Source: Salinisphaera sp. T31B1
Lineage (GTDB): Bacteria; Pseudomonadota; Gammaproteobacteria; Nevskiales; Salinisphaeraceae
NCBI RefSeq assembly: GCF_040361275.1
Contig: NZ_APNH01000001.1
Coordinates: 372,001 to 436,000, forward strand
DNA: 64,000 bases
Reading direction: 5' to 3'
Part shown: positions 1 to 64,000 of the stretch, one piece after another
Numbering within the stretch: position 1 is the stretch's first letter
How the letters are laid out: each line of letters begins with the position of its first letter
The notes under the pieces: generated by a model
Seen by the model: only the letters and a program-made list of their open reading frames with translations
What the model was told of the DNA's origin: nothing
Database searches by the model: none
Made by a program: the position numbers and the translations under genes

Positions 1-43
1 CATTCTAAACAGCCGGAGTCGGCCGCGCAGCCGGCACGCCCGC

Positions 44-1435
44 TCATCGGCGGCCCGGCTCGTCGTCGTCCGCGCGATCCTTGACGAAGGTTTCGTCGAC
101 CTCGCCGGCGAAGAAGCGCTTGCCGTAGATGAGCAGGCACAGACCGATGCCAATACCGAATGCCCAGGCCGCGCCCTGGGTGACCAGCACGCCGGCGGTC
201 ACGCCCGCGATGCCCAGATCGCGCTGGCTGCGCGCTTCCATGATGCCGATACGCACGCTCACATAGCCCTGGATCAGCAACGTCAGGGCCAGGGCCACGC
301 CCAGAATCGGCTGGATCACCGACACGATCGGCAACAGCAGCAGGCCGGTGTTGGTGCCCCAGCGAAACGAGCCGGAGCCGCCGAAGATCGAATCCATCGC
401 GCGGCGGCCTTCCTTGTAGCGCTCGACGATCACCACGTGCATGGCCGCCCACAGCGGGCCGCACATGGCCACGTCCGGCCCGAGAATGCTCATGCTGGCG
501 TTACGCGCGCCGAAGATCATATGAGCCCGGTCCGGGCTGTAGTCGATATCCTCGTCCGGACGCGCGCCGTCGGCTTCGTCGAGCAGGGCCTTGGACTGGA
601 GCACGTCGCCGAACAGCACGATATAGGTCGCGGCCACCATCGGCAGCGCCTGGATGAAGAACCAGGCCGGCGGCAGGCCGACACCGAACACCGTGTACTG
701 CGTCCAGAGGGTGACGAAGTCCGGCTTGGAGAAGCCCCATTCCACGTTCGGCCAGGGCGCTTCGCCGAACAGCGGCGCGAGCACGATCGCCAGCGCGATG
801 ATCGGGAAGATGCCCAGCTTGCCGATCAGCCCCATCACCGCGTTGCGCTGCTTGAGCGCGTTGAAGCCCTGCGAAAAGATCAGCAGGAAAGCCAGCCCGA
901 CGGCGATCGAGATCGTGAACGGAAACGTCCAGAAACGCCCGCCGTCGGAGAACACGCTGTTCACCGCGGCCAGGCCCGCACCCATGATGATGCCCGCCTT
1001 GAGCGCGGGCGGCACGAAACGCACCACGTGCTTGGCCAGGCCCGTCACGCCGAGGGCGATCGACAGCGTACCGAGCATGAACTGAAAGGCGATCAGCGCA
1101 TGCACGCGGTCCACGCCCTCGGGAAAGCCTTCGCAGTAGGCAATGAGCAGCGGAATGGCGGGCGTGATCCAGCCCGGCACCACGGGATCGCCGAGCAGGT
1201 GATGCGTCAGATAGAACAGGCCGTTGAGCATCACCACGGCCAGAGCGGCCTCGAACGGCATGCCCAGCAGGTCGGTCATCAGCGGGATCGCGGCCAGATC
1301 GACCGCGCACATCAACAGGCCCTGAAGATAATCCGGCCATTCGAAACGATAGTGATAGAACGGCAGACGGATCTTGAAGGGTCCGGCGCCCCAGTACGGT
1401 GATTCGCCGGCTTCCCTGCGGGCCCATGGCAGCAT
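44..1435 (-). CDS. NCS2/SLC23-like membrane permease, substrate unknown
   Basis: The product (about 463 residues) is a polytopic inner-membrane protein with roughly 12 hydrophobic segments. The general look is that of nucleobase/ascorbate-type (NCS2, UraA fold) or related anion permeases, but I do not see a decisive substrate motif. I start it at the ATG whose product begins MLPWARREAGESP, because a GGGGGA stretch lies 7 bases upstream and the further upstream 35 codons look random. The C-terminus is acidic and ends in DDDEPGRR. It is divergent from the terC gene and has no co-directional neighbour in the window, so context does not name a substrate. Confidence 0.6.
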   Translation of the reverse strand: MLPWARREAGESPYWGAGPFKIRLPFYHYRFEWPDYLQGLLMCAVDLAAIPLMTDLLGMPFEAALAVVMLNGLFYLTHHLLGDPVVPGWITPAIPLLIAYCEGFPEGVDRVHALIAFQFMLGTLSIALGVTGLAKHVVRFVPPALKAGIIMGAGLAAVNSVFSDGGRFWTFPFTISIAVGLAFLLIFSQGFNALKQRNAVMGLIGKLGIFPIIALAIVLAPLFGEAPWPNVEWGFSKPDFVTLWTQYTVFGVGLPPAWFFIQALPMVAATYIVLFGDVLQSKALLDEADGARPDEDIDYSPDRAHMIFGARNASMSILGPDVAMCGPLWAAMHVVIVERYKEGRRAMDSIFGGSGSFRWGTNTGLLLLPIVSVIQPILGVALALTLLIQGYVSVRIGIMEARSQRDLGIAGVTAGVLVTQGAAWAFGIGIGLCLLIYGKRFFAGEVDETFVKDRADDDEPGRR

Positions 1436-1620
1436 ATGAAAATCCCCCGGTATCGATGCGCGTACGATAGCACCGAGGGCGAGCCGGCTCATCGCAGGGC
1501 CTCTTTTGCGATCGGTGGTAAAGCCAGCCTTAACAGGCATTTGACGGGACCGGCCGTAGGATGGCCCGGCCTGGGTCCGTATCGAGTCGGCCCGTACGCA
1601 TTACGCAAGAGAGACGAACG

Positions 1621-2589
1621 ATGGATGTACCTGTCTGGGTCTGGGGCGCAACGATCGCCGGCATTCTGGCGTTGCTGATCTTCGATTTCTTCGCCCATGT
1701 GCGTACGCCGCACGCGCCGTCGCTCAAGGAAGCGGGCGGCTGGTCGATCTTCTATGTGGTACTGGCCATCATCTTCGGCATCGGCCTGTGGATGGTCTGG
1801 GGCCACGACCACGGCATCGAATACTTTGCCGGCTATATCACCGAAAAGAGCCTGTCGGTCGACAACCTGTTCGTGTTCGTGATCATCATGGGCTCGTTCA
1901 ACGTGCCGGCCGAATACCAGCAGAAAGTGCTGCTGGTGGGCGTGGTGATCGCGCTCATCCTGCGTACGATCTTCATCGCTCTCGGCGCGGCGGCGATCGA
2001 GAACTTCTCCTGGGTGTTCTATATCTTCGGCATCTTCCTGCTGTACACGGCGTGGAGCCTGGCCCGTACCAAGCACGACGAGGACGAAGAGTACGAGCCC
2101 AACATCATGGTGCGTCTGGCCCAGAAATACCTGCCGGCGACCGAAGACTACGACGGCACCCGGCTGACCACCGTGCAGAACGGCAAGCGCCTGATCACGC
2201 CCATGCTGATCGTGATGATCGCCATCGGCGCCACCGATATCCTGTTCGCGCTGGACTCGATCCCGGCGATCTACGGGCTCACCAAGGAGCCCTATATCGT
2301 GTTCACGGCGAATGCTTTCGCCCTGCTCGGCCTGATCCAGCTCTATTTCCTGCTCGGCGGGCTGCTCGACCGGCTGGTCTACCTCTCGTTCGGGCTGGCG
2401 GTCATTCTCGGTTTCATCGGCATCAAGCTGATGATCCATGCGCTGCACACCAACGAACTGCCCTTCATCAACGGCGGCCAGGAAGTGCATCTCGTGCCCG
2501 AGATTCCGATCTGGCTGTCGCTGTCGGTAATCATCGGCATCCTGATCGTGACCACGGTCGCCAGCCTGATGAGCAGCAAGAACAAGTAG
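1621..2589 (+). CDS. TerC family integral membrane protein (Alx-like)
   Basis: A 322-residue membrane protein of the TerC/Alx family, linked to manganese or calcium export and to metal loading of secreted enzymes. The family hallmarks are visible: a GYITEKSLSVDNLFVF segment near residues 75-90, with acidic residues inside membrane helices, and a second IGATDILFALDSIPAI segment near residue 200. About nine hydrophobic helices are separated by an acidic loop (KHDEDEEYEPN). The ATG at 1621 is preceded by AGAGAG about 8 bases upstream; an upstream start in the same frame would add a non-conserved arm. The gene stands alone and is followed by the repeat block. Confidence 0.88.
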   Translation: MDVPVWVWGATIAGILALLIFDFFAHVRTPHAPSLKEAGGWSIFYVVLAIIFGIGLWMVWGHDHGIEYFAGYITEKSLSVDNLFVFVIIMGSFNVPAEYQQKVLLVGVVIALILRTIFIALGAAAIENFSWVFYIFGIFLLYTAWSLARTKHDEDEEYEPNIMVRLAQKYLPATEDYDGTRLTTVQNGKRLITPMLIVMIAIGATDILFALDSIPAIYGLTKEPYIVFTANAFALLGLIQLYFLLGGLLDRLVYLSFGLAVILGFIGIKLMIHALHTNELPFINGGQEVHLVPEIPIWLSLSVIIGILIVTTVASLMSSKNK

Positions 2590-3010
2590 CGGCGGCGTGA
2601 GAACCTGAACACGGTACGCGCGACTCAGACACCCGGCTGCTTCATCCCCGGCCGTGCTCCGCTGCTCGGCGCTACGCCCAAGGGGGGGGAATACAGGCAC
2701 GCTCGCGGGCGGCCGCTGAAGCCGTGTAGGTCGGATTAGCGCAGCGTAATCCGACACGAATTCCGCTCCAGACAAGCCGGAGCCCGAACAGTGACCCAGG
2801 TCGGATCCTGGCGGAGCGTCTGTATTGGCCCCGTGTGGAGCGACGAGAAGCACAGCGCCCAAGGGTGTCCGAGGCACGGCCTCGGTGCGGCCAGCCTGTC
2901 TGAGCGTCGCCAAAGCGACGCGAGTTCTGGCCGCATCCCTTGGGGCGAGCATCGCAGTGCACCGGCGCGTTTCGCGTCGGCGCGCAACCCGGGTGTCGTT
3001 TCCTTTGCTT

Positions 3011-3038
3011 CCTTTCGTTTGGACAAGCAAACGAAAGG
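3011..3038. repeat. palindrome with GACAAG loop, copy 1
   Basis: CCTTTCGTTTG, then GACAAG, then CAAACGAAAGG: a perfect 11-bp stem. The matching element in copy 2 keeps the loop but has a different stem in which both arms have changed together. Confidence 0.8.
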
Positions 3039-3480
3039 GAGTCGCGCGGCAGCGCGAAACAAGCGTGCCGTCGAACTCGTGAGTGCCGGAAGACGGGTGG
3101 CTTAAACCCATTGTCCTGAAACGACCACGCAGACGAACTTCGACTTGGGGTTTCGCACTGTTGTGCGAGTAACTTTCATTTGCTTGTCCAAATGAAAGTC
3201 ACCAAAGCAAACGACACCCTGTCTTGCGTCGATGCTGCGCATCGATGCCCTGCGCGGCTCCGGCCGAAAGAGGGACAGCCGCGAAACTCGCGCCGCTGGG
3301 CGGCACTCAGACACACGGCTGTCTGGATCCTCTTTCGGCCTCCGCTGCTCGGCGCTACGCCCAAGGGACTGAATACAGACAAGCTCGCGGGCGGCCGCTG
3401 AAGCCGTGTAGGTCGGATTAGCGCAGCGTAATCCGACACGAATTCCGCTCCAGACAAGCCGGAGCCCGAACAGTGACCCA

Positions 3481-3514
3481 GGTCGGATCAGGTGTCTTGC
3501 ACCGTGATCCGACC
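3481..3514. repeat. REP-like palindrome present only in copy 2
   Basis: GGTCGGATCA at 3481 pairs with TGATCCGACC at 3505. In copy 1 only the left arm survives (near 2799), and the missing right arm accounts for most of the 35-base length difference between the two copies. Confidence 0.7.
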
Positions 3515-3729
3515 TTCCGCCTAATGGTGGAGCGCCTGTATTCGGCCCCCGTGTGGAGCGACGAGACGCACAGCGCCCGAGGGTGTCCGGCGCACTGCGC
3601 CGGTGCGGCCAGCCTGTTTGAGCGTCGCCAAAGCGACGCGAGTTCTGGCCGCATCCCTTGGGGGCGAGCATCGCAGTGCCCCGGCGCGTTTCGCGTCGGC
3701 GCGCAACCCGGGGGTCGTTTCTCTTCGTT

Positions 3730-3757
3730 ACTTCTCTTTGGACAAGCAAAGAGAAGT
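3730..3757. repeat. palindrome with GACAAG loop, copy 2
   Basis: ACTTCTCTTTG, then GACAAG, then CAAAGAGAAGT: a perfect 11-bp stem. Compared with 3011-3038 the loop is identical while the paired arms differ at several positions with matching changes, so base pairing has been preserved. Confidence 0.8.
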
Positions 3758-4240
3758 AGCTCGCGCTGCAGCGCGAAACAAGAGCTTGGCTAAGCTCGTG
3801 AGCGCCGTAAGACGGGTGGCTTAAACCCAGCGTCTTGAATCGACCACGCAGGCGAATTCTCACTTGGGGTTTCGCACTGTTGTGCGAGTAACTTTCATTT
3901 GCTTGTCCAGGTAAGTCACCAAAGCAAACGACACCCTGCCTTGCGTCGGCGCTCCGCGCCGATGCCCTGCGCTACGCCCAAGGGATTGAATACAGACAAA
4001 CTCGCGGGCGGGCGCGCTAAAGATCGCTTCTGATTTATTCTCGTAGGTCGGCTTAGCCAAAGGCGTAAGCCGACCGAAACGCGGCAGCGCGCGACGACAG
4101 CGCCGTCGAACTCGTGAGCGCCAGAACACGCGCGGCTCGAACCCAAGAGTCTTGGATCGACCATGCCCATGCACCCGCACTCGAGGCTCAGGCGCTGCTC
4201 AACCGGCCCAGAACAAACCGCCCCGCCTGACCGCGCCCAC

Positions 4241-4272
4241 AAAAAAGGCCGGAATCGCTGGATTCCGGCCTT
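4241..4272 (-). terminator. rho-independent terminator of the lipoprotein hydrolase gene
   Basis: AAGGCCGGAATC and GATTCCGGCCTT form a 12-bp GC-rich stem with a GCTG loop. Read on the minus strand it is followed by a run of six T, and it lies about 20 bases after the stop codon of the gene ending at 4292. Confidence 0.9.
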
Positions 4273-4291
4273 GTTCGTCAACGCCCGACTA

Positions 4292-5707
4292 TCAATCCGT
4301 CGGGCAGGCCGCTACGCCGTCGCGTGTCTCGCTGGTGAACTGGCAGCCGTAGTTCTCGTCGGCGACCGTGTCGGCATCGAGCACGTCGTCGCCAGCCGGC
4401 TTGGTGCCGTTCTGCTCCCAGTCGATCATCGCCTGGAAGCCGCTGACCAGTTCGGTGCCAGTGAAGTCGCAGTGCGGCGCGGACCGGATCGCCCGCTGCA
4501 CCAGCAGATCACCGTTGCCGTTGGCCTCGGCGCGCCGACGATAGACCTGCTCGTTGGAAAACGGCACGTACAGATCGCCCAGCCCGTGCAGTGATACCAC
4601 CGGTACGCTGAACTGGCCGTTGACGTTGGGCAGCCAGCGCAGGCCATCCGGCTGCAGCGGGTTGGCATCGGCGTCGGCCATCACGCGCAGGATCGAGTCG
4701 TTGAACATCTGCTCGGCGTCGCTCAGGTCGTCGTCGGCATCGAACTGGTAGGTAAAGCCGGTATTGCTGGTGAAATCGCGGGCGAGAATGCCGTTGATGG
4801 TGCCGTCGCGACCGCCGGTACCCATGACCACGTTGTAGTAGCCGCCGCGAAAGCCCTGCTCGAAGACCGGGCGATCGCCGCCAGACAGCTGGCGCACGAT
4901 ATCCTCGAGCTCCAGGCCCTGCTCGGTCGGCACGCCCTGCTCGGTGAACGAGGGCACCGTCTCCCAGAGCACGGCATCGATGGCCTGCTGGTCGAAATCG
5001 GTATTCGGAAACATCGTCGGGCCCATATCGGCCACGTGCTGGGCGGCAAACGTGAAGTTCAGCAGATAGTTGAACTCGGTGTCGCCCCCGCCGACCACGC
5101 CACAGGCCGGCATGGCTGCGGCGTAGCTGACCTTGTGGTTGGCGTTGGCCGCGGTTTCGGCCTCGATCGCAGCGGCCGTGACATGTCCGCCCATCGAAAC
5201 GCCCATGATGTAGGTCTTGGTCGGCGCCATCTGGCCGGTGATATCGGCGAAGTTCAGCGCCAGATTGTTGGTGTCTTCCACGCCGGTGCGGACGTCGTAA
5301 TAGTTGGTGGAATAACTCGACGCCGCCCAGGCATAGCCCTGGCTGACCAGGTACTGGCGTATCGGCGGGCTGTCGACGGTCAGCTTGGGCCCTTCGCCGC
5401 GATAGCCGTGGGCATACATCACCAGCAGTCCGTTCCAGTTCTCCGGCACCTCGATCCGGTAGCCGGCACCGTCGAGCACGCCCGTATAGCGCTCGGTGGG
5501 CAGGCCGTCGAGTGCTTCGAAGGCAAGCTCATCCTCGTCGACTGCGAACATGCGCGTGTCCTGCACCCGAGCCGGTTGGTCCGGCTGCGCCGGCGCGTCG
5601 TCGCCCACACTCACTCGGTCGTCGCTGCCACCGTCGCTGCAACCGGCCAGCAACGCAGCCATACACACCAGTCCGGCCGCCAACCGCGGCCCGTGATTCC
5701 TGTCCAT
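4292..5707 (-). CDS. secreted lipoprotein alpha/beta hydrolase (esterase-like)
   Basis: A 471-residue exported protein. The N-terminus is a lipoprotein signal peptide ending in the lipobox LLAGC, so the mature protein should be anchored to the envelope. A serine-hydrolase nucleophile elbow, GVSMGGH, lies near residue 170, and an APHCDF segment late in the protein is a candidate for the catalytic histidine. YAHGYRGEGP near residue 95 looks like an oxyanion-hole HG motif. The family resembles extracellular esterases or depolymerases, but the substrate is not evident. It is a single-gene unit with a strong terminator just downstream. Confidence 0.75.
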   Translation of the reverse strand: MDRNHGPRLAAGLVCMAALLAGCSDGGSDDRVSVGDDAPAQPDQPARVQDTRMFAVDEDELAFEALDGLPTERYTGVLDGAGYRIEVPENWNGLLVMYAHGYRGEGPKLTVDSPPIRQYLVSQGYAWAASSYSTNYYDVRTGVEDTNNLALNFADITGQMAPTKTYIMGVSMGGHVTAAAIEAETAANANHKVSYAAAMPACGVVGGGDTEFNYLLNFTFAAQHVADMGPTMFPNTDFDQQAIDAVLWETVPSFTEQGVPTEQGLELEDIVRQLSGGDRPVFEQGFRGGYYNVVMGTGGRDGTINGILARDFTSNTGFTYQFDADDDLSDAEQMFNDSILRVMADADANPLQPDGLRWLPNVNGQFSVPVVSLHGLGDLYVPFSNEQVYRRRAEANGNGDLLVQRAIRSAPHCDFTGTELVSGFQAMIDWEQNGTKPAGDDVLDADTVADENYGCQFTSETRDGVAACPTD

Positions 5708-5882
5708 GGGTTCTCCTCCCCGTCGCTCGGCATCGGCGCGCGCAAGCTGCGAATACGATGCTCTGATTATTGTGGCGGGGCGCGGCGGCTTTTTTTGAAA
5801 CCGAATTTCGCGTCCCGCCTCATTTATGCATCGCCCCTCAGCGCGGTCAAGCCGGCCAAAGGTCGTAGAACGACGTAAGACA

Positions 5883-5908
5883 CCGGCCGCGAACCGTGCC
5901 GCGGCCGG
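5883..5908 (-). terminator. possible terminator hairpin after the glutamate dehydrogenase gene
   Basis: CCGGCCGCG and CGCGGCCGG form a perfect 9-bp stem with an 8-base loop, 12 bases beyond the stop codon. There is no clear T run on the minus strand, so it may be a 3' end stabiliser rather than an intrinsic terminator. Confidence 0.35.
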
Positions 5909-5919
5909 CGCGCTCTTAT

Positions 5920-7179
5920 TCAGCCGTTATCGGTGCGGAAGAAGGCGCTGGTGCCACGGGCCTTGGCCGCTGCTTCGAGTTTTTCCAGCGCGATCACGTA
6001 GGCCGCCGTGCGATAGCCGACCTCCAGCGTCTCGGCGCGTTCGGCGACGGCCTCGGTGGCTTCGACCATGCGCGATTGCAGACGCTCGGCAACGGTATCG
6101 GCCGCCCAGTACCAGGCCTGGCGGTTCTGGACCCACTCGAAATAACTCACGGTCACGCCGCCGGCATTGGCCAGAATATCCGGCACGACCTGCACGCCGT
6201 TGTCTTCGAGCGTGCGGTCGGCTTCGCTGGCCACGGGCCCGTTGGCGATCTCGACAATCACCCCGGCACGCACCCGGTCGGCGTTGTCGGCGGTGATCAC
6301 GTTCTCGAGCGCAGCCGGCGCGAGAATATCGACTTCGAGTTCGACGATCTCGTCGTTGGACAGCGTCTGGCCGTCGGCGGCGCTGACCGAGCCATCGGTC
6401 TCCTTGGCCTTGGCGATGGCGTCCAGATCCAGACCGTCGGCGTTGTAGATGCCGCCGCCCGAATCGCTCACCGCCACCACGGTATAGCCGGCCTCGGCAC
6501 ACAGCCGGGCGAACCGGGCGCCGGCATTGCCAAAGCCCTGGACGGCCACGGTCGTGCCGTCGGGCTCGCGCTCCCAGCGTTTCATCAGGGTCGTCAGGGT
6601 ATGGAACGCCCCGTCGCCGGTGGCAGTGGTACGTCCGGCCGAGCCGCCCATCTCGACCGGCTTGCCGGTGATCACGTCGCGTACCTCGGCGCGGTTGATG
6701 ATCCGGTACTGGTCCATCATCCAGCCCATCACCCGCGGGTTGGTGTTCACGTCCGGCGCGGGGATATCGCTGTCCGGGCCGATGAAATCGGCGACCTTGT
6801 CGATATAGGCACGCGACAGCCGTTCCAGCTCGGCGGGTGAGAGCTGCTTCGGGTCGATCGCGATTCCGCCCTTGCCGCCGCCGAACGGCAGACCGAGCAC
6901 GGCGCATTTCATCGTCATCCAGAACGCCAGGGTCGACACCTCGTCGGCATTCACGTCCGGATGGAAGCGGATGCCGCCCTTGGCCGGGCCCAGCGTGGTG
7001 TCGTAGCGCACGCGATAGCCGGGGTAGAGCTTCATCGCGCCGTCGTCGTGGCGCAACGGTACCGACACCTTCAGTGCGGTATCGGGCTGGGCGAGCTGCT
7101 GGGCAATATCGTCAGAGATCTCGATATGGGCGAGCGCGGCCTCGATACGGGCGCTGGCTCCGTCGAACAGACTGGGCAT
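5920..7179 (-). CDS. gdhA: Glu/Leu/Phe/Val family glutamate dehydrogenase
   Basis: A 419-residue cytosolic dehydrogenase that interconverts glutamate with 2-oxoglutarate and ammonia using NAD(P). The family active site is present: K67 in GPAKGGIRFHP, K91, K103 in PFGGGKGGI and D143 in PAPDVNTN. The Rossmann fold starts at VAVQGFGNAGARF near residue 211. Length and motif order match the hexameric 420-residue class. The ATG at 7179 has GGAT about 5 bases upstream. It is monocistronic. Other members of this fold (leucine or phenylalanine dehydrogenases) are shorter, so glutamate is the best call. Confidence 0.92.
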   Translation of the reverse strand: MPSLFDGASARIEAALAHIEISDDIAQQLAQPDTALKVSVPLRHDDGAMKLYPGYRVRYDTTLGPAKGGIRFHPDVNADEVSTLAFWMTMKCAVLGLPFGGGKGGIAIDPKQLSPAELERLSRAYIDKVADFIGPDSDIPAPDVNTNPRVMGWMMDQYRIINRAEVRDVITGKPVEMGGSAGRTTATGDGAFHTLTTLMKRWEREPDGTTVAVQGFGNAGARFARLCAEAGYTVVAVSDSGGGIYNADGLDLDAIAKAKETDGSVSAADGQTLSNDEIVELEVDILAPAALENVITADNADRVRAGVIVEIANGPVASEADRTLEDNGVQVVPDILANAGGVTVSYFEWVQNRQAWYWAADTVAERLQSRMVEATEAVAERAETLEVGYRTAAYVIALEKLEAAAKARGTSAFFRTDNG

Positions 7180-7338
7180 GGCGATCCAATGATTCGGTAA
7201 AACGTATTACCTGCCTGTCTCGAACCGATAATTCAAGCACGCCGCCAGCCGCCTTGTAGACGCGACCGATAATATTCGCGAATTCAATGCATTGTGCGCT
7301 GAAACCGGCGCCGAGCTCGGATAATATCGAGAGCCTTA

Positions 7339-7914
7339 ATGCGCAGACCCGGGCAACCGATGAGTACTCGAATGATGGATCACGCGTATGGCTACGGCCT
7401 GATCAGCCGAGCCTTCCACTGGGCCATGGCGCTGTTGCTGCTCTGGCAGATCATTTCGGCCGCGCTGCACTATGCACTGGACGACACCCCGATTGCCGAT
7501 TTCTTTTTCGGCTTTCATTTTTCCAACGGGGTGCTGATCCTGGCGCTGGCGATCCTGCGCGGGCTGTGGGGCCTGATCAATCTGTCGCGCCGGCCGGCCC
7601 ACGACGGCGCCGTCGCGCGGGCGGCGGTGGTCGGCCATGTGGCGATGTATGCGTTGCTGATCGCAGTGCCGGTGATCGCCATCATCCGTGCCTACGGCGG
7701 TATTAAGCCGTTTTCCGCGCTCGGCGTGGAGATCTTTTCCGGCATGGACCGCAAGATCGAGTGGATGAGCGAACTCGGCAACCAGTGGCACGGGTTTCTC
7801 GGCTGGGTGCTGATCGCGCTCATCGCCGGCCATGTCGTCATGGCGTTCGTGCATACCTACGCCTGGAAACAACCGATGATCGCGCGCATGACGCGCGGCG
7901 ACGAACGCCCCTGA
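7339..7914 (+). CDS. cytochrome b561 family diheme membrane protein
   Basis: A 191-residue inner-membrane protein with four hydrophobic helices and histidines suited to bind two hemes b: H27 in SRAFHWAM, H62 in FFGFHFSNGV, H100 in VVGHVAMY, and H149, H159 and H166 near NQWHGFL and IAGHVVMAFVHTY. Members pass electrons from quinol or small carriers and often act as superoxide:quinone oxidoreductases. A second in-frame ATG at 7360 would remove seven residues; GAGAG five bases before 7339 favours the longer form. The following gene begins 71 bases later on the same strand. Confidence 0.85.
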   Translation: MRRPGQPMSTRMMDHAYGYGLISRAFHWAMALLLLWQIISAALHYALDDTPIADFFFGFHFSNGVLILALAILRGLWGLINLSRRPAHDGAVARAAVVGHVAMYALLIAVPVIAIIRAYGGIKPFSALGVEIFSGMDRKIEWMSELGNQWHGFLGWVLIALIAGHVVMAFVHTYAWKQPMIARMTRGDERP

Positions 7915-7985
7915 GCCCCCGGCGCCGGCCCCGACCGGCACGCGACATGCGTTAGAGTCTGCGCTTTCGCGTCACGGACACGCTC

Positions 7986-8723
7986 TTGGATCTGGTCCTG
8001 CTCTTCGCCGCCGCTCTCGCGGCCGGTGCGATCAACGCATTGGCCGGGGGCGGCAGCTTCATCACGCTGCCTGCGCTGCTGTTTCATGGCTTGCCGCCCA
8101 CCGTGGCCAATGCCACCAGCGCTACGGCGGTGCTGCCCGGCTATGCCACTACGCTGTTCCGCTTCCGTGGCGATGTGGCGCCGCCGGCCGCCCTGTCGCT
8201 GCCGGCCATGGTGGCAATCGCCGCCGCCGGCGGCATCAGCGGCGCCACGTTGCTGTTGATCACCGGGGATCGCGCGTTCTCGGCGGTCGTGCCGTGGCTG
8301 ATGGGTCTGGCCACGCTGATCTTCGCGGCCGCGCCTCATATCAAACAGGCCATGGCACAGCGACAGGCGAGCACGCCCGTCGCCGCCGTGGCGCTGTATG
8401 CAGCCTGTACCTACGGCGGCTATTTCAACGGCGGCGTCGGCATCATCGTCATCGCCTTGCTGGGCCTGCTCGGCCAGACCCGGCTGTTGACCTCCGTGGC
8501 GATGAAAGCGGTGATGTCGGCCACGCTGACCACGATTTCGGTCACGGTCTATGCGCTGTTCGGACTGATCCACTGGCCGCTGGCCGTGCTGATGGCGGCC
8601 GGTGCGATGCTCGGCGGGTGGATGGGCGCGGCGTTCGGCTATCGCATCGCCCCCGGCTGGCACCGCATCGGCATCGTGGTCATCGGCACGATCATGACGG
8701 GGCTGATGTTCCTGCGCACCTGA
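7986..8723 (+). CDS. TSUP family sulfite exporter TauE/SafE-like permease
   Basis: A 245-residue membrane protein of the TSUP family with seven or eight helices. The duplicated family pattern is visible: GAINALAGGGSFITLPALLF near the N-terminus and GGYFNGGVGIIVIALLG in the second half. It begins with TTG at 7986, which places the conserved N-terminal helix at the start. Members move sulfite, sulfoacetate or other small anions, but nothing nearby fixes the substrate. It follows the cytochrome b561 gene in the same direction. A second, distinct TSUP gene lies in the sulfolactate operon at 43344. Confidence 0.83.
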   Translation: MDLVLLFAAALAAGAINALAGGGSFITLPALLFHGLPPTVANATSATAVLPGYATTLFRFRGDVAPPAALSLPAMVAIAAAGGISGATLLLITGDRAFSAVVPWLMGLATLIFAAAPHIKQAMAQRQASTPVAAVALYAACTYGGYFNGGVGIIVIALLGLLGQTRLLTSVAMKAVMSATLTTISVTVYALFGLIHWPLAVLMAAGAMLGGWMGAAFGYRIAPGWHRIGIVVIGTIMTGLMFLRT

Positions 8724-8797
8724 CACGCAGCCTGCGCTGGCGTGCAGGGGCGTGCCTTGTCTAGGCTGTGCCTATCGACCCCCAACCAGGATATTCC

Positions 8798-9547
8798 ATG
8801 GACAAGATCATGCTCGTGACCGGCGGCAGCCGGGGGATCGGCGCCGCGACCTGTCTGATGGCCGCCAAATACGGCTATGCAGTCGCCGTGAACTACCGCA
8901 GCAACCGCGAAGCCGCCGAGCAGGTGGTCGCGGCCATCGAGGCCGACGGCGGCCGCGCGATCGCGGTGCAGGCCGACGTCGCCGACGAGGCCCAGGTGGT
9001 GAACATGTTCACCACCATCGACGACACCCTGGGCCGGGTGACGGCCCTGGTCAACAACGCCGGCATCGTCGATCAGCCCTCGAAAGTAGCCGACATGAGC
9101 GCCGAACGTGTCGCGAAGATGATGAGCGTGAACGTCGTCGGCCCGTTCATCTGTGCACGCGAGGCGATTCGCCGGATGGGCACCGAGCACGGCGGCTCCG
9201 GCGGGGTGATCGTCAACGTCTCGTCGGCGGCCAGCCATGCCGCCGGCAAAGGCGGCGCAGGGACCTATATCGACTACGGCGCCTCGAAGGGCGCGATCGA
9301 TACCCTGACGGAAGGCCTGGCCCACGAGCTCGCCGGCGAGAACATCCGCGTCAACGCGGTACGCCCGGGCGTGGTGAACACCGAGATCCATGCCAGCGGC
9401 GGCCTGCCGGACAAGCCCGAACAGGCCAAGAGCGCGATCCCGCTGGGCCGCGTGGGCGAGCCCGAGGATATCGCCGAGGCGATCATCTACCTGGCCGAAG
9501 CACGGTTCACGACCGGCGCGTTTCTGGACGTCGACGGCGGCGTGTAA
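8798..9547 (+). CDS. SDR family NAD(P)-dependent oxidoreductase
   Basis: A 249-residue classical short-chain dehydrogenase. The cofactor motif TGGSRGIG lies at residues 8-15, NNAG near 85, catalytic serine in NVSSAAS near residue 142, and the YGASK Tyr/Lys pair near residue 160. The C-terminal GAFLDVDGGV is the usual end of FabG-like members. The ATG at 8798 has AGGA 6 bases upstream; a GTG at 8768 would add ten residues ahead of the Rossmann fold. The serine spacing and N-terminus match glucose/ribitol-type members, so the substrate cannot be told from sequence. A stem-loop follows the stop codon. Confidence 0.88.
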   Translation: MDKIMLVTGGSRGIGAATCLMAAKYGYAVAVNYRSNREAAEQVVAAIEADGGRAIAVQADVADEAQVVNMFTTIDDTLGRVTALVNNAGIVDQPSKVADMSAERVAKMMSVNVVGPFICAREAIRRMGTEHGGSGGVIVNVSSAASHAAGKGGAGTYIDYGASKGAIDTLTEGLAHELAGENIRVNAVRPGVVNTEIHASGGLPDKPEQAKSAIPLGRVGEPEDIAEAIIYLAEARFTTGAFLDVDGGV

Positions 9548-9556
9548 CCCGGTGGC

Positions 9557-9584
9557 GGGGCATCCGTGGAACCACGGACGCCCC
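9557..9584 (+). terminator. stem-loop after the SDR gene
   Basis: GGGGCATCCGTGG and CCACGGACGCCCC form a 13-bp stem with one mismatch and a two-base loop, ten bases after the stop codon. No T run follows. Confidence 0.4.
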
Positions 9585-9649
9585 CGGCCCGCGGGCTGCT
9601 CTAAACTGCTTATCCCTCCCCTGCCGGCGCTGCGCCAGGACGATCGTTG

Positions 9650-10465
9650 ATGAGCAGACTTCCTGCCGAGGCACAGCCTCATATCGAAACCCTGGCCCAA
9701 CGCCACGGCTTCAGCGAAGACGCGATCACGCGGCTGCTGGCCGCCGTCGCCGAAGGCCAGGGGCGCATGGCGGAATTCGACCACCCCGAGTTCGGCGGCC
9801 CGGCGATGTGGATGACCGGCGGCATGCTCATGCTCACCGACAGCGGCAACCATGCGCTCAAGGCGCAGGTCGATGCGGCCTGCAACGATGTCGCCGCCCT
9901 GCTGGCCCGCGAGCCGTGGCTGCGCGCGGCCACCATTGCACCAGCGGCCCGTGCCGGCCAGCACCAGTATCAGTCACAGCGATCCGGGGTGCCGGCGTAC
10001 ACCGGCGAACGCGGCGTGGCCGCAGCCGGCGATCGCCACTGGCCGGCCGATCTGGGTACGCCGAGCGTCACCGGCAGCCAGAACGGGCTGCACTATGCCT
10101 GGTTCAGCCAGACCTGCCGTCTGGCCGTGGAAGACGAACAGGGGCTACGGCTGTTCGATACCGGCGAGTACCGCGTGACCGGTGCCGCCCAGCAGCAAAG
10201 CGACGGCCAGGGCCGCTTTACATTGACGACCCAATACGGCCCGCTGAATCTGGCCGAGCTGCCGCAGGTCGGCGTCGCGAGCGCCGGCCCGTCCGGTGCG
10301 ACCGAACGGCCCGCCGAGCCGACCAGCGAACCGGGCGATGCTCGGCGTTCCGGCGACGAGGCGATCTTCGCGGCCATCGAACGGCTGGGCGAGCTCAAGG
10401 AACGCGGGCTGCTCAGCATCGAAGAATTCGACGCCAAGAAGGCCGAGCTGCTGGCCCGCCTGTAG
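9650..10465 (+). CDS. SHOCT domain protein of unknown function
   Basis: A 271-residue soluble protein. The last 35 residues form a SHOCT domain (LGELKERGLLSIEEFDAKKAEL is the core), a short C-terminal helical module found in many otherwise unrelated proteins. The rest shows no motif I recognise; residues 1-80 include an EFDHPEFGGPAMWMTGGML segment and the middle is low in hydrophobic stretches. There is no signal peptide or membrane helix. An adjacent TTG at 9647 would add one residue. A strong intrinsic terminator follows immediately. Confidence 0.75.
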   Translation: MSRLPAEAQPHIETLAQRHGFSEDAITRLLAAVAEGQGRMAEFDHPEFGGPAMWMTGGMLMLTDSGNHALKAQVDAACNDVAALLAREPWLRAATIAPAARAGQHQYQSQRSGVPAYTGERGVAAAGDRHWPADLGTPSVTGSQNGLHYAWFSQTCRLAVEDEQGLRLFDTGEYRVTGAAQQQSDGQGRFTLTTQYGPLNLAELPQVGVASAGPSGATERPAEPTSEPGDARRSGDEAIFAAIERLGELKERGLLSIEEFDAKKAELLARL

Positions 10466-10472
10466 GCCGTCA

Positions 10473-10509
10473 CGGGCCGGCGAACGTTGCCAGGCGCCGG
10501 CCCGGTTTT
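10473..10509 (+). terminator. rho-independent terminator after the SHOCT gene
   Basis: CGGGCCGGCG at 10473 and CGCCGGCCCG at 10495 form a perfect 10-bp stem with a 12-base loop, followed by GTTTT. It also separates this gene from the convergent acyl-CoA synthetase gene. Confidence 0.75.
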
Positions 10510-10555
10510 CAGTCGCGAATCGCCGCCCGCCCCGTTGCCAGACGATGCCGTCGGG

Positions 10556-12187
10556 CTATTCCAGTTCGTCGGCGCGCTTGCGCAGCTCGTATTTCTGGAT
10601 CTTGCCGGTGGAGGTAGTCGGCAGTGGCTCGAAGACCACTGTCTTCGGGCATTTGAAGTGCGCCAGACGCTCGCGACAGTAGGCGATGATCTCGTCTTCG
10701 GTGGCCTCGGCGCCTTCGCGCAGCTGGACGAACGCACAGGGAGTTTCGCCCCATTTTTCGTCGGGGCGTGCGACCACGGCCGATGAGGCGATCGCCGGGT
10801 GCCGCGAGAGCACGCTCTCGATCTCCAGCGAGGAGATGTTCTCGCCGCCTGAGATGATCACGTCCTTGGCCCGATCGGCGATACGGATATAGCCGTCGGC
10901 TTCGATCATGCCGAGATCGCCGGTGTGATACCAGCCATCGGCAAACGCTTCGGCCGTGGCCTCGGGGTTGTCCAGGTACCCCTTCATGACGATATTGCCG
11001 GCGAACACCAGCTCGCCCATGGTCTGGCCGTCGCGCGGGACTTCAGCGCCGGTCTCGCGGTCGATCACGGTGAGCGCTGACTGGGTCGGGTAGCGCACGC
11101 CCTGGCGCGCGTTTTTTGCCACCCGCTCGTCGAGGCTCAGCTCGGCCCACGACTCGTGCTTGGCACACAGCGCCGCCGGCCCGTAGGTTTCGGTCAGGCC
11201 GTAGACATGGGTCAGAGAAAAGCCGATGCGCTCCATGCCTTCGATCATGGCGGCCGGCGGCGCGGCCCCGGCCACCAGCCCGTGGACGGTGTGATCGATG
11301 CCGGCCAGCTGCTGCTCGTCGGCGTTGATCAGCATGGAATGCACGATCGGCGCGCCGCAGTAATGCGTGACACGATGTGTCTTGATCGCTTCTAGGATGG
11401 GCTCGGCGGCAACCTGGCGCAGACACACGTTAGTCCCGGCCTTGGCCGCCAGTGTCCAGGCAAAACACCAGCCGTTGCAATGGAACATCGGCAGCGTCCA
11501 CAGATAGATCGCATGCGTGGGCATGTCCCAGGCCATGGCATTGGTCATGGCGTTTATATAGGCGCCGCGATGGTGATAGACCACGCCTTTGGGGTTGCCG
11601 GTGGTGCCCGAGGTGAAGTTCAGCGAAATCGCGTCCCATTCGTCGGCCGGCAGCCGCCAGGCGAAATCCGCATCGCCCTCGGCGACGAGCGACTCGTAGT
11701 CGGTCTCGCCCATCGGGCCTTCGTCGCCGTCGTATTCCGGATCGTCGATATCGATCACGACGGGTGGGTTATCCATCTGGGCGATGGCTTTTTTCATGAC
11801 CGGCACGAAGGCCCGGTCGACCATCACCATCCTTGCCCCGCCGAAATCGAGCATGAAGGCCAGCGTATCGGCATCCAGGCGCACGTTCAGCGCGTTGAGC
11901 ACCGCACCGATCATTGCCGGGGCGAAATGCATCTCGTAGGTCGGCGGGATGTTGGGCGCCATGATGGCGACGGTATCGCCCACACCCAGCCCACGTTTTT
12001 CCAGCGCGCTGGCCAGCTGCCGGCAGCGGCGGTAGGTTTCGCCCCAGGTCTGGCGGAGATCGCCGTGCACGAGCGCGACCCGGTCGGGATAGACCTCGCC
12101 GGACCAGGCCAGGAAACTGGTCGGCGATAGCGCCGAATAGTTGGCGGCGTTCTTCTCTAGCGCGGCGAAACGGTCGGTGGCGGTCAT
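10556..12187 (-). CDS. AMP-forming acyl-CoA synthetase (DmdB/AAE-like)
   Basis: A 543-residue acyl-adenylate-forming enzyme that activates a carboxylic acid with ATP and joins it to CoA. The P-loop-like motif TSGTTGNPKG lies near residue 193, the adenine motif YGLTETYGP near 315, WYHTGD near 410, the hinge RAKDVIISGGENISS near 427, and the catalytic lysine in TSTGKIQKYELR near residue 525. The overall pattern (QTWGETYRRCRQLA, PMFHCNGWCF, YHHRGAY) is that of medium-chain or methylmercaptopropionate CoA ligases and plant AAE enzymes. The substrate is not fixed by context. No good ribosome binding site precedes the ATG. Confidence 0.88.
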   Translation of the reverse strand: MTATDRFAALEKNAANYSALSPTSFLAWSGEVYPDRVALVHGDLRQTWGETYRRCRQLASALEKRGLGVGDTVAIMAPNIPPTYEMHFAPAMIGAVLNALNVRLDADTLAFMLDFGGARMVMVDRAFVPVMKKAIAQMDNPPVVIDIDDPEYDGDEGPMGETDYESLVAEGDADFAWRLPADEWDAISLNFTSGTTGNPKGVVYHHRGAYINAMTNAMAWDMPTHAIYLWTLPMFHCNGWCFAWTLAAKAGTNVCLRQVAAEPILEAIKTHRVTHYCGAPIVHSMLINADEQQLAGIDHTVHGLVAGAAPPAAMIEGMERIGFSLTHVYGLTETYGPAALCAKHESWAELSLDERVAKNARQGVRYPTQSALTVIDRETGAEVPRDGQTMGELVFAGNIVMKGYLDNPEATAEAFADGWYHTGDLGMIEADGYIRIADRAKDVIISGGENISSLEIESVLSRHPAIASSAVVARPDEKWGETPCAFVQLREGAEATEDEIIAYCRERLAHFKCPKTVVFEPLPTTSTGKIQKYELRKRADELE

Positions 12188-12388
12188 GACGATAGAAATA
12201 CGGGTGGTAGCCGTATGCTGCCATAGACCGACGCCGCGAGATCGTTCGAACGCTTTATCTGCAAGATTGCGGATAAAACGCGGCGCTCAACGATGGGCCC
12301 CACGAGCCGATCGTTGTTTTAGACTGGCGGCCAGTTCGAGGGCCATCGGTTCGATGCGTCCAACCGCTTGTCTGCCAGGAGCCGCTGC

Positions 12389-13159
12389 ATGCCGCGCTTC
12401 GCCCGCATGGTTTTAGTTGTCGTTGTGTTCGCCGGTTCGCTCGTGAGCGGCCCGACCGTGGCCCAGCCGTGGCCGGCGCCCATTCGCCAGATACAGGAAA
12501 AGGGCGTGACCATCGTCAAGCAGTTCGATGCGCCCGGCGGCATGACCGGCTTCGCTGCACGGGCCGGCTCGCGGCCGATCGCGTTGTATCTGACGCCCGA
12601 CGGCCAGCACGTGATCGTGGGCACGCTGCTGGACGCCGAGGGCAACAATCTGTCGAAACCGCAGCTGGACGCAGCGATCACCCGGCCGGATACGCAAAGC
12701 GCCTGGCCGCTGCTGGAAAAGGCGAGCTGGATCGCCGACGGCGACGACGACGCGCCGCGCACGCTGTACGTATTCACCGATCCGAACTGCCCGTATTGTC
12801 ACAAGTTCTATGAAGACGCACGGCCGTGGGTGGAGTCCGGCAAGGTACAGCTGCGCCATATCCCGGTGGGTATCCTCAAGCCGAGCAGCCCGGGCAAGGC
12901 CGCCGCGCTGCTGGCCGCCGACGATCCGGCCAAGGCCATGGCCCGGCACGAGGCCAGATACCGCTCGGGCGGCATCGAACCCCTGGACGATGTACCGGCC
13001 GACCTGCACGACCGGGTTGCCGCCAACAACATGCTGATGTCGGACCTGGGTATTCAGGGCACGCCCGGCATCTTCTACAAGGACGCCGACGGCACGATTC
13101 AGGTCAAGCAGGGCGTGCCGCAGGGTGCGGCACTCGAGCACGTGATGGGGCCCAAATGA
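12389..13159 (+). CDS. dsbG: DsbG/DsbC-like periplasmic thiol-disulfide protein
   Basis: A 256-residue exported thioredoxin-fold protein. The signal peptide covers about residues 1-24 and ends after GPTVAQ. The active-site CPYC lies in YVFTDPNCPYCHKFYED, and the cis-proline loop is GIQGTPGIFY near residue 220. The N-terminal part before the thioredoxin domain (ITRPDTQSAWPLLEKASWI) matches the DsbC/DsbG dimerisation and linker region. Such proteins repair or protect cysteines in the periplasm. The ATG at 12389 has AGGAG 7 bases upstream. The M16 protease gene follows in the same direction. Confidence 0.82.
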   Translation: MPRFARMVLVVVVFAGSLVSGPTVAQPWPAPIRQIQEKGVTIVKQFDAPGGMTGFAARAGSRPIALYLTPDGQHVIVGTLLDAEGNNLSKPQLDAAITRPDTQSAWPLLEKASWIADGDDDAPRTLYVFTDPNCPYCHKFYEDARPWVESGKVQLRHIPVGILKPSSPGKAAALLAADDPAKAMARHEARYRSGGIEPLDDVPADLHDRVAANNMLMSDLGIQGTPGIFYKDADGTIQVKQGVPQGAALEHVMGPK

Positions 13160-13241
13160 AACCGCGCTGATCGCGGCACTCTTGCCGATCGACGTTGTCT
13201 GTATGGAGCAGTTATTTCATGCAGGCAGATGGGGCCGGTCG

Positions 13242-15980
13242 ATGTATAGAGTTTTCAGCACGCGTTTGATTCTTTTCGGCACGGCGCTCGCCTGGTCGGC
13301 TTTGTCGGGCGCAGCACTGGCCGCGGACGCCTCGGGCCAACCGTCGACGGCCCAGCCGGAGCCGCCCGCTGCCCGGCAGGCGCCGGACGAGACCGCGGTC
13401 AAACGCGCCACGCTCGACAACGGGCTGCAGGTAGTGATCATCCCCAACCGGCTGGCACCGGCCGTGACCACGGTGATGAACTACGACGTGGGCTCGCGCG
13501 ATACGCCCGAGGGCTTTCCCGGCATGGCCCATGCGCAGGAACACATGATGTTCCGCGGCACCGATACCCTGTCGGCCGCACAGATCTCGGCGATTTCCGC
13601 CGCCATGGGCGGGCAGTTCAACGCTGACACGCAGGATGAAGTCACCCAGTACTACTTCACCGTGCCCGCGGCCTATGTGAACGTGGCCTTGCGCCTGCAC
13701 GCCGAGCGCATGAAAAGCGTCAAGGACGCCCAGGCCGACTGGGCCGCCGAGCGCGGCGCGATCGAGCAGGAGGTCGCCCGCGATCTGTCCTCGCCGAGCT
13801 ATGTCGCCTATACCCGGCTGCGCGAACAGCTGTTCGACGGCACGCCCTATGCGCATGACGCGCTGGGCACGAAAGACTCCTTCGATGCGACCACCGGCAA
13901 GATGCTCAAGGCCTTCCACGACAAGTGGTATGCGCCCAACAACGCCACCCTGGTGATCGCCGGCGATGTGGACACCAAGGCCACCCTGGCCACGGTCCGT
14001 CGCCTGTTCGGCGGTATCGCAAAACGCCCGCTGCCCGAAACCGCGCCGGTCAAGCTTTCGCCCGTGCAGGCCAAGCCCATCCGCATGCCCACCGATGCCG
14101 GCTACGGGCTGGCGTATCTGGCCTACCGGGCGCCGGGCACCGACGATCCACAGGCACACGCGGCCGCACAGGTGCTGGCGAAGATACTGTCCAACCCGCG
14201 CGGCGCGCTCTACAGCCAGCTCGTGGCCACCGGCGACAGCCTTGGCACCCAGTTCGCCGTCGACGGGCTGCGTTCGTCGGGCATCGCCTTTGCCGCGGCC
14301 GCCTTTCCGGCCGGCGCGGACAGCGACAAGCTGGTCGAGCGGATGCGCGCCATCCTGGGCGATATCGGCGCCAACGGTGTGGATGCAGACGCGGTCGAGG
14401 ACGCCAAGCGACAGCTGATCACCCAGGCGGCCGCCGAGCAGGACTCCATTCCCGGGCAGGCCATGGCCTGGTCGCAGGCCGTGGCCATCGATCGCATGCC
14501 CTCGCCCCAGGCGGAACTGAATGCGCTGGAAGCCGTCACCCCCGAGGCCGTCAACGCCCTGGCCGGGCGGATGCTCGCGGCTGATAACAGCGTACTGACC
14601 GTGCTCACGCCACAAGGCTCGGGCGCGCCGTCGAACAGCGGCGGCTTCGGCGGCGGCGAGTCCTTCACGCCCAAACACGTCGAGGACGTCACCCTGCCCG
14701 AATGGGCCGCCAAGCCGCTGGCAAGGATCGAGGTGCCCCACCCGACCACGAAGCCGGTCGTATCGAAGCTGGACAACGGCATGCGCCTGATCGTGGTGCC
14801 GACCCAGGCCACGCGCGCGGTACACGTTTACGGCTCGATCCGTACCGAGCCGGCATTGCAGGCCCCGGCCCGGCAGGAAGGCATCGACGCGGTGCTCGAC
14901 CAGATGCTGTCGTTCGGCACCAAGAAACACGACCGCGTGGCCTACCAGGCCGCGCTGGACGCGATCGGCGCCGATACCACCACCGGCACCGATTTCTCCC
15001 TGGTGGTGTTGCCCGACCACCTGGGCCGCGGGCTGGACCTGCTGGCCGAGAACGAGCTGAGCCCGGCGCTGCCGAAAAAGGCGTTCGACATCGTCCGGCC
15101 CCAGATCGCCGCGGCGACCGCCGGCACGATCGGCAGCCCGGATTTCCATGCCGGCCAGGCGATGAAGCGCGGCCTGTACCCCAAGGACGACCCGAGCCTG
15201 CGTCATGCCACCGCCGAGAGCGTCAATTCTCTGAGCTATGACGATCTCACCGCCTACTACCGGCAGGTATTCCGGCCGGATCTCGCCTCGCTGGTCGTGG
15301 TCGGCCATGTCGACCCGGCCGCGGTGAAGAAAGACGTCGAACGCGCTTTCGGCGGCTGGCAGGCCAAGGGCGACGCACCCGACGTGGACCTGCCGCCCGT
15401 GCCGGCCAACGAACCCGCCACCATCCAGGTACCCGACGACGCCAAGGTGCAGGACACCGTGCAGCTGGCCGAAACACTCGGGCTGCACGAGGACCAGCGC
15501 GATTATCGGGCACTGGAACTGGGCAATCAGGTTCTGACCGGCGGTTTCTATGCCAGCCGTCTGTACCGGGAGCTGCGCGCCGAGCGCGGGCTGGTCTACT
15601 ACATCCATTCGGGTATCGATGCCAGCCGTACGCGCACCCATCTGGCCTTCGAATACGGCGCACTGCCCGACAAGGTGGCCACCGCCAACCGGCTGATCGC
15701 CGATGCGCTGACCCAGATGATCGACGCGCCGGTCTCCGCGGCCGAATTGCACCGCGCGCGGGCCGAGCTGATCCGCCAGGTCGCGCTCAACCAGGCCAGC
15801 GCGGACGCCATCGGCGGCGGGCTGCTGTCGCGGATCGAGCGAGGCGCCCCGTTGGATGCACCCTACCGCGCGGCGGCCGCCTATCAGAAGATCGACGCCG
15901 ACGAGATCCAGGCGGCGTTCAAGCAGTGGATCCGTCCGGACGATCTGGTCCGCGTGATCCAGGGCCCGGCGCCCGGCTGA
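13242..15980 (+). CDS. M16 family zinc metallopeptidase (two-domain)
   Basis: A 912-residue exported insulinase-type protease. A signal peptide starts at the chosen ATG (MYRVFSTRLILFG, ending near ALAAD). The inverted zinc site HAQEH lies near residue 102, and the distal glutamate is in AIEQEVARDL about 75 residues later, as in active M16 N-domains. The protein contains two consecutive M16 halves; the second (from about residue 500) lacks an HxxEH and should be the inactive partner. Earlier in-frame starts at 13182 (TTG) and 13203 (ATG) would put residues before the signal sequence. A strong hairpin follows the stop codon. Confidence 0.88.
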   Translation: MYRVFSTRLILFGTALAWSALSGAALAADASGQPSTAQPEPPAARQAPDETAVKRATLDNGLQVVIIPNRLAPAVTTVMNYDVGSRDTPEGFPGMAHAQEHMMFRGTDTLSAAQISAISAAMGGQFNADTQDEVTQYYFTVPAAYVNVALRLHAERMKSVKDAQADWAAERGAIEQEVARDLSSPSYVAYTRLREQLFDGTPYAHDALGTKDSFDATTGKMLKAFHDKWYAPNNATLVIAGDVDTKATLATVRRLFGGIAKRPLPETAPVKLSPVQAKPIRMPTDAGYGLAYLAYRAPGTDDPQAHAAAQVLAKILSNPRGALYSQLVATGDSLGTQFAVDGLRSSGIAFAAAAFPAGADSDKLVERMRAILGDIGANGVDADAVEDAKRQLITQAAAEQDSIPGQAMAWSQAVAIDRMPSPQAELNALEAVTPEAVNALAGRMLAADNSVLTVLTPQGSGAPSNSGGFGGGESFTPKHVEDVTLPEWAAKPLARIEVPHPTTKPVVSKLDNGMRLIVVPTQATRAVHVYGSIRTEPALQAPARQEGIDAVLDQMLSFGTKKHDRVAYQAALDAIGADTTTGTDFSLVVLPDHLGRGLDLLAENELSPALPKKAFDIVRPQIAAATAGTIGSPDFHAGQAMKRGLYPKDDPSLRHATAESVNSLSYDDLTAYYRQVFRPDLASLVVVGHVDPAAVKKDVERAFGGWQAKGDAPDVDLPPVPANEPATIQVPDDAKVQDTVQLAETLGLHEDQRDYRALELGNQVLTGGFYASRLYRELRAERGLVYYIHSGIDASRTRTHLAFEYGALPDKVATANRLIADALTQMIDAPVSAAELHRARAELIRQVALNQASADAIGGGLLSRIERGAPLDAPYRAAAAYQKIDADEIQAAFKQWIRPDDLVRVIQGPAPG

Positions 15981-15993
15981 TCCGGCGCCTCCG

Positions 15994-16037
15994 GCGACCC
16001 GGCGCGACACGTATGAGCCGTGTGCGCGCCGGGTCGC
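15994..16037. terminator. long GC-rich stem-loop between the M16 gene and lutA
   Basis: Left arm GCGACCCGGCGCG-ACACG and right arm CGTGT-GCGCGCCGGGTCGC pair over about 18 bp with a single bulged base and a TATGAGC loop. No T run follows on the plus strand, so it could be a terminator for the protease gene or a 5' element of the lut transcript. Confidence 0.5.
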
Positions 16038-16155
16038 ACGGATCGGGGCATCCGTGCAATCATCGCGCGTCGAATACGCCGGGTTCGCGTATTGTCTGAT
16101 AGACCCGCCGGCGCGGCATCTCGCGCGGCGTGGCCCGACCGCCAGCGGAGAGCGC

Positions 16156-16899
16156 ATGCGCATTGGACTGTTCGTTCCCTGTTTCATCGATGCGTTCTAT
16201 CCGGACGTGGGGATCGCCACGCTGGAACTGTTGGAACGCTTCCACTGCAAGGTCGACTACCCTTTCGACCAGACCTGCTGCGGCCAGCCGATGGTCAACT
16301 CGGGCTGCCACGCAGAGGCGCGGGCGACCGAAGCGCTGTTCGTGAAGAACTTCGCCCAATATGACGTGATCGTGGCGCCATCGGGCTCCTGCGTGCACCA
16401 GATACGCGACAACCTGACCGCCGTCGAGCAGACGCCCGACGTCAAGCACGTCCGCGAGAACACGCTCGAACTCGTCGAGTTCCTGCACGATGTGCTCGAG
16501 GTGGATGCGTTTCCCTGGGCACGCTTCGAACACCGCGTGGGCTATCACGACTCCTGCAATACGCTGCGCAACCTCGGCCACGGCAAGCCCAGCGAACTGC
16601 ACGGCGAGCCCTTCTCCAAACCGCGCGCGCTGCTGGAAAAGGTTGCCGGCATCGAACTCGTCCAGATCGACCGCCCGGACGAATGCTGCGGTTTCGGCGG
16701 CACCTTCTCGGTGACCGAACCGGAAGTCTCGGCCCAGATGGGCCGCGACAAGATCGCCGATCATGGCCGCAACGGCGCCGAATATATCGTCTCGGCCGAT
16801 TCCTCCTGCCTGATGCACCAGTCCGGCTGTGCCGCACGCATCGGTGCGCCGATCAAGTTCAAGCACATCGCCGAGATTCTCAACGGGGCAAGCCAATGA
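16156..16899 (+). CDS. lutA: LutA, iron-sulfur subunit of L-lactate oxidation complex
   Basis: A 247-residue cytosolic protein of the LutA/YkgE type, one of three subunits that oxidise L-lactate to pyruvate. It carries two CCG repeats of the heterodisulfide-reductase-like kind: CCGQP at residues 41-45 and DECCGFGGTF at residues 175-184, which bind an unusual iron-sulfur cluster in the family. The ATG at 16156 has GGAG just upstream. The stop codon overlaps the lutB start by four bases (ATGA), so the genes are translationally coupled. No LldP-like permease or Lut regulator is adjacent. Confidence 0.93.
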   Translation: MRIGLFVPCFIDAFYPDVGIATLELLERFHCKVDYPFDQTCCGQPMVNSGCHAEARATEALFVKNFAQYDVIVAPSGSCVHQIRDNLTAVEQTPDVKHVRENTLELVEFLHDVLEVDAFPWARFEHRVGYHDSCNTLRNLGHGKPSELHGEPFSKPRALLEKVAGIELVQIDRPDECCGFGGTFSVTEPEVSAQMGRDKIADHGRNGAEYIVSADSSCLMHQSGCAARIGAPIKFKHIAEILNGASQ

Positions 16900-18392
16900 G
16901 CGGCAACGAACCCAACCCGGCCGCGACCCTGCAACGCGCGACACCCGAGGCCCAGCCGCGCCCGGCGAAAGCCGCGGACGGCAAACGCGTGGACCATGCG
17001 CGCTCGGCCAAGCAGTTCCTGAACGCGCCGGAGCATGCCAAGTCGCACGACACCCGCGTGTGGGCCATGCGCACCAAGCGCGACAAGCAGGCGCACACCA
17101 TCGAGGAATGGGAAGAACTGCGCGAGCTGGCCAGCCAGATCAAGACGCATACGCTCGCCCACCTCGATACCTATCTCGAGCAGTTCGAGGCCAACGCCAA
17201 GGCCAACGGCATCCACGTGCACTGGGCGGCCGACGGCGCCGAGCACAACCGCATCGTCCACGAGATCTTCACCGAGCACGGCGTCAAACGCGTGATCAAG
17301 GCGAAGTCCATGCTCATGGAAGAGTGCGGCTTTCGGCATTACATGGACAGCGTGGGCATCGAGATCGTGGAGACCGACCTGGGCGAGCGCATCCAGCAGC
17401 TCGACGGCGAGGACCCGAGCCATATCGTGGTGCCGCCCGTCCACAAGATGCGCTCGGACGTAGCGCGCCTGTTCGCCGAACAGCTCGGCTCGGACCCCGA
17501 CAACGACGACGCCCACTATCTCGCCGGCGCGCAGCGCGATGCCACCCGCCCGCTCATCCTGGATGCCGATGCCGGCATGACCGGCGCGAACTTCGCGGTG
17601 GCTGAAACCGGCGGCTTCGTGGTCTGTACCAACGAAGGCAACGCCGATCTGTCGGCCAACGTGCCCAACCTGCACGTGGCCAGCATCGGCATCGAAAAGC
17701 TCGTGCCGCGGGTCGAAGACATGGGCGTGTTCATCCGCCTGCTGTCGCGCTCGGCGCTCGGCTCGCCGATCACCCAGTACACCTCGCATTTCCGCGCGCC
17801 CAAGCAAGGCGGCGAAATGCATATCGTGCTGGTCGACAATGGCCGCTCCAAGCGCCTCGGCATGGAGAAATTCTGGTCGTCGCTCAAGTGCATCCGCTGT
17901 GGCGCCTGCATGAACACCTGCCCGGTGTATCGGCGTTCCGGCGGGCTGAGCTATGGCGCGACCTATGCCGGCCCGCTGGGGCTGATCCTGAACCCTACGT
18001 TCGATGCCCACCGCTATTCCAACCTGCCGTTCGCCTCCACGCTCAACGGCAGCTGCACGAACGTCTGCCCGGTGAAAATCAATATCCACGAACAGATCTT
18101 CGGCTGGCGCCAGGTGCTCGCTGAAAACGGCCATCTGCCGTGGACCAAGAAGACCGCTCTGAGTGCCGCCGGCAAGGTGCTTGCCAGCCCCAAAGGCTAT
18201 CGGGTGGCGATCAAGACCACGAATTCCGCGCTCAAGCACCTGCCGCGCTGGGCGCTCTACAACCGCATGAACGCCTGGGGCGAAGGCCGCGAGATGCCCA
18301 GCCCGCCGGACAACGGCACCTTCCACGACTGGTACCGGCGTAACCGCCTGAAGAACCAGGCGAAGACCCCGAACGAGGGCGACAGCCAATGA
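16896..18392 (+). CDS. lutB: LutB, ferredoxin-like subunit of L-lactate oxidation complex
   Basis: A 498-residue protein with the LUD domain in the middle (about residues 80-310, including ANFAVAETGGFVVCTNEGNA) and a C-terminal iron-sulfur region. The first cluster motif is complete: CIRCGACMNTCPVY with cysteines 332, 335, 338 and 342. The second reads LNGSCTNVCPVKI (residues 383-395) and has Asn where many LutB proteins have the first Cys of CxxCxxxC. It is coupled to lutA and lutC by ATGA overlaps at both ends, so the three subunits should be made together. Confidence 0.93.
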   Translation: MSGNEPNPAATLQRATPEAQPRPAKAADGKRVDHARSAKQFLNAPEHAKSHDTRVWAMRTKRDKQAHTIEEWEELRELASQIKTHTLAHLDTYLEQFEANAKANGIHVHWAADGAEHNRIVHEIFTEHGVKRVIKAKSMLMEECGFRHYMDSVGIEIVETDLGERIQQLDGEDPSHIVVPPVHKMRSDVARLFAEQLGSDPDNDDAHYLAGAQRDATRPLILDADAGMTGANFAVAETGGFVVCTNEGNADLSANVPNLHVASIGIEKLVPRVEDMGVFIRLLSRSALGSPITQYTSHFRAPKQGGEMHIVLVDNGRSKRLGMEKFWSSLKCIRCGACMNTCPVYRRSGGLSYGATYAGPLGLILNPTFDAHRYSNLPFASTLNGSCTNVCPVKINIHEQIFGWRQVLAENGHLPWTKKTALSAAGKVLASPKGYRVAIKTTNSALKHLPRWALYNRMNAWGEGREMPSPPDNGTFHDWYRRNRLKNQAKTPNEGDSQ

Positions 18393-19018
18393 GCGCGCGC
18401 GACGACATCCTCGGTGCCGTGCGCACCAACAAGCCGGCGATCGACGCCCCCGCGCCCACCGTGCCGAACTACGACAACGCCTATCCGCAGGGTGCGGACC
18501 GCCTCGCCGCCCTGTTCGCCGAACGGCTGGCCACCATGGGCGGCACTTGGCACGCGTTGGCCGATGGCCAAAGTATCGATGCCGTTTTGCAGGACGTGCT
18601 CGCCGACAAGGTCGGCAAGCCGTTCGATGACGCGGTGATCGCCTCCAACGTGCCGGAAGTCGCCGGCAACCGGCCGCTGACCGAAAGCGACGTCCCGGCC
18701 AGCGTCCACGATGTGGACATCGCCGTGCTGCGCGCACGCTTTGGCATCGCCGAAACCGGCAGCGTGTGCTTCACCGAAGCCGAACTCACCGTCAACGCCG
18801 TCGCCTACCTCGCCCAGCACCTCGTCGTGCTGCTCGACCCGGCCGAAATCGTCGCCAACATGCACCGCGCCTACCAGCGCGACGACTTCGTCAACGCCAA
18901 CTACACCGTCTTCCACACCGGCCCCTCGGCCACCGCGGATATCGAAGGCGTGCTGGTGCGCGGGGCACAGGGCGTGCGGTCGCTGACGGTGATTCCGGCG
19001 CCAGCGACGCCGGCCTGA
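18389..19018 (+). CDS. lutC: LutC, LUD-domain subunit of L-lactate oxidation complex
   Basis: A 209-residue LUD-domain protein, last gene of the lutABC operon. The family core is visible in ARFGIAETGSVCFTEAE near residue 120, matching the AETG motif of LutB, and in AQHLVVLLDPAEIV. The C-terminus (ADIEGVLVRGAQGVRSLTV) is typical of LutC. The start overlaps the lutB stop by four bases. No terminator was seen in the roughly 80 bases before vapB. Confidence 0.92.
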   Translation: MSARDDILGAVRTNKPAIDAPAPTVPNYDNAYPQGADRLAALFAERLATMGGTWHALADGQSIDAVLQDVLADKVGKPFDDAVIASNVPEVAGNRPLTESDVPASVHDVDIAVLRARFGIAETGSVCFTEAELTVNAVAYLAQHLVVLLDPAEIVANMHRAYQRDDFVNANYTVFHTGPSATADIEGVLVRGAQGVRSLTVIPAPATPA

Positions 19019-19099
19019 GGACGAGCGACGCGTATTGAACGCATCATTATCGTCACCGGATGCTGTACGATTGAATCATCCGCCACATGGATGTCGCCC

Positions 19100-19297
19100 A
19101 TGCGTACGACGATCAATCTCGACGATGCATTACTCGCGGAAGCCCAACGCCTGACCGGCCTTTCCGAGCGTACCGCGCTCGTACGCGAAGCGCTTTCGGC
19201 GCTGATCCAACGCGAAAGCGCGCAGCGCCTGGCACGCCTGGGCGGCACCGAACCGCAATTGAATAACCCGCCGCGGCGCCAATCCGAACCCGCGTGA
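19100..19297 (+). CDS. vapB: VapB-type antitoxin
   Basis: A 65-residue protein with an N-terminal beta strand and two helices of the ribbon-helix-helix kind (MRTTINLDDALLAEAQRLTG), as in VapB antitoxins of the DUF2191 group. The C-terminal tail, rich in Arg, Pro and Gln, would wrap the toxin. It should bind the toxin and repress its own promoter. I start at the ATG that gives the conserved MRTTINLDD; an earlier ATG at 19091 adds three residues. It overlaps vapC by four bases. Confidence 0.85.
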   Translation: MRTTINLDDALLAEAQRLTGLSERTALVREALSALIQRESAQRLARLGGTEPQLNNPPRRQSEPA

Positions 19298-19671
19298 TTC
19301 TGGTCGATACCTCAATCTGGATCGACCATTTCCGACATGGCGACGCCGCCCTCGAATCGCGCCTGGACAGCAACGAAGTCTGTACCCACCCGATGGTGCT
19401 CGGCGAACTCGCCTGCGGGCACTTCAAAGCGCGCCGCGAGATATTCGCGCTGCTCGACGCACTACCTGCGGCGCCGGTCGCCACGCACACCGAAGCCCGC
19501 GACTTCATCGAGCGGCACGCGCTGATGGGCCGCGGCATCGGCTTCGTAGACGTGCACCTGCTCGCAGCGACAGCGCTCATGGGCGATGGGCGCCTGTGGA
19601 CCCGCGACAAACGCCTCGCGCGCACGGCTGGCGAACTGAGCCTGGCCATAGACCCGGTCGGCGGCTCGTGA
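19294..19671 (+). CDS. vapC: VapC-type PIN domain toxin ribonuclease
   Basis: A 125-residue PIN-domain protein beginning with GTG inside the GTGA overlap with vapB. The four acidic positions that bind the metal are present: D5 in MILVDTSIWI, E38 in VLGELACG, D86 in GFVDVHLLAA and D105 in TRDKRL. VapC toxins cleave tRNA or rRNA when released from VapB. The pair forms the left edge of the defence-type cluster and is convergent with the GIY-YIG gene. Confidence 0.9.
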   Translation: MILVDTSIWIDHFRHGDAALESRLDSNEVCTHPMVLGELACGHFKARREIFALLDALPAAPVATHTEARDFIERHALMGRGIGFVDVHLLAATALMGDGRLWTRDKRLARTAGELSLAIDPVGGS

Positions 19672-19740
19672 GCGCTGCGCTAAACCGAAAGCGGACGCGA
19701 AAACCCTTGTCACTGAATTCGGCTAAGCACGGCCGACGAT

Positions 19741-20625
19741 TCATATCGCGGCTTCTGCACGCGCTTCTTGCAGCGCCTTGAGCGTGCGCCCGCTTTCATC
19801 CTTCCAGCAGACTCGGCCATTCGCACTGCCGCCGACCAGAACACCGGCCGCCAGCGACGGCGAATTGAAGCGGAAATCCTGCGTGAATCGAAGCCTCTGG
19901 CCGTCGCGTATCAGAACACCACGATCCTGTAACTGCTGACGCAAATCCCGCATGTGCTCGTGGATCGAGCCGGTTTCGTCCATACGCGCCATCGAGCCTT
20001 CCAGCACGACAAACCCGTCGGCTACTTCGCGGCCTCGTCCCCGAGCGCCTCGCTCTTCCAAGCACAGTTCGGTCGGCTGCGGCTGGGTGGGCGACGACTC
20101 CGACCGCGCTTGTCCTGCGGCAGACTCAAACGCATCGATGCCCAGCACCGGAAAGATCACCAGCATTTCGTCGAGAAACCATTCCGCATCGGCGCGATCG
20201 GCTTCGGACAGCGGCGGTACGGCCGGCGCCGTGCCATTTTCAACCGCCCATTGGTTGGCGCGCTTGGCCAGCTCGATCAAGCGAGATTCCAGATAGCGGA
20301 CATGCGCCTTGTTCAAGCCCTCGTTGGTGCTGGTGAACGCCACCGCGCGGGTCCAGAATTCCTTGCCGGCCACATGCTGCCTGATCCGCTCACCCAACAC
20401 ATCGGCCTCACCTACATACAAACGCGACGCGCCGTCCTCGGCCGGGCCGGTAAGCACATAAACGCCCGGCTGGCGCAGCTCGTCCCGTGCGAGCGCGCGG
20501 CCGATTTCCGACCGGCTCACCACCACCGCCCGACCGGTCCAGTTGGATTTCTCCACCACGCGCAGGCCGTCCGGCGTGCCGTCGGCCAGGAAGATGCGGA
20601 TGGACGTGGGGCGCGGCTGGGTCAT
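19741..20625 (-). CDS. GIY-YIG nuclease family protein with DUF4357
   Basis: A 294-residue protein. The GIY-YIG-like fold covers about residues 50-150: GVYVLTG (residues 54-60) and LYVGEAD (69-75) supply the two halves of the signature, followed by LGERIRQH. The C-terminal 60 residues (SLAAGVLVGGSANGRVCWKDESGRTL) match DUF4357, a small domain often joined to GIY-YIG or found next to restriction systems. The middle (residues 165-210) is low-complexity and probably a linker. It lies beside the type I restriction genes but on the other strand. Role in defence is plausible, not shown. Confidence 0.8.
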   Translation of the reverse strand: MTQPRPTSIRIFLADGTPDGLRVVEKSNWTGRAVVVSRSEIGRALARDELRQPGVYVLTGPAEDGASRLYVGEADVLGERIRQHVAGKEFWTRAVAFTSTNEGLNKAHVRYLESRLIELAKRANQWAVENGTAPAVPPLSEADRADAEWFLDEMLVIFPVLGIDAFESAAGQARSESSPTQPQPTELCLEERGARGRGREVADGFVVLEGSMARMDETGSIHEHMRDLRQQLQDRGVLIRDGQRLRFTQDFRFNSPSLAAGVLVGGSANGRVCWKDESGRTLKALQEARAEAAI

Positions 20626-20677
20626 GTCGTCCCGGCATTCATGAAAAAAACGATGCCTACACTAGCGCGACAGCGTA

Positions 20678-20920
20678 TCAACGCGCGCGCGACTCGCGGA
20701 CCGCCGACAGAATATCGTCCGTCGTGGCTTTGGTTTTTACGCCGCCAACGTCGAACGGCGATGTCTTTTCGATAGGCGCGGCCCAGAGCGGGGACACCAA
20801 CACATCGCGCATCCGAACCAACTGACGTTCGGCCATTTTCCAGCGACTGTTCAGGGTTCGCCATGCAATGGAATTCATGAACGGCCTTTTTAACCTCTGC
20901 GCGTTTTCAAGCCAGCGCAT
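20678..20920 (-). CDS. small hypothetical protein upstream of hsdM
   Basis: An 80-residue basic protein that I do not recognise. The start giving MRWLENAQRLKRPF has AGGGG about 6 bases upstream, which is why I prefer it to the longer frame beginning at 20962. It has no hydrophobic segment; the C-terminus reads TTDDILSAVRESRAR, a plausible short helix. It is divergent from hsdM and co-directional with the GIY-YIG gene. An ACTAGAC motif that also occurs before hsdM and hsdR lies about 30 bases upstream of its start. Confidence 0.4.
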   Translation of the reverse strand: MRWLENAQRLKRPFMNSIAWRTLNSRWKMAERQLVRMRDVLVSPLWAAPIEKTSPFDVGGVKTKATTDDILSAVRESRAR

Positions 20921-21074
20921 GTTCCGCCCCTTGTTTTGATGCTTCTTAAAGACTAGACGCATCAGCCCTCAGGCCTAGTTCATTCGCAGATCACGCGAAG
21001 CAATCACGATTTCAGACGGTTGGCGCCTCGCGCCCAATGCGTCAGATTACTAGACTAGCCGACCATGCTTTAGC

Positions 21075-21106
21075 GACCAACCGCGTGGCTAAATTCGCGG
21101 TCGGTC
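21075..21106. promoter_or_regulatory. imperfect inverted repeat upstream of hsdM
   Basis: GACCAACCGCG and CGCGGTCGGTC pair over 11 positions with one mismatch and a 10-base AT-rich loop, ending 30 bases before the hsdM start. Position suits an operator or a leader hairpin for the restriction genes. Confidence 0.4.
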
Positions 21107-21136
21107 ATTTGCGTCCCAAAAACGAGGACACCACGG

Positions 21137-23308
21137 TTGAATATTCAGGCGCATGAACAACTCAAAAGCGCAATCTGGGAGATTGCCAACCGTCTGCGTG
21201 GGCCGTACCGGCCGCCGCAGTACCGGCTCGTTATGTTGCCGATGGTGGTGTTGAGGCGACTGGATTGCGTTGTCGAAGAGCGCAAGGAACATGTACTCGC
21301 GGAATACGAGCGGCTCAAGCATCAGAATCACGATAACGACACGCTCGTAAAGCTACTCGGCCGTGCGGCAGACCCGAAACGCCAACAGGCGCTCTACAAC
21401 ATCAGCCCGTTTACCTTCGACAAGTTGCTGGGCGATCCGGACAACATCGCGCCGAATCTCGTCGCCTATATCAACGGTTTTTCGCCGATCGCGCGCAGCA
21501 TCTTCGAGCAGTTCGGCTTCACCGAGCAGATCGAAAAGCTGGACTCCAGTAATCGGCTGTTCACCATCGTGAAAGAGATGGCCGCACTCGATCTGCATCC
21601 AGATCGGATCGACAGCCTGCAAATGGGCTATCTGTTCGAGCATCTGGTGATGCGCTTCAACGAACAGGCCAACGAAGAAGCCGGCGACCACTTCACCCCG
21701 CGCGAAGTGATCCGCCTGATGGCCAATCTCGTGTATACCGGCGAGCAAGACGTCTACACACCCGGCATCTACCGCACCATCTACGACCCGGCCTGCGGTA
21801 CGGGCGGCATGCTCTCGGAATCCGAGAAATTCATCTACGCCCAGAACAAAGACGCCAACCTCGCGCTCTTCGGCCAGGAGTACAACCCGGAATCCTGGGC
21901 GATCTGCTGCGCCGACATGCTCATTAAGGACGAGGAAACGAGCAATATCGTGCTCGGCGATACGCTCGGCGACGGCAAGACGGTGGACGGCTTCGAGCAA
22001 TACCAGTTCCACTACATGCTTGCCAACCCGCCGTTTGGCGTGGAATGGAAAGATCAGAAAAGCGGCGTCGAGCGCGAGCACAAGACCAACGGGTTCAACG
22101 GCCGCTTTGGTGCAGGCTTGCCGCCGATCAACGACGGCTCTCTGCTGTTCTTGCAGCACATGATTTCGAAGATGCACGCCGCGCCCGATGACGGCGGCGA
22201 AGGCTCGCGTATCGCCGTCGTATTCAATGGCTCACCGTTATTCTCGGGCGATGCCGGCTCCGGCCCGTCGAACATTCGCCGCTGGATTATCGAAAACGAT
22301 TGGCTGGACGCCATCGTCGCTCTGCCCGATCAGCTGTTCTACAACACCGGCATCTATACCTATATCTGGCTCGTTTCCAACCGCAAACCGGAGGAACGCC
22401 GCGGCCAGGTTCAGCTCATCGACGGCACGCGCTTTTTCCAGCGTATGAAGAAGAGCCTCAACAACAAGCGCCATGAAATCGGCGACGGCCAGATCAACGA
22501 CCTCACGCGTATCTACGGCCGTTATCAGGACGGTGAAACCGCGGATGTCGTAATCGGCGGCGAAACCAAAAACCGCGTGGTCTCGCGAGTCTTCAAGAAC
22601 CACGAATTCGGCTTTCTGAAGGTCACTGTCGAACGGCCCTTGCGTATGAACTTCGAGGCCACGCCCGAACGCATCGCCCGGCTTGATGAGCAGACCGCCT
22701 TCACCAACCTGGCCCAATCCAAGAAACGCAAGGATCAAGACGCCGCGGCCAAAGAGATCGCCGCGGGTAAAGCGTTGCAGGCCGAGATTCGTGGCCTGCT
22801 AGCCGGCCTGGCGGCGAACGGTCGATACATGGATCGCGCGGCGTTCGAGCACGACCTGAAGCAGGTCGCGAAGCAAGCCGGAGTGAAGCTAGCCGCCCAG
22901 CTCAAGAAAGCGATCTTCAATGCGCTCGGCGAACGCGATCCCGAAGCCGAGATCTGCTACGACGGCAAGGGCCGCCCGGAACCGGATAGCGAACTACGCG
23001 ATACTGAAAATATTCCATTGCCGCGCAACACGATACTACCGCTGCCAATGGGTTTCGGACCGGATAAGCCGAATGATGAGCTGGTCGCGACTTTCCGTGG
23101 CGATATTGACGCTTACATGGTGCGCGAGGTCTTACCGCACGTCGCTGACGCCTGGGTGGACTATGAAAAAACGAAGGTCGGTTACGAGATTCCGATTAAC
23201 CGGCATTTCTATGTTTACAAGCCCCCGCGCGACGTCAGGGCCATAGAGGCCGATATAACTTCGCTTGAAAATGAAATCGCCGACTTGCTTAAAGGGCTGC
23301 CGACATGA
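21137..23308 (+). CDS. hsdM: type I restriction-modification system methyltransferase subunit HsdM
   Basis: A 723-residue N6-adenine DNA methyltransferase subunit. An N-terminal helical HsdM_N domain (residues 5-150) precedes the catalytic domain, with the S-adenosylmethionine motif DPACGTGG at residues 217-224 and the catalytic NPPF at 297-300. The C-terminal 250 residues are longer than in short HsdM proteins and rich in helices. The start is TTG at 21137, with GAGGA about 8 bases upstream; starting later would remove conserved N-terminal residues. It overlaps hsdS by four bases (ATGA). With HsdS it would methylate host sites. Confidence 0.93.
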   Translation: MNIQAHEQLKSAIWEIANRLRGPYRPPQYRLVMLPMVVLRRLDCVVEERKEHVLAEYERLKHQNHDNDTLVKLLGRAADPKRQQALYNISPFTFDKLLGDPDNIAPNLVAYINGFSPIARSIFEQFGFTEQIEKLDSSNRLFTIVKEMAALDLHPDRIDSLQMGYLFEHLVMRFNEQANEEAGDHFTPREVIRLMANLVYTGEQDVYTPGIYRTIYDPACGTGGMLSESEKFIYAQNKDANLALFGQEYNPESWAICCADMLIKDEETSNIVLGDTLGDGKTVDGFEQYQFHYMLANPPFGVEWKDQKSGVEREHKTNGFNGRFGAGLPPINDGSLLFLQHMISKMHAAPDDGGEGSRIAVVFNGSPLFSGDAGSGPSNIRRWIIENDWLDAIVALPDQLFYNTGIYTYIWLVSNRKPEERRGQVQLIDGTRFFQRMKKSLNNKRHEIGDGQINDLTRIYGRYQDGETADVVIGGETKNRVVSRVFKNHEFGFLKVTVERPLRMNFEATPERIARLDEQTAFTNLAQSKKRKDQDAAAKEIAAGKALQAEIRGLLAGLAANGRYMDRAAFEHDLKQVAKQAGVKLAAQLKKAIFNALGERDPEAEICYDGKGRPEPDSELRDTENIPLPRNTILPLPMGFGPDKPNDELVATFRGDIDAYMVREVLPHVADAWVDYEKTKVGYEIPINRHFYVYKPPRDVRAIEADITSLENEIADLLKGLPT

Positions 23309-24636
23309 CAACGATACCAGCCGACATCCACATCGCCTACGGTGACTTGCCCGAGGGTTGGGAGTTACAGAAGCTGAAGTTTTTTGCGACTGTCCGAACT
23401 AGTAACGTTGATAAAAACTTCTCTGAAGAAGAAATCCCGGTGGGGCTTTGCAACTATACGGACGTTTATTACAACGACCGAATCCTTCCTAGCATGGATT
23501 TTATGCAAGGATCAGCCACTGCGGCAGAGATTCGGAAATTCCGTCTCCAATCCGGCCAAGTTATCATCACTAAAGATAGCGAAGGTTGGGACGACATAGG
23601 CATCCCTGCACTCGTTGCCGAAGACATGCCAGACGTTTTGTGCGGCTACCATTTAGCGATCTTTGATCCGACCGACAAACTAGACGGTAATTACCTCTCT
23701 TGGCTCTGCCGCTCACCGCCACTGAATAATCAGTTTAAAACCGCGGCCAACGGAGTCACGCGTTTCGGGCTCGGGCAGCATTCTATGAAAAACGCTTATA
23801 TTGCGTTGCCGCCAATAAAAACGCAGCGGAATATCGCTGACTTTCTCGACGAAAAAACCGCCCGAATCGACGCGCTGATCGAAAAGAAGCGCGCGCTTCT
23901 GGCTCGGCTGGCCGAAAAACGCCAAGCGCTAATTACGCAGGCTGTCACTAAGGGGCTAGACCCGCATACACCAATGAAGTCTTCCGGACTAGACTGGCTT
24001 GGTGAAATACCAGAGCATTGGAAAGTACGGCGACTCCGTTTTCTAATGGCATGCAGCACTGTCAATGGTTTGTACAAGCCAAAGGACCAATTCGACGATT
24101 CTGGCATCCCCTTCATTCAGATGGGAGAAGCATTCCGAAGTGAGAGCTTTCAAGGCGGCACCGAAGATAGAGTTCTGGCTACTCAAGAAGAGGTTAAAAA
24201 GTGGGGTCTCCGTGAAGGCGATTTCCTAATAGCGCGCAGGTCACTAGTTTTCGACGGTTCGGGAAAGTCTGTAAGAATCGAAAAAACAACCGAACCGCAT
24301 CTTTTCGAAAGCTCCATGATCCGCGTAAGAATCAAAAACCCGAAAAAATATTCCAGATTTCTCTCGTACTACTTTCAGTCTCAAGTGGGCAGAGCTTTCT
24401 TCTTGGCTATTACAAAGCAAGTTACTATTAGTGGAATAGACAGCCAACAGCTTAAGAACATTCCGGCCTTGTTGCCACCAGAAGACGAAGCTTACGATAT
24501 CAGCAATTTCCTGCTGGAAACCGAGCGTCGTTTCCGGGAAATAGCCCACCAAGTTGAAAAGTCCATAGTCCGTCTTAAAGAATATCGGAATGCACTGGTT
24601 ACGGCTGTGGTAACCGGTGAGTCGCTGCCTAAATAG
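23305..24636 (+). CDS. hsdS: type I restriction-modification specificity subunit HsdS
   Basis: A 443-residue DNA-recognition subunit with two target recognition domains (about residues 10-170 and 240-400). They are joined by a conserved helical spacer (FLDEKTARIDALIEKKR, then AEKRQALITQAVTKGLD) and closed by a second helical repeat at the C-terminus. Each half begins similarly: LPEGWELQKLKF and IPEHWKVRRLRF. The base composition is clearly more AT-rich than in flanking genes, usual for specificity genes that move by exchange. It is coupled to hsdM. The target sequence cannot be read from the protein. Confidence 0.92.
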   Translation: MTTIPADIHIAYGDLPEGWELQKLKFFATVRTSNVDKNFSEEEIPVGLCNYTDVYYNDRILPSMDFMQGSATAAEIRKFRLQSGQVIITKDSEGWDDIGIPALVAEDMPDVLCGYHLAIFDPTDKLDGNYLSWLCRSPPLNNQFKTAANGVTRFGLGQHSMKNAYIALPPIKTQRNIADFLDEKTARIDALIEKKRALLARLAEKRQALITQAVTKGLDPHTPMKSSGLDWLGEIPEHWKVRRLRFLMACSTVNGLYKPKDQFDDSGIPFIQMGEAFRSESFQGGTEDRVLATQEEVKKWGLREGDFLIARRSLVFDGSGKSVRIEKTTEPHLFESSMIRVRIKNPKKYSRFLSYYFQSQVGRAFFLAITKQVTISGIDSQQLKNIPALLPPEDEAYDISNFLLETERRFREIAHQVEKSIVRLKEYRNALVTAVVTGESLPK

Positions 24637-24652
24637 TTAGCGGAATTCTCCC

Positions 24653-25366
24653 GTGCACCTAATCTACTTCGACGAAAACAAGTACAGCGAAGCCAATCCG
24701 TTCTTCACGATTGGCGGCGTCCTGGTGCCGGAAGCGAAGGTGCTGGAGCTCGATGAAACGCTGACCAAGATTCAGTCGCATTTCTTTGGCAGCAGCCATC
24801 TCACAACCCAGAACGAGTTCCACGGCAAGGAGATGTTTCACGGCAAGGGCTCGTTCAAGGGCCGCAAGCTGGCGGAGCGGGTACAGCTGTTCGATTACCT
24901 GGCCACGTTTCTCGTCGATAACGCCATCCCGATTCGGTTGATCCATATCGACGTGAATCGTCATCGCGGTAAATACACTTATCCCGAGCCGGAGTACCGG
25001 CTCGGGCTGATGCTATTCCTGGAGCGCGCCTGCGACTATCTGGATTCGGTGGACGACCTGGGTATCGCGTTCGGCGATTATGAGCAGGATGAAGTCGCCC
25101 GCTCGGTCGTGGACTTTTCGGAGTACAAGACCTCGGGCAGGACACCCATGCACTACGGCCGGCCACTGGGGCGGCTCGTGGATACGGTGTACTTCACGCA
25201 ATCGCACCATAGCCGGTTTCTACAGCTGGCCGATGTAGTGGTCTATATGGCGGGGCGGTATCTCCACCAGCCCGAAGCGCCGGAAAAATGGCACGATGCG
25301 AAGGTCTGGGAGATATGGGAAAAGATAAAGGCCAGTGCGGATATGCATATCCAGCACTGGCCTTGA
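24653..25366 (+). CDS. DUF3800 domain protein in the hsd operon
   Basis: A 237-residue protein with the DUF3800 pattern: an N-terminal YFDEN strand, GGVLVP, an internal FGDYEQDE segment near residue 140 and a C-terminal HHSRFLQLADVVVYMAGRYL helix. The fold is thought to be RNase H-like, and such genes are common beside restriction and other defence systems, but no activity is established that I know of. It begins with GTG 16 bases after hsdS and precedes hsdR, so it should be cotranscribed. Its last 13 codons form a 37-bp near-perfect palindrome. Confidence 0.8.
   Translation: MHLIYFDENKYSEANPFFTIGGVLVPEAKVLELDETLTKIQSHFFGSSHLTTQNEFHGKEMFHGKGSFKGRKLAERVQLFDYLATFLVDNAIPIRLIHIDVNRHRGKYTYPEPEYRLGLMLFLERACDYLDSVDDLGIAFGDYEQDEVARSVVDFSEYKTSGRTPMHYGRPLGRLVDTVYFTQSHHSRFLQLADVVVYMAGRYLHQPEAPEKWHDAKVWEIWEKIKASADMHIQHWP
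25328..25364 (+). terminator. near-perfect palindrome inside the end of the DUF3800 gene
   Basis: AAGGCCAGTGCGGATATG is followed directly by CATATCCAGCACTGGCCTT: a stem of about 18 bp with one extra base. It lies inside the coding sequence, ending on the first base of the TGA stop. It could attenuate transcription before hsdR or bind a protein. No T run follows. Confidence 0.6.
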
Positions 25367-25375
25367 TATTCGGAA

Positions 25376-25424
25376 CGACTAGACCGCGTGGGTTAGGCCG
25401 CTTTTGGGAACGGCCCTCTAGTCG
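25376..25424. promoter_or_regulatory. nested inverted repeat upstream of hsdR
   Basis: Outer arms CGACTAGA (25376) and TCTAGTCG (25417) enclose inner arms GGCCG (25396) and CGGCC (25411). It lies about 60 bases before the hsdR start and contains ACTAGAC, which also occurs at 21049 before hsdM and at 20952 before the small gene. This could be a shared operator. Confidence 0.4.
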
Positions 25425-25482
25425 CTAATAGAAAGATAAGGCGCCGACGCGCCAGAATCAAGCCGATCGATAGGGGACGGCG

Positions 25483-28400
25483 ATGCCGGCACACACCGAA
25501 CACCATTTCGAAACCGCGATTGAGGCCGGGTTAATAGAGCGCGGCGGCTACGAAAAACGCGACCCGAGCGCCTACGATGAATCGATGGCGCTGTTCCCTG
25601 ATGACGCCATCGGCTTTATCCGGAATTCACAGCCCAAACGCTGGGCACAGCTCGAAGCCCTGCTCGCCGACAAGACCTCAGCCACCGTTCTGGACAGTCT
25701 GACCAAGGAACTCGCTCTCAAGGGCGCACTGCATGTGCTGCGGCACGGCTTCAAGTGTTACGGCAAGCTGCTGCGGTTGGCGTATTTCCAGCCCAACTCG
25801 AGCATGAACCCGGAGTCGGCGGCACGCTATCGGCAGAACCGCTTGACCATTACCCGGCAGGTCGCGTTCACGTCAGCCTTGAAACGGCCGGACGGAAAGC
25901 ATCGACGCTGCATCATTGATGTCACGTTAGCGGTAAACGGGCTGCCCGTTGTGACCGCAGAGCTGAAGAACCCGCAGACGGGCCAGCGGGCAGCCGATGC
26001 CATCAAGCAATACGAGCGTGATCGCGACTCGCGCGATTTGTTGTTTAGCTTCAAGCAGCGCGCGCTCGTACATTTTGCCGTGGACCCAGACGAAGTCTGG
26101 ATGACCACGCGTTTAAAAGGCGACGACACCTTCTTTCTGCCGTTCAACCGCGGCTTGAATCATGGCGCAGGCAACCCGCCCGTCGCCGACAACTGGAAAA
26201 CGCATTATCTTTGGGACGAGGTGCTACAGGCAGATAGCCTGATGGATATCCTCCAGCGCTTCATGCATTTGGAGGTAACCGAGCACAAGACGCCCGCGGG
26301 CCGTGGCATACGCACGGTACGCAAGGAAACGATGATCTTCCCGCGCTATCACCAGCTCGATGCGGTGCGTCAACTCGTCGGCCACGCACAGGCCAACGGT
26401 TCGGGCCACAACTATCTGGTGCAGCATTCGGCCGGGTCGGGCAAATCCAACTCCATCGCTTGGCTCGCCCATCGGCTGGCAAGCCTGCACGACGCGGCCG
26501 ATACCAAGGTGTTTCATTCGGTGGTGGTGGTGACCGACCGCCGCGTGCTCGACGCCCAGCTGCAGGACACGATCTACCAGTTCGAGCACAAAACGGGCGT
26601 GGTCGAAAAGATCGACGAAGACACCCAGCAGCTCGCCCGGGCGTTATCCCAGGGCACGCCGATCGTCATCACGACGATTCAGAAATTCCCCTTCATCTCG
26701 CAGGCGCTGGAAAAACTGGACGAGAAAGGCGAAAGCCTTCGCGTCGATACAGCGAACAAACGCTTTGCCGTGATCGTGGACGAGGCGCATTCGTCACAAA
26801 GCGGAGAAACGGCCGGCGCGTTGCGCGGCCTGCTGAACAAGGACGGCATCGAATCGAGCATCGCGGCGCAGTTGTCCGATGAGGAAGACGATGATCTGTC
26901 CGATGCCGCCAAAGCTAATCTGCTGCGCGATGCGGCGCGCCGCCAGCGTCAACCGAACCTCAGCTTTTTCGCGTTTACAGCCACGCCCAAGTTCAAGACC
27001 AAGGCACTGTTCGACGAACCCGGACCGACCGGCACTTCGCCCTTCCATGAATATTCGATGCGTCAGGCAATCGAAGAGCGTTTCATCATGGATGTGCTGG
27101 CGAACTATACGACCTACCAACGGTTTTACGGACTGGTAAAACAGGCCGAGGCAGACCCGGACGTGCCGCGCAAGAAAGCGGCGAAGGCACTGTCGCGCTA
27201 CATGGAACTGCACCCGGTCAATATCGACCAGGTGGTATCCGTGATCGTCGAGCACTTTCGGCTGAACGTAATGCACGAAATTGGCGGCCGGGCGCGGGCG
27301 ATGGTGGTGACCGGATCACGCCTTGCCGCCGTGAAATACAAGAAAGCGTTCGACAAATATGTGAAAGACCACGACTACACGGGCATCCGCTCGCTTGTCG
27401 CCTTTTCTGGCACGGTCGAAGACCCGGACGATCCGGGCGCTTCGTATACCGAAGTGGCGATGAACGACGGGCTATCGGAACGCGAATTACCCGAGGCGTT
27501 CGAACGCGACGATTACCGTGTCCTGCTCGTTGCCGACAAATATCAGACTGGCTTCGACCAGCCGCTGCTACAGACGATGTATGTGGTCAAACGCCTCGCA
27601 GGCGTTCAGGCCGTGCAGACGCTTTCACGCCTCAACCGTATGGCACCGGGCAAGGCGCGTACCTTTGTGCTCGATTTCGTTAACGACGAAGCGGAAATCT
27701 ACAAGGCATTTAAACCTTATTACGAAACCACGCCCGTCGAAGAGAATGCGAAGCCGCAGCGGCTCAATGAACTCCAGCATGAATTACTGCAGCGGGCGAT
27801 ATTCTCTCCGGACGATATCGCTGACTTCACCGCCATCTGGTATCGGCCCAAACGCGAGCATAGCGGCCGTGAGCATCAAGAAATGGCGAGCGTTCTGGAC
27901 CGCGTGGTGACGCGCTTCAAGGAACTGGCAGAGGAGGAGCAAACACGCTTTCGCGGACAGCTCACGGCATTTCGCAATCTCTACTCCTTCTTGTCACAGA
28001 TTATTCCGTATCAGGACAGCGAACTAGAGAAGCTTTATACGTTCGTACGAAACCTGATGACGAAACTTCCGCTACCGGACGACGGCACACCCTTTACGCT
28101 CGAAGATGACGTGGCGCTACGGTATTACCGCCTGCAGCAGATGACCGACGGCTCGATCGAGCTCGGCCAAGGTGAAGCCTATCCGCTGAAGGGGCCAACA
28201 GACGTCGGCACAGCCGGTATCAAAGACGAGGCTGTTCCGTTATCCACACTCGTGGACAAACTCAACGAGCGTTTCGGCACAAACTTTACTGAAGCCGACC
28301 AATATTTCTTTGATCAGATTCGCGTATCGGCCGAGCAGGACGACAAGATTAGCGAAGCGGCGAAAGCCAACACTTGGCCTAATTTCAAATCCTATCTCGA

Positions 28401-28548
28401 GCGCGTTCTCGACGAGCTGTTCATTCAGCGCATGGAAGGAAACGAAGAAATTTTTTCGCGTGTTATGGGCGACCAGTCGTTTCGATCGGCTGCGCACGAA
28501 CACTTGGCAGCAGAGATATTCAAGAACGTTCGGCGCAGTTACGACTAA
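25483..28548 (+). CDS. hsdR: type I restriction endonuclease subunit HsdR
   Basis: A 1021-residue motor and nuclease subunit. The N-terminal nuclease domain has the PD-ExK-type residues D146, E160 and K162 (IIDVTLAVN and TAELKN). The superfamily 2 helicase part starts with Walker A HSAGSGKS (K321) and DEAH at 433-436, and includes VTDRRVLDAQL and the late motif QTLSRLNRMAPGK. The C-terminal helical region for assembly is complete. The ATG at 25483 has GGGGA 5-6 bases upstream. With HsdM and HsdS it would cut unmethylated DNA after translocation. All catalytic motifs look intact. Confidence 0.93.
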   Translation: MPAHTEHHFETAIEAGLIERGGYEKRDPSAYDESMALFPDDAIGFIRNSQPKRWAQLEALLADKTSATVLDSLTKELALKGALHVLRHGFKCYGKLLRLAYFQPNSSMNPESAARYRQNRLTITRQVAFTSALKRPDGKHRRCIIDVTLAVNGLPVVTAELKNPQTGQRAADAIKQYERDRDSRDLLFSFKQRALVHFAVDPDEVWMTTRLKGDDTFFLPFNRGLNHGAGNPPVADNWKTHYLWDEVLQADSLMDILQRFMHLEVTEHKTPAGRGIRTVRKETMIFPRYHQLDAVRQLVGHAQANGSGHNYLVQHSAGSGKSNSIAWLAHRLASLHDAADTKVFHSVVVVTDRRVLDAQLQDTIYQFEHKTGVVEKIDEDTQQLARALSQGTPIVITTIQKFPFISQALEKLDEKGESLRVDTANKRFAVIVDEAHSSQSGETAGALRGLLNKDGIESSIAAQLSDEEDDDLSDAAKANLLRDAARRQRQPNLSFFAFTATPKFKTKALFDEPGPTGTSPFHEYSMRQAIEERFIMDVLANYTTYQRFYGLVKQAEADPDVPRKKAAKALSRYMELHPVNIDQVVSVIVEHFRLNVMHEIGGRARAMVVTGSRLAAVKYKKAFDKYVKDHDYTGIRSLVAFSGTVEDPDDPGASYTEVAMNDGLSERELPEAFERDDYRVLLVADKYQTGFDQPLLQTMYVVKRLAGVQAVQTLSRLNRMAPGKARTFVLDFVNDEAEIYKAFKPYYETTPVEENAKPQRLNELQHELLQRAIFSPDDIADFTAIWYRPKREHSGREHQEMASVLDRVVTRFKELAEEEQTRFRGQLTAFRNLYSFLSQIIPYQDSELEKLYTFVRNLMTKLPLPDDGTPFTLEDDVALRYYRLQQMTDGSIELGQGEAYPLKGPTDVGTAGIKDEAVPLSTLVDKLNERFGTNFTEADQYFFDQIRVSAEQDDKISEAAKANTWPNFKSYLERVLDELFIQRMEGNEEIFSRVMGDQSFRSAAHEHLAAEIFKNVRRSYD

Positions 28549-28848
28549 CCCAACTACGCTGATTGCCCCCCTTAGTAAACGAAACACCGATTTCGTTTAC
28601 TAAGAGGCACAGCTAAGTAAAAAGCTTTAACTATCATCGTAGGCCCGTGCACTCACTAAATGCCTTACAGACATCGCATTCAGCGATAGCAAGCTTAAGA
28701 GCAATAGGCCGCGTAAATCGCCGAAAGATCGGTCCGGGTCGAACGCCTTATGTCGATTGCGTCGACACGCTGGTGAGACGTGTCGATAAATCGGTCTCAA
28801 ATCGACACATCATTGAGCTTCAAGCGTTCAACACGAAAGACTTGAGCC
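28549..28848. other. intergenic stretch between hsdR and glpD, no gene seen
   Basis: About 300 bases between convergent genes. It holds a perfect inverted repeat at 28571-28604 and a weaker one, TCGACACG at 28762 with CGTGTCGA at 28779. Local composition is AT-richer than in glpD, suggesting the edge of the restriction island lies here. No gene or tRNA was recognised. Confidence 0.6.
28571..28604. terminator. perfect 14-bp inverted repeat after hsdR
   Basis: CTTAGTAAACGAAA, loop CACCGA, then TTTCGTTTACTAAG, starting 22 bases after the hsdR stop. The stem is AT-rich and has no T run, so terminator is only the most economical reading; a protein-binding site or recombination end is possible. 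Confidence 0.5.
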
Positions 28849-30582
28849 CTACCAGTTCAACGTCTCGAACTCACGCTCACGCTCGCGGGCTGAATCGGCC
28901 GCTTCGGTCGCCTCCGGGGCGTCGTCGGCTGCCGCCTGGCCCGACGACGGATCCTTGGCGATGCCGTTGGTGACCGGATGCTCGCGGAAGTATTCGTCGA
29001 AGCGCATTTTCGCATCGTCGCCGAACAGGATTTCGCAGGCTTCGAGCAGGCCGGCGGAGTTCTTGATGGTCTCCTGGCGGGAGACGAGGCTGATCTTGGA
29101 GCGGCGGCGCAGGAAATCCTCAAGCTTGGTGATCATCTCGCGGCGGGCGGCCTGGCGGACTTCGGCGCGGATGTATTCGGTGCCCTCGATGAGGATTTCG
29201 GCCTGGCGCGGGTCTTCGCGGATATGTTCTAGCAGGGTGATGGCATGCCCGGCATAACGGCGCCACAGGCGGGTGGATAGCGGCTCGGACGAGGCCGGGT
29301 CGGTGTAGGCATCCAGGTTCATGAGCCGGGCCTGGTGGAAGAACTCATCGCGCACGGCATCCACCGGTTCGCCGTACCAGCGGTATTTCGGGTAGCGGAC
29401 TTCGATGCCCATCTGTTTGACCAGATGGGTGATTTCGTTGCCGACGTTCACGCAGTCCGTGAGCTTGCCGCCGAAGATGCTGATGTGGCCGCCGTCGATG
29501 TCGGAATCGATCTCGTGCTTGCGGGAAAGCTGCAGGAAGTCGCGATCCGCACCCGCATCGGCCTTCACGGCCAGCGGGCGGACGCCGCAGCGGGTGGCGA
29601 TGATGTCGTCGCGATTTAGCGGTTGCTCCAGATCCAGCCGGGCGTTGATGTTCTTGAGGACGAAGTCGATGTCTTCGTCGGTGATCGCAGCAAACGGGTC
29701 TTCGGTGCGCGTGTCGGTGGTGCCGATGCAGGTGCGGTTGCCCATGGGAATCGCGAAGAACAGGCGGCCGTCTTCGTCGAAGAAGGCGAGCACGCGCTTG
29801 TGGGGCGTGAGCCGGTCGACGATGAGATGGATGCCCTTGGACAGCACGTGGCTGTGCTCGGTCTGCTTGTGCGTGAGCTGGTTGTAGCGATCGGCGAGCG
29901 GGCCGCAGGCGTTGATGAGCACGCGGGTTTTTGCGGTGAATTCGCGGCCGGTCATCATGTCGCGCAGGTGCACGGTCCAGATGCCATTCTCGCGGGCCGC
30001 ACCTGTGGATTCCACGTAGTTGGCCGCGGCGCAGCCGCTGTTCATGGCCACGCGCACGAAGTTAAAGACAAAGCGGGCGTCGTTGTCGTGCAGGAAGGCA
30101 TCGGAATACTCGAAGCAGCCGATGGCGGGCTTCGTGTTGATGACCGCTTCTTCTTCATTGACGGTCGAAAGCCGCGGCAGCCGCGGCATCTTCGTGAAGC
30201 AGTTGCCAAAAAACCAGTACAGCCAGGTGCCGGCCCAGAGCACCAGCGGATGCCAGCGAAAGCCCTTGGTGATGGTGGTCAGGAAGCGGATTTCCTGCAC
30301 CGTGGAGGGATAGTGCTTGATGAGGTGGTTGCGCGACACGCACAGCTCGCGCACGAGCTTGAAGTCGTACGACTCCATGTACTTGATGCCGCCCCAGATG
30401 AGGTTGGACGACCACATGCTGGTCATACCGGCGAAATCGCCCTGGTCGATCAGCGCGGTCTTCACGCCCTTGCCTGCCAAGGCCGCCGCGCTCACGGCGC
30501 CGTTAATGCCGCCGCCCACGATAAGCGCATCGTAGACGTCGCCGGTGGCGAGTTTCTCGATATTGGCTTCGCGTAGCTGCAT
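28849..30582 (-). CDS. glpD: aerobic glycerol-3-phosphate dehydrogenase
   Basis: A 577-residue membrane-associated flavoprotein that oxidises glycerol 3-phosphate to dihydroxyacetone phosphate and passes electrons to quinone. The FAD-binding motif VGGGINGA lies at residues 22-29, and TSMWSSNLIWGGIKYMES is the conserved segment after it. PMGNRTCIGTTDT near residue 285, GVRPL near 345 and GGKLTD near 385 are family motifs. The C-terminal domain ends in an acidic, low-complexity tail (AAADDAPEATEAADSAR) that looks like a lineage-specific addition. No glpF, glpK or GlpR gene lies nearby. A fair number of FAD-GlpD proteins of this length occur in Proteobacteria. Confidence 0.92.
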   Translation of the reverse strand: MQLREANIEKLATGDVYDALIVGGGINGAVSAAALAGKGVKTALIDQGDFAGMTSMWSSNLIWGGIKYMESYDFKLVRELCVSRNHLIKHYPSTVQEIRFLTTITKGFRWHPLVLWAGTWLYWFFGNCFTKMPRLPRLSTVNEEEAVINTKPAIGCFEYSDAFLHDNDARFVFNFVRVAMNSGCAAANYVESTGAARENGIWTVHLRDMMTGREFTAKTRVLINACGPLADRYNQLTHKQTEHSHVLSKGIHLIVDRLTPHKRVLAFFDEDGRLFFAIPMGNRTCIGTTDTRTEDPFAAITDEDIDFVLKNINARLDLEQPLNRDDIIATRCGVRPLAVKADAGADRDFLQLSRKHEIDSDIDGGHISIFGGKLTDCVNVGNEITHLVKQMGIEVRYPKYRWYGEPVDAVRDEFFHQARLMNLDAYTDPASSEPLSTRLWRRYAGHAITLLEHIREDPRQAEILIEGTEYIRAEVRQAARREMITKLEDFLRRRSKISLVSRQETIKNSAGLLEACEILFGDDAKMRFDEYFREHPVTNGIAKDPSSGQAAADDAPEATEAADSAREREREFETLNW

Positions 30583-30815
30583 TCCGGGTTCTCTGTGGGC
30601 ATGCGTTATCGCGCCGATCGTGCGGCCGCAGACGCTGACCCGCCCACGATAACGTGTGCCGCATCCGGGCGCGCACGCCGGCGTTCCCGGCAGGCCGTGC
30701 CCGCTCTACGAGCGATACCAGCCGCCGGTTTCGCCGTGTCGGTGGGCAGCGGCCGTTGCGGGCGCGGCCGATCGGCGTTACAACACGGCCCATCATTTAC
30801 CTGCAGGCCCTGCCC

Positions 30816-31562
30816 ATGAGCCGCGCGATCCAGATCGAAAGCTCCGACGGCGTCATCGATGCCCATGTCTTCACGCCCGACAACGCCAGCGGCCCGCTAC
30901 CGGCGGTCGTGCTGTTCACCGATATCGGCGGCCTGCGGCCATGCTTTTTCGACAAGGCACAGACCGTGGCCGACGACGGTTATGCCGTACTCATGCCGAA
31001 TATCTACTACCGCGACGGGGCCGGCTCACCGGTGCCCGAAGGCAAGGCGTTTCTGGACGACGACGTGCTACCGGACCTGTTCGACCTGGCCCAGAAACTT
31101 ACGCCGGACGCCCAGAAACGCGATTCCACGGCGTATCTGGCCACGATCGACGCCGAGCCGGAGTTCGCCGGCGGCGCCATCGGCGTGGTGGGCTACTGCC
31201 TGACCGGCGCGTTCGCGCTGCGCATGGCAGCCGCCCATCCGGAACGGGTTGCCGCCGCGGCGGCCTTCCATTCCGCGGGCCTGGCCGTGGCCGGCGACGA
31301 GAACAGCCCCATGCACGCCGTCGCCGATATTCGCGGCCGTGTCTATATGGGCCACGCGAACAACGACGATCACCTGCCGCCCGACCAGATCGCACGGCTG
31401 GACGAAGCGCTTGCCACGGCCGGCGTGCATTTCACCACCGAATTGTATGCCGATGCCCGGCATGGCTATTCCGCCAGCGACGTACCGGCCTACAACGAAG
31501 CTGCGGACGCGCGTCACTACAAGCGGTTGCTCACCTTGTTCGAAGAAACGCTTTTGACCTAA
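30816..31562 (+). CDS. dienelactone hydrolase family protein
   Basis: A 248-residue alpha/beta hydrolase. The DLH-type nucleophile is a cysteine in GYCLTG (C128), with candidate catalytic Asp184/185 in GHANNDDHLP and His216 in DARHGYSA. True dienelactone hydrolases open lactones in chlorocatechol or protocatechuate breakdown, but no aromatic genes lie nearby, so the real substrate is open. The start at 30816 gives MSRAIQIESSDG, matching the family N-terminus; the longer frame beginning at 30654 adds 54 arginine-rich residues that look non-coding. It is divergent from glpD. Confidence 0.82.
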   Translation: MSRAIQIESSDGVIDAHVFTPDNASGPLPAVVLFTDIGGLRPCFFDKAQTVADDGYAVLMPNIYYRDGAGSPVPEGKAFLDDDVLPDLFDLAQKLTPDAQKRDSTAYLATIDAEPEFAGGAIGVVGYCLTGAFALRMAAAHPERVAAAAAFHSAGLAVAGDENSPMHAVADIRGRVYMGHANNDDHLPPDQIARLDEALATAGVHFTTELYADARHGYSASDVPAYNEAADARHYKRLLTLFEETLLT

Positions 31563-31797
31563 CGCCGCAATTCAGCCCGACCGGTCGGCCGGGCGCCGCG
31601 CGCGCCTGGCCTGTCGCGGCGCCTCGGCAATATCGGCGGGTCGATCACGCCCCGTCGGCACCCCGATAGACACAAGCGCCGCCGAGATGCCGCTACACGC
31701 GCCTCGCCGGCCGGCTCGTGCCAGGCCGGATACGCCAGCCGCGCGGCGATGTTAGCCTTGCCTGTGTCATACACCCATCACGTACGGAATGCCTGAG

Positions 31798-32685
31798 ATG
31801 CGTATCGGATTCATCGGATTGGGCGCCATCGGCACGCCCATGGCACAGAACCTCGTCGCCGCGGATTTCGACGTGACCGTCTGGAATCGCACCGCCGAGC
31901 GGTGCAAGCCACTGGTCGAGGCCGGCGCGACCCAGGCCGATTCGCCGGCCGACTGCGCGGCCTGCGACGTGCTGATCACCATGTTGGCCGACGACGCGGC
32001 GCTGCAAGCCGTGGTGGAAGAGCACGGCCTGATCGACGCCATGGGCGCCGCCACCGTGCACGTGAACATGGCCACGGTGTCGGTCGCGTGCGCGCGCGAC
32101 ATGGCAGAACGACACGCGAACGCCGGCAAGACCTATATCGCGGCCCCCGTGCTGGGCCGGCCGGATATCGCCAAGGCCGCCAAGCTCAATATCGTGGCCG
32201 CCGGCCATTCGGACGCCATCGAAACCGCACGCCCGGCACTGGAAACCATGGGCGCCAAGGTCTGGCCCGCCGGCGACGACCCGTATCGCGCCAACGTCAT
32301 CAAACTGGCGACCAACTACATGCTGATGGCCGCCGTGGAAACGATGGGCGAGGCCGCGAGCATGACCGCGAAGTACGGGATCGAGCCCGCCGACTTTCTC
32401 GAGATCATCACCAGCTCGGTATTCGCAGCCCCTGCATACATGGGCTACGCGCCAGCCATGGCCAAGCGGGCGTACGACAACCCGGAAGGCTTCAAGCTCA
32501 AGCTCGGTGCCAAGGACATGGACCTGGCCCTGGCCGCGGCCCGTGCCGAGCAGGTAGCCATGCCCGTCGGCGCGGTGGTGCGCGAACGCATGTCCGAGGC
32601 CGTGGCCGCCGGCGACGGCGAGCTGGACCTGTCGGCCATGGCCGAAGTGTCGCGCCGGCACGCGCATCTGGACGATCGCGATTAG
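31798..32685 (+). CDS. NAD(P)-dependent beta-hydroxyacid dehydrogenase (HIBADH family)
   Basis: A 295-residue enzyme of the 3-hydroxyisobutyrate/tartronate semialdehyde reductase family. The Rossmann motif GLGAIG is at residues 7-12. MATVSV stands at the place of the usual substrate loop, APVLGRP replaces the common APVSGG, and the catalytic lysine is K169 in NVIKLATNYM. I start at the second ATG because it gives the canonical MRIGFIGLG beginning and has GGA at suitable spacing; 31789 would add three residues. The altered loops mean the substrate may be a different beta-hydroxyacid. It is convergent with the sulfolactate operon. Confidence 0.85.
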   Translation: MRIGFIGLGAIGTPMAQNLVAADFDVTVWNRTAERCKPLVEAGATQADSPADCAACDVLITMLADDAALQAVVEEHGLIDAMGAATVHVNMATVSVACARDMAERHANAGKTYIAAPVLGRPDIAKAAKLNIVAAGHSDAIETARPALETMGAKVWPAGDDPYRANVIKLATNYMLMAAVETMGEAASMTAKYGIEPADFLEIITSSVFAAPAYMGYAPAMAKRAYDNPEGFKLKLGAKDMDLALAAARAEQVAMPVGAVVRERMSEAVAAGDGELDLSAMAEVSRRHAHLDDRD

Positions 32686-32882
32686 CGTCGGTCTGCAATC
32701 AGCGCTACTTGGCGCCCAGACGCCCGCGCCAGGGTCCGCGGCGGACGCTGGGCTTTTCGGTGCGCCGTCCACGCAGCCAGTGCCAACCCACGAACGCGAC
32801 CCGAAGCTTCGTGGCCAGCCTCAACATGACGGATCGTCGGCAGTCCCCGAAAGTGTCTACCGACGCGGCTCGGCCACCCACC

Positions 32883-33377
32883 CTAGAAAGGGAGGACGAA
32901 CAGACTGGCGTCGGGCAGCGGTACCTGGAAAAATCCTTGAAAGACGAAGTAGAAACCCAGCACGACAATGAAGCCCGCCAACGGATAGACCGCGCAGCGT
33001 GACCAGGTCCAGCGTTCATACATGGCAACACTCATGATCGCCAGATAGCTGACCAAGCCTGCGAGCACGAAGCCGATGAATGGCATCGCCAACGTGCCCA
33101 GCACCATGGCCACGATCAGCCCCACCCGCCGGCTGACCGAGCCCGGCGCGGCACGCGACTCGGGCGAGGCAAGCCCCACGAGATTCCGCACGATCAGCAG
33201 CCCGCTGAACGCCATCATCAGTCCCAGCACGGTATGCGGAAAAACCACCGCCGGGCCGTCGGGCACATCGCGTAGGTCCCACCATCCGATCAGACCGACT
33301 GCGATAAACAGTACGCCCCCGAGGGTGCCACGCACGTCGTGGCGATCTTCATCCGGTGTGCGAGCCATCACGGGCAT
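32883..33377 (-). CDS. tctB: tripartite tricarboxylate transporter small membrane subunit TctB
   Basis: A 164-residue protein with four predicted membrane helices, typical of TctB, the small integral subunit of tripartite tricarboxylate transporters. Helices start at about residues 17, 45, 85 and 130. The beginning overlaps the end of tctA by 29 bases; a later ATG at 33368 would shorten the overlap. It is the last gene of the 15.7-kb operon. With TctA and TctC it would import a carboxylated, possibly sulfonated, acid across the inner membrane. Confidence 0.83.
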   Translation of the reverse strand: MPVMARTPDEDRHDVRGTLGGVLFIAVGLIGWWDLRDVPDGPAVVFPHTVLGLMMAFSGLLIVRNLVGLASPESRAAPGSVSRRVGLIVAMVLGTLAMPFIGFVLAGLVSYLAIMSVAMYERWTWSRCAVYPLAGFIVVLGFYFVFQGFFQVPLPDASLFVLPF

Positions 33378-34878
33378 CTCCTATCGACGGGGTGGCACGC
33401 AAGCGTGCTGCGATGAGCGGATAGAACAGCGACAACGCGATCAGCACAACGATGGTGATCGCCAGCGGCCCAGACAGGAAGATCGACAGTGGATCGCCCG
33501 TCGCGCCCCCGATCATCCAACCCTGGACAAAGCCCTGTTCGGCAATGGGCCCCAGAATCAGGCCGAGCACGATGGGCGACGGCTTGAAGCCGAGCCGGTT
33601 GAGAAACCAGCCGATCACGCCGAGCACGATCATGATGACGGCGTCGGCCAGCGAATTGCGTATCGCATAGGCGCCGAGAATGGTCATAAATGCGACGATC
33701 GGCACCAGAACGGCCTTGGGGAAGGTGACGATGGATTTGAACGCATAACGACCGATCAACAACCCGATGGGCAGCATCAGTAACGTGGCGATGAACAATC
33801 CGTAGATGAAGGTATAGACCACGCTGTCGCCGCCTGACTGGAACATCGCCGGCCCGGTCTGGATGCCCTGCACCATGAGCGCTCCCAGAATGACCGCATC
33901 CGGGGGCGTGCCGGGAATGCCCAGTACGAGCGTAGGGATCATGCCGCCGCCGACTGTTGCGTTATTGGCCGACTCACTGGCCTGCAGCCCACGCGGCTCA
34001 CCCTGGCCGTAGCGCTCCGGCTGGCGTGAGTTACGTCGCGCCTCGGAGTAGGCCACCAGGCCGGCGATCGAACCGCCCGCCCCGGGCAGAATTCCCACGA
34101 ATGCGCCAATCAGCGACGAACGGATCAGATTGATCCAGTTGACTACACAGGAGCGGACCGCTTCGACCAGGCGATAACCCCGGCTCTCGCCCTGGATTTC
34201 GAGATGGCGCTCGGGCCGTGCCACGAGATCGATGAGTACCGGAATACAGTAGAGCCCGATCAGCCCCGACACCACGTCGATTCCGCCCAGCAGCGTGGTC
34301 GACTCGAACGTGAAACGCGGCGCGCCGCTGATCGGCGCCACGCCCACGCAGGACAACACCAGACCGAACGATGCGCCGATTAGCCCCTTGGTCAGCTGAC
34401 CGGCCGAAATGGCCGAAATCAGCGTCAGCCCGAAGATAGCCAGCCAGAAGTATTCGACCGGGCCGAACGCCAGGGCGACGTTGGCCAGCGGCGGCGCAAG
34501 GAACAAAAGCGCTGCGGCCCCCACCAGCCCGCCGATCACGCTCGATAGACAGGCGATGGTAACCGCCAGATCGCCGTCGCCTTGCTTGGCCATGGGAAAG
34601 CCGTCGAACGTCGTCGCGATGGCTGAAGGCGTACCCGGCGTATTAAGCAGGATCGCCGCATAGGCGCCGCCGTAGATGGCCCCGGTATAGATCGCGCCCA
34701 TCAGCAACAGCGCCGACGTCGGCTCCATCGAAAACGTCAACGGCACGAGTACCGCGATCGCCATGGTCGCGGTCAGGCCGGGGATCGCGCCGAGCACGGT
34801 ACCGGCGGTGACACCCACCACGGCCATCAACAGATTGAACGGCGTCAGCGCGCCGAAAATACTCTCGACATGAAACAT
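33349..34878 (-). CDS. tctA: tripartite tricarboxylate transporter large membrane subunit TctA
   Basis: A 509-residue polytopic protein with the two signature glycine/proline-rich repeats of TctA: GAIPGLTATMAIAVLVPLTF followed by YGGAYAAILLNTPGTPSA in the first half, and GILPGAGGSIAGLVAYSEA with LVLGIPGTPPDAVILGALM in the second. About ten to twelve helices. The ATG at 34878 has GGAGA 7 bases upstream. It lies 58 bases after tctC. Such systems carry citrate, tartrate, glutarate, terephthalate and similar acids; in sulfolactate clusters of other bacteria Tct-type genes are also found. Confidence 0.92.
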   Translation of the reverse strand: MFHVESIFGALTPFNLLMAVVGVTAGTVLGAIPGLTATMAIAVLVPLTFSMEPTSALLLMGAIYTGAIYGGAYAAILLNTPGTPSAIATTFDGFPMAKQGDGDLAVTIACLSSVIGGLVGAAALLFLAPPLANVALAFGPVEYFWLAIFGLTLISAISAGQLTKGLIGASFGLVLSCVGVAPISGAPRFTFESTTLLGGIDVVSGLIGLYCIPVLIDLVARPERHLEIQGESRGYRLVEAVRSCVVNWINLIRSSLIGAFVGILPGAGGSIAGLVAYSEARRNSRQPERYGQGEPRGLQASESANNATVGGGMIPTLVLGIPGTPPDAVILGALMVQGIQTGPAMFQSGGDSVVYTFIYGLFIATLLMLPIGLLIGRYAFKSIVTFPKAVLVPIVAFMTILGAYAIRNSLADAVIMIVLGVIGWFLNRLGFKPSPIVLGLILGPIAEQGFVQGWMIGGATGDPLSIFLSGPLAITIVVLIALSLFYPLIAARLRATPSIGDARDGSHTG

Positions 34879-34936
34879 GCAAGGTCTCCGGGGACCGCGG
34901 CAGCGCCCTGCACGGGGCCGGGCGCCACTCGCCGTA

Positions 34937-35920
34937 CTACTTGATCAGGCCCGCTTCGGTCGCCAGTTCGGTATAGACCTCGGTCTTTTCGGTCATGAAC
35001 TTGTCGATTTCGCCGTAGGGCACGTTCAAGCGCACGAACCCGCGATCATCCATTTCCTGCTTGAACTGATCGGTGGCGTTGACCTGGCCGATCAGATCCG
35101 ACAGTTTCTGACGAATCGGCTCAGGCGTGGACTTGGGCACCGCGATGCCCCGGTACGCACCGCCCACCATGTCGATCCCTTTCTCCTTGAACGTCGGCAC
35201 ATCGGGGAACAGCGGCATGCGTTCGTCAGTGGCGACCGCCAGCAGACGGACTTCATCGGGATGGTTGGCCGCGACCGTGCTGTAGCCCCACTCGGCCTTG
35301 ACCTGGCCTCCTCGCATCGCGGTATAGGCCGCGCCGGTGCCCTTGAAGGGAATATAGGTCGTGGTCGTGCCGGTCATCTTGTTGAACCGTACGTTGGCCA
35401 TATGATTGGCCGTGCCGCTACCCGATCCGGACAGCGTCAGCCGGCCGGGGTTTTCCTTCGCATAGGCGATGAGGTCGTCCAGTGTCTTGAACTCGCTGTC
35501 CTTGTTGACCACGATCGCATCCGGCGTGTACTGGAACATGAACACGTTGGTGATATCGTCGGTCTTGAAACCGACGTTCCCCATCAATGGCTTGACGATG
35601 ATATGGGGCAGATTCGTGCCCATGATCGTGTAGCCGTCGCCCTTGCTCGAATTGAGCTGCGACCAGCCCACGGCGCCGCCCCCGCCGGGCTTGTACTCGA
35701 CGATCATGTCCTGACCGGTGATCTTCTGAAAGATCGGCTGCTGCAGGCGCGCCGTGATATCCGACTCGCCGCCCGGCCCGAACGGGATGACGTAGTGCAC
35801 CGGCCGGCTTGGGTAGTCGGCCGCATCCGCCGCCGATGCGATCCCGACACCGGCAATAGTCCATACAGCCAGCGCCGCACTCAGCGCATGGATCACACGT
35901 TTTCTGGTTCGCGTTGTCAT
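34937..35920 (-). CDS. tctC: periplasmic substrate-binding protein TctC (Bug family)
   Basis: A 327-residue exported binding protein. The signal peptide runs through about residue 32 (ending ASAADAADYPS), followed by the family start YPSRPVHYVIPFGPGGESD. GSGSGTANHMANVRF and YKPGGGGAVGW are the loops that usually grip the ligand carboxylate. The ATG at 35920 is preceded by AAGGAGGAG at good spacing, so I prefer it to a start 20 codons earlier. It is separated from comC by 84 bases, the second largest gap in the operon. It should define what the Tct system imports. Confidence 0.92.
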   Translation of the reverse strand: MTTRTRKRVIHALSAALAVWTIAGVGIASAADAADYPSRPVHYVIPFGPGGESDITARLQQPIFQKITGQDMIVEYKPGGGGAVGWSQLNSSKGDGYTIMGTNLPHIIVKPLMGNVGFKTDDITNVFMFQYTPDAIVVNKDSEFKTLDDLIAYAKENPGRLTLSGSGSGTANHMANVRFNKMTGTTTTYIPFKGTGAAYTAMRGGQVKAEWGYSTVAANHPDEVRLLAVATDERMPLFPDVPTFKEKGIDMVGGAYRGIAVPKSTPEPIRQKLSDLIGQVNATDQFKQEMDDRGFVRLNVPYGEIDKFMTEKTEVYTELATEAGLIK

Positions 35921-36004
35921 CGGTTCTCCTCCTTTCGAATCGTTGTCGTATCGGGCGGCCCGCCACGACCGTCGTGCCATGGCGGGCGACCGAGTTTGTT
36001 GTTG

Positions 36005-37018
36005 TCAGTGCGCTGGGGAATTCGCCACACGCTTTCTGATATCCGCGAATAACGAATCGTTGATGTCGATACCGTCGCTGGCCGCCTTGGCGCGCAACCG
36101 ATAACGCCGCTGGCCCGGCAGGCGCGTATCCGGCTGGCCTTCGATAGCCTCGAGCAGCACATCGAGGCGAGCCAGAAAATCCGGCCCGGCCAGACGCTGG
36201 GGGTCGATCAGCACGAAACTCTGGCCGATGCCCGGCGGCGCCCCCTTCGGGTCGAAGAACGAACTCGCCTCAAAACCGTGGTTCGAGCCGGTCAACGAGG
36301 CAGAAAGGATCTCGACCATCAAGGCCAACGCAGCACCTTTGGCCCCGCCGAGCGGGACCATCGTGCCGACCAGTGCAGCATCGGGGTCTGTCGTCGACCG
36401 GCCTTCGGCATCCAGCGCCCAGCCTTCGGGAATGGCTTCGCCACGCTGCTTGGCAAGCATGACCTTTCCACGCGCGACATGGCTCAACGACAGGTCGATC
36501 ACCAACGGGGGGCCCGACGTCCGCGGACTCGCGAACGCGATCGGATTGGTTCCGAACACCCCTTCACGGCCCCCCCAGGGCGCCATCGCCGCCGGTGAAT
36601 TGGAAAAGCCGAGCGCGACCAGCCCCTGTTCGGCCACGGCTTCGACGTGATGCCCCAGCACACCGGCGTGGTGAGAATGACTGATACCCACCACGCAGCT
36701 GCCGGCGCTGCGAGCCCTGGCAACGGCTTGTTCCAATCCATAGCGAATTGCCGGGAACGCAAACCCGTGTCCCGCGTCCACGGCCAGGGCGGCCGCGGCC
36801 TGGTCGCGTATACGCGGCTTGGCCTCACCGTCGACCTTGCCGGACGCGGCCTGGTCGGCATATGCGATCAAGCGGGCCAGACCGTGCGAGGCCAGGCCGT
36901 CGGCCTCGGCTGCGACCAGCGCGCTTGCCACGGCCTCGGCGTTTGTTTGGCTGACGTTGCTGTTGCAGAGTACCGATACGGCCAGCTTGCGCGCCTGTTC
37001 GATCGTCTGGCGGGTCAT
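36005..37018 (-). CDS. comC: ComC-like (R)-sulfolactate dehydrogenase (Ldh family)
   Basis: A 337-residue NAD(P)-dependent 2-hydroxyacid dehydrogenase of the malate/L-lactate (Ldh/MdhYiaK) family. Residues around SHSHHAGVLGHHVEA (about 113) and FGTNPIAFASP (about 155) are the family catalytic and cofactor segments. Members include malate, ureidoglycolate and (R)-sulfolactate dehydrogenases. Placed with slcC and suyAB it matches ComC, which reduces sulfopyruvate to (R)-sulfolactate, the isomer that SuyAB cleaves. The start overlaps the slcC stop by four bases, so the two dehydrogenases should be made in step. Substrate is by context. Confidence 0.8.
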   Translation of the reverse strand: MTRQTIEQARKLAVSVLCNSNVSQTNAEAVASALVAAEADGLASHGLARLIAYADQAASGKVDGEAKPRIRDQAAAALAVDAGHGFAFPAIRYGLEQAVARARSAGSCVVGISHSHHAGVLGHHVEAVAEQGLVALGFSNSPAAMAPWGGREGVFGTNPIAFASPRTSGPPLVIDLSLSHVARGKVMLAKQRGEAIPEGWALDAEGRSTTDPDAALVGTMVPLGGAKGAALALMVEILSASLTGSNHGFEASSFFDPKGAPPGIGQSFVLIDPQRLAGPDFLARLDVLLEAIEGQPDTRLPGQRRYRLRAKAASDGIDINDSLFADIRKRVANSPAH

Positions 37019-37950
37019 GGCCGGACCTCGTCGAGCGCGCCGAGCACGTTATCGACCGTGACCCGGCTGACGCGTTGGTTGGCCTGCACGGTAACCCCGG
37101 CGATATGCGGAGTGAGCAGCACATTATCGAAGCCGCCATACACCGAATCGGCCGGCAACGGTTCGTCTTCGAACACATCGATCGCAGCACCGGCGATTCG
37201 GCCGGTCCTCAGCGCCGCCGCCAACGCGGCATCGTCTATGACGCCACCACGGGCGCTGTTGATGACCACCGCGGTAGATTTCATCCGGCCGATGGCGTGT
37301 TCGTCGATCAGATGACGCGTGGTCTCGACCAGCGGCACATGCAGGCTGATCACATCGGCCTCGGCCAGCAAATCGTCGAACGACACCGGCGTGACGGCAT
37401 GGGCTGCCCAGCATGGGTCGTCTGCGGCCAGCATCGGATCGTGAGCGACGATCGTCATCCCCAGTGCGGCTGCACGTACGGCGACCCGACGGGCGATGCC
37501 GCCAAAACCGACAAGCCCGAGCGTATGGCCGGCGACTTCATGGCCGATCAGCTCGGCGCGCGGCCAGGCACCCGCGGCGACCTGGGCACTGGCCGTATAT
37601 GCGGCGCGACGCAGCATCAACGCCGCGCAAATCACGTATTCGGCGACCGCGACGTCGTTGGCCCCGGTGGCCGGCAACACGCGAATGCCGCGCCGCTGGC
37701 AGGCGTCCAGGTCGATATTGTCCAGCCCCACGCCGAGACGACCCACCACCCGCAGCGCCGGCGCTGCGTCCAGCAGCTCGGCGTCGACCTGGGTGCGGTT
37801 ACGCACGATGATTGCAACCGCCGGCGCGACGGCTTCGAGCAGCGCTTTCCGGTCGTCGACCAGGCCCGGGTCGAAACATACCGAATGACGAGCCCGCAGA
37901 TCCGCCACGGGCGTGTCATCCATGAATTCGGTGATCACGATATCGCTCAT
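37015..37950 (-). CDS. slcC: SlcC-like (S)-sulfolactate dehydrogenase (D-2-hydroxyacid dehydrogenase family)
   Basis: A 311-residue NAD-dependent enzyme of the phosphoglycerate dehydrogenase/2-hydroxyacid family. Catalytic elements are in place: VGRLGVGLDNID (about residue 68), the cofactor motif LVGFGGIARRV (about 143), Arg in NSARGGVID (about 227), Glu in DVFEDEPL (about 256) and His in LTPHIAG (about 274). In Chromohalobacter the SlcC protein of this family oxidises (S)-sulfolactate to sulfopyruvate. Here it is joined to comC and to the lyase gene by four-base overlaps. The start is chosen from the coupling; six upstream codons in frame are possible but unlikely. Confidence 0.82.
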   Translation of the reverse strand: MSDIVITEFMDDTPVADLRARHSVCFDPGLVDDRKALLEAVAPAVAIIVRNRTQVDAELLDAAPALRVVGRLGVGLDNIDLDACQRRGIRVLPATGANDVAVAEYVICAALMLRRAAYTASAQVAAGAWPRAELIGHEVAGHTLGLVGFGGIARRVAVRAAALGMTIVAHDPMLAADDPCWAAHAVTPVSFDDLLAEADVISLHVPLVETTRHLIDEHAIGRMKSTAVVINSARGGVIDDAALAAALRTGRIAGAAIDVFEDEPLPADSVYGGFDNVLLTPHIAGVTVQANQRVSRVTVDNVLGALDEVRP

Positions 37951-39458
37951 GCGGCACCATCCCGCCATTGACTCACCGCCGCCTCGAGTTCGCGATCGGC
38001 CATATCCAGCGCTTCGGTCAGCGAGTCGATACGGCTGCGATCGTCGTCCAGCCGGGCACGCGCCCGGGCCAGTGCCTGCTCCATCGGCCGTTTAGCCGGG
38101 CCGCCGGCGACGGTATGTACCTGAACGAAACTCTCGGGATCGAGCGCGCCACGTACCATGGCATCGTCAATCGGCAGGTCCTGTCCGTAGATCTCTCGTG
38201 CGGATTCGTTGACCAGCGCGGCATCGACCTCGGTCGCGTCCTTGCCCTGCTGAAGCGCACGCAAAACCAGATTGCCGACGATACGGTGCGCGGTACGAAA
38301 CGATAGCTCCGAGTTGCGATGGATGACCGCCGCGAGTTCGGTACAGCTGGCAAAATGCCGAGCGGCCTGTCGCTTCATGAGTTCGGCATCGACCCTGACC
38401 GTCGAAAACACGCCGGTCAGCAACTCCAAGATCCGTCCGGTTTCGTCGAGGGCGTGGAACACCGGCGGCGCAAGCCCTTCCTCGACGTCCTTGGTGTCCT
38501 GGTAGTTGACGTTATGCAGGCTCGCGAACGTCCCGCTCATGTCGCCGATGACGTGGGTCGCCGCAAAACGTGCGTATTCGAACGGGTACGGGTTCTTCTT
38601 CTGCGGCATCATGCTCGACGACCCCGAATAGTCATCGCCGATACTGATATAACCGAATTCCTGGGTATGCCAAGTATAGAAGTCCTGACAAAGTCGGCTG
38701 ACCGTGGTCATCAGATTGGCCAGTGCCGCCACGGATTCGAGCATGTAGTCGCCGGCGCCGACGCAGTCGTTGGTGTTTTCGATCAGGCCTTCGAAGCCCA
38801 GCAACGTGGCGACCCGGTCGCGGTCGATCGCGTAGGACGATCCGGCCAGGGCGCCGCAGCCCAGCGTGCAGTAGTTGCAGCGGTGCCAGGCCGCCAGCAA
38901 TCGATCGAGATCGCGCTCCAGGGCATTCACCAGCCCGACCAGATAGTGCCCGAGCGTGACGATCTGGGCATGCTGCATGTGGGTACCCAGCGGCATCACC
39001 GTATCTCGATGCGCCACTGCCAGTTCAAGCAGCTGATTGCGTAACGACAGTGACAAACGCGCGACCCCGATCAACCGATCGCGCATGACGATGCGCACCA
39101 GCGGCTCAGGACGGGTTCGGCCGATATTGATATCGCCGGCTACGGTCTCTCCCACTTGTGCGGTCAGATACCGCTCCATGGTCGAATAAAAGTATTCCAC
39201 CTGCGGATCGAACTCACCCATGCCCTGACGTCCATCGGTGGCCAGCCCCTCAATGGCTTCCAGAAGACCGGCCGCGGTCGCCTCGGGAATAATTTGCTGC
39301 TCGGCGAGCATGACGGTCCAGGCTTTATTCGCCTGAATAAGCCCGTCGAAATAATGTTCGAGCATGAAGTCATAGCTCGGCTTGAGCACGGTCCGCGTAT
39401 AGATTTCGCCGGGATGGCCTTCAAGGCGTTCCCGCGAAATACGACGATCTTCCGACAT
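37947..39458 (-). CDS. argininosuccinate lyase/fumarase superfamily enzyme, probable X-succinate lyase
   Basis: A 503-residue, mostly helical enzyme of the superfamily that reversibly eliminates an amine or water from a substituted succinate to give a fumarate. The signature SGSSSMMPQKKNP (residues 278-290) carries the mobile-loop catalytic serine, and THMQHAQ (159-165) supplies the second conserved patch. At the first patch, where argininosuccinate lyases have GRSRNDQ, this protein has GRTRPEP (113-119), so argininosuccinate is an unlikely substrate. Related enzymes act on iminodisuccinate or EDDS. GGAGGA lies 7 bases before the ATG. Context inside a sulfolactate operon suggests a sulfonated or other unusual C4 acid; this is inference. 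Confidence 0.8.
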   Translation of the reverse strand: MSEDRRISRERLEGHPGEIYTRTVLKPSYDFMLEHYFDGLIQANKAWTVMLAEQQIIPEATAAGLLEAIEGLATDGRQGMGEFDPQVEYFYSTMERYLTAQVGETVAGDINIGRTRPEPLVRIVMRDRLIGVARLSLSLRNQLLELAVAHRDTVMPLGTHMQHAQIVTLGHYLVGLVNALERDLDRLLAAWHRCNYCTLGCGALAGSSYAIDRDRVATLLGFEGLIENTNDCVGAGDYMLESVAALANLMTTVSRLCQDFYTWHTQEFGYISIGDDYSGSSSMMPQKKNPYPFEYARFAATHVIGDMSGTFASLHNVNYQDTKDVEEGLAPPVFHALDETGRILELLTGVFSTVRVDAELMKRQAARHFASCTELAAVIHRNSELSFRTAHRIVGNLVLRALQQGKDATEVDAALVNESAREIYGQDLPIDDAMVRGALDPESFVQVHTVAGGPAKRPMEQALARARARLDDDRSRIDSLTEALDMADRELEAAVSQWRDGAA

Positions 39459-39477
39459 GGTCTGTCCTCCGATACAG

Positions 39478-41229
39478 TTATTGGGTGGCCGGCGCAGCGG
39501 TAAGCGGCGGCACTTCGTTATCCTCGATCAGGCTCTGACCCGGGGCGATCCGGGTATGCCGGACCGGCTCACGGGCAGTGACCAGTTCGCCTTCCTCGGC
39601 ACGAACGACGGTGTAACTGGCCGCCTCGGCCTCGAGCATGTGCGGATAATCGGCACGAAAATGCGCGCCGCGGGATTCCGGGCGGGCCAGCGCAGCTCGG
39701 GTGATCGCCTCGCTGACCGTGATGAGGTTGTCGAGATTCAGCCAGTCGTGCCATGTGACGTTGTAAGCGCGCGTACTCGCATCCACACCGCCGGCGTGGA
39801 GGCGCTGTCGCAGCGCCGTCAGCTCATCGAGCGCCGCGCTCATATCGGCGTGATTGCGCACGATGCCGACCTGGTGCCACATGAGCTCGTAGAGCGCTTC
39901 GCGAATCGGCTGCAAGGCAACGCTGGCCTGTTGCAGCGGCCTGTTGCAGGCGGCTACGGCGCGCTCGACGACGGCCTGGTCGGGCTCGGCCAAGGGCGCT
40001 GCACGGTCGATCCATGCGGCCATGCTGTCGCCGGCGATGCCGCCGAACACGGTCGAGTTGGCCACCCCGTTGCCTCCGAGGCGGTTTGCGCCATGCACGC
40101 CGCCGGCATCCTCGCCAGCCACGAACAGCCCGGGCAAGGAGGTGAAACAGCGTTCGTCGAAGACGACGCCGCCCATCATGTAATGCGCTGTGGGGATCAC
40201 CTCGACGCGTTCACCGGCCAGATCGAAGCCGCAATCGGCACAGCGTTTGACCATGCCGCGGAACTGCCGGCGCACGTTGTCGGGCCCCAGATGCGCCATG
40301 TAGATATAAGCGCCGCCGTTGAGCGTCGCGCGGCCGGCACCTATCTCGCTGAAGATGCCCCGACTCACGATGTCGCGGGTAGCGCGCTCACCGCGTTCGT
40401 CGTAGCGCTCCATGAAGCGTTCGCCGTCGCCGTTGAACAGGTAGCCGCCCGCACCTCGCAGCCCCTCTTCGAGCACCGTACCGGTCATTCGGGTGTGCTC
40501 TCCGGCCAACAGCCCGGTGGGATGAAACTGGACCATCTCCATATCACGCAGGGCCAGGCCGGCCTCCAGCGCCATCGCCAATCCATCGCAGGATTTATCG
40601 CCGGACGGCGTGTGGTACTTGTACATGGTCGGCCCGCCGCCCGTGCCGAGCATGACCGCCTTGGCGCGACAGAGAAGGTATTCGCCACTGCGGATATCGA
40701 TCATCAGGACGCCAGCGAGCGCATCGCCGGCGTCGGTCGGGATGATCGCGACCGCGCGATGCTCCTCCAAACGCTCGACACCGGTGGCCCAGGTCTGTTC
40801 GGCGAGACGGCTGATGATTTCGATGCCGGTGAGATCCCCGCGGTGGACCGTACGATCGAAAGTCTGGCCGGCAAACGCTTTCTGGTGGACGGTTCCGTCC
40901 GGGTTACGATCGAAAAAGCAGCCGTATTCGTTCTCTAGCTCCCGGATCCGTACCTGGGCCTGCTCGACCAGCGTCCAGGCCACGTCCTGGTTGTTGAGCC
41001 ACTTGCCACCGTTGATGGTGTCCATGAAGTGGCGCTCGGTGGAGTCGGTTGGCGCCAAGGCGACGTTGTAGCCGCCCTGGACCATGCGCGTGCATCCGCA
41101 TTTGCCGAGCAGCCCCTTAACGGCGATGGTCACGCGTAGCTCGGGCGCGGCCCGCTTGGCATGCAGGGCGGCCAGTAGTCCGGCCCCACCACTGCCCAGA
41201 ACGAGAATGTCGGTACATATCTGTTTCAT
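39478..41229 (-). CDS. succinate dehydrogenase/fumarate reductase-like flavoprotein subunit
   Basis: A 583-residue FAD protein homologous to SdhA/FrdA. The FAD motif LGSGGAGL is at residues 11-18. Substrate residues are conserved: H236 in FHPTG, R285 in TRDIV, H349 in AHYMMGG and R383 in HGANRLGG. Two positions differ. The histidine that carries covalent FAD in SdhA aligns with C46 (GKCGCTRMVQGG), and the threonine in SdhA VTEG aligns with E254 in VLEEG. It is followed by the lyase gene and preceded by two membrane anchors and an iron-sulfur subunit, giving a full four-part complex. Its substrate is probably a substituted succinate rather than succinate itself. Confidence 0.85.
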   Translation of the reverse strand: MKQICTDILVLGSGGAGLLAALHAKRAAPELRVTIAVKGLLGKCGCTRMVQGGYNVALAPTDSTERHFMDTINGGKWLNNQDVAWTLVEQAQVRIRELENEYGCFFDRNPDGTVHQKAFAGQTFDRTVHRGDLTGIEIISRLAEQTWATGVERLEEHRAVAIIPTDAGDALAGVLMIDIRSGEYLLCRAKAVMLGTGGGPTMYKYHTPSGDKSCDGLAMALEAGLALRDMEMVQFHPTGLLAGEHTRMTGTVLEEGLRGAGGYLFNGDGERFMERYDERGERATRDIVSRGIFSEIGAGRATLNGGAYIYMAHLGPDNVRRQFRGMVKRCADCGFDLAGERVEVIPTAHYMMGGVVFDERCFTSLPGLFVAGEDAGGVHGANRLGGNGVANSTVFGGIAGDSMAAWIDRAAPLAEPDQAVVERAVAACNRPLQQASVALQPIREALYELMWHQVGIVRNHADMSAALDELTALRQRLHAGGVDASTRAYNVTWHDWLNLDNLITVSEAITRAALARPESRGAHFRADYPHMLEAEAASYTVVRAEEGELVTAREPVRHTRIAPGQSLIEDNEVPPLTAAPATQ

Positions 41230-41239
41230 GCCGTTGTCC

Positions 41240-41581
41240 TCAGAACGCTCGCAAAAGGAAACCGAGCCCGCAGGCCAGCGCCAGGGCGAAACTTGCTGCG
41301 ACGAGATTCTTCTGCGCGGCTCGCCAGCCCAGCATTTCCAGTGCCAGGATGCGTAGACCACTGGCCAGATGGACCGACAGCAGCACGACCAGTCCGCCCT
41401 CGGCCACGCGTACCAGCGGCAGCTCTGTCCACGCCAGGAAGTGATCGAGCTCGGCAGCCCCAGCCAGACTCAGCCCCAATACATAGAAATGCGCCGGCAG
41501 GAACAGCGCCAGCAGCAGCCCGGAGATCCGGTGAACGGCGAAGCCCCAGTACGGCAGGTGCTGTCTCGGCCCGCCCCTCAT
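41240..41581 (-). CDS. SDH-like membrane anchor subunit (SdhC-like, HRxSG)
   Basis: A 113-residue protein with three membrane helices. It contains FAVHRISGLLL, the HRxSG signature of SdhC quinone-site and heme anchors, and a second histidine in LSVHLASGLRIL that could ligate heme b. It starts at an ATG overlapping the preceding stop by four bases. Together with the other anchor it would hold the flavoprotein and iron-sulfur subunits on the membrane and pass electrons to quinone. A longer in-frame version beginning at 41671 is not credible because its extra part lies inside the upstream gene. Confidence 0.8.
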   Translation of the reverse strand: MRGGPRQHLPYWGFAVHRISGLLLALFLPAHFYVLGLSLAGAAELDHFLAWTELPLVRVAEGGLVVLLSVHLASGLRILALEMLGWRAAQKNLVAASFALALACGLGFLLRAF

Positions 41582-41934
41582 GCGAACAACCCCTGCAACG
41601 CACGCAGGCCCAGCACCAACAACAGGACCGCAAAGCCGATGGCCACCAGATCCAGGCTGCGCCCGTGCCAACGGGTATGTTCACGGACGATATTGCGCAA
41701 ACCGATGGCACCGTGGACGGACGCCGCGACCATGAAGATCGCGTAGAACCCGTACCAGGCGACCGACCCACGCGTACGCGCTAGTATTTCGTCGGCCGAC
41801 AGACCGCCCTGCACCACGATGATCATCGTGGCCAGATGAACGACAACGGCCAGCGCCAGCACCATCGAGCTGAGCCGCATGGCGACCCATATCCATAATT
41901 CCGTCATGGCGGGCATTGATGAGGAGCGGTTCAT
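41578..41934 (-). CDS. SDH-like membrane anchor subunit (SdhD-like)
   Basis: A 118-residue protein with three membrane helices. Histidines occur in VVVHLATM and ASVHGAIGLRNI, the latter resembling the heme-ligand segment of SdhD (HxxxGLR). It is coupled on both sides by ATGA overlaps, to the iron-sulfur subunit upstream and to the SdhC-like anchor downstream. Longer readings upstream overlap the iron-sulfur gene and are out of keeping with the family. Its presence shows that the complex is membrane-bound and quinone-linked, not a soluble fumarate reductase. Confidence 0.78.
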   Translation of the reverse strand: MNRSSSMPAMTELWIWVAMRLSSMVLALAVVVHLATMIIVVQGGLSADEILARTRGSVAWYGFYAIFMVAASVHGAIGLRNIVREHTRWHGRSLDLVAIGFAVLLLVLGLRALQGLFA

Positions 41935-42650
41935 AACTTGCCCTTGAGAGCCGCGACGACGCTCATGCGTTTGAGGCCAGCGATGGCGCTTGCCGGGTCG
42001 AGTTCCATCGGGCAGCGCAGCGTGCAGCTCTGCTGGCTGTGGCAGGCATGACAGCCCGCGTCGCCGCTGACGGCGCGTAGGCGCGCTGTGTGCCCGGTAT
42101 CGCGCTCGTCGTTCATCTGTACCCAAGCCCGGTTGAGCGCGGCCGGTCCGAGATAATCCGGCTTCCATGCGACGACATCGCAACTGCTGTAGCACACGCC
42201 GCAGCCGATACATTCCTGGGCTTGATCGGCCAACCGGCGTGCGGGCGAGTCCGGCTCGACCACGGCGAACTCGGCGGTTTTATCTTCTGTGGAACCTACA
42301 TAGGTGCCGCCCGCATCCCGCCATTTGTCGAAGAATGGTGCCATGTCGGTGACCAAGTCCTTGATCACCGGCAGATTCGCCAGCGGCGCGATCTCGAGCC
42401 GGCCGTTGGCGGCCACCTTGTCCACGTGCGTACGGCAGGTCCAACGCGCGGTCCCGTTCACGCGCATGGCGCACGAACCGCACATGCCGACCCGGCAGGC
42501 AAAACGATAGGCCAGCGTCTCGTCGATCTCGCGCTGGATATAGCTGACGACGTCCAACACGGTCTGGTTGGCCCGCTGGGGTACCCGGTGTTCTGCGTAG
42601 TGTCCTTCGTCGGCGCCTTTCCAGACGGCAACCGTCAATTTATGGCTCAT
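41931..42650 (-). CDS. SDH-like iron-sulfur subunit
   Basis: A 239-residue electron-transfer subunit. The ferredoxin-like [2Fe-2S] site uses C52, C57, C60 and C72 (CRVGMCGSC ... WTC). The C-terminal domain has CIGCGVCYSSC (C148, C151, C154, C158) and CHACHSQQSCTLRC (C201, C204, C210, C214) for the [4Fe-4S] and a 3- or 4-iron cluster, as in SdhB/FrdB. All expected cysteines are present. The start overlaps the HAD gene stop by four bases (ATGA). It would relay electrons from the unusual flavoprotein to quinone. Confidence 0.88.
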   Translation of the reverse strand: MSHKLTVAVWKGADEGHYAEHRVPQRANQTVLDVVSYIQREIDETLAYRFACRVGMCGSCAMRVNGTARWTCRTHVDKVAANGRLEIAPLANLPVIKDLVTDMAPFFDKWRDAGGTYVGSTEDKTAEFAVVEPDSPARRLADQAQECIGCGVCYSSCDVVAWKPDYLGPAALNRAWVQMNDERDTGHTARLRAVSGDAGCHACHSQQSCTLRCPMELDPASAIAGLKRMSVVAALKGKL

Positions 42651-43351
42651 GAAACGACTCCGTAGGCCAGTACGGCCGGCAGCTGTGACAGATCGGCAAC
42701 GACCCAGTCGGGCGTGAAACGCGGCTCGACCAGGCGATCGTCGAACCGGTTCGACCACGCACAAGCCAGGCCGGCCGCGCGGGCACCCATGACATCGGTC
42801 GACGAGCCGGCCACGTGAATCAATGCCTCGGGCAGGACATCCAGCGTGTGCAGCGCATGCCAGTACACGTTTGGATGCGGCTTGTAGGCGCCGGCGCGCT
42901 CAGCCGACAGCACTGCCTCGATGAACGGCAACCGACGGGCCAGGGCTTCCAGCATGTCCTGATCGCCGTTGGACAGCAGCGCCAGTCGGTAACCCTGCTC
43001 ATGCAGCTTCGCCAGCGCCGCAGGCGCGTCCGGCCAAGGCGACAGTTCGTCCCAGGCATCAACCAGCGATTGGCGCACGCGCCGGGGCAGATCGATCGCA
43101 TTCGTGGCCAACGCATAGTCCAACGCCAGCGCCGTAGCGCGACGAAACGACAGATGACCTCTTTGCAGCATACTGTGGTGCATGGCCACCGCCAGCTGTC
43201 GGGTTCGCCAGCATTCGAGCACCCCTTTCGCATGCGACCGATCGTCGCCGTCCAGTGCCTGCGTCAGCGCTGGCAGCAAGGAACCGCGGAAATCGAACAA
43301 CGCCGAGTAGACGTCGAATGTCACCCACCGGTCTATTACCGAATCAGCCAT
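42647..43351 (-). CDS. haloacid dehalogenase type II-like HAD protein
   Basis: A 234-residue HAD-superfamily protein most like L-2-haloacid dehalogenases. The nucleophile Asp is in VTFDVYSALFD near residue 10, WRTRQL matches the substrate-binding arginine region, SNGD the second motif, AGAYKPHPNVY the lysine motif and SSTDVMGARAAG the last motif. The common DxYGT is altered to DVYSA, losing the usual threonine. It overlaps the TSUP gene by eight bases and the iron-sulfur gene by four. Function in the operon is unclear: dehalogenation, a phosphatase role, or repair of a damaged intermediate are all possible. Confidence 0.75.
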   Translation of the reverse strand: MADSVIDRWVTFDVYSALFDFRGSLLPALTQALDGDDRSHAKGVLECWRTRQLAVAMHHSMLQRGHLSFRRATALALDYALATNAIDLPRRVRQSLVDAWDELSPWPDAPAALAKLHEQGYRLALLSNGDQDMLEALARRLPFIEAVLSAERAGAYKPHPNVYWHALHTLDVLPEALIHVAGSSTDVMGARAAGLACAWSNRFDDRLVEPRFTPDWVVADLSQLPAVLAYGVVS

Positions 43352-44105
43352 GAATGCCTCGCCTGATGAGGTTGATCCCGAGCACGACAAGCACGCCCAG
43401 CAGGATGCGTCGGAACAGCACCGCGTCGATATAGCCTCGAACGATCCGGCCGATCGTCAGGCCGGCAAACACCGGCAACAGCGCGGCGCACGACCAGATC
43501 AGCTCGGTGGCGCCGAGTACGCCGGTGGCCATATAGGACATCGCCAAGGGGATCGAGCCCGCAAGCGCGATCAGGCCATAGGCACCGACGAACTGATCCT
43601 TGTCGAGATCGCAGGCCACCAGATACATCAGCAGCGGCGGCCCATTGACGGTCGACAAGCCATTCAACACGCCGGCGCTGCTCCCCACGACCAGACCGGC
43701 CCAGCCGCGATCCCGGGGCCGCAGCCGTAACGTCGGCTTGAGGACGTTGACGATCGCAAAGCCGATCGCGATCACGCCCAGTATCAGCAACAGCACCGAC
43801 GGATCGATGCTGGCCATCAGCCAGCCGCCCACGGCGGTGGCCACACAGAAGCAAAGGATCAACGGCCAGAAGTTGCGCCACGCGGTCCGGATATAACCGC
43901 TGCTGACCGCCTGCCAGAAATTGGACACGATCACCGGCGCGACCATCAGCGCAAGCATCTGATGTGGATCTAGAAAACTGCCCAGCAAGGCGATGCTGAC
44001 CACCGGCAGGCCCATGCCGATGGTGCCCTTGACGGTCGCGGCCAGCAGCAGCACCAAGGCCACGAGCATCGTGGCGGATACGGGTGACAAACCCGCCACA
44101 TCCAT
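43344..44105 (-). CDS. TSUP family permease, probable sulfite exporter of the sulfolactate operon
   Basis: A 253-residue membrane protein of the TauE/SafE family. AATVKGTIGMGLPVVSIALL near the N-terminus and SSAGVLNGLSTVNGPPLL in the middle are the paired family motifs. SuyAB releases sulfite, which is toxic, and TSUP proteins are the usual exporters in organosulfonate clusters, so sulfite export is the best call. The ATG at 44105 has GGAG 8 bases upstream; an earlier start would add eight residues. It overlaps the HAD gene. No sulfite dehydrogenase gene is in the operon. Confidence 0.82.
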   Translation of the reverse strand: MDVAGLSPVSATMLVALVLLLAATVKGTIGMGLPVVSIALLGSFLDPHQMLALMVAPVIVSNFWQAVSSGYIRTAWRNFWPLILCFCVATAVGGWLMASIDPSVLLLILGVIAIGFAIVNVLKPTLRLRPRDRGWAGLVVGSSAGVLNGLSTVNGPPLLMYLVACDLDKDQFVGAYGLIALAGSIPLAMSYMATGVLGATELIWSCAALLPVFAGLTIGRIVRGYIDAVLFRRILLGVLVVLGINLIRRGIHG

Positions 44106-44139
44106 CACGCCGCTCCGTGTGTCAGGCACGGGTAGACAG

Positions 44140-45042
44140 TCACCGCTGCATCCCCCACTTGCGCACCGTATTGACCTCGATCGTGCGAAAGATCAGGCCT
44201 TCTACAAGCAGGCCGATCAGAATGACCGTCAGCAGTCCGGCGAACACGGCGTCGGTCTGCAGCTCGTTGCGGTTTTCGAAGATGAACCAGCCGATACCGC
44301 CGCCACTGGAATTGGCACCGAACACCAGTTCGGCGGCGATCTGTGTACGCCAGGCGAACATCCAGCCGATCTTCAACCCGGACAGAATGGTCGGAAACGC
44401 CGCGGGCATGAGCAGCTTGGTCACGTAGCGCCAGCCGGTCAGGCCATAGTTGCGACCCGCCATGCGCAATGTCTCGCTCACCGAAATGAAACCGGACAAC
44501 ATGTTCAGCGCCACCGCCCAGAGCACGGCGTGAATTAGCACGAAGACGATGCTGCCGGTGCCGAGCCCGAACCACAGCAAAGCCAGCGGCAGCAATGCGA
44601 TCGCCGGAAGCGGACTGAACATCGCGGTGAGAATGCCGAGCAGGTCGGAGCCGAACCGGGTCAGGACCGCGAATGTGGTCATCACGGTTGCAAGGGCTAC
44701 GCCGGCGCCGTAACCGACGAGCAGCACACTGATCGAATTCCAAGCCCGCGACAGGAGCGGCCCGTGGACTGCCGAGTCCCATAACGCACTGATCGTCGCC
44801 GTGAATGTCGGGAACAGCAGCGGGTTGTTTGCCCATACGGTATAGAGCTGCCAGATGCCGGCAAGCACCAGTAGAATGAACAGGTTACGGACCAGCGTAT
44901 TGTCTCGTACGCGTTGCCAGAGGCTGAGATCTCTGGCGATCTCGCCGATCTCGCCGACAGGCCGCGGCTGCCTCTCGAACTCGGCTCTGACCGGTGGCTC
45001 GATCGGCGCAGGCGTTCCGGTAGCACTCGTATTATTCGCCAT
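44140..45042 (-). CDS. ABC transporter permease, taurine/nitrate/sulfonate type
   Basis: A 300-residue inner-membrane permease of the SsuC/TauC/NrtB type with about six helices. The EAA-loop region that contacts the ATPase is around MAGRNYGLTGWRYVTKLLMP, followed by AAFPTILSGLKIGWMFAWRTQIAAELV. A 60-residue cytoplasmic, proline-rich N-terminal part precedes the first helix. The start is placed at MANNTSATG because it overlaps the ATPase stop by eleven bases; the frame continues upstream without family similarity. It works with the ATPase and lipoprotein encoded just upstream. Confidence 0.88.
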   Translation of the reverse strand: MANNTSATGTPAPIEPPVRAEFERQPRPVGEIGEIARDLSLWQRVRDNTLVRNLFILLVLAGIWQLYTVWANNPLLFPTFTATISALWDSAVHGPLLSRAWNSISVLLVGYGAGVALATVMTTFAVLTRFGSDLLGILTAMFSPLPAIALLPLALLWFGLGTGSIVFVLIHAVLWAVALNMLSGFISVSETLRMAGRNYGLTGWRYVTKLLMPAAFPTILSGLKIGWMFAWRTQIAAELVFGANSSGGGIGWFIFENRNELQTDAVFAGLLTVILIGLLVEGLIFRTIEVNTVRKWGMQR

Positions 45043-45883
45043 GAGCTTCGACCTTCTGCTCGGCCTCGACCTGCTCCGAAAACAGCATGTGGTGTATCCG
45101 CTGCTGCAAGGACTGGAACTCCGGGCAGTCCTGATTGGCGTGATTGAACTGCTCGGCGTTGAGCTCCGCACGTACTTGGCCCGGATGGGGCGAGAGCACC
45201 AGAATGCGTGAGCCGATGATCACAGCTTCCTGAATCGAATGCGTTACGAACAGTACGGTGAAGCGCAGCTCGTCCCAGAGTTGCAGCAGCTCCTCCTGCA
45301 TCTTCAGGCGGGTCAGCGCATCAAGCGCGGCGAACGGCTCGTCCATCAGAAGGACCGCCGGTCCCATGGCCATCCCGCGTGCGATCGCCACACGCTGTTT
45401 CATGCCGCCGGACAACTGGTGTGGATAAACCTCGCAGAACTTGCTGAGATTGACCTTGTCGAGATACAGGCGTCCGCGTTCGAAGGCCTCTTTACGGCCG
45501 TACTTGCCGCTGCTGATCATGGGGAAAACGACGTTTTCCAGCACCGTCTTCCAGGGCAGTAGCTGGTCGAACTCCTGAAACACCATCATCCGGTCGGGTC
45601 CGGGCCCCCGAACGGGCTTTCCGCCGAGATTGATGGAGCCCTCGACTGGAGACATGAAGCCACCTACGCCTTTGAGCAACGTCGATTTGCCGCAGCCCGA
45701 GGGCCCGAGCAGAACGAAACGGTCGCCCGGATGGACCTGGAAGTCGACCTGATAGCTGGCGGTCACTATCTGTCGTTTGGTCTTGTACTGCAGAGTCACG
45801 CCGCGCACGTCGAGCAACGGCTCGGCGGCATGGGTCGAAGACGGCACCGATGGGTCGATGCCATTCATGGCACTGGTCAGCAT
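45032..45883 (-). CDS. ABC transporter ATPase, taurine/nitrate/sulfonate type
   Basis: A 283-residue ATP-binding subunit. Walker A is GPSGCGKST, the Q-loop VFQEFDQLLPW, the signature LSGGMKQRVAIARG, Walker B VLLMDEPFAALD and the H-loop THS. The PWKTVLENV stretch after the Q-loop is typical for SsuB/TauB/NrtD-like importers. GGAGGAG lies about 6 bases before the ATG. The C-terminal 40 residues (after SPHPGQV) are extended and end near EQKVEAHGE. It would drive uptake of a sulfonate or similar anion. Confidence 0.92.
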   Translation of the reverse strand: MLTSAMNGIDPSVPSSTHAAEPLLDVRGVTLQYKTKRQIVTASYQVDFQVHPGDRFVLLGPSGCGKSTLLKGVGGFMSPVEGSINLGGKPVRGPGPDRMMVFQEFDQLLPWKTVLENVVFPMISSGKYGRKEAFERGRLYLDKVNLSKFCEVYPHQLSGGMKQRVAIARGMAMGPAVLLMDEPFAALDALTRLKMQEELLQLWDELRFTVLFVTHSIQEAVIIGSRILVLSPHPGQVRAELNAEQFNHANQDCPEFQSLQQRIHHMLFSEQVEAEQKVEAHGE

Positions 45884-45974
45884 CTGAATCTCCTCCGAAA
45901 TGCTTCAGGCGTTACCGCGGTCGAGGCTGTTGTTGTTGTAGGCCCGGCCCGCGTTGTGATGTGACTTAGTTGCG

Positions 45975-47024
45975 TCAGCTGCCCGGCTCGTTGGCGACCT
46001 CCGGGAAGAACATGTCTTTCCACGAACCGGCCTCGTGGTCGATCGACTTGATCTGGTGCATGAACCGGGCGTATTTCATGACGTTCTTGGGCGTGGTCGT
46101 GAACTCGATGTCCGGATCGGTGATGATCTGGAAAATCAGATCCTCCGGTAGCTTCGAATTGGCTTCGGCGATATAGATCTTGGCCGCCTCACGCGGCTTG
46201 TCGGCGATGAACTGCATCGCCTGCTTGAGCGCGGCGAATACCGCGGCGAACAGTTTCGGATGGTCGTTACGAAAACTGTCGGATGCCCATAACGTGTTGA
46301 AGGTCGACTTGCCGCCCAGGACGTCGTAGGAGGTCAGAACCTGGTGTATCCCGTCACGTTCGAGCTCTTGCTGGTAGTAGGGAGGCGAGCCAAAATGCGC
46401 GTTGACTTCGCTGTTGCTCAACATCGCCGCCATCGCATCGGGATGTTTCATCGACACCGTCAGGTCGTCGAGCCGATCGTAGGCGTCGTTTCCCCACTGC
46501 TTGGCCGCTGCCATCTGCAAGGTGACCGCCTGAATGGAAACCTTTACTGCCGGTAACGCGATTCGATCGGTCTTGTTGAAGTCCTCGATCGACTGGACTT
46601 CCGGATCGGACGTGGTCAACACGATCGGTATGCTGTTGATCGCACCCAGCGCCTTGACGTTCTGGGCACCACGGGTTTTGTCCCACATCTTGATCATCGG
46701 GCCTACGCCGCTGGCGGCGAAGTCGAGGTTGCCGGACAACAGTGCGGCGCTGGTCGATGCGCCGCCACCCAGCGTCACCCACTCGATGTCGACCTGATCG
46801 ATACCGCGCTCCGCGGCCTGGGCTTCGACCATCTTGTTATGGCGCATGACCATCAACGGGAGATAGCCGACACCGTACTGCTGAGAGAAACGGATGGTCG
46901 GTGTCTCGCTTTCCCCGCCCGAGCAACCTGTCAGCCATGCGTTCGCAAGCAAGACGGCCAGTAGCACGGTGACGACCCGTAAAGGCCGGACAGCAATTTT
47001 TCGTGAACGTCGATTCGTGGTCAT
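45975..47024 (-). CDS. ABC transporter substrate-binding lipoprotein, taurine/nitrate/sulfonate type
   Basis: A 349-residue binding protein anchored as a lipoprotein (lipobox LTGCSGG near residue 34). The N-terminal lobe starts with IRFSQQYGVGYLPLMVMRHN, the SsuA/TauA/NMT1 pattern, with the ligand loop GGGASTSAALLSGNLDFAASG near residue 90. GGAGGAG before the ATG gives a strong start. The gene sits between suyB and the ATPase gene, so this transporter is an early part of the operon. Its ligand is likely the growth substrate, perhaps different from that of the Tct system. Confidence 0.88.
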   Translation of the reverse strand: MTTNRRSRKIAVRPLRVVTVLLAVLLANAWLTGCSGGESETPTIRFSQQYGVGYLPLMVMRHNKMVEAQAAERGIDQVDIEWVTLGGGASTSAALLSGNLDFAASGVGPMIKMWDKTRGAQNVKALGAINSIPIVLTTSDPEVQSIEDFNKTDRIALPAVKVSIQAVTLQMAAAKQWGNDAYDRLDDLTVSMKHPDAMAAMLSNSEVNAHFGSPPYYQQELERDGIHQVLTSYDVLGGKSTFNTLWASDSFRNDHPKLFAAVFAALKQAMQFIADKPREAAKIYIAEANSKLPEDLIFQIITDPDIEFTTTPKNVMKYARFMHQIKSIDHEAGSWKDMFFPEVANEPGS

Positions 47025-47127
47025 GGCTTTCTCCTCCGGTTGCGACTTCGAGGCCGCTATCTAGTTATGTGATACCCCGGTATCCCGGCCTGACGTCATC
47101 AAAATCCGACGCCAGGCCGGTGCCAAG

Positions 47128-48294
47128 TCATGCGCTCCGATACAGCTTGGTCAGCACGAATTCACGGTGGCCAAGCGCTTCGGCCGAGGTGAGCCGGCCA
47201 CTGCAGGTCTCGAGCATGGATTCGATCAAGGCATCGCCTGCCTGATCGAAATCCATTTCGCGACGCAGGATTCCGGATACGTCCAGATCGATATGCTCGG
47301 ACATGGTGCGCACCGTCCGCGGATTGGCCGACAACTTCACCACGGGCTCGACCGGATTCCCGATGATGTTGCCCTGCCCGGTGGTGAACAGATGGACTAC
47401 GAAACCCGCGGCACACATCAACGTCACGCATTCGGCGGCGGCCGACGAGGTATCCATGTAGTAGAGACCGGGCCCTTTCGACGGTTCTTCGGCCGGCTCC
47501 AGCACATCGATATACTTCGAGTCGTTGCCGATCTTCATGAAGTTGCCGAACGCCTTTTCCTCGATCGTCGACAGCCCGCCCTCGATGTTGCCCTTGGTCG
47601 GCTGCGACTCGGACAGATCGTTAGTCTTGTGGCGATTGATGAAATCGTTGTAACTGCCCCAGGTGTCCAAGAATTTCTTCTTGGTCGCCTCGTCGGCGGC
47701 ACGCTCGGCACAGACCGTCTCACAGCCGGTCAGCTCGGATGTCTCGCCGAAACACAGCGTCGCACCCTCGGGCACGAGCTTGTCCATCAGGTTGCCCACG
47801 GTCGGGTTGGAAGCCAGGCCCGACGTGGTGTCGGATTCGCCGCACTTGGTCGATATCCACAGCTCATCGATACCGCATTCCTCGCGTTGCTTTTCCGAGG
47901 CGTCCTGAACGAATTTCTTTGCCGCCCACGAAGCACGGGAGATCGTGTTGATATCGCCATGCTGTTCGATCGCGAAGCCCTCGACGGGCTTGCCGGTCTT
48001 CGCGATGCCGTCGACCACCCGCTGCGTCCAACCCGGCTCGATGCCGATCACCACCACGGCCGCGACGTTCGGATTGGCGCCGGTGCCGATCAGGGTCCGG
48101 AAATGCAGATCCAGATCGGCACCGAATTGCAGGCGTCCGTAGGGATGTGGAATCGCCATCGTGCCCTTGATGTTGTTGGCCACCGCCTCACAGCAAGCAT
48201 TGGATATGTCGTCCAGCGGCAGAATGATGACGTGATTGCGGATACCGACACGGCCGTTCTCGCGCCGGTAGCCCAGAAATGTGCGTTTGCTCAT
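47128..48294 (-). CDS. suyB: (2R)-sulfolactate sulfo-lyase beta subunit SuyB
   Basis: A 388-residue protein of the UxaA/altronate dehydratase large-subunit family, matching SuyB, the catalytic subunit that removes sulfite from (R)-sulfolactate to leave pyruvate. Family features: [21 protein letters not shown] at the start, NACCEAV near residue 35, [21 protein letters not shown] near residue 155 and ETSELTGCE near 190, with cysteines that may bind an iron-sulfur cluster or iron. The start at 48294 lies just after the suyA stop, so the two should be coupled. An alternative GTG at 48303 would overlap suyA. Confidence 0.9.
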
Positions 48295-48296
48295 GG

Positions 48297-48581
48297 TTAC
48301 CACCGCTTGGTCTTGATGTTGTGGACGTGGACGTGGTCGCCCTTGGCGATCGCGGCTACGGCACGGCCGATGTCGTGCTCGTACTCGATGATCGTGTCGT
48401 CGTCGCCGATTTCATCGAGCGCGATCTTGTGGCCGATCGGAATGTCGTGATTGGCCTTGAGTTCGATCGTTTCGTCGTTCTCCATCATCCAACCCGACAG
48501 CGTCTGCCCGGCCTTGATGCCTTCGACCACGACAACGCCGACCTTGTCGGCCTTGTTGTGGACCAGGAAGTGGGTCTCCAT
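48297..48581 (-). CDS. suyA: (2R)-sulfolactate sulfo-lyase alpha subunit SuyA
   Basis: A 94-residue SAF-domain protein, the small subunit partner of SuyB. The sequence [20 protein letters not shown] at the start, [13 protein letters not shown] in the middle and the ending [12 protein letters not shown] are characteristic of SuyA and of the related small subunits of altronate-type dehydratases. GAGGAG lies about 9 bases before the ATG. It is the first gene of the operon, 142 bases from the divergent regulator. Because it is first and paired with SuyB, sulfolactate cleavage should be the most strongly expressed step. Confidence 0.9.
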
Positions 48582-48639
48582 GTGCCGTCTCTCCTCTTCG
48601 ATTTATCCGAGTTCCGGTGCAATCTGCAGCCGGTCATTG

Positions 48640-48668
48640 TTGTAATATGTCTTATATAAGACTGTCAA
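48640..48668 (-). promoter_or_regulatory. promoter of the suy operon with operator in the spacer
   Basis: On the minus strand a perfect -35 box TTGACA (48663-48668) is followed by an AT-rich region; candidate -10 boxes are TATTAC (48642-48647, spacing 15) or TTACAA (48640-48645, spacing 17). A 14-bp palindrome fills the spacer, so a repressor bound there would block RNA polymerase. Confidence 0.6.
48649..48662. promoter_or_regulatory. palindromic operator between suyA and the GntR regulator
   Basis: GTCTTATATAAGAC is a perfect 14-bp palindrome in the divergent intergenic region, placed exactly between -35 and -10 of the suy promoter. Dyads with GT...AC ends suit HutC-type GntR dimers. It is probably the binding site of the adjacent regulator, which would then also control its own gene. 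Confidence 0.65.
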
Positions 48669-48723
48669 ATAACCAGGACTCGGATATGCTTTCGACGCTC
48701 GCTTTACCGTGGATTTTCCGGCC

Positions 48724-49455
48724 ATGAACGATGCCGCTTCGCCGAATTACCAACCGCTTTATCAACAAATCAAGACTTTGCTGGTGAGTCGCCTGGCAGC
48801 CAACGAGTGGCCGCCGGGCACCGCGCTACCGAGCGAAATCGCGCTGGCGCAGGCGTATAACGTCAGCCAAGGCACGGTGCGCAAGGCGCTCAACGAACTG
48901 GAAATCGAGCATATGGTCGAGCGCAGGCAGGGCCGTGGCACGTTCGCGGCACGCCATAGCCAGCAACGCTCGCTGTTCCAGTTCTTCCATCTACTCAGCG
49001 ATGACAACGTCCGGGAACTGCCGGTCAGCCGGGTGCTCAGCTGTGCTACAGGCGAAGCAAGCGCGTGCGAACGGCGCGCACTCAACCTGACCGCCGGCGC
49101 ATCCGTGACCCGAATTCGGCGGGTTCGCGATCTCAACCAACGGCCGGTGATCAGCGAGTCACTGAGCGTACCCACGGCGATGTTCCCAGGCCTGGCCGAA
49201 CGCGCGCTCGAAGAGGTACCCAACACCCTCTACGAATTCTTCGAAACGCAATACGGCGTGGTGGTCGCCCACGCCAGCGAGCGTCTGCGCGCGGCCGCGG
49301 CAAGCGAAACCGACGCCGAACTGCTCGGGGTATCAGCCGGCGCGCCTCTGTTGGCGATCGAGCGACGCGCGCTCAATCTCGAAAATCGCCCGGTCGAATG
49401 GCGCCTGAGCTACTGCGATACTGCCCATCATTTCTATTTAAACGAGCTCGATTGA
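48724..49455 (+). CDS. GntR/HutC family transcriptional regulator of the sulfolactate operon
   Basis: A 243-residue regulator. The N-terminal winged helix covers about residues 10-75 (PLYQQIKTLLVSRL, ALPSEIALAQAYNVSQGTVRKAL, RRQGRGTF) and the C-terminal UTRA ligand-binding domain about residues 90-240. It is divergent from the 17-gene operon and shares with it an intergenic region of about 140 bases holding a perfect palindrome. A repressor released by sulfolactate or the true substrate is the simplest model. The ATG at 48724 is taken as start; a GTG five codons earlier is possible and neither has a clear ribosome site. Confidence 0.88.
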   Translation: MNDAASPNYQPLYQQIKTLLVSRLAANEWPPGTALPSEIALAQAYNVSQGTVRKALNELEIEHMVERRQGRGTFAARHSQQRSLFQFFHLLSDDNVRELPVSRVLSCATGEASACERRALNLTAGASVTRIRRVRDLNQRPVISESLSVPTAMFPGLAERALEEVPNTLYEFFETQYGVVVAHASERLRAAAASETDAELLGVSAGAPLLAIERRALNLENRPVEWRLSYCDTAHHFYLNELD

Positions 49456-49552
49456 TACTCGCCTAGCCGCGATACGGCTGATCCGTGCTCGATCCCGGCT
49501 CCGTGGCTCATCGCTTTGCCTTTATAATTGAGCCAGATTCCGCCCGGAGCCC

Positions 49553-50242
49553 ATGATGGATCCCAGCAAGACCAGCCCGCTGTCGCGCCTGTTCGGCCGT
49601 TCGCCCTTCGAGGCATTGACCAAACACATCCGCCAGGTCGACCGCGGGGCGGATCTGCTCACCGAATTCTTCCGTTACAGCTCGGAAGGCGACTGGGCAC
49701 GGGCGGAGACGCTCTATCACGAGATCTCGGATTGCGAGCACGAGGCCGACGATCTGAAGGATCAGATCCGGCTGAACCTGCCGAGCACGCTCTTCCTGCC
49801 GATCTCGCGTTCCGATCTGCTGGAGCTGATCGAGGCCCAGGACAAGATCGTCAACAAGATCAAGGATATCGCCGGGTTGATGACCGGCCGGCACATGCAG
49901 TTTCCGCCCGCCCTGCTGCCGGGCATCAACGACTACATGAAGGTCACCATTGCTGCCGTTCACCAGGCACGCAAGGTGCTCGAAGAACTCGACGAGCTGC
50001 TGGAATCCGGGTTCGGCCGCAATGTGTCCGAGATGATCGAGGATATGGTCGTCGAACTGGGCAAGCTCGAAAAGCGCGCCGACGAAGAACAGATCGTGAT
50101 CCGCCATCGTCTGCTGGATCTGGAGTCCGAGCTGCCGCCGCTGGAGGTGATGTTCCTCTACCAGATCATCGACTGGATCGGCACGGTCTCGGACCGGGCC
50201 GAACGCGTGGGCGCCCGCCTGCAGATCATGATGGCGCGCTGA
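49553..50242 (+). CDS. DUF47 family PhoU-like protein
   Basis: A 229-residue all-helical cytosolic protein of the TIGR00153/DUF47 family, distantly related to PhoU. Charged heptad-rich helices such as EISDCEHEADDLKDQIRLNL and DDLEL-type acidic motifs fit metal-bridged PhoU bundles. It sits 70 bases ahead of a PiT phosphate transporter gene in the same direction, the usual pairing, and is thought to gate or regulate that carrier. Two ATG codons in tandem open the gene; GGAG lies just upstream. Confidence 0.9.
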   Translation: MMDPSKTSPLSRLFGRSPFEALTKHIRQVDRGADLLTEFFRYSSEGDWARAETLYHEISDCEHEADDLKDQIRLNLPSTLFLPISRSDLLELIEAQDKIVNKIKDIAGLMTGRHMQFPPALLPGINDYMKVTIAAVHQARKVLEELDELLESGFGRNVSEMIEDMVVELGKLEKRADEEQIVIRHRLLDLESELPPLEVMFLYQIIDWIGTVSDRAERVGARLQIMMAR

Positions 50243-50312
50243 AAGCCGGGCCGTCAGGCGCTACAATCCGCACCCCCTCGGGACGCCGACGCGTCCGACG
50301 ACCAGGAAGACC

Positions 50313-51578
50313 ATGGCGATCATCGCGCAACACGCGGACACGCTGCTGATCCTCGCGTGCATTTTCGGCTTTTTCATGGCCTGGGGGATCGGCGCCAACG
50401 ACGTGGCCAATGCCATGGGCACGTCCGTGGGCTCGGGCGCGATCACCATCTGGCAAGCCGTGATCATCGCCGGGATCTTCGAGTTTCTGGGGGCCTGGCT
50501 GGCCGGCGGTCAGGTCACCCAGACGATCAGCAAGGGGCTGATTCATCCGGAACTGTTCGCCGATCAACCACATTTGCTGGTGATCGGCATGCTTGCGGCC
50601 CTGCTGGGGGCCGGCACGTTCTTGCTGGTGACCTCGCTGCGCGGCATGCCGGTATCCACCGGGCAATCGATCATCGGCGGCATCATGGGGTTTGCGCTGG
50701 TGTCGCTGGGCGCGGACCCGATCAACTGGGGCGAGATCGTCAAGATCGTGGCCAGCTGGATCGTATCGCCAATCATCGCCGGGCTGATCGCGTTCCTGCT
50801 GTTCGAGTCCATCCGCCACCTGATCTTCAACCACCCGGACCCGGCGGTCGGCGCCCGCCGTTATGTGCCGGGCTATGTGTTCCTGGCCGCGCTCGTCATC
50901 GCGCTGGTCACCCTCATCAAGGGGCTTTCACATATCGGGCTGGTGCTGTCCACCGGCGTGAGCGTGGTGCTGGCGGTGGGGATCGGCCTGATCGCGGCCG
51001 CGATCACCACCGTACTGCTGCGCCGGATCGATCTGAGCCCGGAAGCGCGTGCCAGCGACCGCTATCGCAACGTCGAGCGCGTGTTCGGCTATGCCCAGAT
51101 CTTCACCGCCGCGACCATGGCCTTTGCTCATGGCTCCAACGACGTCGCCAACGCCATCGGGCCGGTGGCCGCTGTAGTCAACGTGATCGAAAACCCCGGC
51201 CAGATCGGCGACGAATCGCAGCTGGCCGGCTGGATCCTCATCCTCGGCGGCGCCGGGATCGTGGTCGGGCTGGCAACCTATGGGCATCGGGTGATCAAGA
51301 CGATCGGCGCAGGCATCACCGAACTCACGCCCACACGCGGCTTTTCGGCCGAGCTGTCGGCCGCCAGCACCGTAGTGCTGGCGACCTGGTTCGGTATTCC
51401 GGTGTCCACCACCCAGACGCTGGTCGGTGCGGTGCTGGGCGTCGGCCTGGCCCGCGGCATGCGCGCACTCAACCTCTCCGTGCTGGGCGGCGTGTTCGCC
51501 GGCTGGCTGCTGACCCTGCCGGGTGCGGCGCTGTTCACGGCCGTGTTCTACTTCATCCTGCGCTCGATTTTCGTCTAG
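50313..51578 (+). CDS. pit: PiT family low-affinity inorganic phosphate transporter
   Basis: A 421-residue membrane carrier that imports phosphate, probably as a metal-phosphate with protons. The two inverted-repeat signatures are clear: GANDVANAMGTSVGSGAIT near residue 28 and HGSNDVANAIGPVAAVVN near residue 275. STGQSIIGGIMG and STTQTLVGAVLG are the paired second motifs. About ten to twelve helices are visible. It should form an operon with the DUF47 gene. Sulfate is a possible alternative substrate in the family, but the DUF47 partner favours phosphate. Confidence 0.92.
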   Translation: MAIIAQHADTLLILACIFGFFMAWGIGANDVANAMGTSVGSGAITIWQAVIIAGIFEFLGAWLAGGQVTQTISKGLIHPELFADQPHLLVIGMLAALLGAGTFLLVTSLRGMPVSTGQSIIGGIMGFALVSLGADPINWGEIVKIVASWIVSPIIAGLIAFLLFESIRHLIFNHPDPAVGARRYVPGYVFLAALVIALVTLIKGLSHIGLVLSTGVSVVLAVGIGLIAAAITTVLLRRIDLSPEARASDRYRNVERVFGYAQIFTAATMAFAHGSNDVANAIGPVAAVVNVIENPGQIGDESQLAGWILILGGAGIVVGLATYGHRVIKTIGAGITELTPTRGFSAELSAASTVVLATWFGIPVSTTQTLVGAVLGVGLARGMRALNLSVLGGVFAGWLLTLPGAALFTAVFYFILRSIFV

Positions 51579-51610
51579 TCCGCCGCTGCCGGGGCGGCGT
51601 CTCGAGACGG

Positions 51611-52564
51611 CTACAGCTGCCCGTTCAGGAAACGGCCGACCGTCTCGAACAACTGCGGCGCGCGTCGCTCGAGCAGGGCGAAATGCGTGGCATGACCGAT
51701 TTCGGCATATTGCTTGTGCGCGCTGCCCAGCCGATCGAACAGGCCGAGCGCGTCAGCGCGCACGGCGGTGGCATCATCGGTCCCGCGTACCACCAGCGTC
51801 GGCATGTCGATCGCGCCGGCGTCATAGCGGGGCCGTTCGTTGAACGCCTCCCACAGATCCACGAGCACTCCGTTGGGCGCACGTACGGCCTCGCCCGGCT
51901 CGTCGGCGAGCATCGCCTGGAACCACGCAGACAGCACGGCCGGGTCGCGCCACTGGTTCGCATCATCGGCCAGGATTTCGCTGTCCCAGCGTTCGCGGGC
52001 CTGGGCCTGTGTTTCGGTGCGATAGGCCCCCAGCGGACGCAGCCGGGCCGGGTCGTCGCGATCGGCCAGCCCGGCAATCCGGTCGGGCCGTGCATGGCAG
52101 TACACCGGCGCGAACAGCACCAGCCGGTCGACCGTGCCCGGGCCTGCCGCGGCATATAGGCCGGCGGTCATCGTGCCCCAGGACCAGCCGACAATATCGA
52201 TCCGCGCGAGCCCGGTCCGTTCGCGGATGGCTGCGACACAGTCGGCAATATCGGCCACGGCCGATTCGGCGCGCGCGAACGGCGGGTTGTCGCGCGCGGG
52301 CGCGTCAAGCGCCGCCGGCCGGGTGGAGCGCCCATAGCCGCGCACGTCCAGCGCGTAGGCGCTATAGCCGTCGGCCACCGCATGATCCAGCCAGCTGGCG
52401 CCCGGCACGTCGAACATGACGCCCGGGTACGTCGCGCCGTGGACGAACAGAATCGCCCGGCCGCTCGCGGATGGATCATCGCCCGCGGCTTTTTCGCGCA
52501 AATGGATACGCTCGTCCGGCGCCGCACTGCTGACGAGCTCGAGATCGGTACAGACTGTGTTCAT
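51611..52564 (-). CDS. alpha/beta fold hydrolase
   Basis: A 317-residue cytosolic hydrolase with the usual fold: oxyanion motif FVHGATYPG near residue 41, DVRGYGRSTRP near residue 73, nucleophile elbow GWSWGT near 125 (serine between two tryptophan/glycine residues) and C-terminal histidine in IGHATHFALLE. A cap region rich in Trp and Asp covers about residues 160-250. The start overlaps the stop of the YihY-like gene by four bases, so they are cotranscribed. No substrate can be named. Confidence 0.82.
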   Translation of the reverse strand: MNTVCTDLELVSSAAPDERIHLREKAAGDDPSASGRAILFVHGATYPGVMFDVPGASWLDHAVADGYSAYALDVRGYGRSTRPAALDAPARDNPPFARAESAVADIADCVAAIRERTGLARIDIVGWSWGTMTAGLYAAAGPGTVDRLVLFAPVYCHARPDRIAGLADRDDPARLRPLGAYRTETQAQARERWDSEILADDANQWRDPAVLSAWFQAMLADEPGEAVRAPNGVLVDLWEAFNERPRYDAGAIDMPTLVVRGTDDATAVRADALGLFDRLGSAHKQYAEIGHATHFALLERRAPQLFETVGRFLNGQL

Positions 52565-53592
52565 TCAGGTTTTTCTTGTTTGTCGAAATCGATGTCTTCG
52601 GCGCGCATGGCCACGTTGTCGGCCACGAACGCCCCGCGTTGGCCCATCGGCCGGTTGCCGCTGGTGGTGGTGTCTTCGGTGGTCTGGTACTCCAGCTGGG
52701 CGTTGAGTTCGCCGCCGACCAGCATGATCAGCACGGTGATGTAGAGCCAGGTCAGTACCACCACGACCGCGCCCAGCGATCCATAAGTGGCGGAGTAGGA
52801 GCCCGAGAACGCCACATAGACCGAGAAAGCAAGCGAGCCCAGAATCCAGAAGATGGTCACCATGACCGCGCCGACCATCACCCATCGCCACTTGGGCGCG
52901 CGCCGGCTGGGCGCATAGCGATACAGCCCGGCGATGCCGGCCATGAGAAACAGCGCGGCCCCGCCCAGGCCGACGCCACGCCCTACGGCCACCGCCCAGC
53001 CGGGAAAGTTCAGCGCAGCCAGCACCAGCGGCACGCCGGCCGCGAGCACGGCGATCGCGATCAGCCCGGCGATGATGGCAAGCGTCAGGGCCAGCGATAC
53101 TGCGATCTGGACGAAGAAATTGCGGCGCTCGCGTTCGGCATAGACCACATTGAGCGCGACCATCAGCGCGGTCGTGCCCTTGCGCGCGCTCCACAACGCC
53201 AGGGCCAGCGTGAACAGCGCAGCAAAGCCCAGCGACGTCTGCGGCTTGGCCGCGATCTGCGTCATCTGGCCGGTGACCGTGCTGATCACGTCCGCGGGCA
53301 CGATCCCACGCAGCTGTTCCATCTGACCGACCACGCCGGAGGGATCCAGAAACAACCCGTAGATGGCCACGAATGCGGCAATGCCGGGAAAGATCGCCAG
53401 TAGGCCGTAGAAGGACACGCCCGCGGCAATAATCGACAGGTTGTTGTCGCCAAAGGCGTGGTAGACGCGCAGGAAGACATCACGCCAACCCTTGAGCGGG
53501 ATACGAACCGGCGTATGGGCCGTACGGCCGCGCCCGTCGTGACGGATCTGCGCCCCGGGCCTGAGTTTCTGTGCGTTGCGTCGATGCACCAT
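52561..53592 (-). CDS. YihY/BrkB family inner-membrane protein
   Basis: A 343-residue membrane protein with six helices. Family motifs: LKGWRDVFLRVYHAFGDNNLSIIAAGVSFY near residue 35, ALWSARKGTTALMVALNVVY near residue 140, RYAPSRRAPKWRWVMVGA near 235 and the late TWLYITVLIMLVGGELNAQLEY. The start at 53592 has a GGCGAG site and gives a short basic N-terminus; the frame extends another 88 codons without similarity. The function of the family is unsettled. It is coupled to a hydrolase gene by an ATGA overlap. Confidence 0.85.
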   Translation of the reverse strand: MVHRRNAQKLRPGAQIRHDGRGRTAHTPVRIPLKGWRDVFLRVYHAFGDNNLSIIAAGVSFYGLLAIFPGIAAFVAIYGLFLDPSGVVGQMEQLRGIVPADVISTVTGQMTQIAAKPQTSLGFAALFTLALALWSARKGTTALMVALNVVYAERERRNFFVQIAVSLALTLAIIAGLIAIAVLAAGVPLVLAALNFPGWAVAVGRGVGLGGAALFLMAGIAGLYRYAPSRRAPKWRWVMVGAVMVTIFWILGSLAFSVYVAFSGSYSATYGSLGAVVVVLTWLYITVLIMLVGGELNAQLEYQTTEDTTTSGNRPMGQRGAFVADNVAMRAEDIDFDKQEKPE

Positions 53593-53737
53593 CGGTTCTC
53601 GCCTGAAAATACCGTAACCGAGTATACGCAGAGCGACACATGCCTGACGCCGTCGTCGGCATGACATCGCTATCGGGCCGCGCGTAGCATGCGCCCATGA
53701 CCGTACACGGCTTGTCCCCGCTGCCGACGGTGCCCGC

Positions 53738-54127
53738 ATGACGGCGCCACGCCGGCCCACCGTCGGCCAGCGGCTGCTCGTGGTCGCCGCGGCGCTGCTG
53801 TTCGCGCTCGGCGTGCTCGGGGTGTTTTTGCCGCTGCTGCCGACCACGCCGTTCATGCTCGCCGCGGTCGCGCTCGCCTCGCGCGGTTCGCCGCGGTTCG
53901 CGGCCTGGATCCGTGCGAACCGTTACGCGGGGCCTGCAATCGTGCACTGGGAACGCGAACGGGCGATTTCGCGGCGCAGCAAGTGTGTCGCCCTGGCCAT
54001 GCTGGCCACCAGCGCCGCGCTGGTGTGGTGGCATATCGACTACCGGCCGCTGGCGATCGGGGTCACGCTCGGTCTGTGCGGTGTGGCTGTTTTTCTCGCC
54101 ACACGGGCCGAGCCCCGGACGCACTGA
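53738..54127 (+). CDS. DUF454 (YbaN) family small membrane protein
   Basis: A 129-residue protein with three or four hydrophobic segments. GVFLPLLPTTPFMLAAVALASRGSPRF at residues 28-54 is the DUF454 signature, followed by the charged HWERERAISRRSKCVAL. The role of the family is unknown. It is on the opposite strand to the YihY gene and about 100 bases before the carboxymuconolactone-decarboxylase-like gene. Confidence 0.85.
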   Translation: MTAPRRPTVGQRLLVVAAALLFALGVLGVFLPLLPTTPFMLAAVALASRGSPRFAAWIRANRYAGPAIVHWERERAISRRSKCVALAMLATSAALVWWHIDYRPLAIGVTLGLCGVAVFLATRAEPRTH

Positions 54128-54229
54128 GCCCTCACGCGGCGTATTGACGACACGAAAACCGCCGGCGCAGTCTCGAGACGCGCCGTGACTAACGGCGCGC
54201 GACAACCAGAAAACGATAACGGAGGCGTC

Positions 54230-54538
54230 ATGTACGATCTGGAGCATCTCGAGTCCCGTCTGGGCACCCTGCAGGAACACGCCGGCGACGGCATGAAGGC
54301 TTTCTGGGCTTTCGACAAGGCCGCGTTCGCACCCGGCGCGATCGACGCCAAGACCAAGCAGCTGCTGGCCCTGGCCACCGCACTGACCACCCAGTGCCCC
54401 TATTGCATCGAGCTGCATACCGATGCCGCTCGCAAGGCCGGGGCCAGTGACGACGAACTGGCCGAGACCGCCATGGTCGCCGCCGCCATCCGCGCCGGCG
54501 GTGCGGTGACCCACGCCACCCACATGTTCAAGAAATAG
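54230..54538 (+). CDS. carboxymuconolactone decarboxylase (AhpD-like) family protein
   Basis: A 102-residue helical protein. The redox pair CPYC in TTQCPYCIELHTDAA, followed by the helix KAGASDDELAETAMVAAAIR and a histidine (THATHMFKK), is the AhpD/CMD core. Small stand-alone members act as peroxidase partners or thiol-dependent enzymes rather than true decarboxylases. The ATG at 54230 has GGAGG 5 bases upstream, so I reject the start 15 codons earlier. There is no oxidative-stress gene beside it. Confidence 0.88.
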   Translation: MYDLEHLESRLGTLQEHAGDGMKAFWAFDKAAFAPGAIDAKTKQLLALATALTTQCPYCIELHTDAARKAGASDDELAETAMVAAAIRAGGAVTHATHMFKK

Positions 54539-54562
54539 CCGCCGCAGGGGCGCCCGGCTCGA

Positions 54563-55366
54563 TCAGGGCCGGGTGTCGCCCTGCCAGTTGAGCTCGCGAT
54601 AACGTGCGACATCGTCGCCGAAAAACGGGTATTTGACGATCTCGAAATACGGCGAGTGGTCGAAATCCTTGGGCGTGATCAGGCGCGCGTTGCGGCGACG
54701 AAAGACCATCTCGCCGTTGTCGCTGCGGTGGATCGTGGGCAGGATCGGATATCGCACGCTGGCGAACGCGCGGGCGATGAGCGTCGAACAGATCGCTCGG
54801 GTCATTTCGCCATGGCCGGCCTCGAACAGGCTCGAGCGCCAGTGGCGCGGAAGCAGGCCGTAGGGGAAGAAAAAGCGCAACAGGTCGGCGATCTGGCGCA
54901 CATTGTAGGGCATGCCGAGATGCTCCACGGCGAACCCCACGATGCGGCCCGCATCGGCATCGTCGAGCTCGCGCGGCCGGCACAGGCGCAGGTGCTCGTC
55001 GGCATAGCGCTCGATCGGCGACAGATGCACGCCGCGGCCGAGTTCGGCCTCGAGCACGATCATGCTCCTACCGTCCACGCCCGCCGCGCGCAGTTTGGAA
55101 GCCGCCGTGTGGGCGTGGCGGCTGTGCTCGAGCTCGTCGAGGCGGCCGACACACAGCGCCGCGTGGGTCCAGGCGCTGAGGGTCACGCTCTGAATGACCG
55201 CGGAGACCCGGCTGCGGCCTTCCACCAGCACGACATCGGCCGGCCGCAGGTGGGATCGAAAGCGCGCAAAGTCGGTACGCGGCGGCCCCAGCGGCTGGGC
55301 ATCGGCGGCCAGCCAGGCCACCACCGGCGCAATCAGCCGATGCTGGGCCGTGTCGTCGTCACTCAT
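54563..55366 (-). CDS. YiiX/YebB-like permuted NlpC/P60 cysteine hydrolase
   Basis: A 267-residue protein of the permuted papain-like group. LRPADVVLVEGRSRVSAVIQ near residue 40 is followed by the histidine in SAWTHAALCVG (about residue 67), and the candidate catalytic cysteine lies in TRAICSTLIARAF (about residue 193). In permuted members the histidine comes before the cysteine, as here. Such enzymes act on amide or ester bonds of peptidoglycan fragments or lipids. No signal peptide is evident. It is divergent from the ClC gene. Confidence 0.78.
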   Translation of the reverse strand: MSDDDTAQHRLIAPVVAWLAADAQPLGPPRTDFARFRSHLRPADVVLVEGRSRVSAVIQSVTLSAWTHAALCVGRLDELEHSRHAHTAASKLRAAGVDGRSMIVLEAELGRGVHLSPIERYADEHLRLCRPRELDDADAGRIVGFAVEHLGMPYNVRQIADLLRFFFPYGLLPRHWRSSLFEAGHGEMTRAICSTLIARAFASVRYPILPTIHRSDNGEMVFRRRNARLITPKDFDHSPYFEIVKYPFFGDDVARYRELNWQGDTRP

Positions 55367-55638
55367 CGTCTATCCGCCTGGCCGTCGGCGGCCGTGGCCC
55401 TGCACATGCCTGTCGCCAGGCCATGCGCTCGCCGAGTTCGGCCTTTCGACGCTGTTTCGTCATCCCGGTCATCTCTTCGAAATATCCGCCGATCTACTGT
55501 ATACTCCAGCGACCTGCACGGGTTGTTCGGCATCTTGCCCGGCCCGTAGTTCACGACGCCACGCACAGACGGCCCCAGCGGTGACCGGCGTACCGCTTGT
55601 GCATACCGCCCCGCCTGGCGTCCGACCGAAGGATATCT

Positions 55639-57450
55639 GTGGCCCGGGCGCGCACCATCGAACGTTCCAGTCTTCTGCTGAGCCTGCTCGCCATCGGCGT
55701 CGGCATTGCAGCAGGCTACGGTGCGGCAATCTTTCGCGGCCTGATCTCGTTTTTCCACAACCTCGCCTTCTTCGGCCATTTCTCGCTGGTCTACGACGCC
55801 AACCTGCATACCGCGGCCAGCCCGTGGGGCGCATGGATCATCCTCGTGCCCATGCTGGGCGCGGTGGCCGTGACCTTCCTGGTACAGAACTTCGCCCCCG
55901 AAGCCAAGGGGCATGGCGTGCCCGAGGTGATCGACGCGATCTACTACAAGAGCGGCAAGATACGGCCCAGCGTGGCGGCGACCAAGGCGCTCGCTTCGTC
56001 GATCTCGATCGCAACCGGCGGTGCCGTGGGCCGCGAGGGTCCGATCATCCAGATCGGCTCGGCGCTCGGCTCGACCGTGGGCCAACTTACGCTGGTGCGC
56101 GAATGGCAGCGCAACACACTCATCGCCGCCGGCGCGGCATCCGGCATCGCGGCAACCTTCAACGCGCCGCTGGGCGGGCTGCTGTTCGCCATCGAGATCA
56201 TCCTGCCGGAGACCAGCGGTCGCACGCTCATCCCCGTGGCACTGGCAACCGGGGCGGCCGCGTTCGTCGGCCGCATGCTCTTCGGCAATACGCCCTCGTT
56301 CGATATTCCGGCCCTGACCAACAACGCGCTGGACGTCAGTTCGCCGGAACTGCTGATTGTCTACGTGCTGTTCGGCGTGGTGATGGGCCTGGCCGCGCTG
56401 GTGTTCAATCGCAGCATCTATCTGTTCGAGGACCTGTTCGAAAAGATGCCGGGCAACGACTACAGCCGCCATATCATCGGCATGGGGCTGGTCGGGCTGA
56501 TGATGTACGCGTTCGTGTATTACACCGGCCATTACTATGTCGAAGGCGTGGGCTACGCGACCATCCAGGATATTCTGGAAAACACGCTCACCGCGCCCTG
56601 GCTGTTGCTGCTGCTGTTCGCTGCCAAACTGCTGGCCACCTCGCTGACCATCGGCTCGGGGGCGTCGGGCGGCGTGTTCTCGCCGGCGCTGTATCTGGGC
56701 GCGACGCTGGGCGGTGCATTCGCTGTGGGCATGCAGCAGGTCGCGCCCTGGTTCCATCTGGATGTTGCGACCATGGCCGTGCTCGGCATGGCGGCAGTGG
56801 TGGCCAGTTCCACGGGTGCCGCGCTCACCGCCATCGTGATCATCTTCGAGATGACCCGCGACTATCACGTGATCATTCCCATGATCATCATCGTGTCGAT
56901 CGCCTACGGCGTGCGTCAGTTCTTCATGATGGACACGATCTATACCTTCAAGCTGTCCCAGCGCAATCATCCCGTACCGGCTTCGCTGGAAACCAACCTG
57001 TTCATGCTGCGCAAGGCGTCGGACTTCTACGACCCGCGCGTGGTGCGTGTGGGCTCGACCCGCGGCATGGCCGAGATCCGCCGGCGCTTTCGCCGCTTCG
57101 GGCGCCAGACACCGAACGTGCTGGTCATGGACGCCGACCACAAGATCCAGGCGATCTTCTCCTCACGTCGCCACTACCGGCTGACCCGGCGCGGCGCGAT
57201 CCGAAGCTGGGCCGACGAACACATGGAGACCGACTACATCGTGGTGGGCGCCGACGACATGATCTTCGATATCGTCGGCCGTCTGCGCGCGGCCAACTGC
57301 GAGGTGGCCCTGGTGACCGCGGACGGTTCCATGACCCATCCGCGCGAGGTCCAGGGTGTGCTCACGCTGTCGGACGTCGCCCGTTCCAGCCGGCTGGCGC
57401 GCCAGATGGAGCGTCGCCGGATCAAGCCGAAGACCACGACACCGACCTGA
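55639..57450 (+). CDS. ClC family chloride channel/transporter with C-terminal CBS domains
   Basis: A 603-residue membrane protein. ClC selectivity motifs are present: GHGVPE at residues 91-96 (GSGIP variant), GREGP at 131-135 with the gating glutamate E133, and GSGASGGVFSPALYLGA at 339-355 (GxFxP). After the last helix a cytosolic region of about 140 residues fits a pair of CBS domains. The GTG at 55639 with AAGGA 6 bases upstream is the likely start; a TTG at 55597 would add 14 residues. Whether it is a channel or an exchanger is not decided here. Confidence 0.9.
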   Translation: MARARTIERSSLLLSLLAIGVGIAAGYGAAIFRGLISFFHNLAFFGHFSLVYDANLHTAASPWGAWIILVPMLGAVAVTFLVQNFAPEAKGHGVPEVIDAIYYKSGKIRPSVAATKALASSISIATGGAVGREGPIIQIGSALGSTVGQLTLVREWQRNTLIAAGAASGIAATFNAPLGGLLFAIEIILPETSGRTLIPVALATGAAAFVGRMLFGNTPSFDIPALTNNALDVSSPELLIVYVLFGVVMGLAALVFNRSIYLFEDLFEKMPGNDYSRHIIGMGLVGLMMYAFVYYTGHYYVEGVGYATIQDILENTLTAPWLLLLLFAAKLLATSLTIGSGASGGVFSPALYLGATLGGAFAVGMQQVAPWFHLDVATMAVLGMAAVVASSTGAALTAIVIIFEMTRDYHVIIPMIIIVSIAYGVRQFFMMDTIYTFKLSQRNHPVPASLETNLFMLRKASDFYDPRVVRVGSTRGMAEIRRRFRRFGRQTPNVLVMDADHKIQAIFSSRRHYRLTRRGAIRSWADEHMETDYIVVGADDMIFDIVGRLRAANCEVALVTADGSMTHPREVQGVLTLSDVARSSRLARQMERRRIKPKTTTPT

Positions 57451-57491
57451 GGCGCCGACGCCCGGTCGGCCCGACTCACCGAGGAATCGTC

Positions 57492-58274
57492 ATGCCGCAT
57501 ATCCAAGCCAACGGCCAGCGTCTGTTCTATACCGATACCGGTGGCGACAAGCCGGTGCTGCTGTTCTCGCACGGTCTGCACATGGATCACGAGATGTTCG
57601 CTCCGCAGATCGACGCGCTGGCCGATCGCTACCGCTGTGTTGCCTGGGACGAACGCGGCCACGGACAGACCGGGCCGGCCACGGCGCGTTTTTCCTACTA
57701 CGACTCGGCCGACGATGCGGCTGCGCTGCTGGATGCCCTGGACATCCCCTCCGCCGTCTGGGTGGGCATGTCCCAGGGCGGCTATCTGTCGCTGCGTGCC
57801 GCCTTGACCCATCCCGAGCGCATCGCCGCTCTGGTGCTCATCGACACGCAGGCCCGGCCCGAACCCGCCGAGCGTATCGACACCCACCAGAAGACCCTGG
57901 CGATGTGGCGCGAGCACGGCTTCACCGATGCCATGGCCGACAACACGGCACAGCGCATTCTGGGCGAGGATTTTGCCGATACCGCCTACTGGCAGGACAA
58001 GTGGCGGGGTTTCACCGCCGACAACGTCTACTATCTGTACGACACGCTGGACACCCGCGACGATATCAGCGACCGGCTCGGCGAGATCGATATCCCGGCA
58101 TTGGTGATCCACGGCACCGATGACCGCGCGATCACCCTCGAGCGTGCCCGGGACATGGCCGACCGGCTGCCTCGTTCGACGTTCGTGACCATCGAAGGCG
58201 CCGGCCACGCGGCCAATCTGACCCACGCCGAGGCGGTCAATCCGCATATCGAAGCGTTTCTGGCCGGGCTCTGA
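57492..58274 (+). CDS. alpha/beta fold hydrolase
   Basis: A 260-residue hydrolase. FSHGLHMDHEMF gives the oxyanion region, DERGHGQTG the loop after strand 4, GMSQGGYLSL the nucleophile serine (about residue 96), HGTDDRAI the acid and GAGHAANLTH the histidine. The overall pattern resembles 3-oxoadipate enol-lactonase and haloperoxidase-type members. The ATG at 57492 has GAGGA 5 bases upstream, 41 bases after the ClC gene, so it may be cotranscribed. An open frame continues far upstream, but that part is the ClC gene read in another frame. Confidence 0.85.
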   Translation: MPHIQANGQRLFYTDTGGDKPVLLFSHGLHMDHEMFAPQIDALADRYRCVAWDERGHGQTGPATARFSYYDSADDAAALLDALDIPSAVWVGMSQGGYLSLRAALTHPERIAALVLIDTQARPEPAERIDTHQKTLAMWREHGFTDAMADNTAQRILGEDFADTAYWQDKWRGFTADNVYYLYDTLDTRDDISDRLGEIDIPALVIHGTDDRAITLERARDMADRLPRSTFVTIEGAGHAANLTHAEAVNPHIEAFLAGL

Positions 58275-58364
58275 GGCCGGATCCGCCTGGGGGTCCGCGC
58301 AGGCCGGGCAGGGTTCTTGATATCGTCGGCGTCCACGCCGTCATGCAATCGGGGGATTGCCATC

Positions 58365-59696
58365 GTGAACGCCATCGCGCGCTATTTCGAATTCGACACG
58401 CTCGCCACCGATTTCCGGACCGAGACGGTCGCCGGGCTGACGACCTTCCTGTCGATGGCCTATATCCTGTTCGTGAACCCGGCGGTGCTGTCGCTGGCAT
58501 CAGTCCCCGATGCGGCCGGCCTGGGCATGCCGCGCGATGCCGTGTTCACCGCCACCGCCATTGCCGCGGCCTTCGGGTCGCTGGTCATGGGTCTGCTGGC
58601 GCGTTTTCCCATCGCTCAGGCGCCCGGCATGGGGCTGAACGCCTTCTTCGCGTTCTCCGTGGTGCTGGGCATGGGCATTCCCTGGCAGACCGCGCTGGCC
58701 GGGACCTTCGTCTCCGGCGTGGTGTTCATGGCGCTGTCGGTATCCAGACTGCGCGAGAAGATCATCGACGCCATTCCGGCCGATCTCAAACACGCCGTGG
58801 CCGCCGGCGTGGGGTTGTTCATCGCCTTCATCGGGCTGACCAGCGCCGGCATCATCGTCAATGACGACGCGGTACTGGTGAGCCTGGCGCCGTTGACCGA
58901 TCCGCACACCCTGCTGGCGATCTTCGGCCTGATCGTGACCGTGGTACTGATGACGCTGGGTCTGACCAGTGCAATATTCGTGGGCATGGTCGCCACCTCG
59001 ATACTGGGCCTGGCCACCGGTCAGATCGCCTTACCCGAGCACGTCGTAGGCCGAGTGCCGGATATCGGCCCGGTCGCAGGCGCGGCCATCAGCCATCTGC
59101 CCGACGTGTTCACCCCGCATATGCTGGTGGTGGTCGCGACCATGCTGTTCGTGGATTTCTTCGATTCCGCCGGCACGCTCATGGGCGTGGCCCGCCAGGC
59201 CGGACTGATCCGCGACAACAAGCTGCCGCGAGCCGGCCGTGCGCTGTTCGCCGACGCCCTGGCGACCACCGCCAGCGGCCTGATCGGCACCTCGTCGACC
59301 ACGGCCTATATCGAATCCGCCTCGGGCGTGGCCGCCGGCGGACGCAGCGGCTTCACCGCCGTGGTGGTGGGGCTGTTGTTCCTCGCCGCGCTGTTCTTTT
59401 CGCCGCTGCTGGCCGTGGTGACCGAGGCCGTGACCTCGCCGGCGCTGATCGTGGTCGGCGTGCTCATGGCCGCCTCGCTGCGCCACGTCGACTGGGAGCG
59501 CTTCGAGATCGCGGTACCGGCGTTTCTCACCGCCCTGCTGATGCCGCTGACCTATTCGATCGCCACCGGTATCGCGATCGGTTTCATCGCCTATCCGATC
59601 ACCATGATCGCCGCCGGCCGCCGCCGCGAAATCCATCCGCTGATGGCCGCGCTGGCGGTGGTGTTTTTGATCTATTTCGCGTTCCTGCGCCTGTAA
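58365..59696 (+). CDS. NCS2 family purine permease (AzgA-like)
   Basis: A 443-residue membrane protein of the adenine/guanine/hypoxanthine permease branch. DTLATDFRTETVAGLTTFLSMAYILFVNP is the conserved N-terminus, APGMGLNAFFAF lies near residue 85, and MLFVDFFDSAGTLMGVARQAGL near residue 265 with STTAYIESASGVAAGGRSG near 325 are the substrate and proton residues. About 12-14 helices. It starts at GTG, 48 bases after the frame opens, with GGGGGA upstream. It imports purine bases with protons in characterised relatives. Confidence 0.9.
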   Translation: MNAIARYFEFDTLATDFRTETVAGLTTFLSMAYILFVNPAVLSLASVPDAAGLGMPRDAVFTATAIAAAFGSLVMGLLARFPIAQAPGMGLNAFFAFSVVLGMGIPWQTALAGTFVSGVVFMALSVSRLREKIIDAIPADLKHAVAAGVGLFIAFIGLTSAGIIVNDDAVLVSLAPLTDPHTLLAIFGLIVTVVLMTLGLTSAIFVGMVATSILGLATGQIALPEHVVGRVPDIGPVAGAAISHLPDVFTPHMLVVVATMLFVDFFDSAGTLMGVARQAGLIRDNKLPRAGRALFADALATTASGLIGTSSTTAYIESASGVAAGGRSGFTAVVVGLLFLAALFFSPLLAVVTEAVTSPALIVVGVLMAASLRHVDWERFEIAVPAFLTALLMPLTYSIATGIAIGFIAYPITMIAAGRRREIHPLMAALAVVFLIYFAFLRL

Positions 59697-59711
59697 CGGC
59701 GTCCCGTCGCC

Positions 59712-60824
59712 TCAGCGGCCCAACGCCCGGCCGATCGGACGCAGTTCGGCGATATGGTCGCAGGTGACCTTGCAGACCACCAGCAACGGCACGGCCATGA
59801 GCATGCCGGCCACGCCCCATAGCCAGCCCCAGAAGAACAGCGCGAAGAACACCATCAGCGGGCTCATCTCGAAACGCCGACCGTGGATCGCCGGGGTGAT
59901 GAAATTGCCTTCGAGCACGTTCAATGCGAACACAGCCGCCGGCGCGAGCAGGATATGGGCCAGGGTATCGAAGGTCGCAAACGAGGCCAGCGTGATCGCG
60001 GCCAGCGATATCGCCGCACCGGCGTACGGGGCGAAGTTGAGCAGGCCCACCAGCACGCCCCAGAGGATCGGGTCGGTCAGCCCGATCGCCCACAGCACGC
60101 CCGCGGCACAGGCGCCCAGCACGATATTGATCGCGGTGACCGTAGCCAGATAGCGGCCGATATCGGCCTGTAGATGACGCACGATGCGCACCGCGTTGCG
60201 CCGGCTACGCCCGGTACGCGTCATCAGCAGCAGCTTTCGAAACATCGACCCCCGGCTGCAGAGCATGAAATACAGCATGATCAGGGTCATGAACAGAATG
60301 CCGGCCGCCCACTGGACATTGGCCATGATCTGGGCGCGCAGGCCTTTTTCGTTGATCTGGATGGTGGTCTGCTGGGACGCCTTGCCGATGAGATCGGCGG
60401 CCGCCTTCTTGAGCTCCTCGGTGGACTTGTTCATGTCCTTGATCTGCTTTTGCAGATCCTGGGTCTGTTCGTTGAACGCGGAGAACGCCTCCGGCGCGCG
60501 GTTGATCCAGTATTGCGCCGGCCCCATGAGCATGTAGCCGCCGTAACACACCACCGCAGTGAAACTGCCGATGATCAGCAGCGCGCTGAACGAACGCGGA
60601 ATGTGCCAGCGCTGCATGCGCGTGACGATCGGCCCGAGCAGCAGGTTGAAGATCAGCGCGAGCGCCACCGGAATCAGCACGAAACGCGCGAAATACAGGG
60701 TATAGAACACCGCGAGCACGAGCAGCGCGGTCATGATCACCGAGCGCACATGAATCGGCCGTTCGAACAGCCGCATTACGTCGTCCCTGCGCGACTGCCC
60801 CGTGTCGCCAACCGATTCGGCCAT
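59712..60824 (-). CDS. AI-2E family transporter
   Basis: A 370-residue membrane protein of the AI-2E/YdiK/PerM family. Two N-terminal helices are followed by the soluble loop with an amphipathic coiled segment (residues 100-150: FSAFNEQTQDLQKQIKDMN, EELKKAAADLIGK), then GVLVGLLNFAPYAGAAISLAAI near residue 238 and LEGNFITPAIHGRRFEMSPLMV near 305, both family motifs. GGGGA lies 6 bases before the ATG. Members export small molecules or ions; AI-2 export itself is shown for few. Confidence 0.88.
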   Translation of the reverse strand: MAESVGDTGQSRRDDVMRLFERPIHVRSVIMTALLVLAVFYTLYFARFVLIPVALALIFNLLLGPIVTRMQRWHIPRSFSALLIIGSFTAVVCYGGYMLMGPAQYWINRAPEAFSAFNEQTQDLQKQIKDMNKSTEELKKAAADLIGKASQQTTIQINEKGLRAQIMANVQWAAGILFMTLIMLYFMLCSRGSMFRKLLLMTRTGRSRRNAVRIVRHLQADIGRYLATVTAINIVLGACAAGVLWAIGLTDPILWGVLVGLLNFAPYAGAAISLAAITLASFATFDTLAHILLAPAAVFALNVLEGNFITPAIHGRRFEMSPLMVFFALFFWGWLWGVAGMLMAVPLLVVCKVTCDHIAELRPIGRALGR

Positions 60825-60997
60825 GCAATCCCCTGTTTGAGTGCATCGTGCGGCATTGGTCGACCGCAGAAGCGCTCTAAAATACAGCCAGGCCGGGCCG
60901 GGCGCTATCCGTAGCTTTGCCCCATTCGGGCCGGGTCGCCGTCCTCGCTATACTGCGCGTGCCCGACCACGACGCTCGAAGACGGACGGCCGATCCG

Positions 60998-62425
60998 ATG
61001 GCGCTGTATATCGATTATGCCGATGAAATCCAGCGACTGATCCTCGATGCCGCGCTCACCCCGTGCGAACGTCTGCCCTCGGTACGCGAGGTCAGTCGGC
61101 GGCGCGGCTTGAGCGTGTCGACGGTGCTTCAGGCCTACCGCTTGCTCGAAGCCCGCGGGCTGGTCGAGGCCCGCCCGCGATCGGGCTACTATGTCAGCCC
61201 GCGCAACCGTGCCGATCCACGCCAGCCCGACCGGCCCGTGACGACGATGCATGCGATGCCCTCGGGCGTGCCGGTCGACCGCGGCGGGCTGATCCACGAA
61301 GTGCTCGAAGCGACCCGTTCGCGAGATCTGGTACCGATGGGCTCGGCGTTCCCGGATCCGCGGCTGTTTCCACTGGCGCGCCTGCGCCGCTCGATCTATC
61401 GCGGCCTGCAGCACGTCGATGCGCATCAGAGCGTCGAGGATCTGTCCCCCGGCAACGCCGCACTTCGCCGTCAGATCGCGGTTCGCTATCACCTGGACGG
61501 CCAACACGTCGATCCCGACGAGATCGTGATCACCAACGGTGCGCTGGAAGCACTGAATCTATGCCTGCAGGCCGTGACCCGCCCGGGCGACACGGTGCTG
61601 ATCGAGTCGCCGACCTTCTACGGCGCGCTGCAATCGATCGAACGCCTAGGGCGCCGTGCCATCGAACTGCCGATCGACCCCGTGCGCGGTCTCGACCCGG
61701 ATCGGCTCAAACGACAGCTGGCCGTGCACCGCCCGGCCGCCTGCTGGCTGATGCCGACGTTTCAGAACCCGACCGGTGCGCTCGTGCCGGCGGCCGCCAA
61801 GCAGGCCATAGTCGAGCTGCTGGCCGCGCACGAGGTTCCCCTGATCGAGGACGACGCCTACGCCGAACTTTATTACGGGGCGCGGCGGCCCCCGCCGGCC
61901 CGCGTCTTCGATCGCACCGGCAATATCCTGCATTGCGGCAGCTTCTCGAAGAGCCTGGCGCCCGGCTATCGTATCGGTTGGGCCATGCCGGGCCGCTACG
62001 TGTCATGCGTGCTCCGATATAAGCTCGAAAGTACGCTCGCGGCCTCGCTGCCGGCGCAGGTCGGTATCGCCGACTATCTGCGCGGGACACATTACGACAC
62101 GCATCTGACCACGCTGCGTGAACAGCTGCGCCGCCGCCGCGACGGGTTGATCGACCTTGTACGAACCCACTTTCCGGCCGGCGTCGAGTTCACCCGGCCG
62201 GAGGGCGGTTATGTCATGTGGCTGCGACTGCCGCAGGGCATCAGCGCGCGTCGGCTGTACCACCAGGCCCTGGCTGCCGGGGTGGGCATTGCCCCTGGCG
62301 TGCTGTTCGGCTGCGACGACACCTTTGACGATCATATCCGCCTGAACTACGGTCACCCATCGCCGGCCGCACTGGAGCGCGGCATCGTACGGCTGGCGGG
62401 CATCCTCACCGAGCAGTCCGAATAA
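60998..62425 (+). CDS. MocR/PdxR-like GntR regulator with aminotransferase domain
   Basis: A 475-residue fusion: a GntR winged helix (residues 1-75, with RLPSVREVSRRRGLSVSTVLQAYRLLEARGLVEARPRSGYYV) followed by a type I aminotransferase-like domain. The PLP lysine is in GSFSKSLAPGYRIGW, with FQNPTGAL and EDDAYAELYYG as other PLP motifs. MocR proteins sense PLP or amino acids and control vitamin B6, GABA or taurine genes. It is transcribed away from the AI-2E gene and no target gene is evident. The ATG at 60998 is placed at the conserved N-terminus. Confidence 0.9.
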   Translation: MALYIDYADEIQRLILDAALTPCERLPSVREVSRRRGLSVSTVLQAYRLLEARGLVEARPRSGYYVSPRNRADPRQPDRPVTTMHAMPSGVPVDRGGLIHEVLEATRSRDLVPMGSAFPDPRLFPLARLRRSIYRGLQHVDAHQSVEDLSPGNAALRRQIAVRYHLDGQHVDPDEIVITNGALEALNLCLQAVTRPGDTVLIESPTFYGALQSIERLGRRAIELPIDPVRGLDPDRLKRQLAVHRPAACWLMPTFQNPTGALVPAAAKQAIVELLAAHEVPLIEDDAYAELYYGARRPPPARVFDRTGNILHCGSFSKSLAPGYRIGWAMPGRYVSCVLRYKLESTLAASLPAQVGIADYLRGTHYDTHLTTLREQLRRRRDGLIDLVRTHFPAGVEFTRPEGGYVMWLRLPQGISARRLYHQALAAGVGIAPGVLFGCDDTFDDHIRLNYGHPSPAALERGIVRLAGILTEQSE

Positions 62426-62749
62426 GCCTGGGCGATATCGCACGGGCACAGGCGAAACGCCGGGCCACGGCGAACAGGACCGACCACCCGGCAAACGGGC
62501 GGCCCACGGTTTGCTACGACGCCGGGACGGCACGGGGCCGTGCTGGCGATTCCGGCCGCGCCGGCCGGGGCCGTTCACGTGCCGGACCGTCGCCTCATGC
62601 ATCACCGGGGCCGCGCGCCGCAGCCTTCGCACACCACTGTTATGGATTCACGCCCGCGTCTGTCGCTTGGTCGCCGACGATGATGTACGGATAATGGGGC
62701 CACGCTCGATCGCCGGCCCTGCCGGCGACCCAACCAGGATCTGCCCACC
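62426..62749. other. intergenic stretch without a recognised gene
   Basis: About 320 bases, GC-rich, between the MocR gene and the cytochrome pair. The only structure I see is CGCCGGC-CCT-GCCGGCG near 62710-62727, about 25 bases before the first cytochrome gene. No credible short gene or RNA was found. Confidence 0.55.
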
Positions 62750-63475
62750 GTGCCTGTTCCAAGGTTTTTGCTGCTCAGCGCCCTGCTTGCCTGGGGTCTG
62801 ATCGCCGTCACGAGCGCTTCGGCGCGCGCCCAAGCGGGGGACGACGATCCGATGGCCCGGCGGCTGGCGGCCTGTACGGCCTGCCACGGGCCGCAGGGTA
62901 TCGAACTCGAGGACGGCTACGTGCCTCGTATTCATGGCAAGCCGGCGGGCTATCTCTACAACCAGCTGATCAATTATCAGGACTATCGGCGGCGTAACAC
63001 GAGCATGAACCATATGGTCGCGCATCTGTCGCCTGCCTATCTCTACGAGATCGCCGATTATTTCGCCGGCCTGGATACACCCTATCCCGAGCCGGCCGCT
63101 GCGCCCGCGACCGCTGTGGCCGAACGCGGCGAACAGCTGGTCCGCCATGGTGATACCCGGGCCGATATACCGGCCTGTGCAGCCTGCCACGGCGAGCGGC
63201 TGACCGGTGTGCAGCCGAACACGCCCGGGCTCATCGGCCTGCCGCGGCAATACATCATGGCCCAACTCGGCGCCTGGCGGGTCGGCACACGACACGCGGC
63301 GGCACCGGACTGCATGCATACGATCGTCGGGCGCATGGGCCCGGGCGATATCGAAGCCGTGGCTGCCTGGCTGGCCTCGCGCCCGATTCCGACCGATACG
63401 CATCCGGTGGCAAACGCCGTACTCGACCCGCCGCTGGATTGCGGCAGCGTGCCCGTCCCGGAGCGCCGACCATGA
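62750..63475 (+). CDS. diheme c-type cytochrome (c4-like)
   Basis: A 241-residue exported protein with signal peptide (MPVPRFLLLSALLAWG, ending near ARAQ) and two heme attachment sites, CTACHGPQG near residue 43 and CAACHGERL near residue 145. Each is followed by a c4-type segment with a late methionine (NTSMNHMVAHLSPAYLYEIADYFA in the first half; RMGPGDIEAVAAWLAS in the second). It starts with GTG at 62750, with AGGA about 11 bases upstream. It overlaps the next cytochrome gene by four bases, so the two proteins should act together in an electron path to a terminal oxidase or from a periplasmic dehydrogenase. Confidence 0.87.
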   Translation: MPVPRFLLLSALLAWGLIAVTSASARAQAGDDDPMARRLAACTACHGPQGIELEDGYVPRIHGKPAGYLYNQLINYQDYRRRNTSMNHMVAHLSPAYLYEIADYFAGLDTPYPEPAAAPATAVAERGEQLVRHGDTRADIPACAACHGERLTGVQPNTPGLIGLPRQYIMAQLGAWRVGTRHAAAPDCMHTIVGRMGPGDIEAVAAWLASRPIPTDTHPVANAVLDPPLDCGSVPVPERRP

Positions 63476-64000
63476 GCCGAACACGCGGTTTGTCCGCGGC
63501 AGTCGTCGCGCTCGCCGGCCTGTTGAGCGTGGTCTGCCCGGCCAACGCCCAGCCGCCTACCCCCTCGGGCGATTCGAGCGTCGATCGCGGCCAGTATCTG
63601 GCCACCGTGGGCAACTGTGCCGGCTGTCATACCGCGCCTGGCGGCCAGCCGATGGCGGGCGGTCTGCACCTGGACAGCCCGTATGGGACGTTCATCACCC
63701 CCAACATCACGCCTGACGCCGACCACGGCATCGGCCGCTGGTCCGACGACGATTTCTGGCGGGCGATGCACGAAGGGCGACGGCCGGACGGCTCGGCGAT
63801 GTATCCGGCCTGTCCGTACACCAGCTATACCCATGTCGAGCGCGCCGATATCGACGCCCTGCATGCGTATCTGGGCCAGATCCCGCCGGCCGCCAACGAC
63901 ACCCCGGACCACCGGCTGGACTGGCCGTATCGCTATCGCAGCCTGCTCACGGTCTGGCAGTGGCTGTATTTCGAGCCCGGGGGGCTGGCCGACAAGCCCC
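63472..64000 (+). CDS. c-type cytochrome, alcohol/gluconate dehydrogenase subunit-like (partial)
   Basis: The gene starts with ATG overlapping the previous stop codon and remains open at the window end, so at least 176 codons are seen. A signal peptide (MSRTRGLSAAVVALAG, ending near ANAQ) precedes NCAGCHTAPGG, a heme c site, and then the segment TPNITPDADHGIGRWSDDDF, characteristic of the multiheme cytochrome subunits of membrane alcohol, aldehyde or gluconate dehydrogenases. More heme sites are expected beyond the edge. It is probably in one operon with the diheme cytochrome. Confidence 0.85.
   Translation, partial: MSRTRGLSAAVVALAGLLSVVCPANAQPPTPSGDSSVDRGQYLATVGNCAGCHTAPGGQPMAGGLHLDSPYGTFITPNITPDADHGIGRWSDDDFWRAMHEGRRPDGSAMYPACPYTSYTHVERADIDALHAYLGQIPPAANDTPDHRLDWPYRYRSLLTVWQWLYFEPGGLADKP

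Follow-up and report, generated by a model that had tools for sequence, protein, structure and literature searches.

A complex II-like flavoprotein with cysteine at the flavin-linking position in Salinisphaera sp. T31B1: a candidate 3-sulfopropionate dehydrogenase subunit

The 64,000-nucleotide stretch of the Salinisphaera sp. T31B1 genome analysed here (the window) encodes, at 39478..41229 on the minus strand, a protein resembling the succinate dehydrogenase (SDH) flavoprotein in which the flavin-linking histidine and a substrate-site threonine are replaced by C46 and E254, raising the question of which substrate it acts on and in which direction. The open reading frame starts with ATG, encodes 583 amino acids and has its boundaries exactly at 39478-41229, and the plus strand across the same interval is interrupted by stops. 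The product carries the domains FAD_binding_2 and Succ_DH_flav_C, is covered by them over its full length and is about 33% identical to SdhA, FrdA and NadB of E. coli. In a MAFFT alignment of the window protein with these three sequences, the SdhA and NadB of the host genome and relatives, C46 falls in the column of the flavin-linking histidine (H45 in SdhA, H44 in FrdA; serine in NadB) and E254 in that of the substrate threonine of the TEG motif (SdhA T254), while H236, E255, R285, H349 and R383 correspond to SdhA H242, E255, R286, H354 and R399. The first-pass annotation had, by manual alignment, reported C46 in place of the FAD-linking histidine, E254 in place of the threonine in VTEG and retention of H236, R285, H349 and R383. 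That alignment was correct, since MAFFT gives the same residue assignments, with a cysteine and no histidine at the linking position; the four retained residues all match SdhA catalytic residues, and E255 is kept in addition.

Neither C46 nor E254 varies in any of the 96 family members examined, which extend down to 48% identity and from Proteobacteria through haloarchaea (the latter at 48%), and with such invariance the pattern is, judged from the sequences, far from chance. Between H236 and E254 the active-site loop has six more residues than its counterpart in SdhA and FrdA (HPTGLLAGEHTRMTGTVLEEG versus HPTGIAGAGVLVTEG); its residue 247 is always basic across the relatives (arginine in 93, lysine in three) and its T249 is invariant among the 96. 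An AlphaFold model (mean pLDDT 74.7) has the fold of a complex II flavoprotein and was used for the fold and not for pocket geometry, because pLDDT falls below 50 around the active site, at residues 40-58, 108-134, 237-246 and 379-388.

Relatives were obtained from genomes (80, among the matches listed of 588 candidates, with 63-70% identity and mostly from Beta- and Alphaproteobacteria) and from plasmid records (48-68% identity), the latter belonging to Methylobacterium, Paracoccus, Sulfitobacter, Cupriavidus, Pseudomonas, Rhodococcus and two haloarchaea. A phylogeny against SdhA, FrdA and NadB, as the first-pass annotation had proposed, places the SDH-like family in a single clade apart from the rows of these three proteins (SH-aLRT 99, with long branches flagged by the program). 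The flavoprotein also fails to reach the curated cut-off in any of the NCBIfam models listed. Its best match is TfrA (NF004900, about 509.5 bits versus a cut-off of 718), and lower scores were obtained with the SdhA models TIGR01816 (329.5 versus 727 bits) and TIGR01812 (421 versus 567 bits), the NadB model TIGR00551 (348.5 versus 452.75 bits) and the model of the 8-methylmenaquinol:fumarate reductase (330 versus 1100 bits). The identity of the last enzyme was rejected on this cut-off. That of NadB was rejected on its cut-off and as the flavoprotein is not stand-alone but lies in an operon with SdhBCD-like genes, and that of TfrA as the iron-sulfur partner, in addition to the failed cut-off, scores as SdhB (193 bits, versus 123 bits for TfrB). 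Membership of the complex II superfamily is evident from the two flavoprotein domains, the SdhB-like subunit, the Sdh_cyt anchors and the catalytic H/R/H/R set, and quinone-coupled turnover is predicted for the complex. Compared to Sdh and Frd of E. coli, it shares the fold, the catalytic arginines and histidines, an iron-sulfur subunit and two Sdh_cyt anchors, but differs in C46, E254, the extended loop with its basic residue 247 and T249, the low identity and a clade of its own. The gene is present in six of 274 genomes in an even sample of the class and missing from a sampled congener, and is therefore regarded as accessory.

The genes surrounding the flavoprotein are transcribed from the minus strand, beginning with suyA (48297..48581), a 94-residue open reading frame with a SAF domain (PF08666) encoding the small subunit and adjoining suyB in relatives, and suyB (47128..48303), encoding the large subunit of (2R)-sulfolactate sulfo-lyase. 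The suyB assignment is based on 70% identity to the UxaA-family protein of the hpsN-hpsO-suyAB cluster of Cupriavidus pinatubonensis, whereas other UxaA-family plasmid proteins reach at most 39%; SuyAB of that organism is described as a sulfolactate sulfolyase (PMC12890257). These are followed by an ABC transporter consisting of an NMT1-like substrate-binding protein (45975..47024, syntenic in relatives), an ATPase (45032..45883, 63-77% identity in syntenic relatives) and a permease (44140..45042, putative start), by a TauE/SafE-family sulfite exporter (43344..44129, PF01925) and by an accessory type II haloacid dehalogenase-like (HAD) gene (42647..43351, TIGR01428, 142 bits, above cut-off). 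Next come the SdhB-like iron-sulfur subunit (41931..42650; TIGR00384 at 192.9 bits, Fer2_3 and Fer4_17/Fer4_8; putative start in a frame listed to 42764), which is 54-68% identical in proteobacterial relatives, and two membrane anchors with Sdh_cyt domains (PF01127). The SdhD-like anchor (41578..41934, in a frame listed to 42213, its start placed by overlap with sdhB) is found in relatives, and so is the SdhC-like anchor (41240..41581, also TIGR02970, in a frame listed to 41671, its start placed at Met 41581 by overlap with sdhD). Downstream of the flavoprotein lie an ArgH-superfamily lyase, here a candidate hydratase (37947..39458), a SlcC-like D-2-hydroxyacid dehydrogenase (37015..37968; 2-Hacid_dh, syntenic with suyB and Ldh2 in relatives), which is an (S)-sulfolactate dehydrogenase candidate, and a ComC-like dehydrogenase of the Ldh2 family (36005..37018; Ldh_2, PF02615), which is an (R)-sulfolactate dehydrogenase candidate; the best NCBIfam match of the latter is NF040650, L-sulfolactate dehydrogenase, at 212.6 bits and under the cut-off of 500. 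The operon ends with a tripartite tricarboxylate transporter (TctC-like receptor, 34937..35980, PF03401; TctA permease, 33349..34878, PF01970; TctB, 32883..33377, PF07331). A GntR/UTRA protein encoded divergently to suyA on the plus strand (48709..49455) is, from its domain match and position, likely the operon regulator.

When a sulfonate replaces one carboxylate, succinate, fumarate and malate become 3-sulfopropionate, 3-sulfoacrylate and 3-sulfolactate. Based on this chemical analogy and on the neighbouring genes, the flavoprotein is probably part of a quinone-linked, four-subunit complex II that has specialised on a sulfonate counterpart of succinate, with 3-sulfopropionate as the most likely one. 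The candidate enzyme would convert 3-sulfopropionate to 3-sulfoacrylate, passing electrons from the flavoprotein to the SdhB-like clusters and through the SdhCD-like anchor to quinone. The hydratase, which would be the ArgH-superfamily lyase in the window and a class I fumarase in relatives, would add water to sulfoacrylate and yield 3-sulfolactate. Hydration of the L-malate type gives L-, that is (R)-sulfolactate, the substrate of SuyAB, which would then release pyruvate and sulfite, the latter being exported by TauE. The SlcC/ComC-like pair would interconvert the sulfolactate enantiomers over sulfopyruvate, a capacity described for SlcC and ComC (PMC12421959). All four proteins of the SlcC/ComC-SuyAB module of Chromohalobacter, Paracoccus and Cupriavidus have counterparts in the window operon, which differs in joining them to a complex II-like enzyme and a hydratase rather than to DHPS or sulfolactaldehyde dehydrogenase. 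Formation of 3-sulfopropionate from homotaurine by GabT/GabD-type enzymes is known (PMC5320631). Its breakdown is, in the passage of PMC11489063 that deals with it, unreported save for the thesis of J. Mayer on Roseovarius nubinhibens, in which sulfoacrylate and sulfolactate were proposed; the chemistry is that predicted here, and the passage names no genes. Nor were genes for 3-sulfopropionate breakdown found in the open-licence literature searched.

The suggestion of the first-pass annotation that the substitutions mark a different substrate thus gains strong support from the operon, from synteny over many genomes and from the family-wide fixation of C46 and E254, which together point to a sulfonate rather than to succinate. 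Its alternative suggestion, a different direction, finds no such support, the context being one of catabolic oxidation into sulfolactate and SuyAB. The substrate and the direction are what we infer from this context, and E254 and the longer loop with its basic residue 247 and T249 may contribute to fitting the sulfonate. However, an acidic E254 beside a sulfonate is not obviously favourable, and counts against 3-sulfopropionate as the best explanation.

The same neighbourhood bears on a more conventional role. A plain SDH paralogue was rejected, as SdhA and NadB proper are encoded on another contig of the genome, and the substitutions are fixed family-wide. More broadly, a second succinate dehydrogenase of the ordinary kind would have the same fold and subunits, as would an enzyme acting on a non-sulfonate, for instance a methylsuccinate dehydrogenase, but both are highly improbable in a neighbourhood which is sulfonate-specific. 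Methylsuccinate, one of the candidates of the first-pass annotation, is disfavoured by SuyAB, TauE and the sulfite dehydrogenase neighbours found in relatives. Citramalate, formed from mesaconate, is a tertiary alcohol not oxidisable by the dehydrogenases present, and a methylsuccinate/mesaconate pathway leaves SuyAB, TauE and the 2-hydroxyacid dehydrogenases unexplained.

The predicted hydration step is occupied by different proteins in different genomes. The window operon lacks the fumarase pair; relatives have a class I fumarase in the position that the ArgH-superfamily lyase occupies here. One sampled genome (G263) holds almost the same set of operon genes (suyAB, sdhBDC, an ABC transporter, fumarase alpha/beta, sdhA, slcC, comC and TauE) with fumarase alpha/beta positioned where the window has the lyase. 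That two unrelated enzyme families fill the place after the dehydrogenase argues that an unsaturated product is hydrated at this step. The lyase passes TIGR00838 (336.8 bits) but was ruled out as the biosynthetic ArgH, the true ArgH being encoded elsewhere (position 84424 of contig C5, 628 bits) and the lyase grouping with SDH-linked haloarchaeal genes. At the limit used, just two plasmid records out of 72,556 matched the lyase family, those from Natribaculum and Haloarcula (55% identity), both times adjoining an SDH-like gene, and the family was absent from the other 273 sampled class genomes. The name argininosuccinate lyase given to these genes in the haloarchaeal records is likely a misannotation of the whole subfamily. 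The two haloarchaeal plasmids (L092 and L106) carry the SDH-like flavoprotein, SdhB, the ArgH-like lyase, a UxaA-family pair and TauE, without annotated adjoining anchor genes.

In order to examine gene context in relatives, 49 loci flanked by 5 kb or more on each side were compared; these were chosen by the flavoprotein, so that the counts describe linkage and not prevalence, and the loci are not independent by kinship. Fumarase alpha is found in 47 and SdhB in 46 of these, followed by the ComC-like dehydrogenase (26), SuyB (24), TauE (21), a TPP enzyme (21) and the SlcC-like dehydrogenase (14), and 43 contain one or more of SuyB, TauE, TPP enzyme and SlcC-like protein. SuyB is missing within 10 kb in about half of the loci, which counts against the proposed pathway, though a sulfite dehydrogenase, TauE or the TPP enzyme is often present there. 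Among the 274 class genomes, SuyB is present in 11, the SDH-like gene in six and both in five, i.e. SuyB in 5/6 carriers versus 6/268 others (Fisher p = 2.2e-7, uncorrected for kinship); in the remaining carrier (G265) SuyB was not found at the threshold used.

These counts also bear on sulfosuccinate, the main rival to 3-sulfopropionate. Oxidation to sulfofumarate would be followed by hydration to sulfomalate, oxidation by the SlcC/ComC-like dehydrogenases to sulfo-oxaloacetate, decarboxylation to sulfopyruvate and reduction to sulfolactate for SuyAB. Every protein present could serve in such a route, the conserved H236, R285, H349 and R383 would bind both ends of an acid that keeps both carboxylates, and a larger acid would suit the tripartite dicarboxylate-type transporter. 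Nevertheless, sulfosuccinate is an unlikely substrate: both dehydrogenases would be obligatory, yet the SlcC-like and ComC-like genes occur in 14 and 26 of the 49 loci, the decarboxylation step has no conserved gene, and the compound is known largely as man-made whereas the SDH-like family spans haloarchaea to Burkholderiales. No sulfosuccinate pathway of this type was found in the open-licence literature searched. The first-pass annotation had listed sulfosuccinate and had not named 3-sulfopropionate; the former is possible but less economical.

3-Sulfopropionate is to be weighed also against other C3 or C4 sulfonates, e.g. a substituted 3-sulfopropionate, handled by the same logic of dehydrogenation, hydration and cleavage via SuyAB or the TPP enzyme. 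The transporters (ABC, TTT, TRAP and DctA) and accessory genes vary among loci and the HAD-like gene occurs in the window operon alone, both in favour of such a substrate, but sulfolactate, on which SuyAB acts, is directly reachable only from sulfoacrylate, and the reading is regarded as quite unlikely. No counterpart of the HAD gene was found in the loci of the relatives; it may allow a halogenated or phosphorylated precursor to enter the pathway.

If 3-sulfopropionate is oxidised, the cysteine at the linking position becomes a question of flavin potential. In complex II, succinate oxidation depends on the histidyl-FAD bond, which increases the flavin potential (PMC9557727, PMC10238741, PMC2680327), and enzymes without covalent flavin lose this activity (PMC9557727, PMC2680327). 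A Cys-bearing dehydrogenase would therefore need a cysteinyl link or other means of raising the potential, a point that counts against 3-sulfopropionate oxidation. In an FrdA study, cysteine at the linking position reportedly gave non-covalent flavin. The Wolinella enzyme has alanine (A86) at this position and non-covalent FAD, and A86H alone sufficed for covalent attachment (PMC2680327). As this single exchange was sufficient and the position is always cysteine in the SDH-like family, a cysteinyl link at C46, like that of 8alpha-S-cysteinyl flavoproteins, is a fair hypothesis with which the strict invariance is compatible. The full combination, a widespread unnamed branch of complex II respiring 3-sulfopropionate with FAD thioether-bound to the invariant C46, is put forward only tentatively; if true, a cysteinyl rather than histidyl linkage would restore the high flavin potential for oxidation in this superfamily.

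A missing histidine is, conversely, typical of reductases unable to oxidise succinate, and the complex could be a fumarate-like or sulfoacrylate reductase with non-covalent FAD, comparable to the Wolinella methylmenaquinol:fumarate reductase and to TfrA. TfrA, the CoM/CoB thiol:fumarate reductase, is likewise not known to carry the linking histidine and is the best match in a comparison made by profile. However, the window protein is under its cut-off, and its partner is a classical SdhB with membrane anchors and not the long TfrB. The 8-methylmenaquinol:fumarate reductase of Wolinella (SdhABE) is likewise a complex II without the linking histidine, but the window protein has no N-terminal export extension, has cysteine and not alanine, and is associated with other membrane subunits. 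The operon partners make catabolic sense only with oxidation, and sulfite-oxidising genes adjoin the SDH-like gene in M. nodulans and Pseudomonas MPC6, which renders a reductase improbable.

These sulfite dehydrogenase neighbours fit sulfite as the end product. Genes of the SorT type and annotated as SoxC adjoin the cluster at L091 22078-23265 and L108 4025-5314.

3-Sulfopropionate arises from sulfoquinovose, the sugar of the plant sulfolipid, via gut bacteria and from homotaurine via soil bacteria. Bilophila converts it to H2S, and a 2026 review (PMC12890257) describes the mechanism as unclear. The cluster offers concrete candidate genes, in many genomes, for 3-sulfopropionate breakdown and, if true, fills a sulfur-recycling route that has been without genes. 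It would also constitute a natural test of a change of complex II substrate from a carboxylate to a sulfonate, and of dehydrogenase activity in a complex II that lacks the histidyl-FAD bond. Database labels such as succinate dehydrogenase, fumarase and argininosuccinate lyase on the cluster genes mislead metabolic models.

Some loci carry further genes beside the cluster. A TPP-dependent decarboxylase-like gene adjoins the SDH-like gene in 21 of the 49 loci (the TPP enzyme tested is under the Xsc cut-off), and a CoA-acylating, methylmalonate-semialdehyde-dehydrogenase-like gene is found in the loci of Cupriavidus necator N-1 and Pseudomonas MPC6; neighbours of these two kinds lie at L107 4013-8438, L091 15316-16806 and L090 13637-15262. 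Where SuyAB is absent, the TPP and CoA-acylating enzymes may provide another route from sulfolactate, leading through sulfopyruvate. The NT-25 plasmid, the one locus with plausible 3-sulfopropionate-feeding genes, has beside the cluster one gene resembling that of sulfolactaldehyde-3-reductase and one for a succinate-semialdehyde dehydrogenase (SSADH). Such genes would be expected if 3-hydroxypropanesulfonate or homotaurine were a source of 3-sulfopropionate, and their products would make 3-sulfopropionate from 3-hydroxypropanesulfonate. On a plasmid of Paracoccus pantotrophus (NZ_CP038206.1, 249761-250930), where no gene is listed, a match covers residues 190-579 of the flavoprotein only (57%), possibly a broken copy or an annotation gap; homotaurine breakdown is reported for another strain of this species (PMC12421959).
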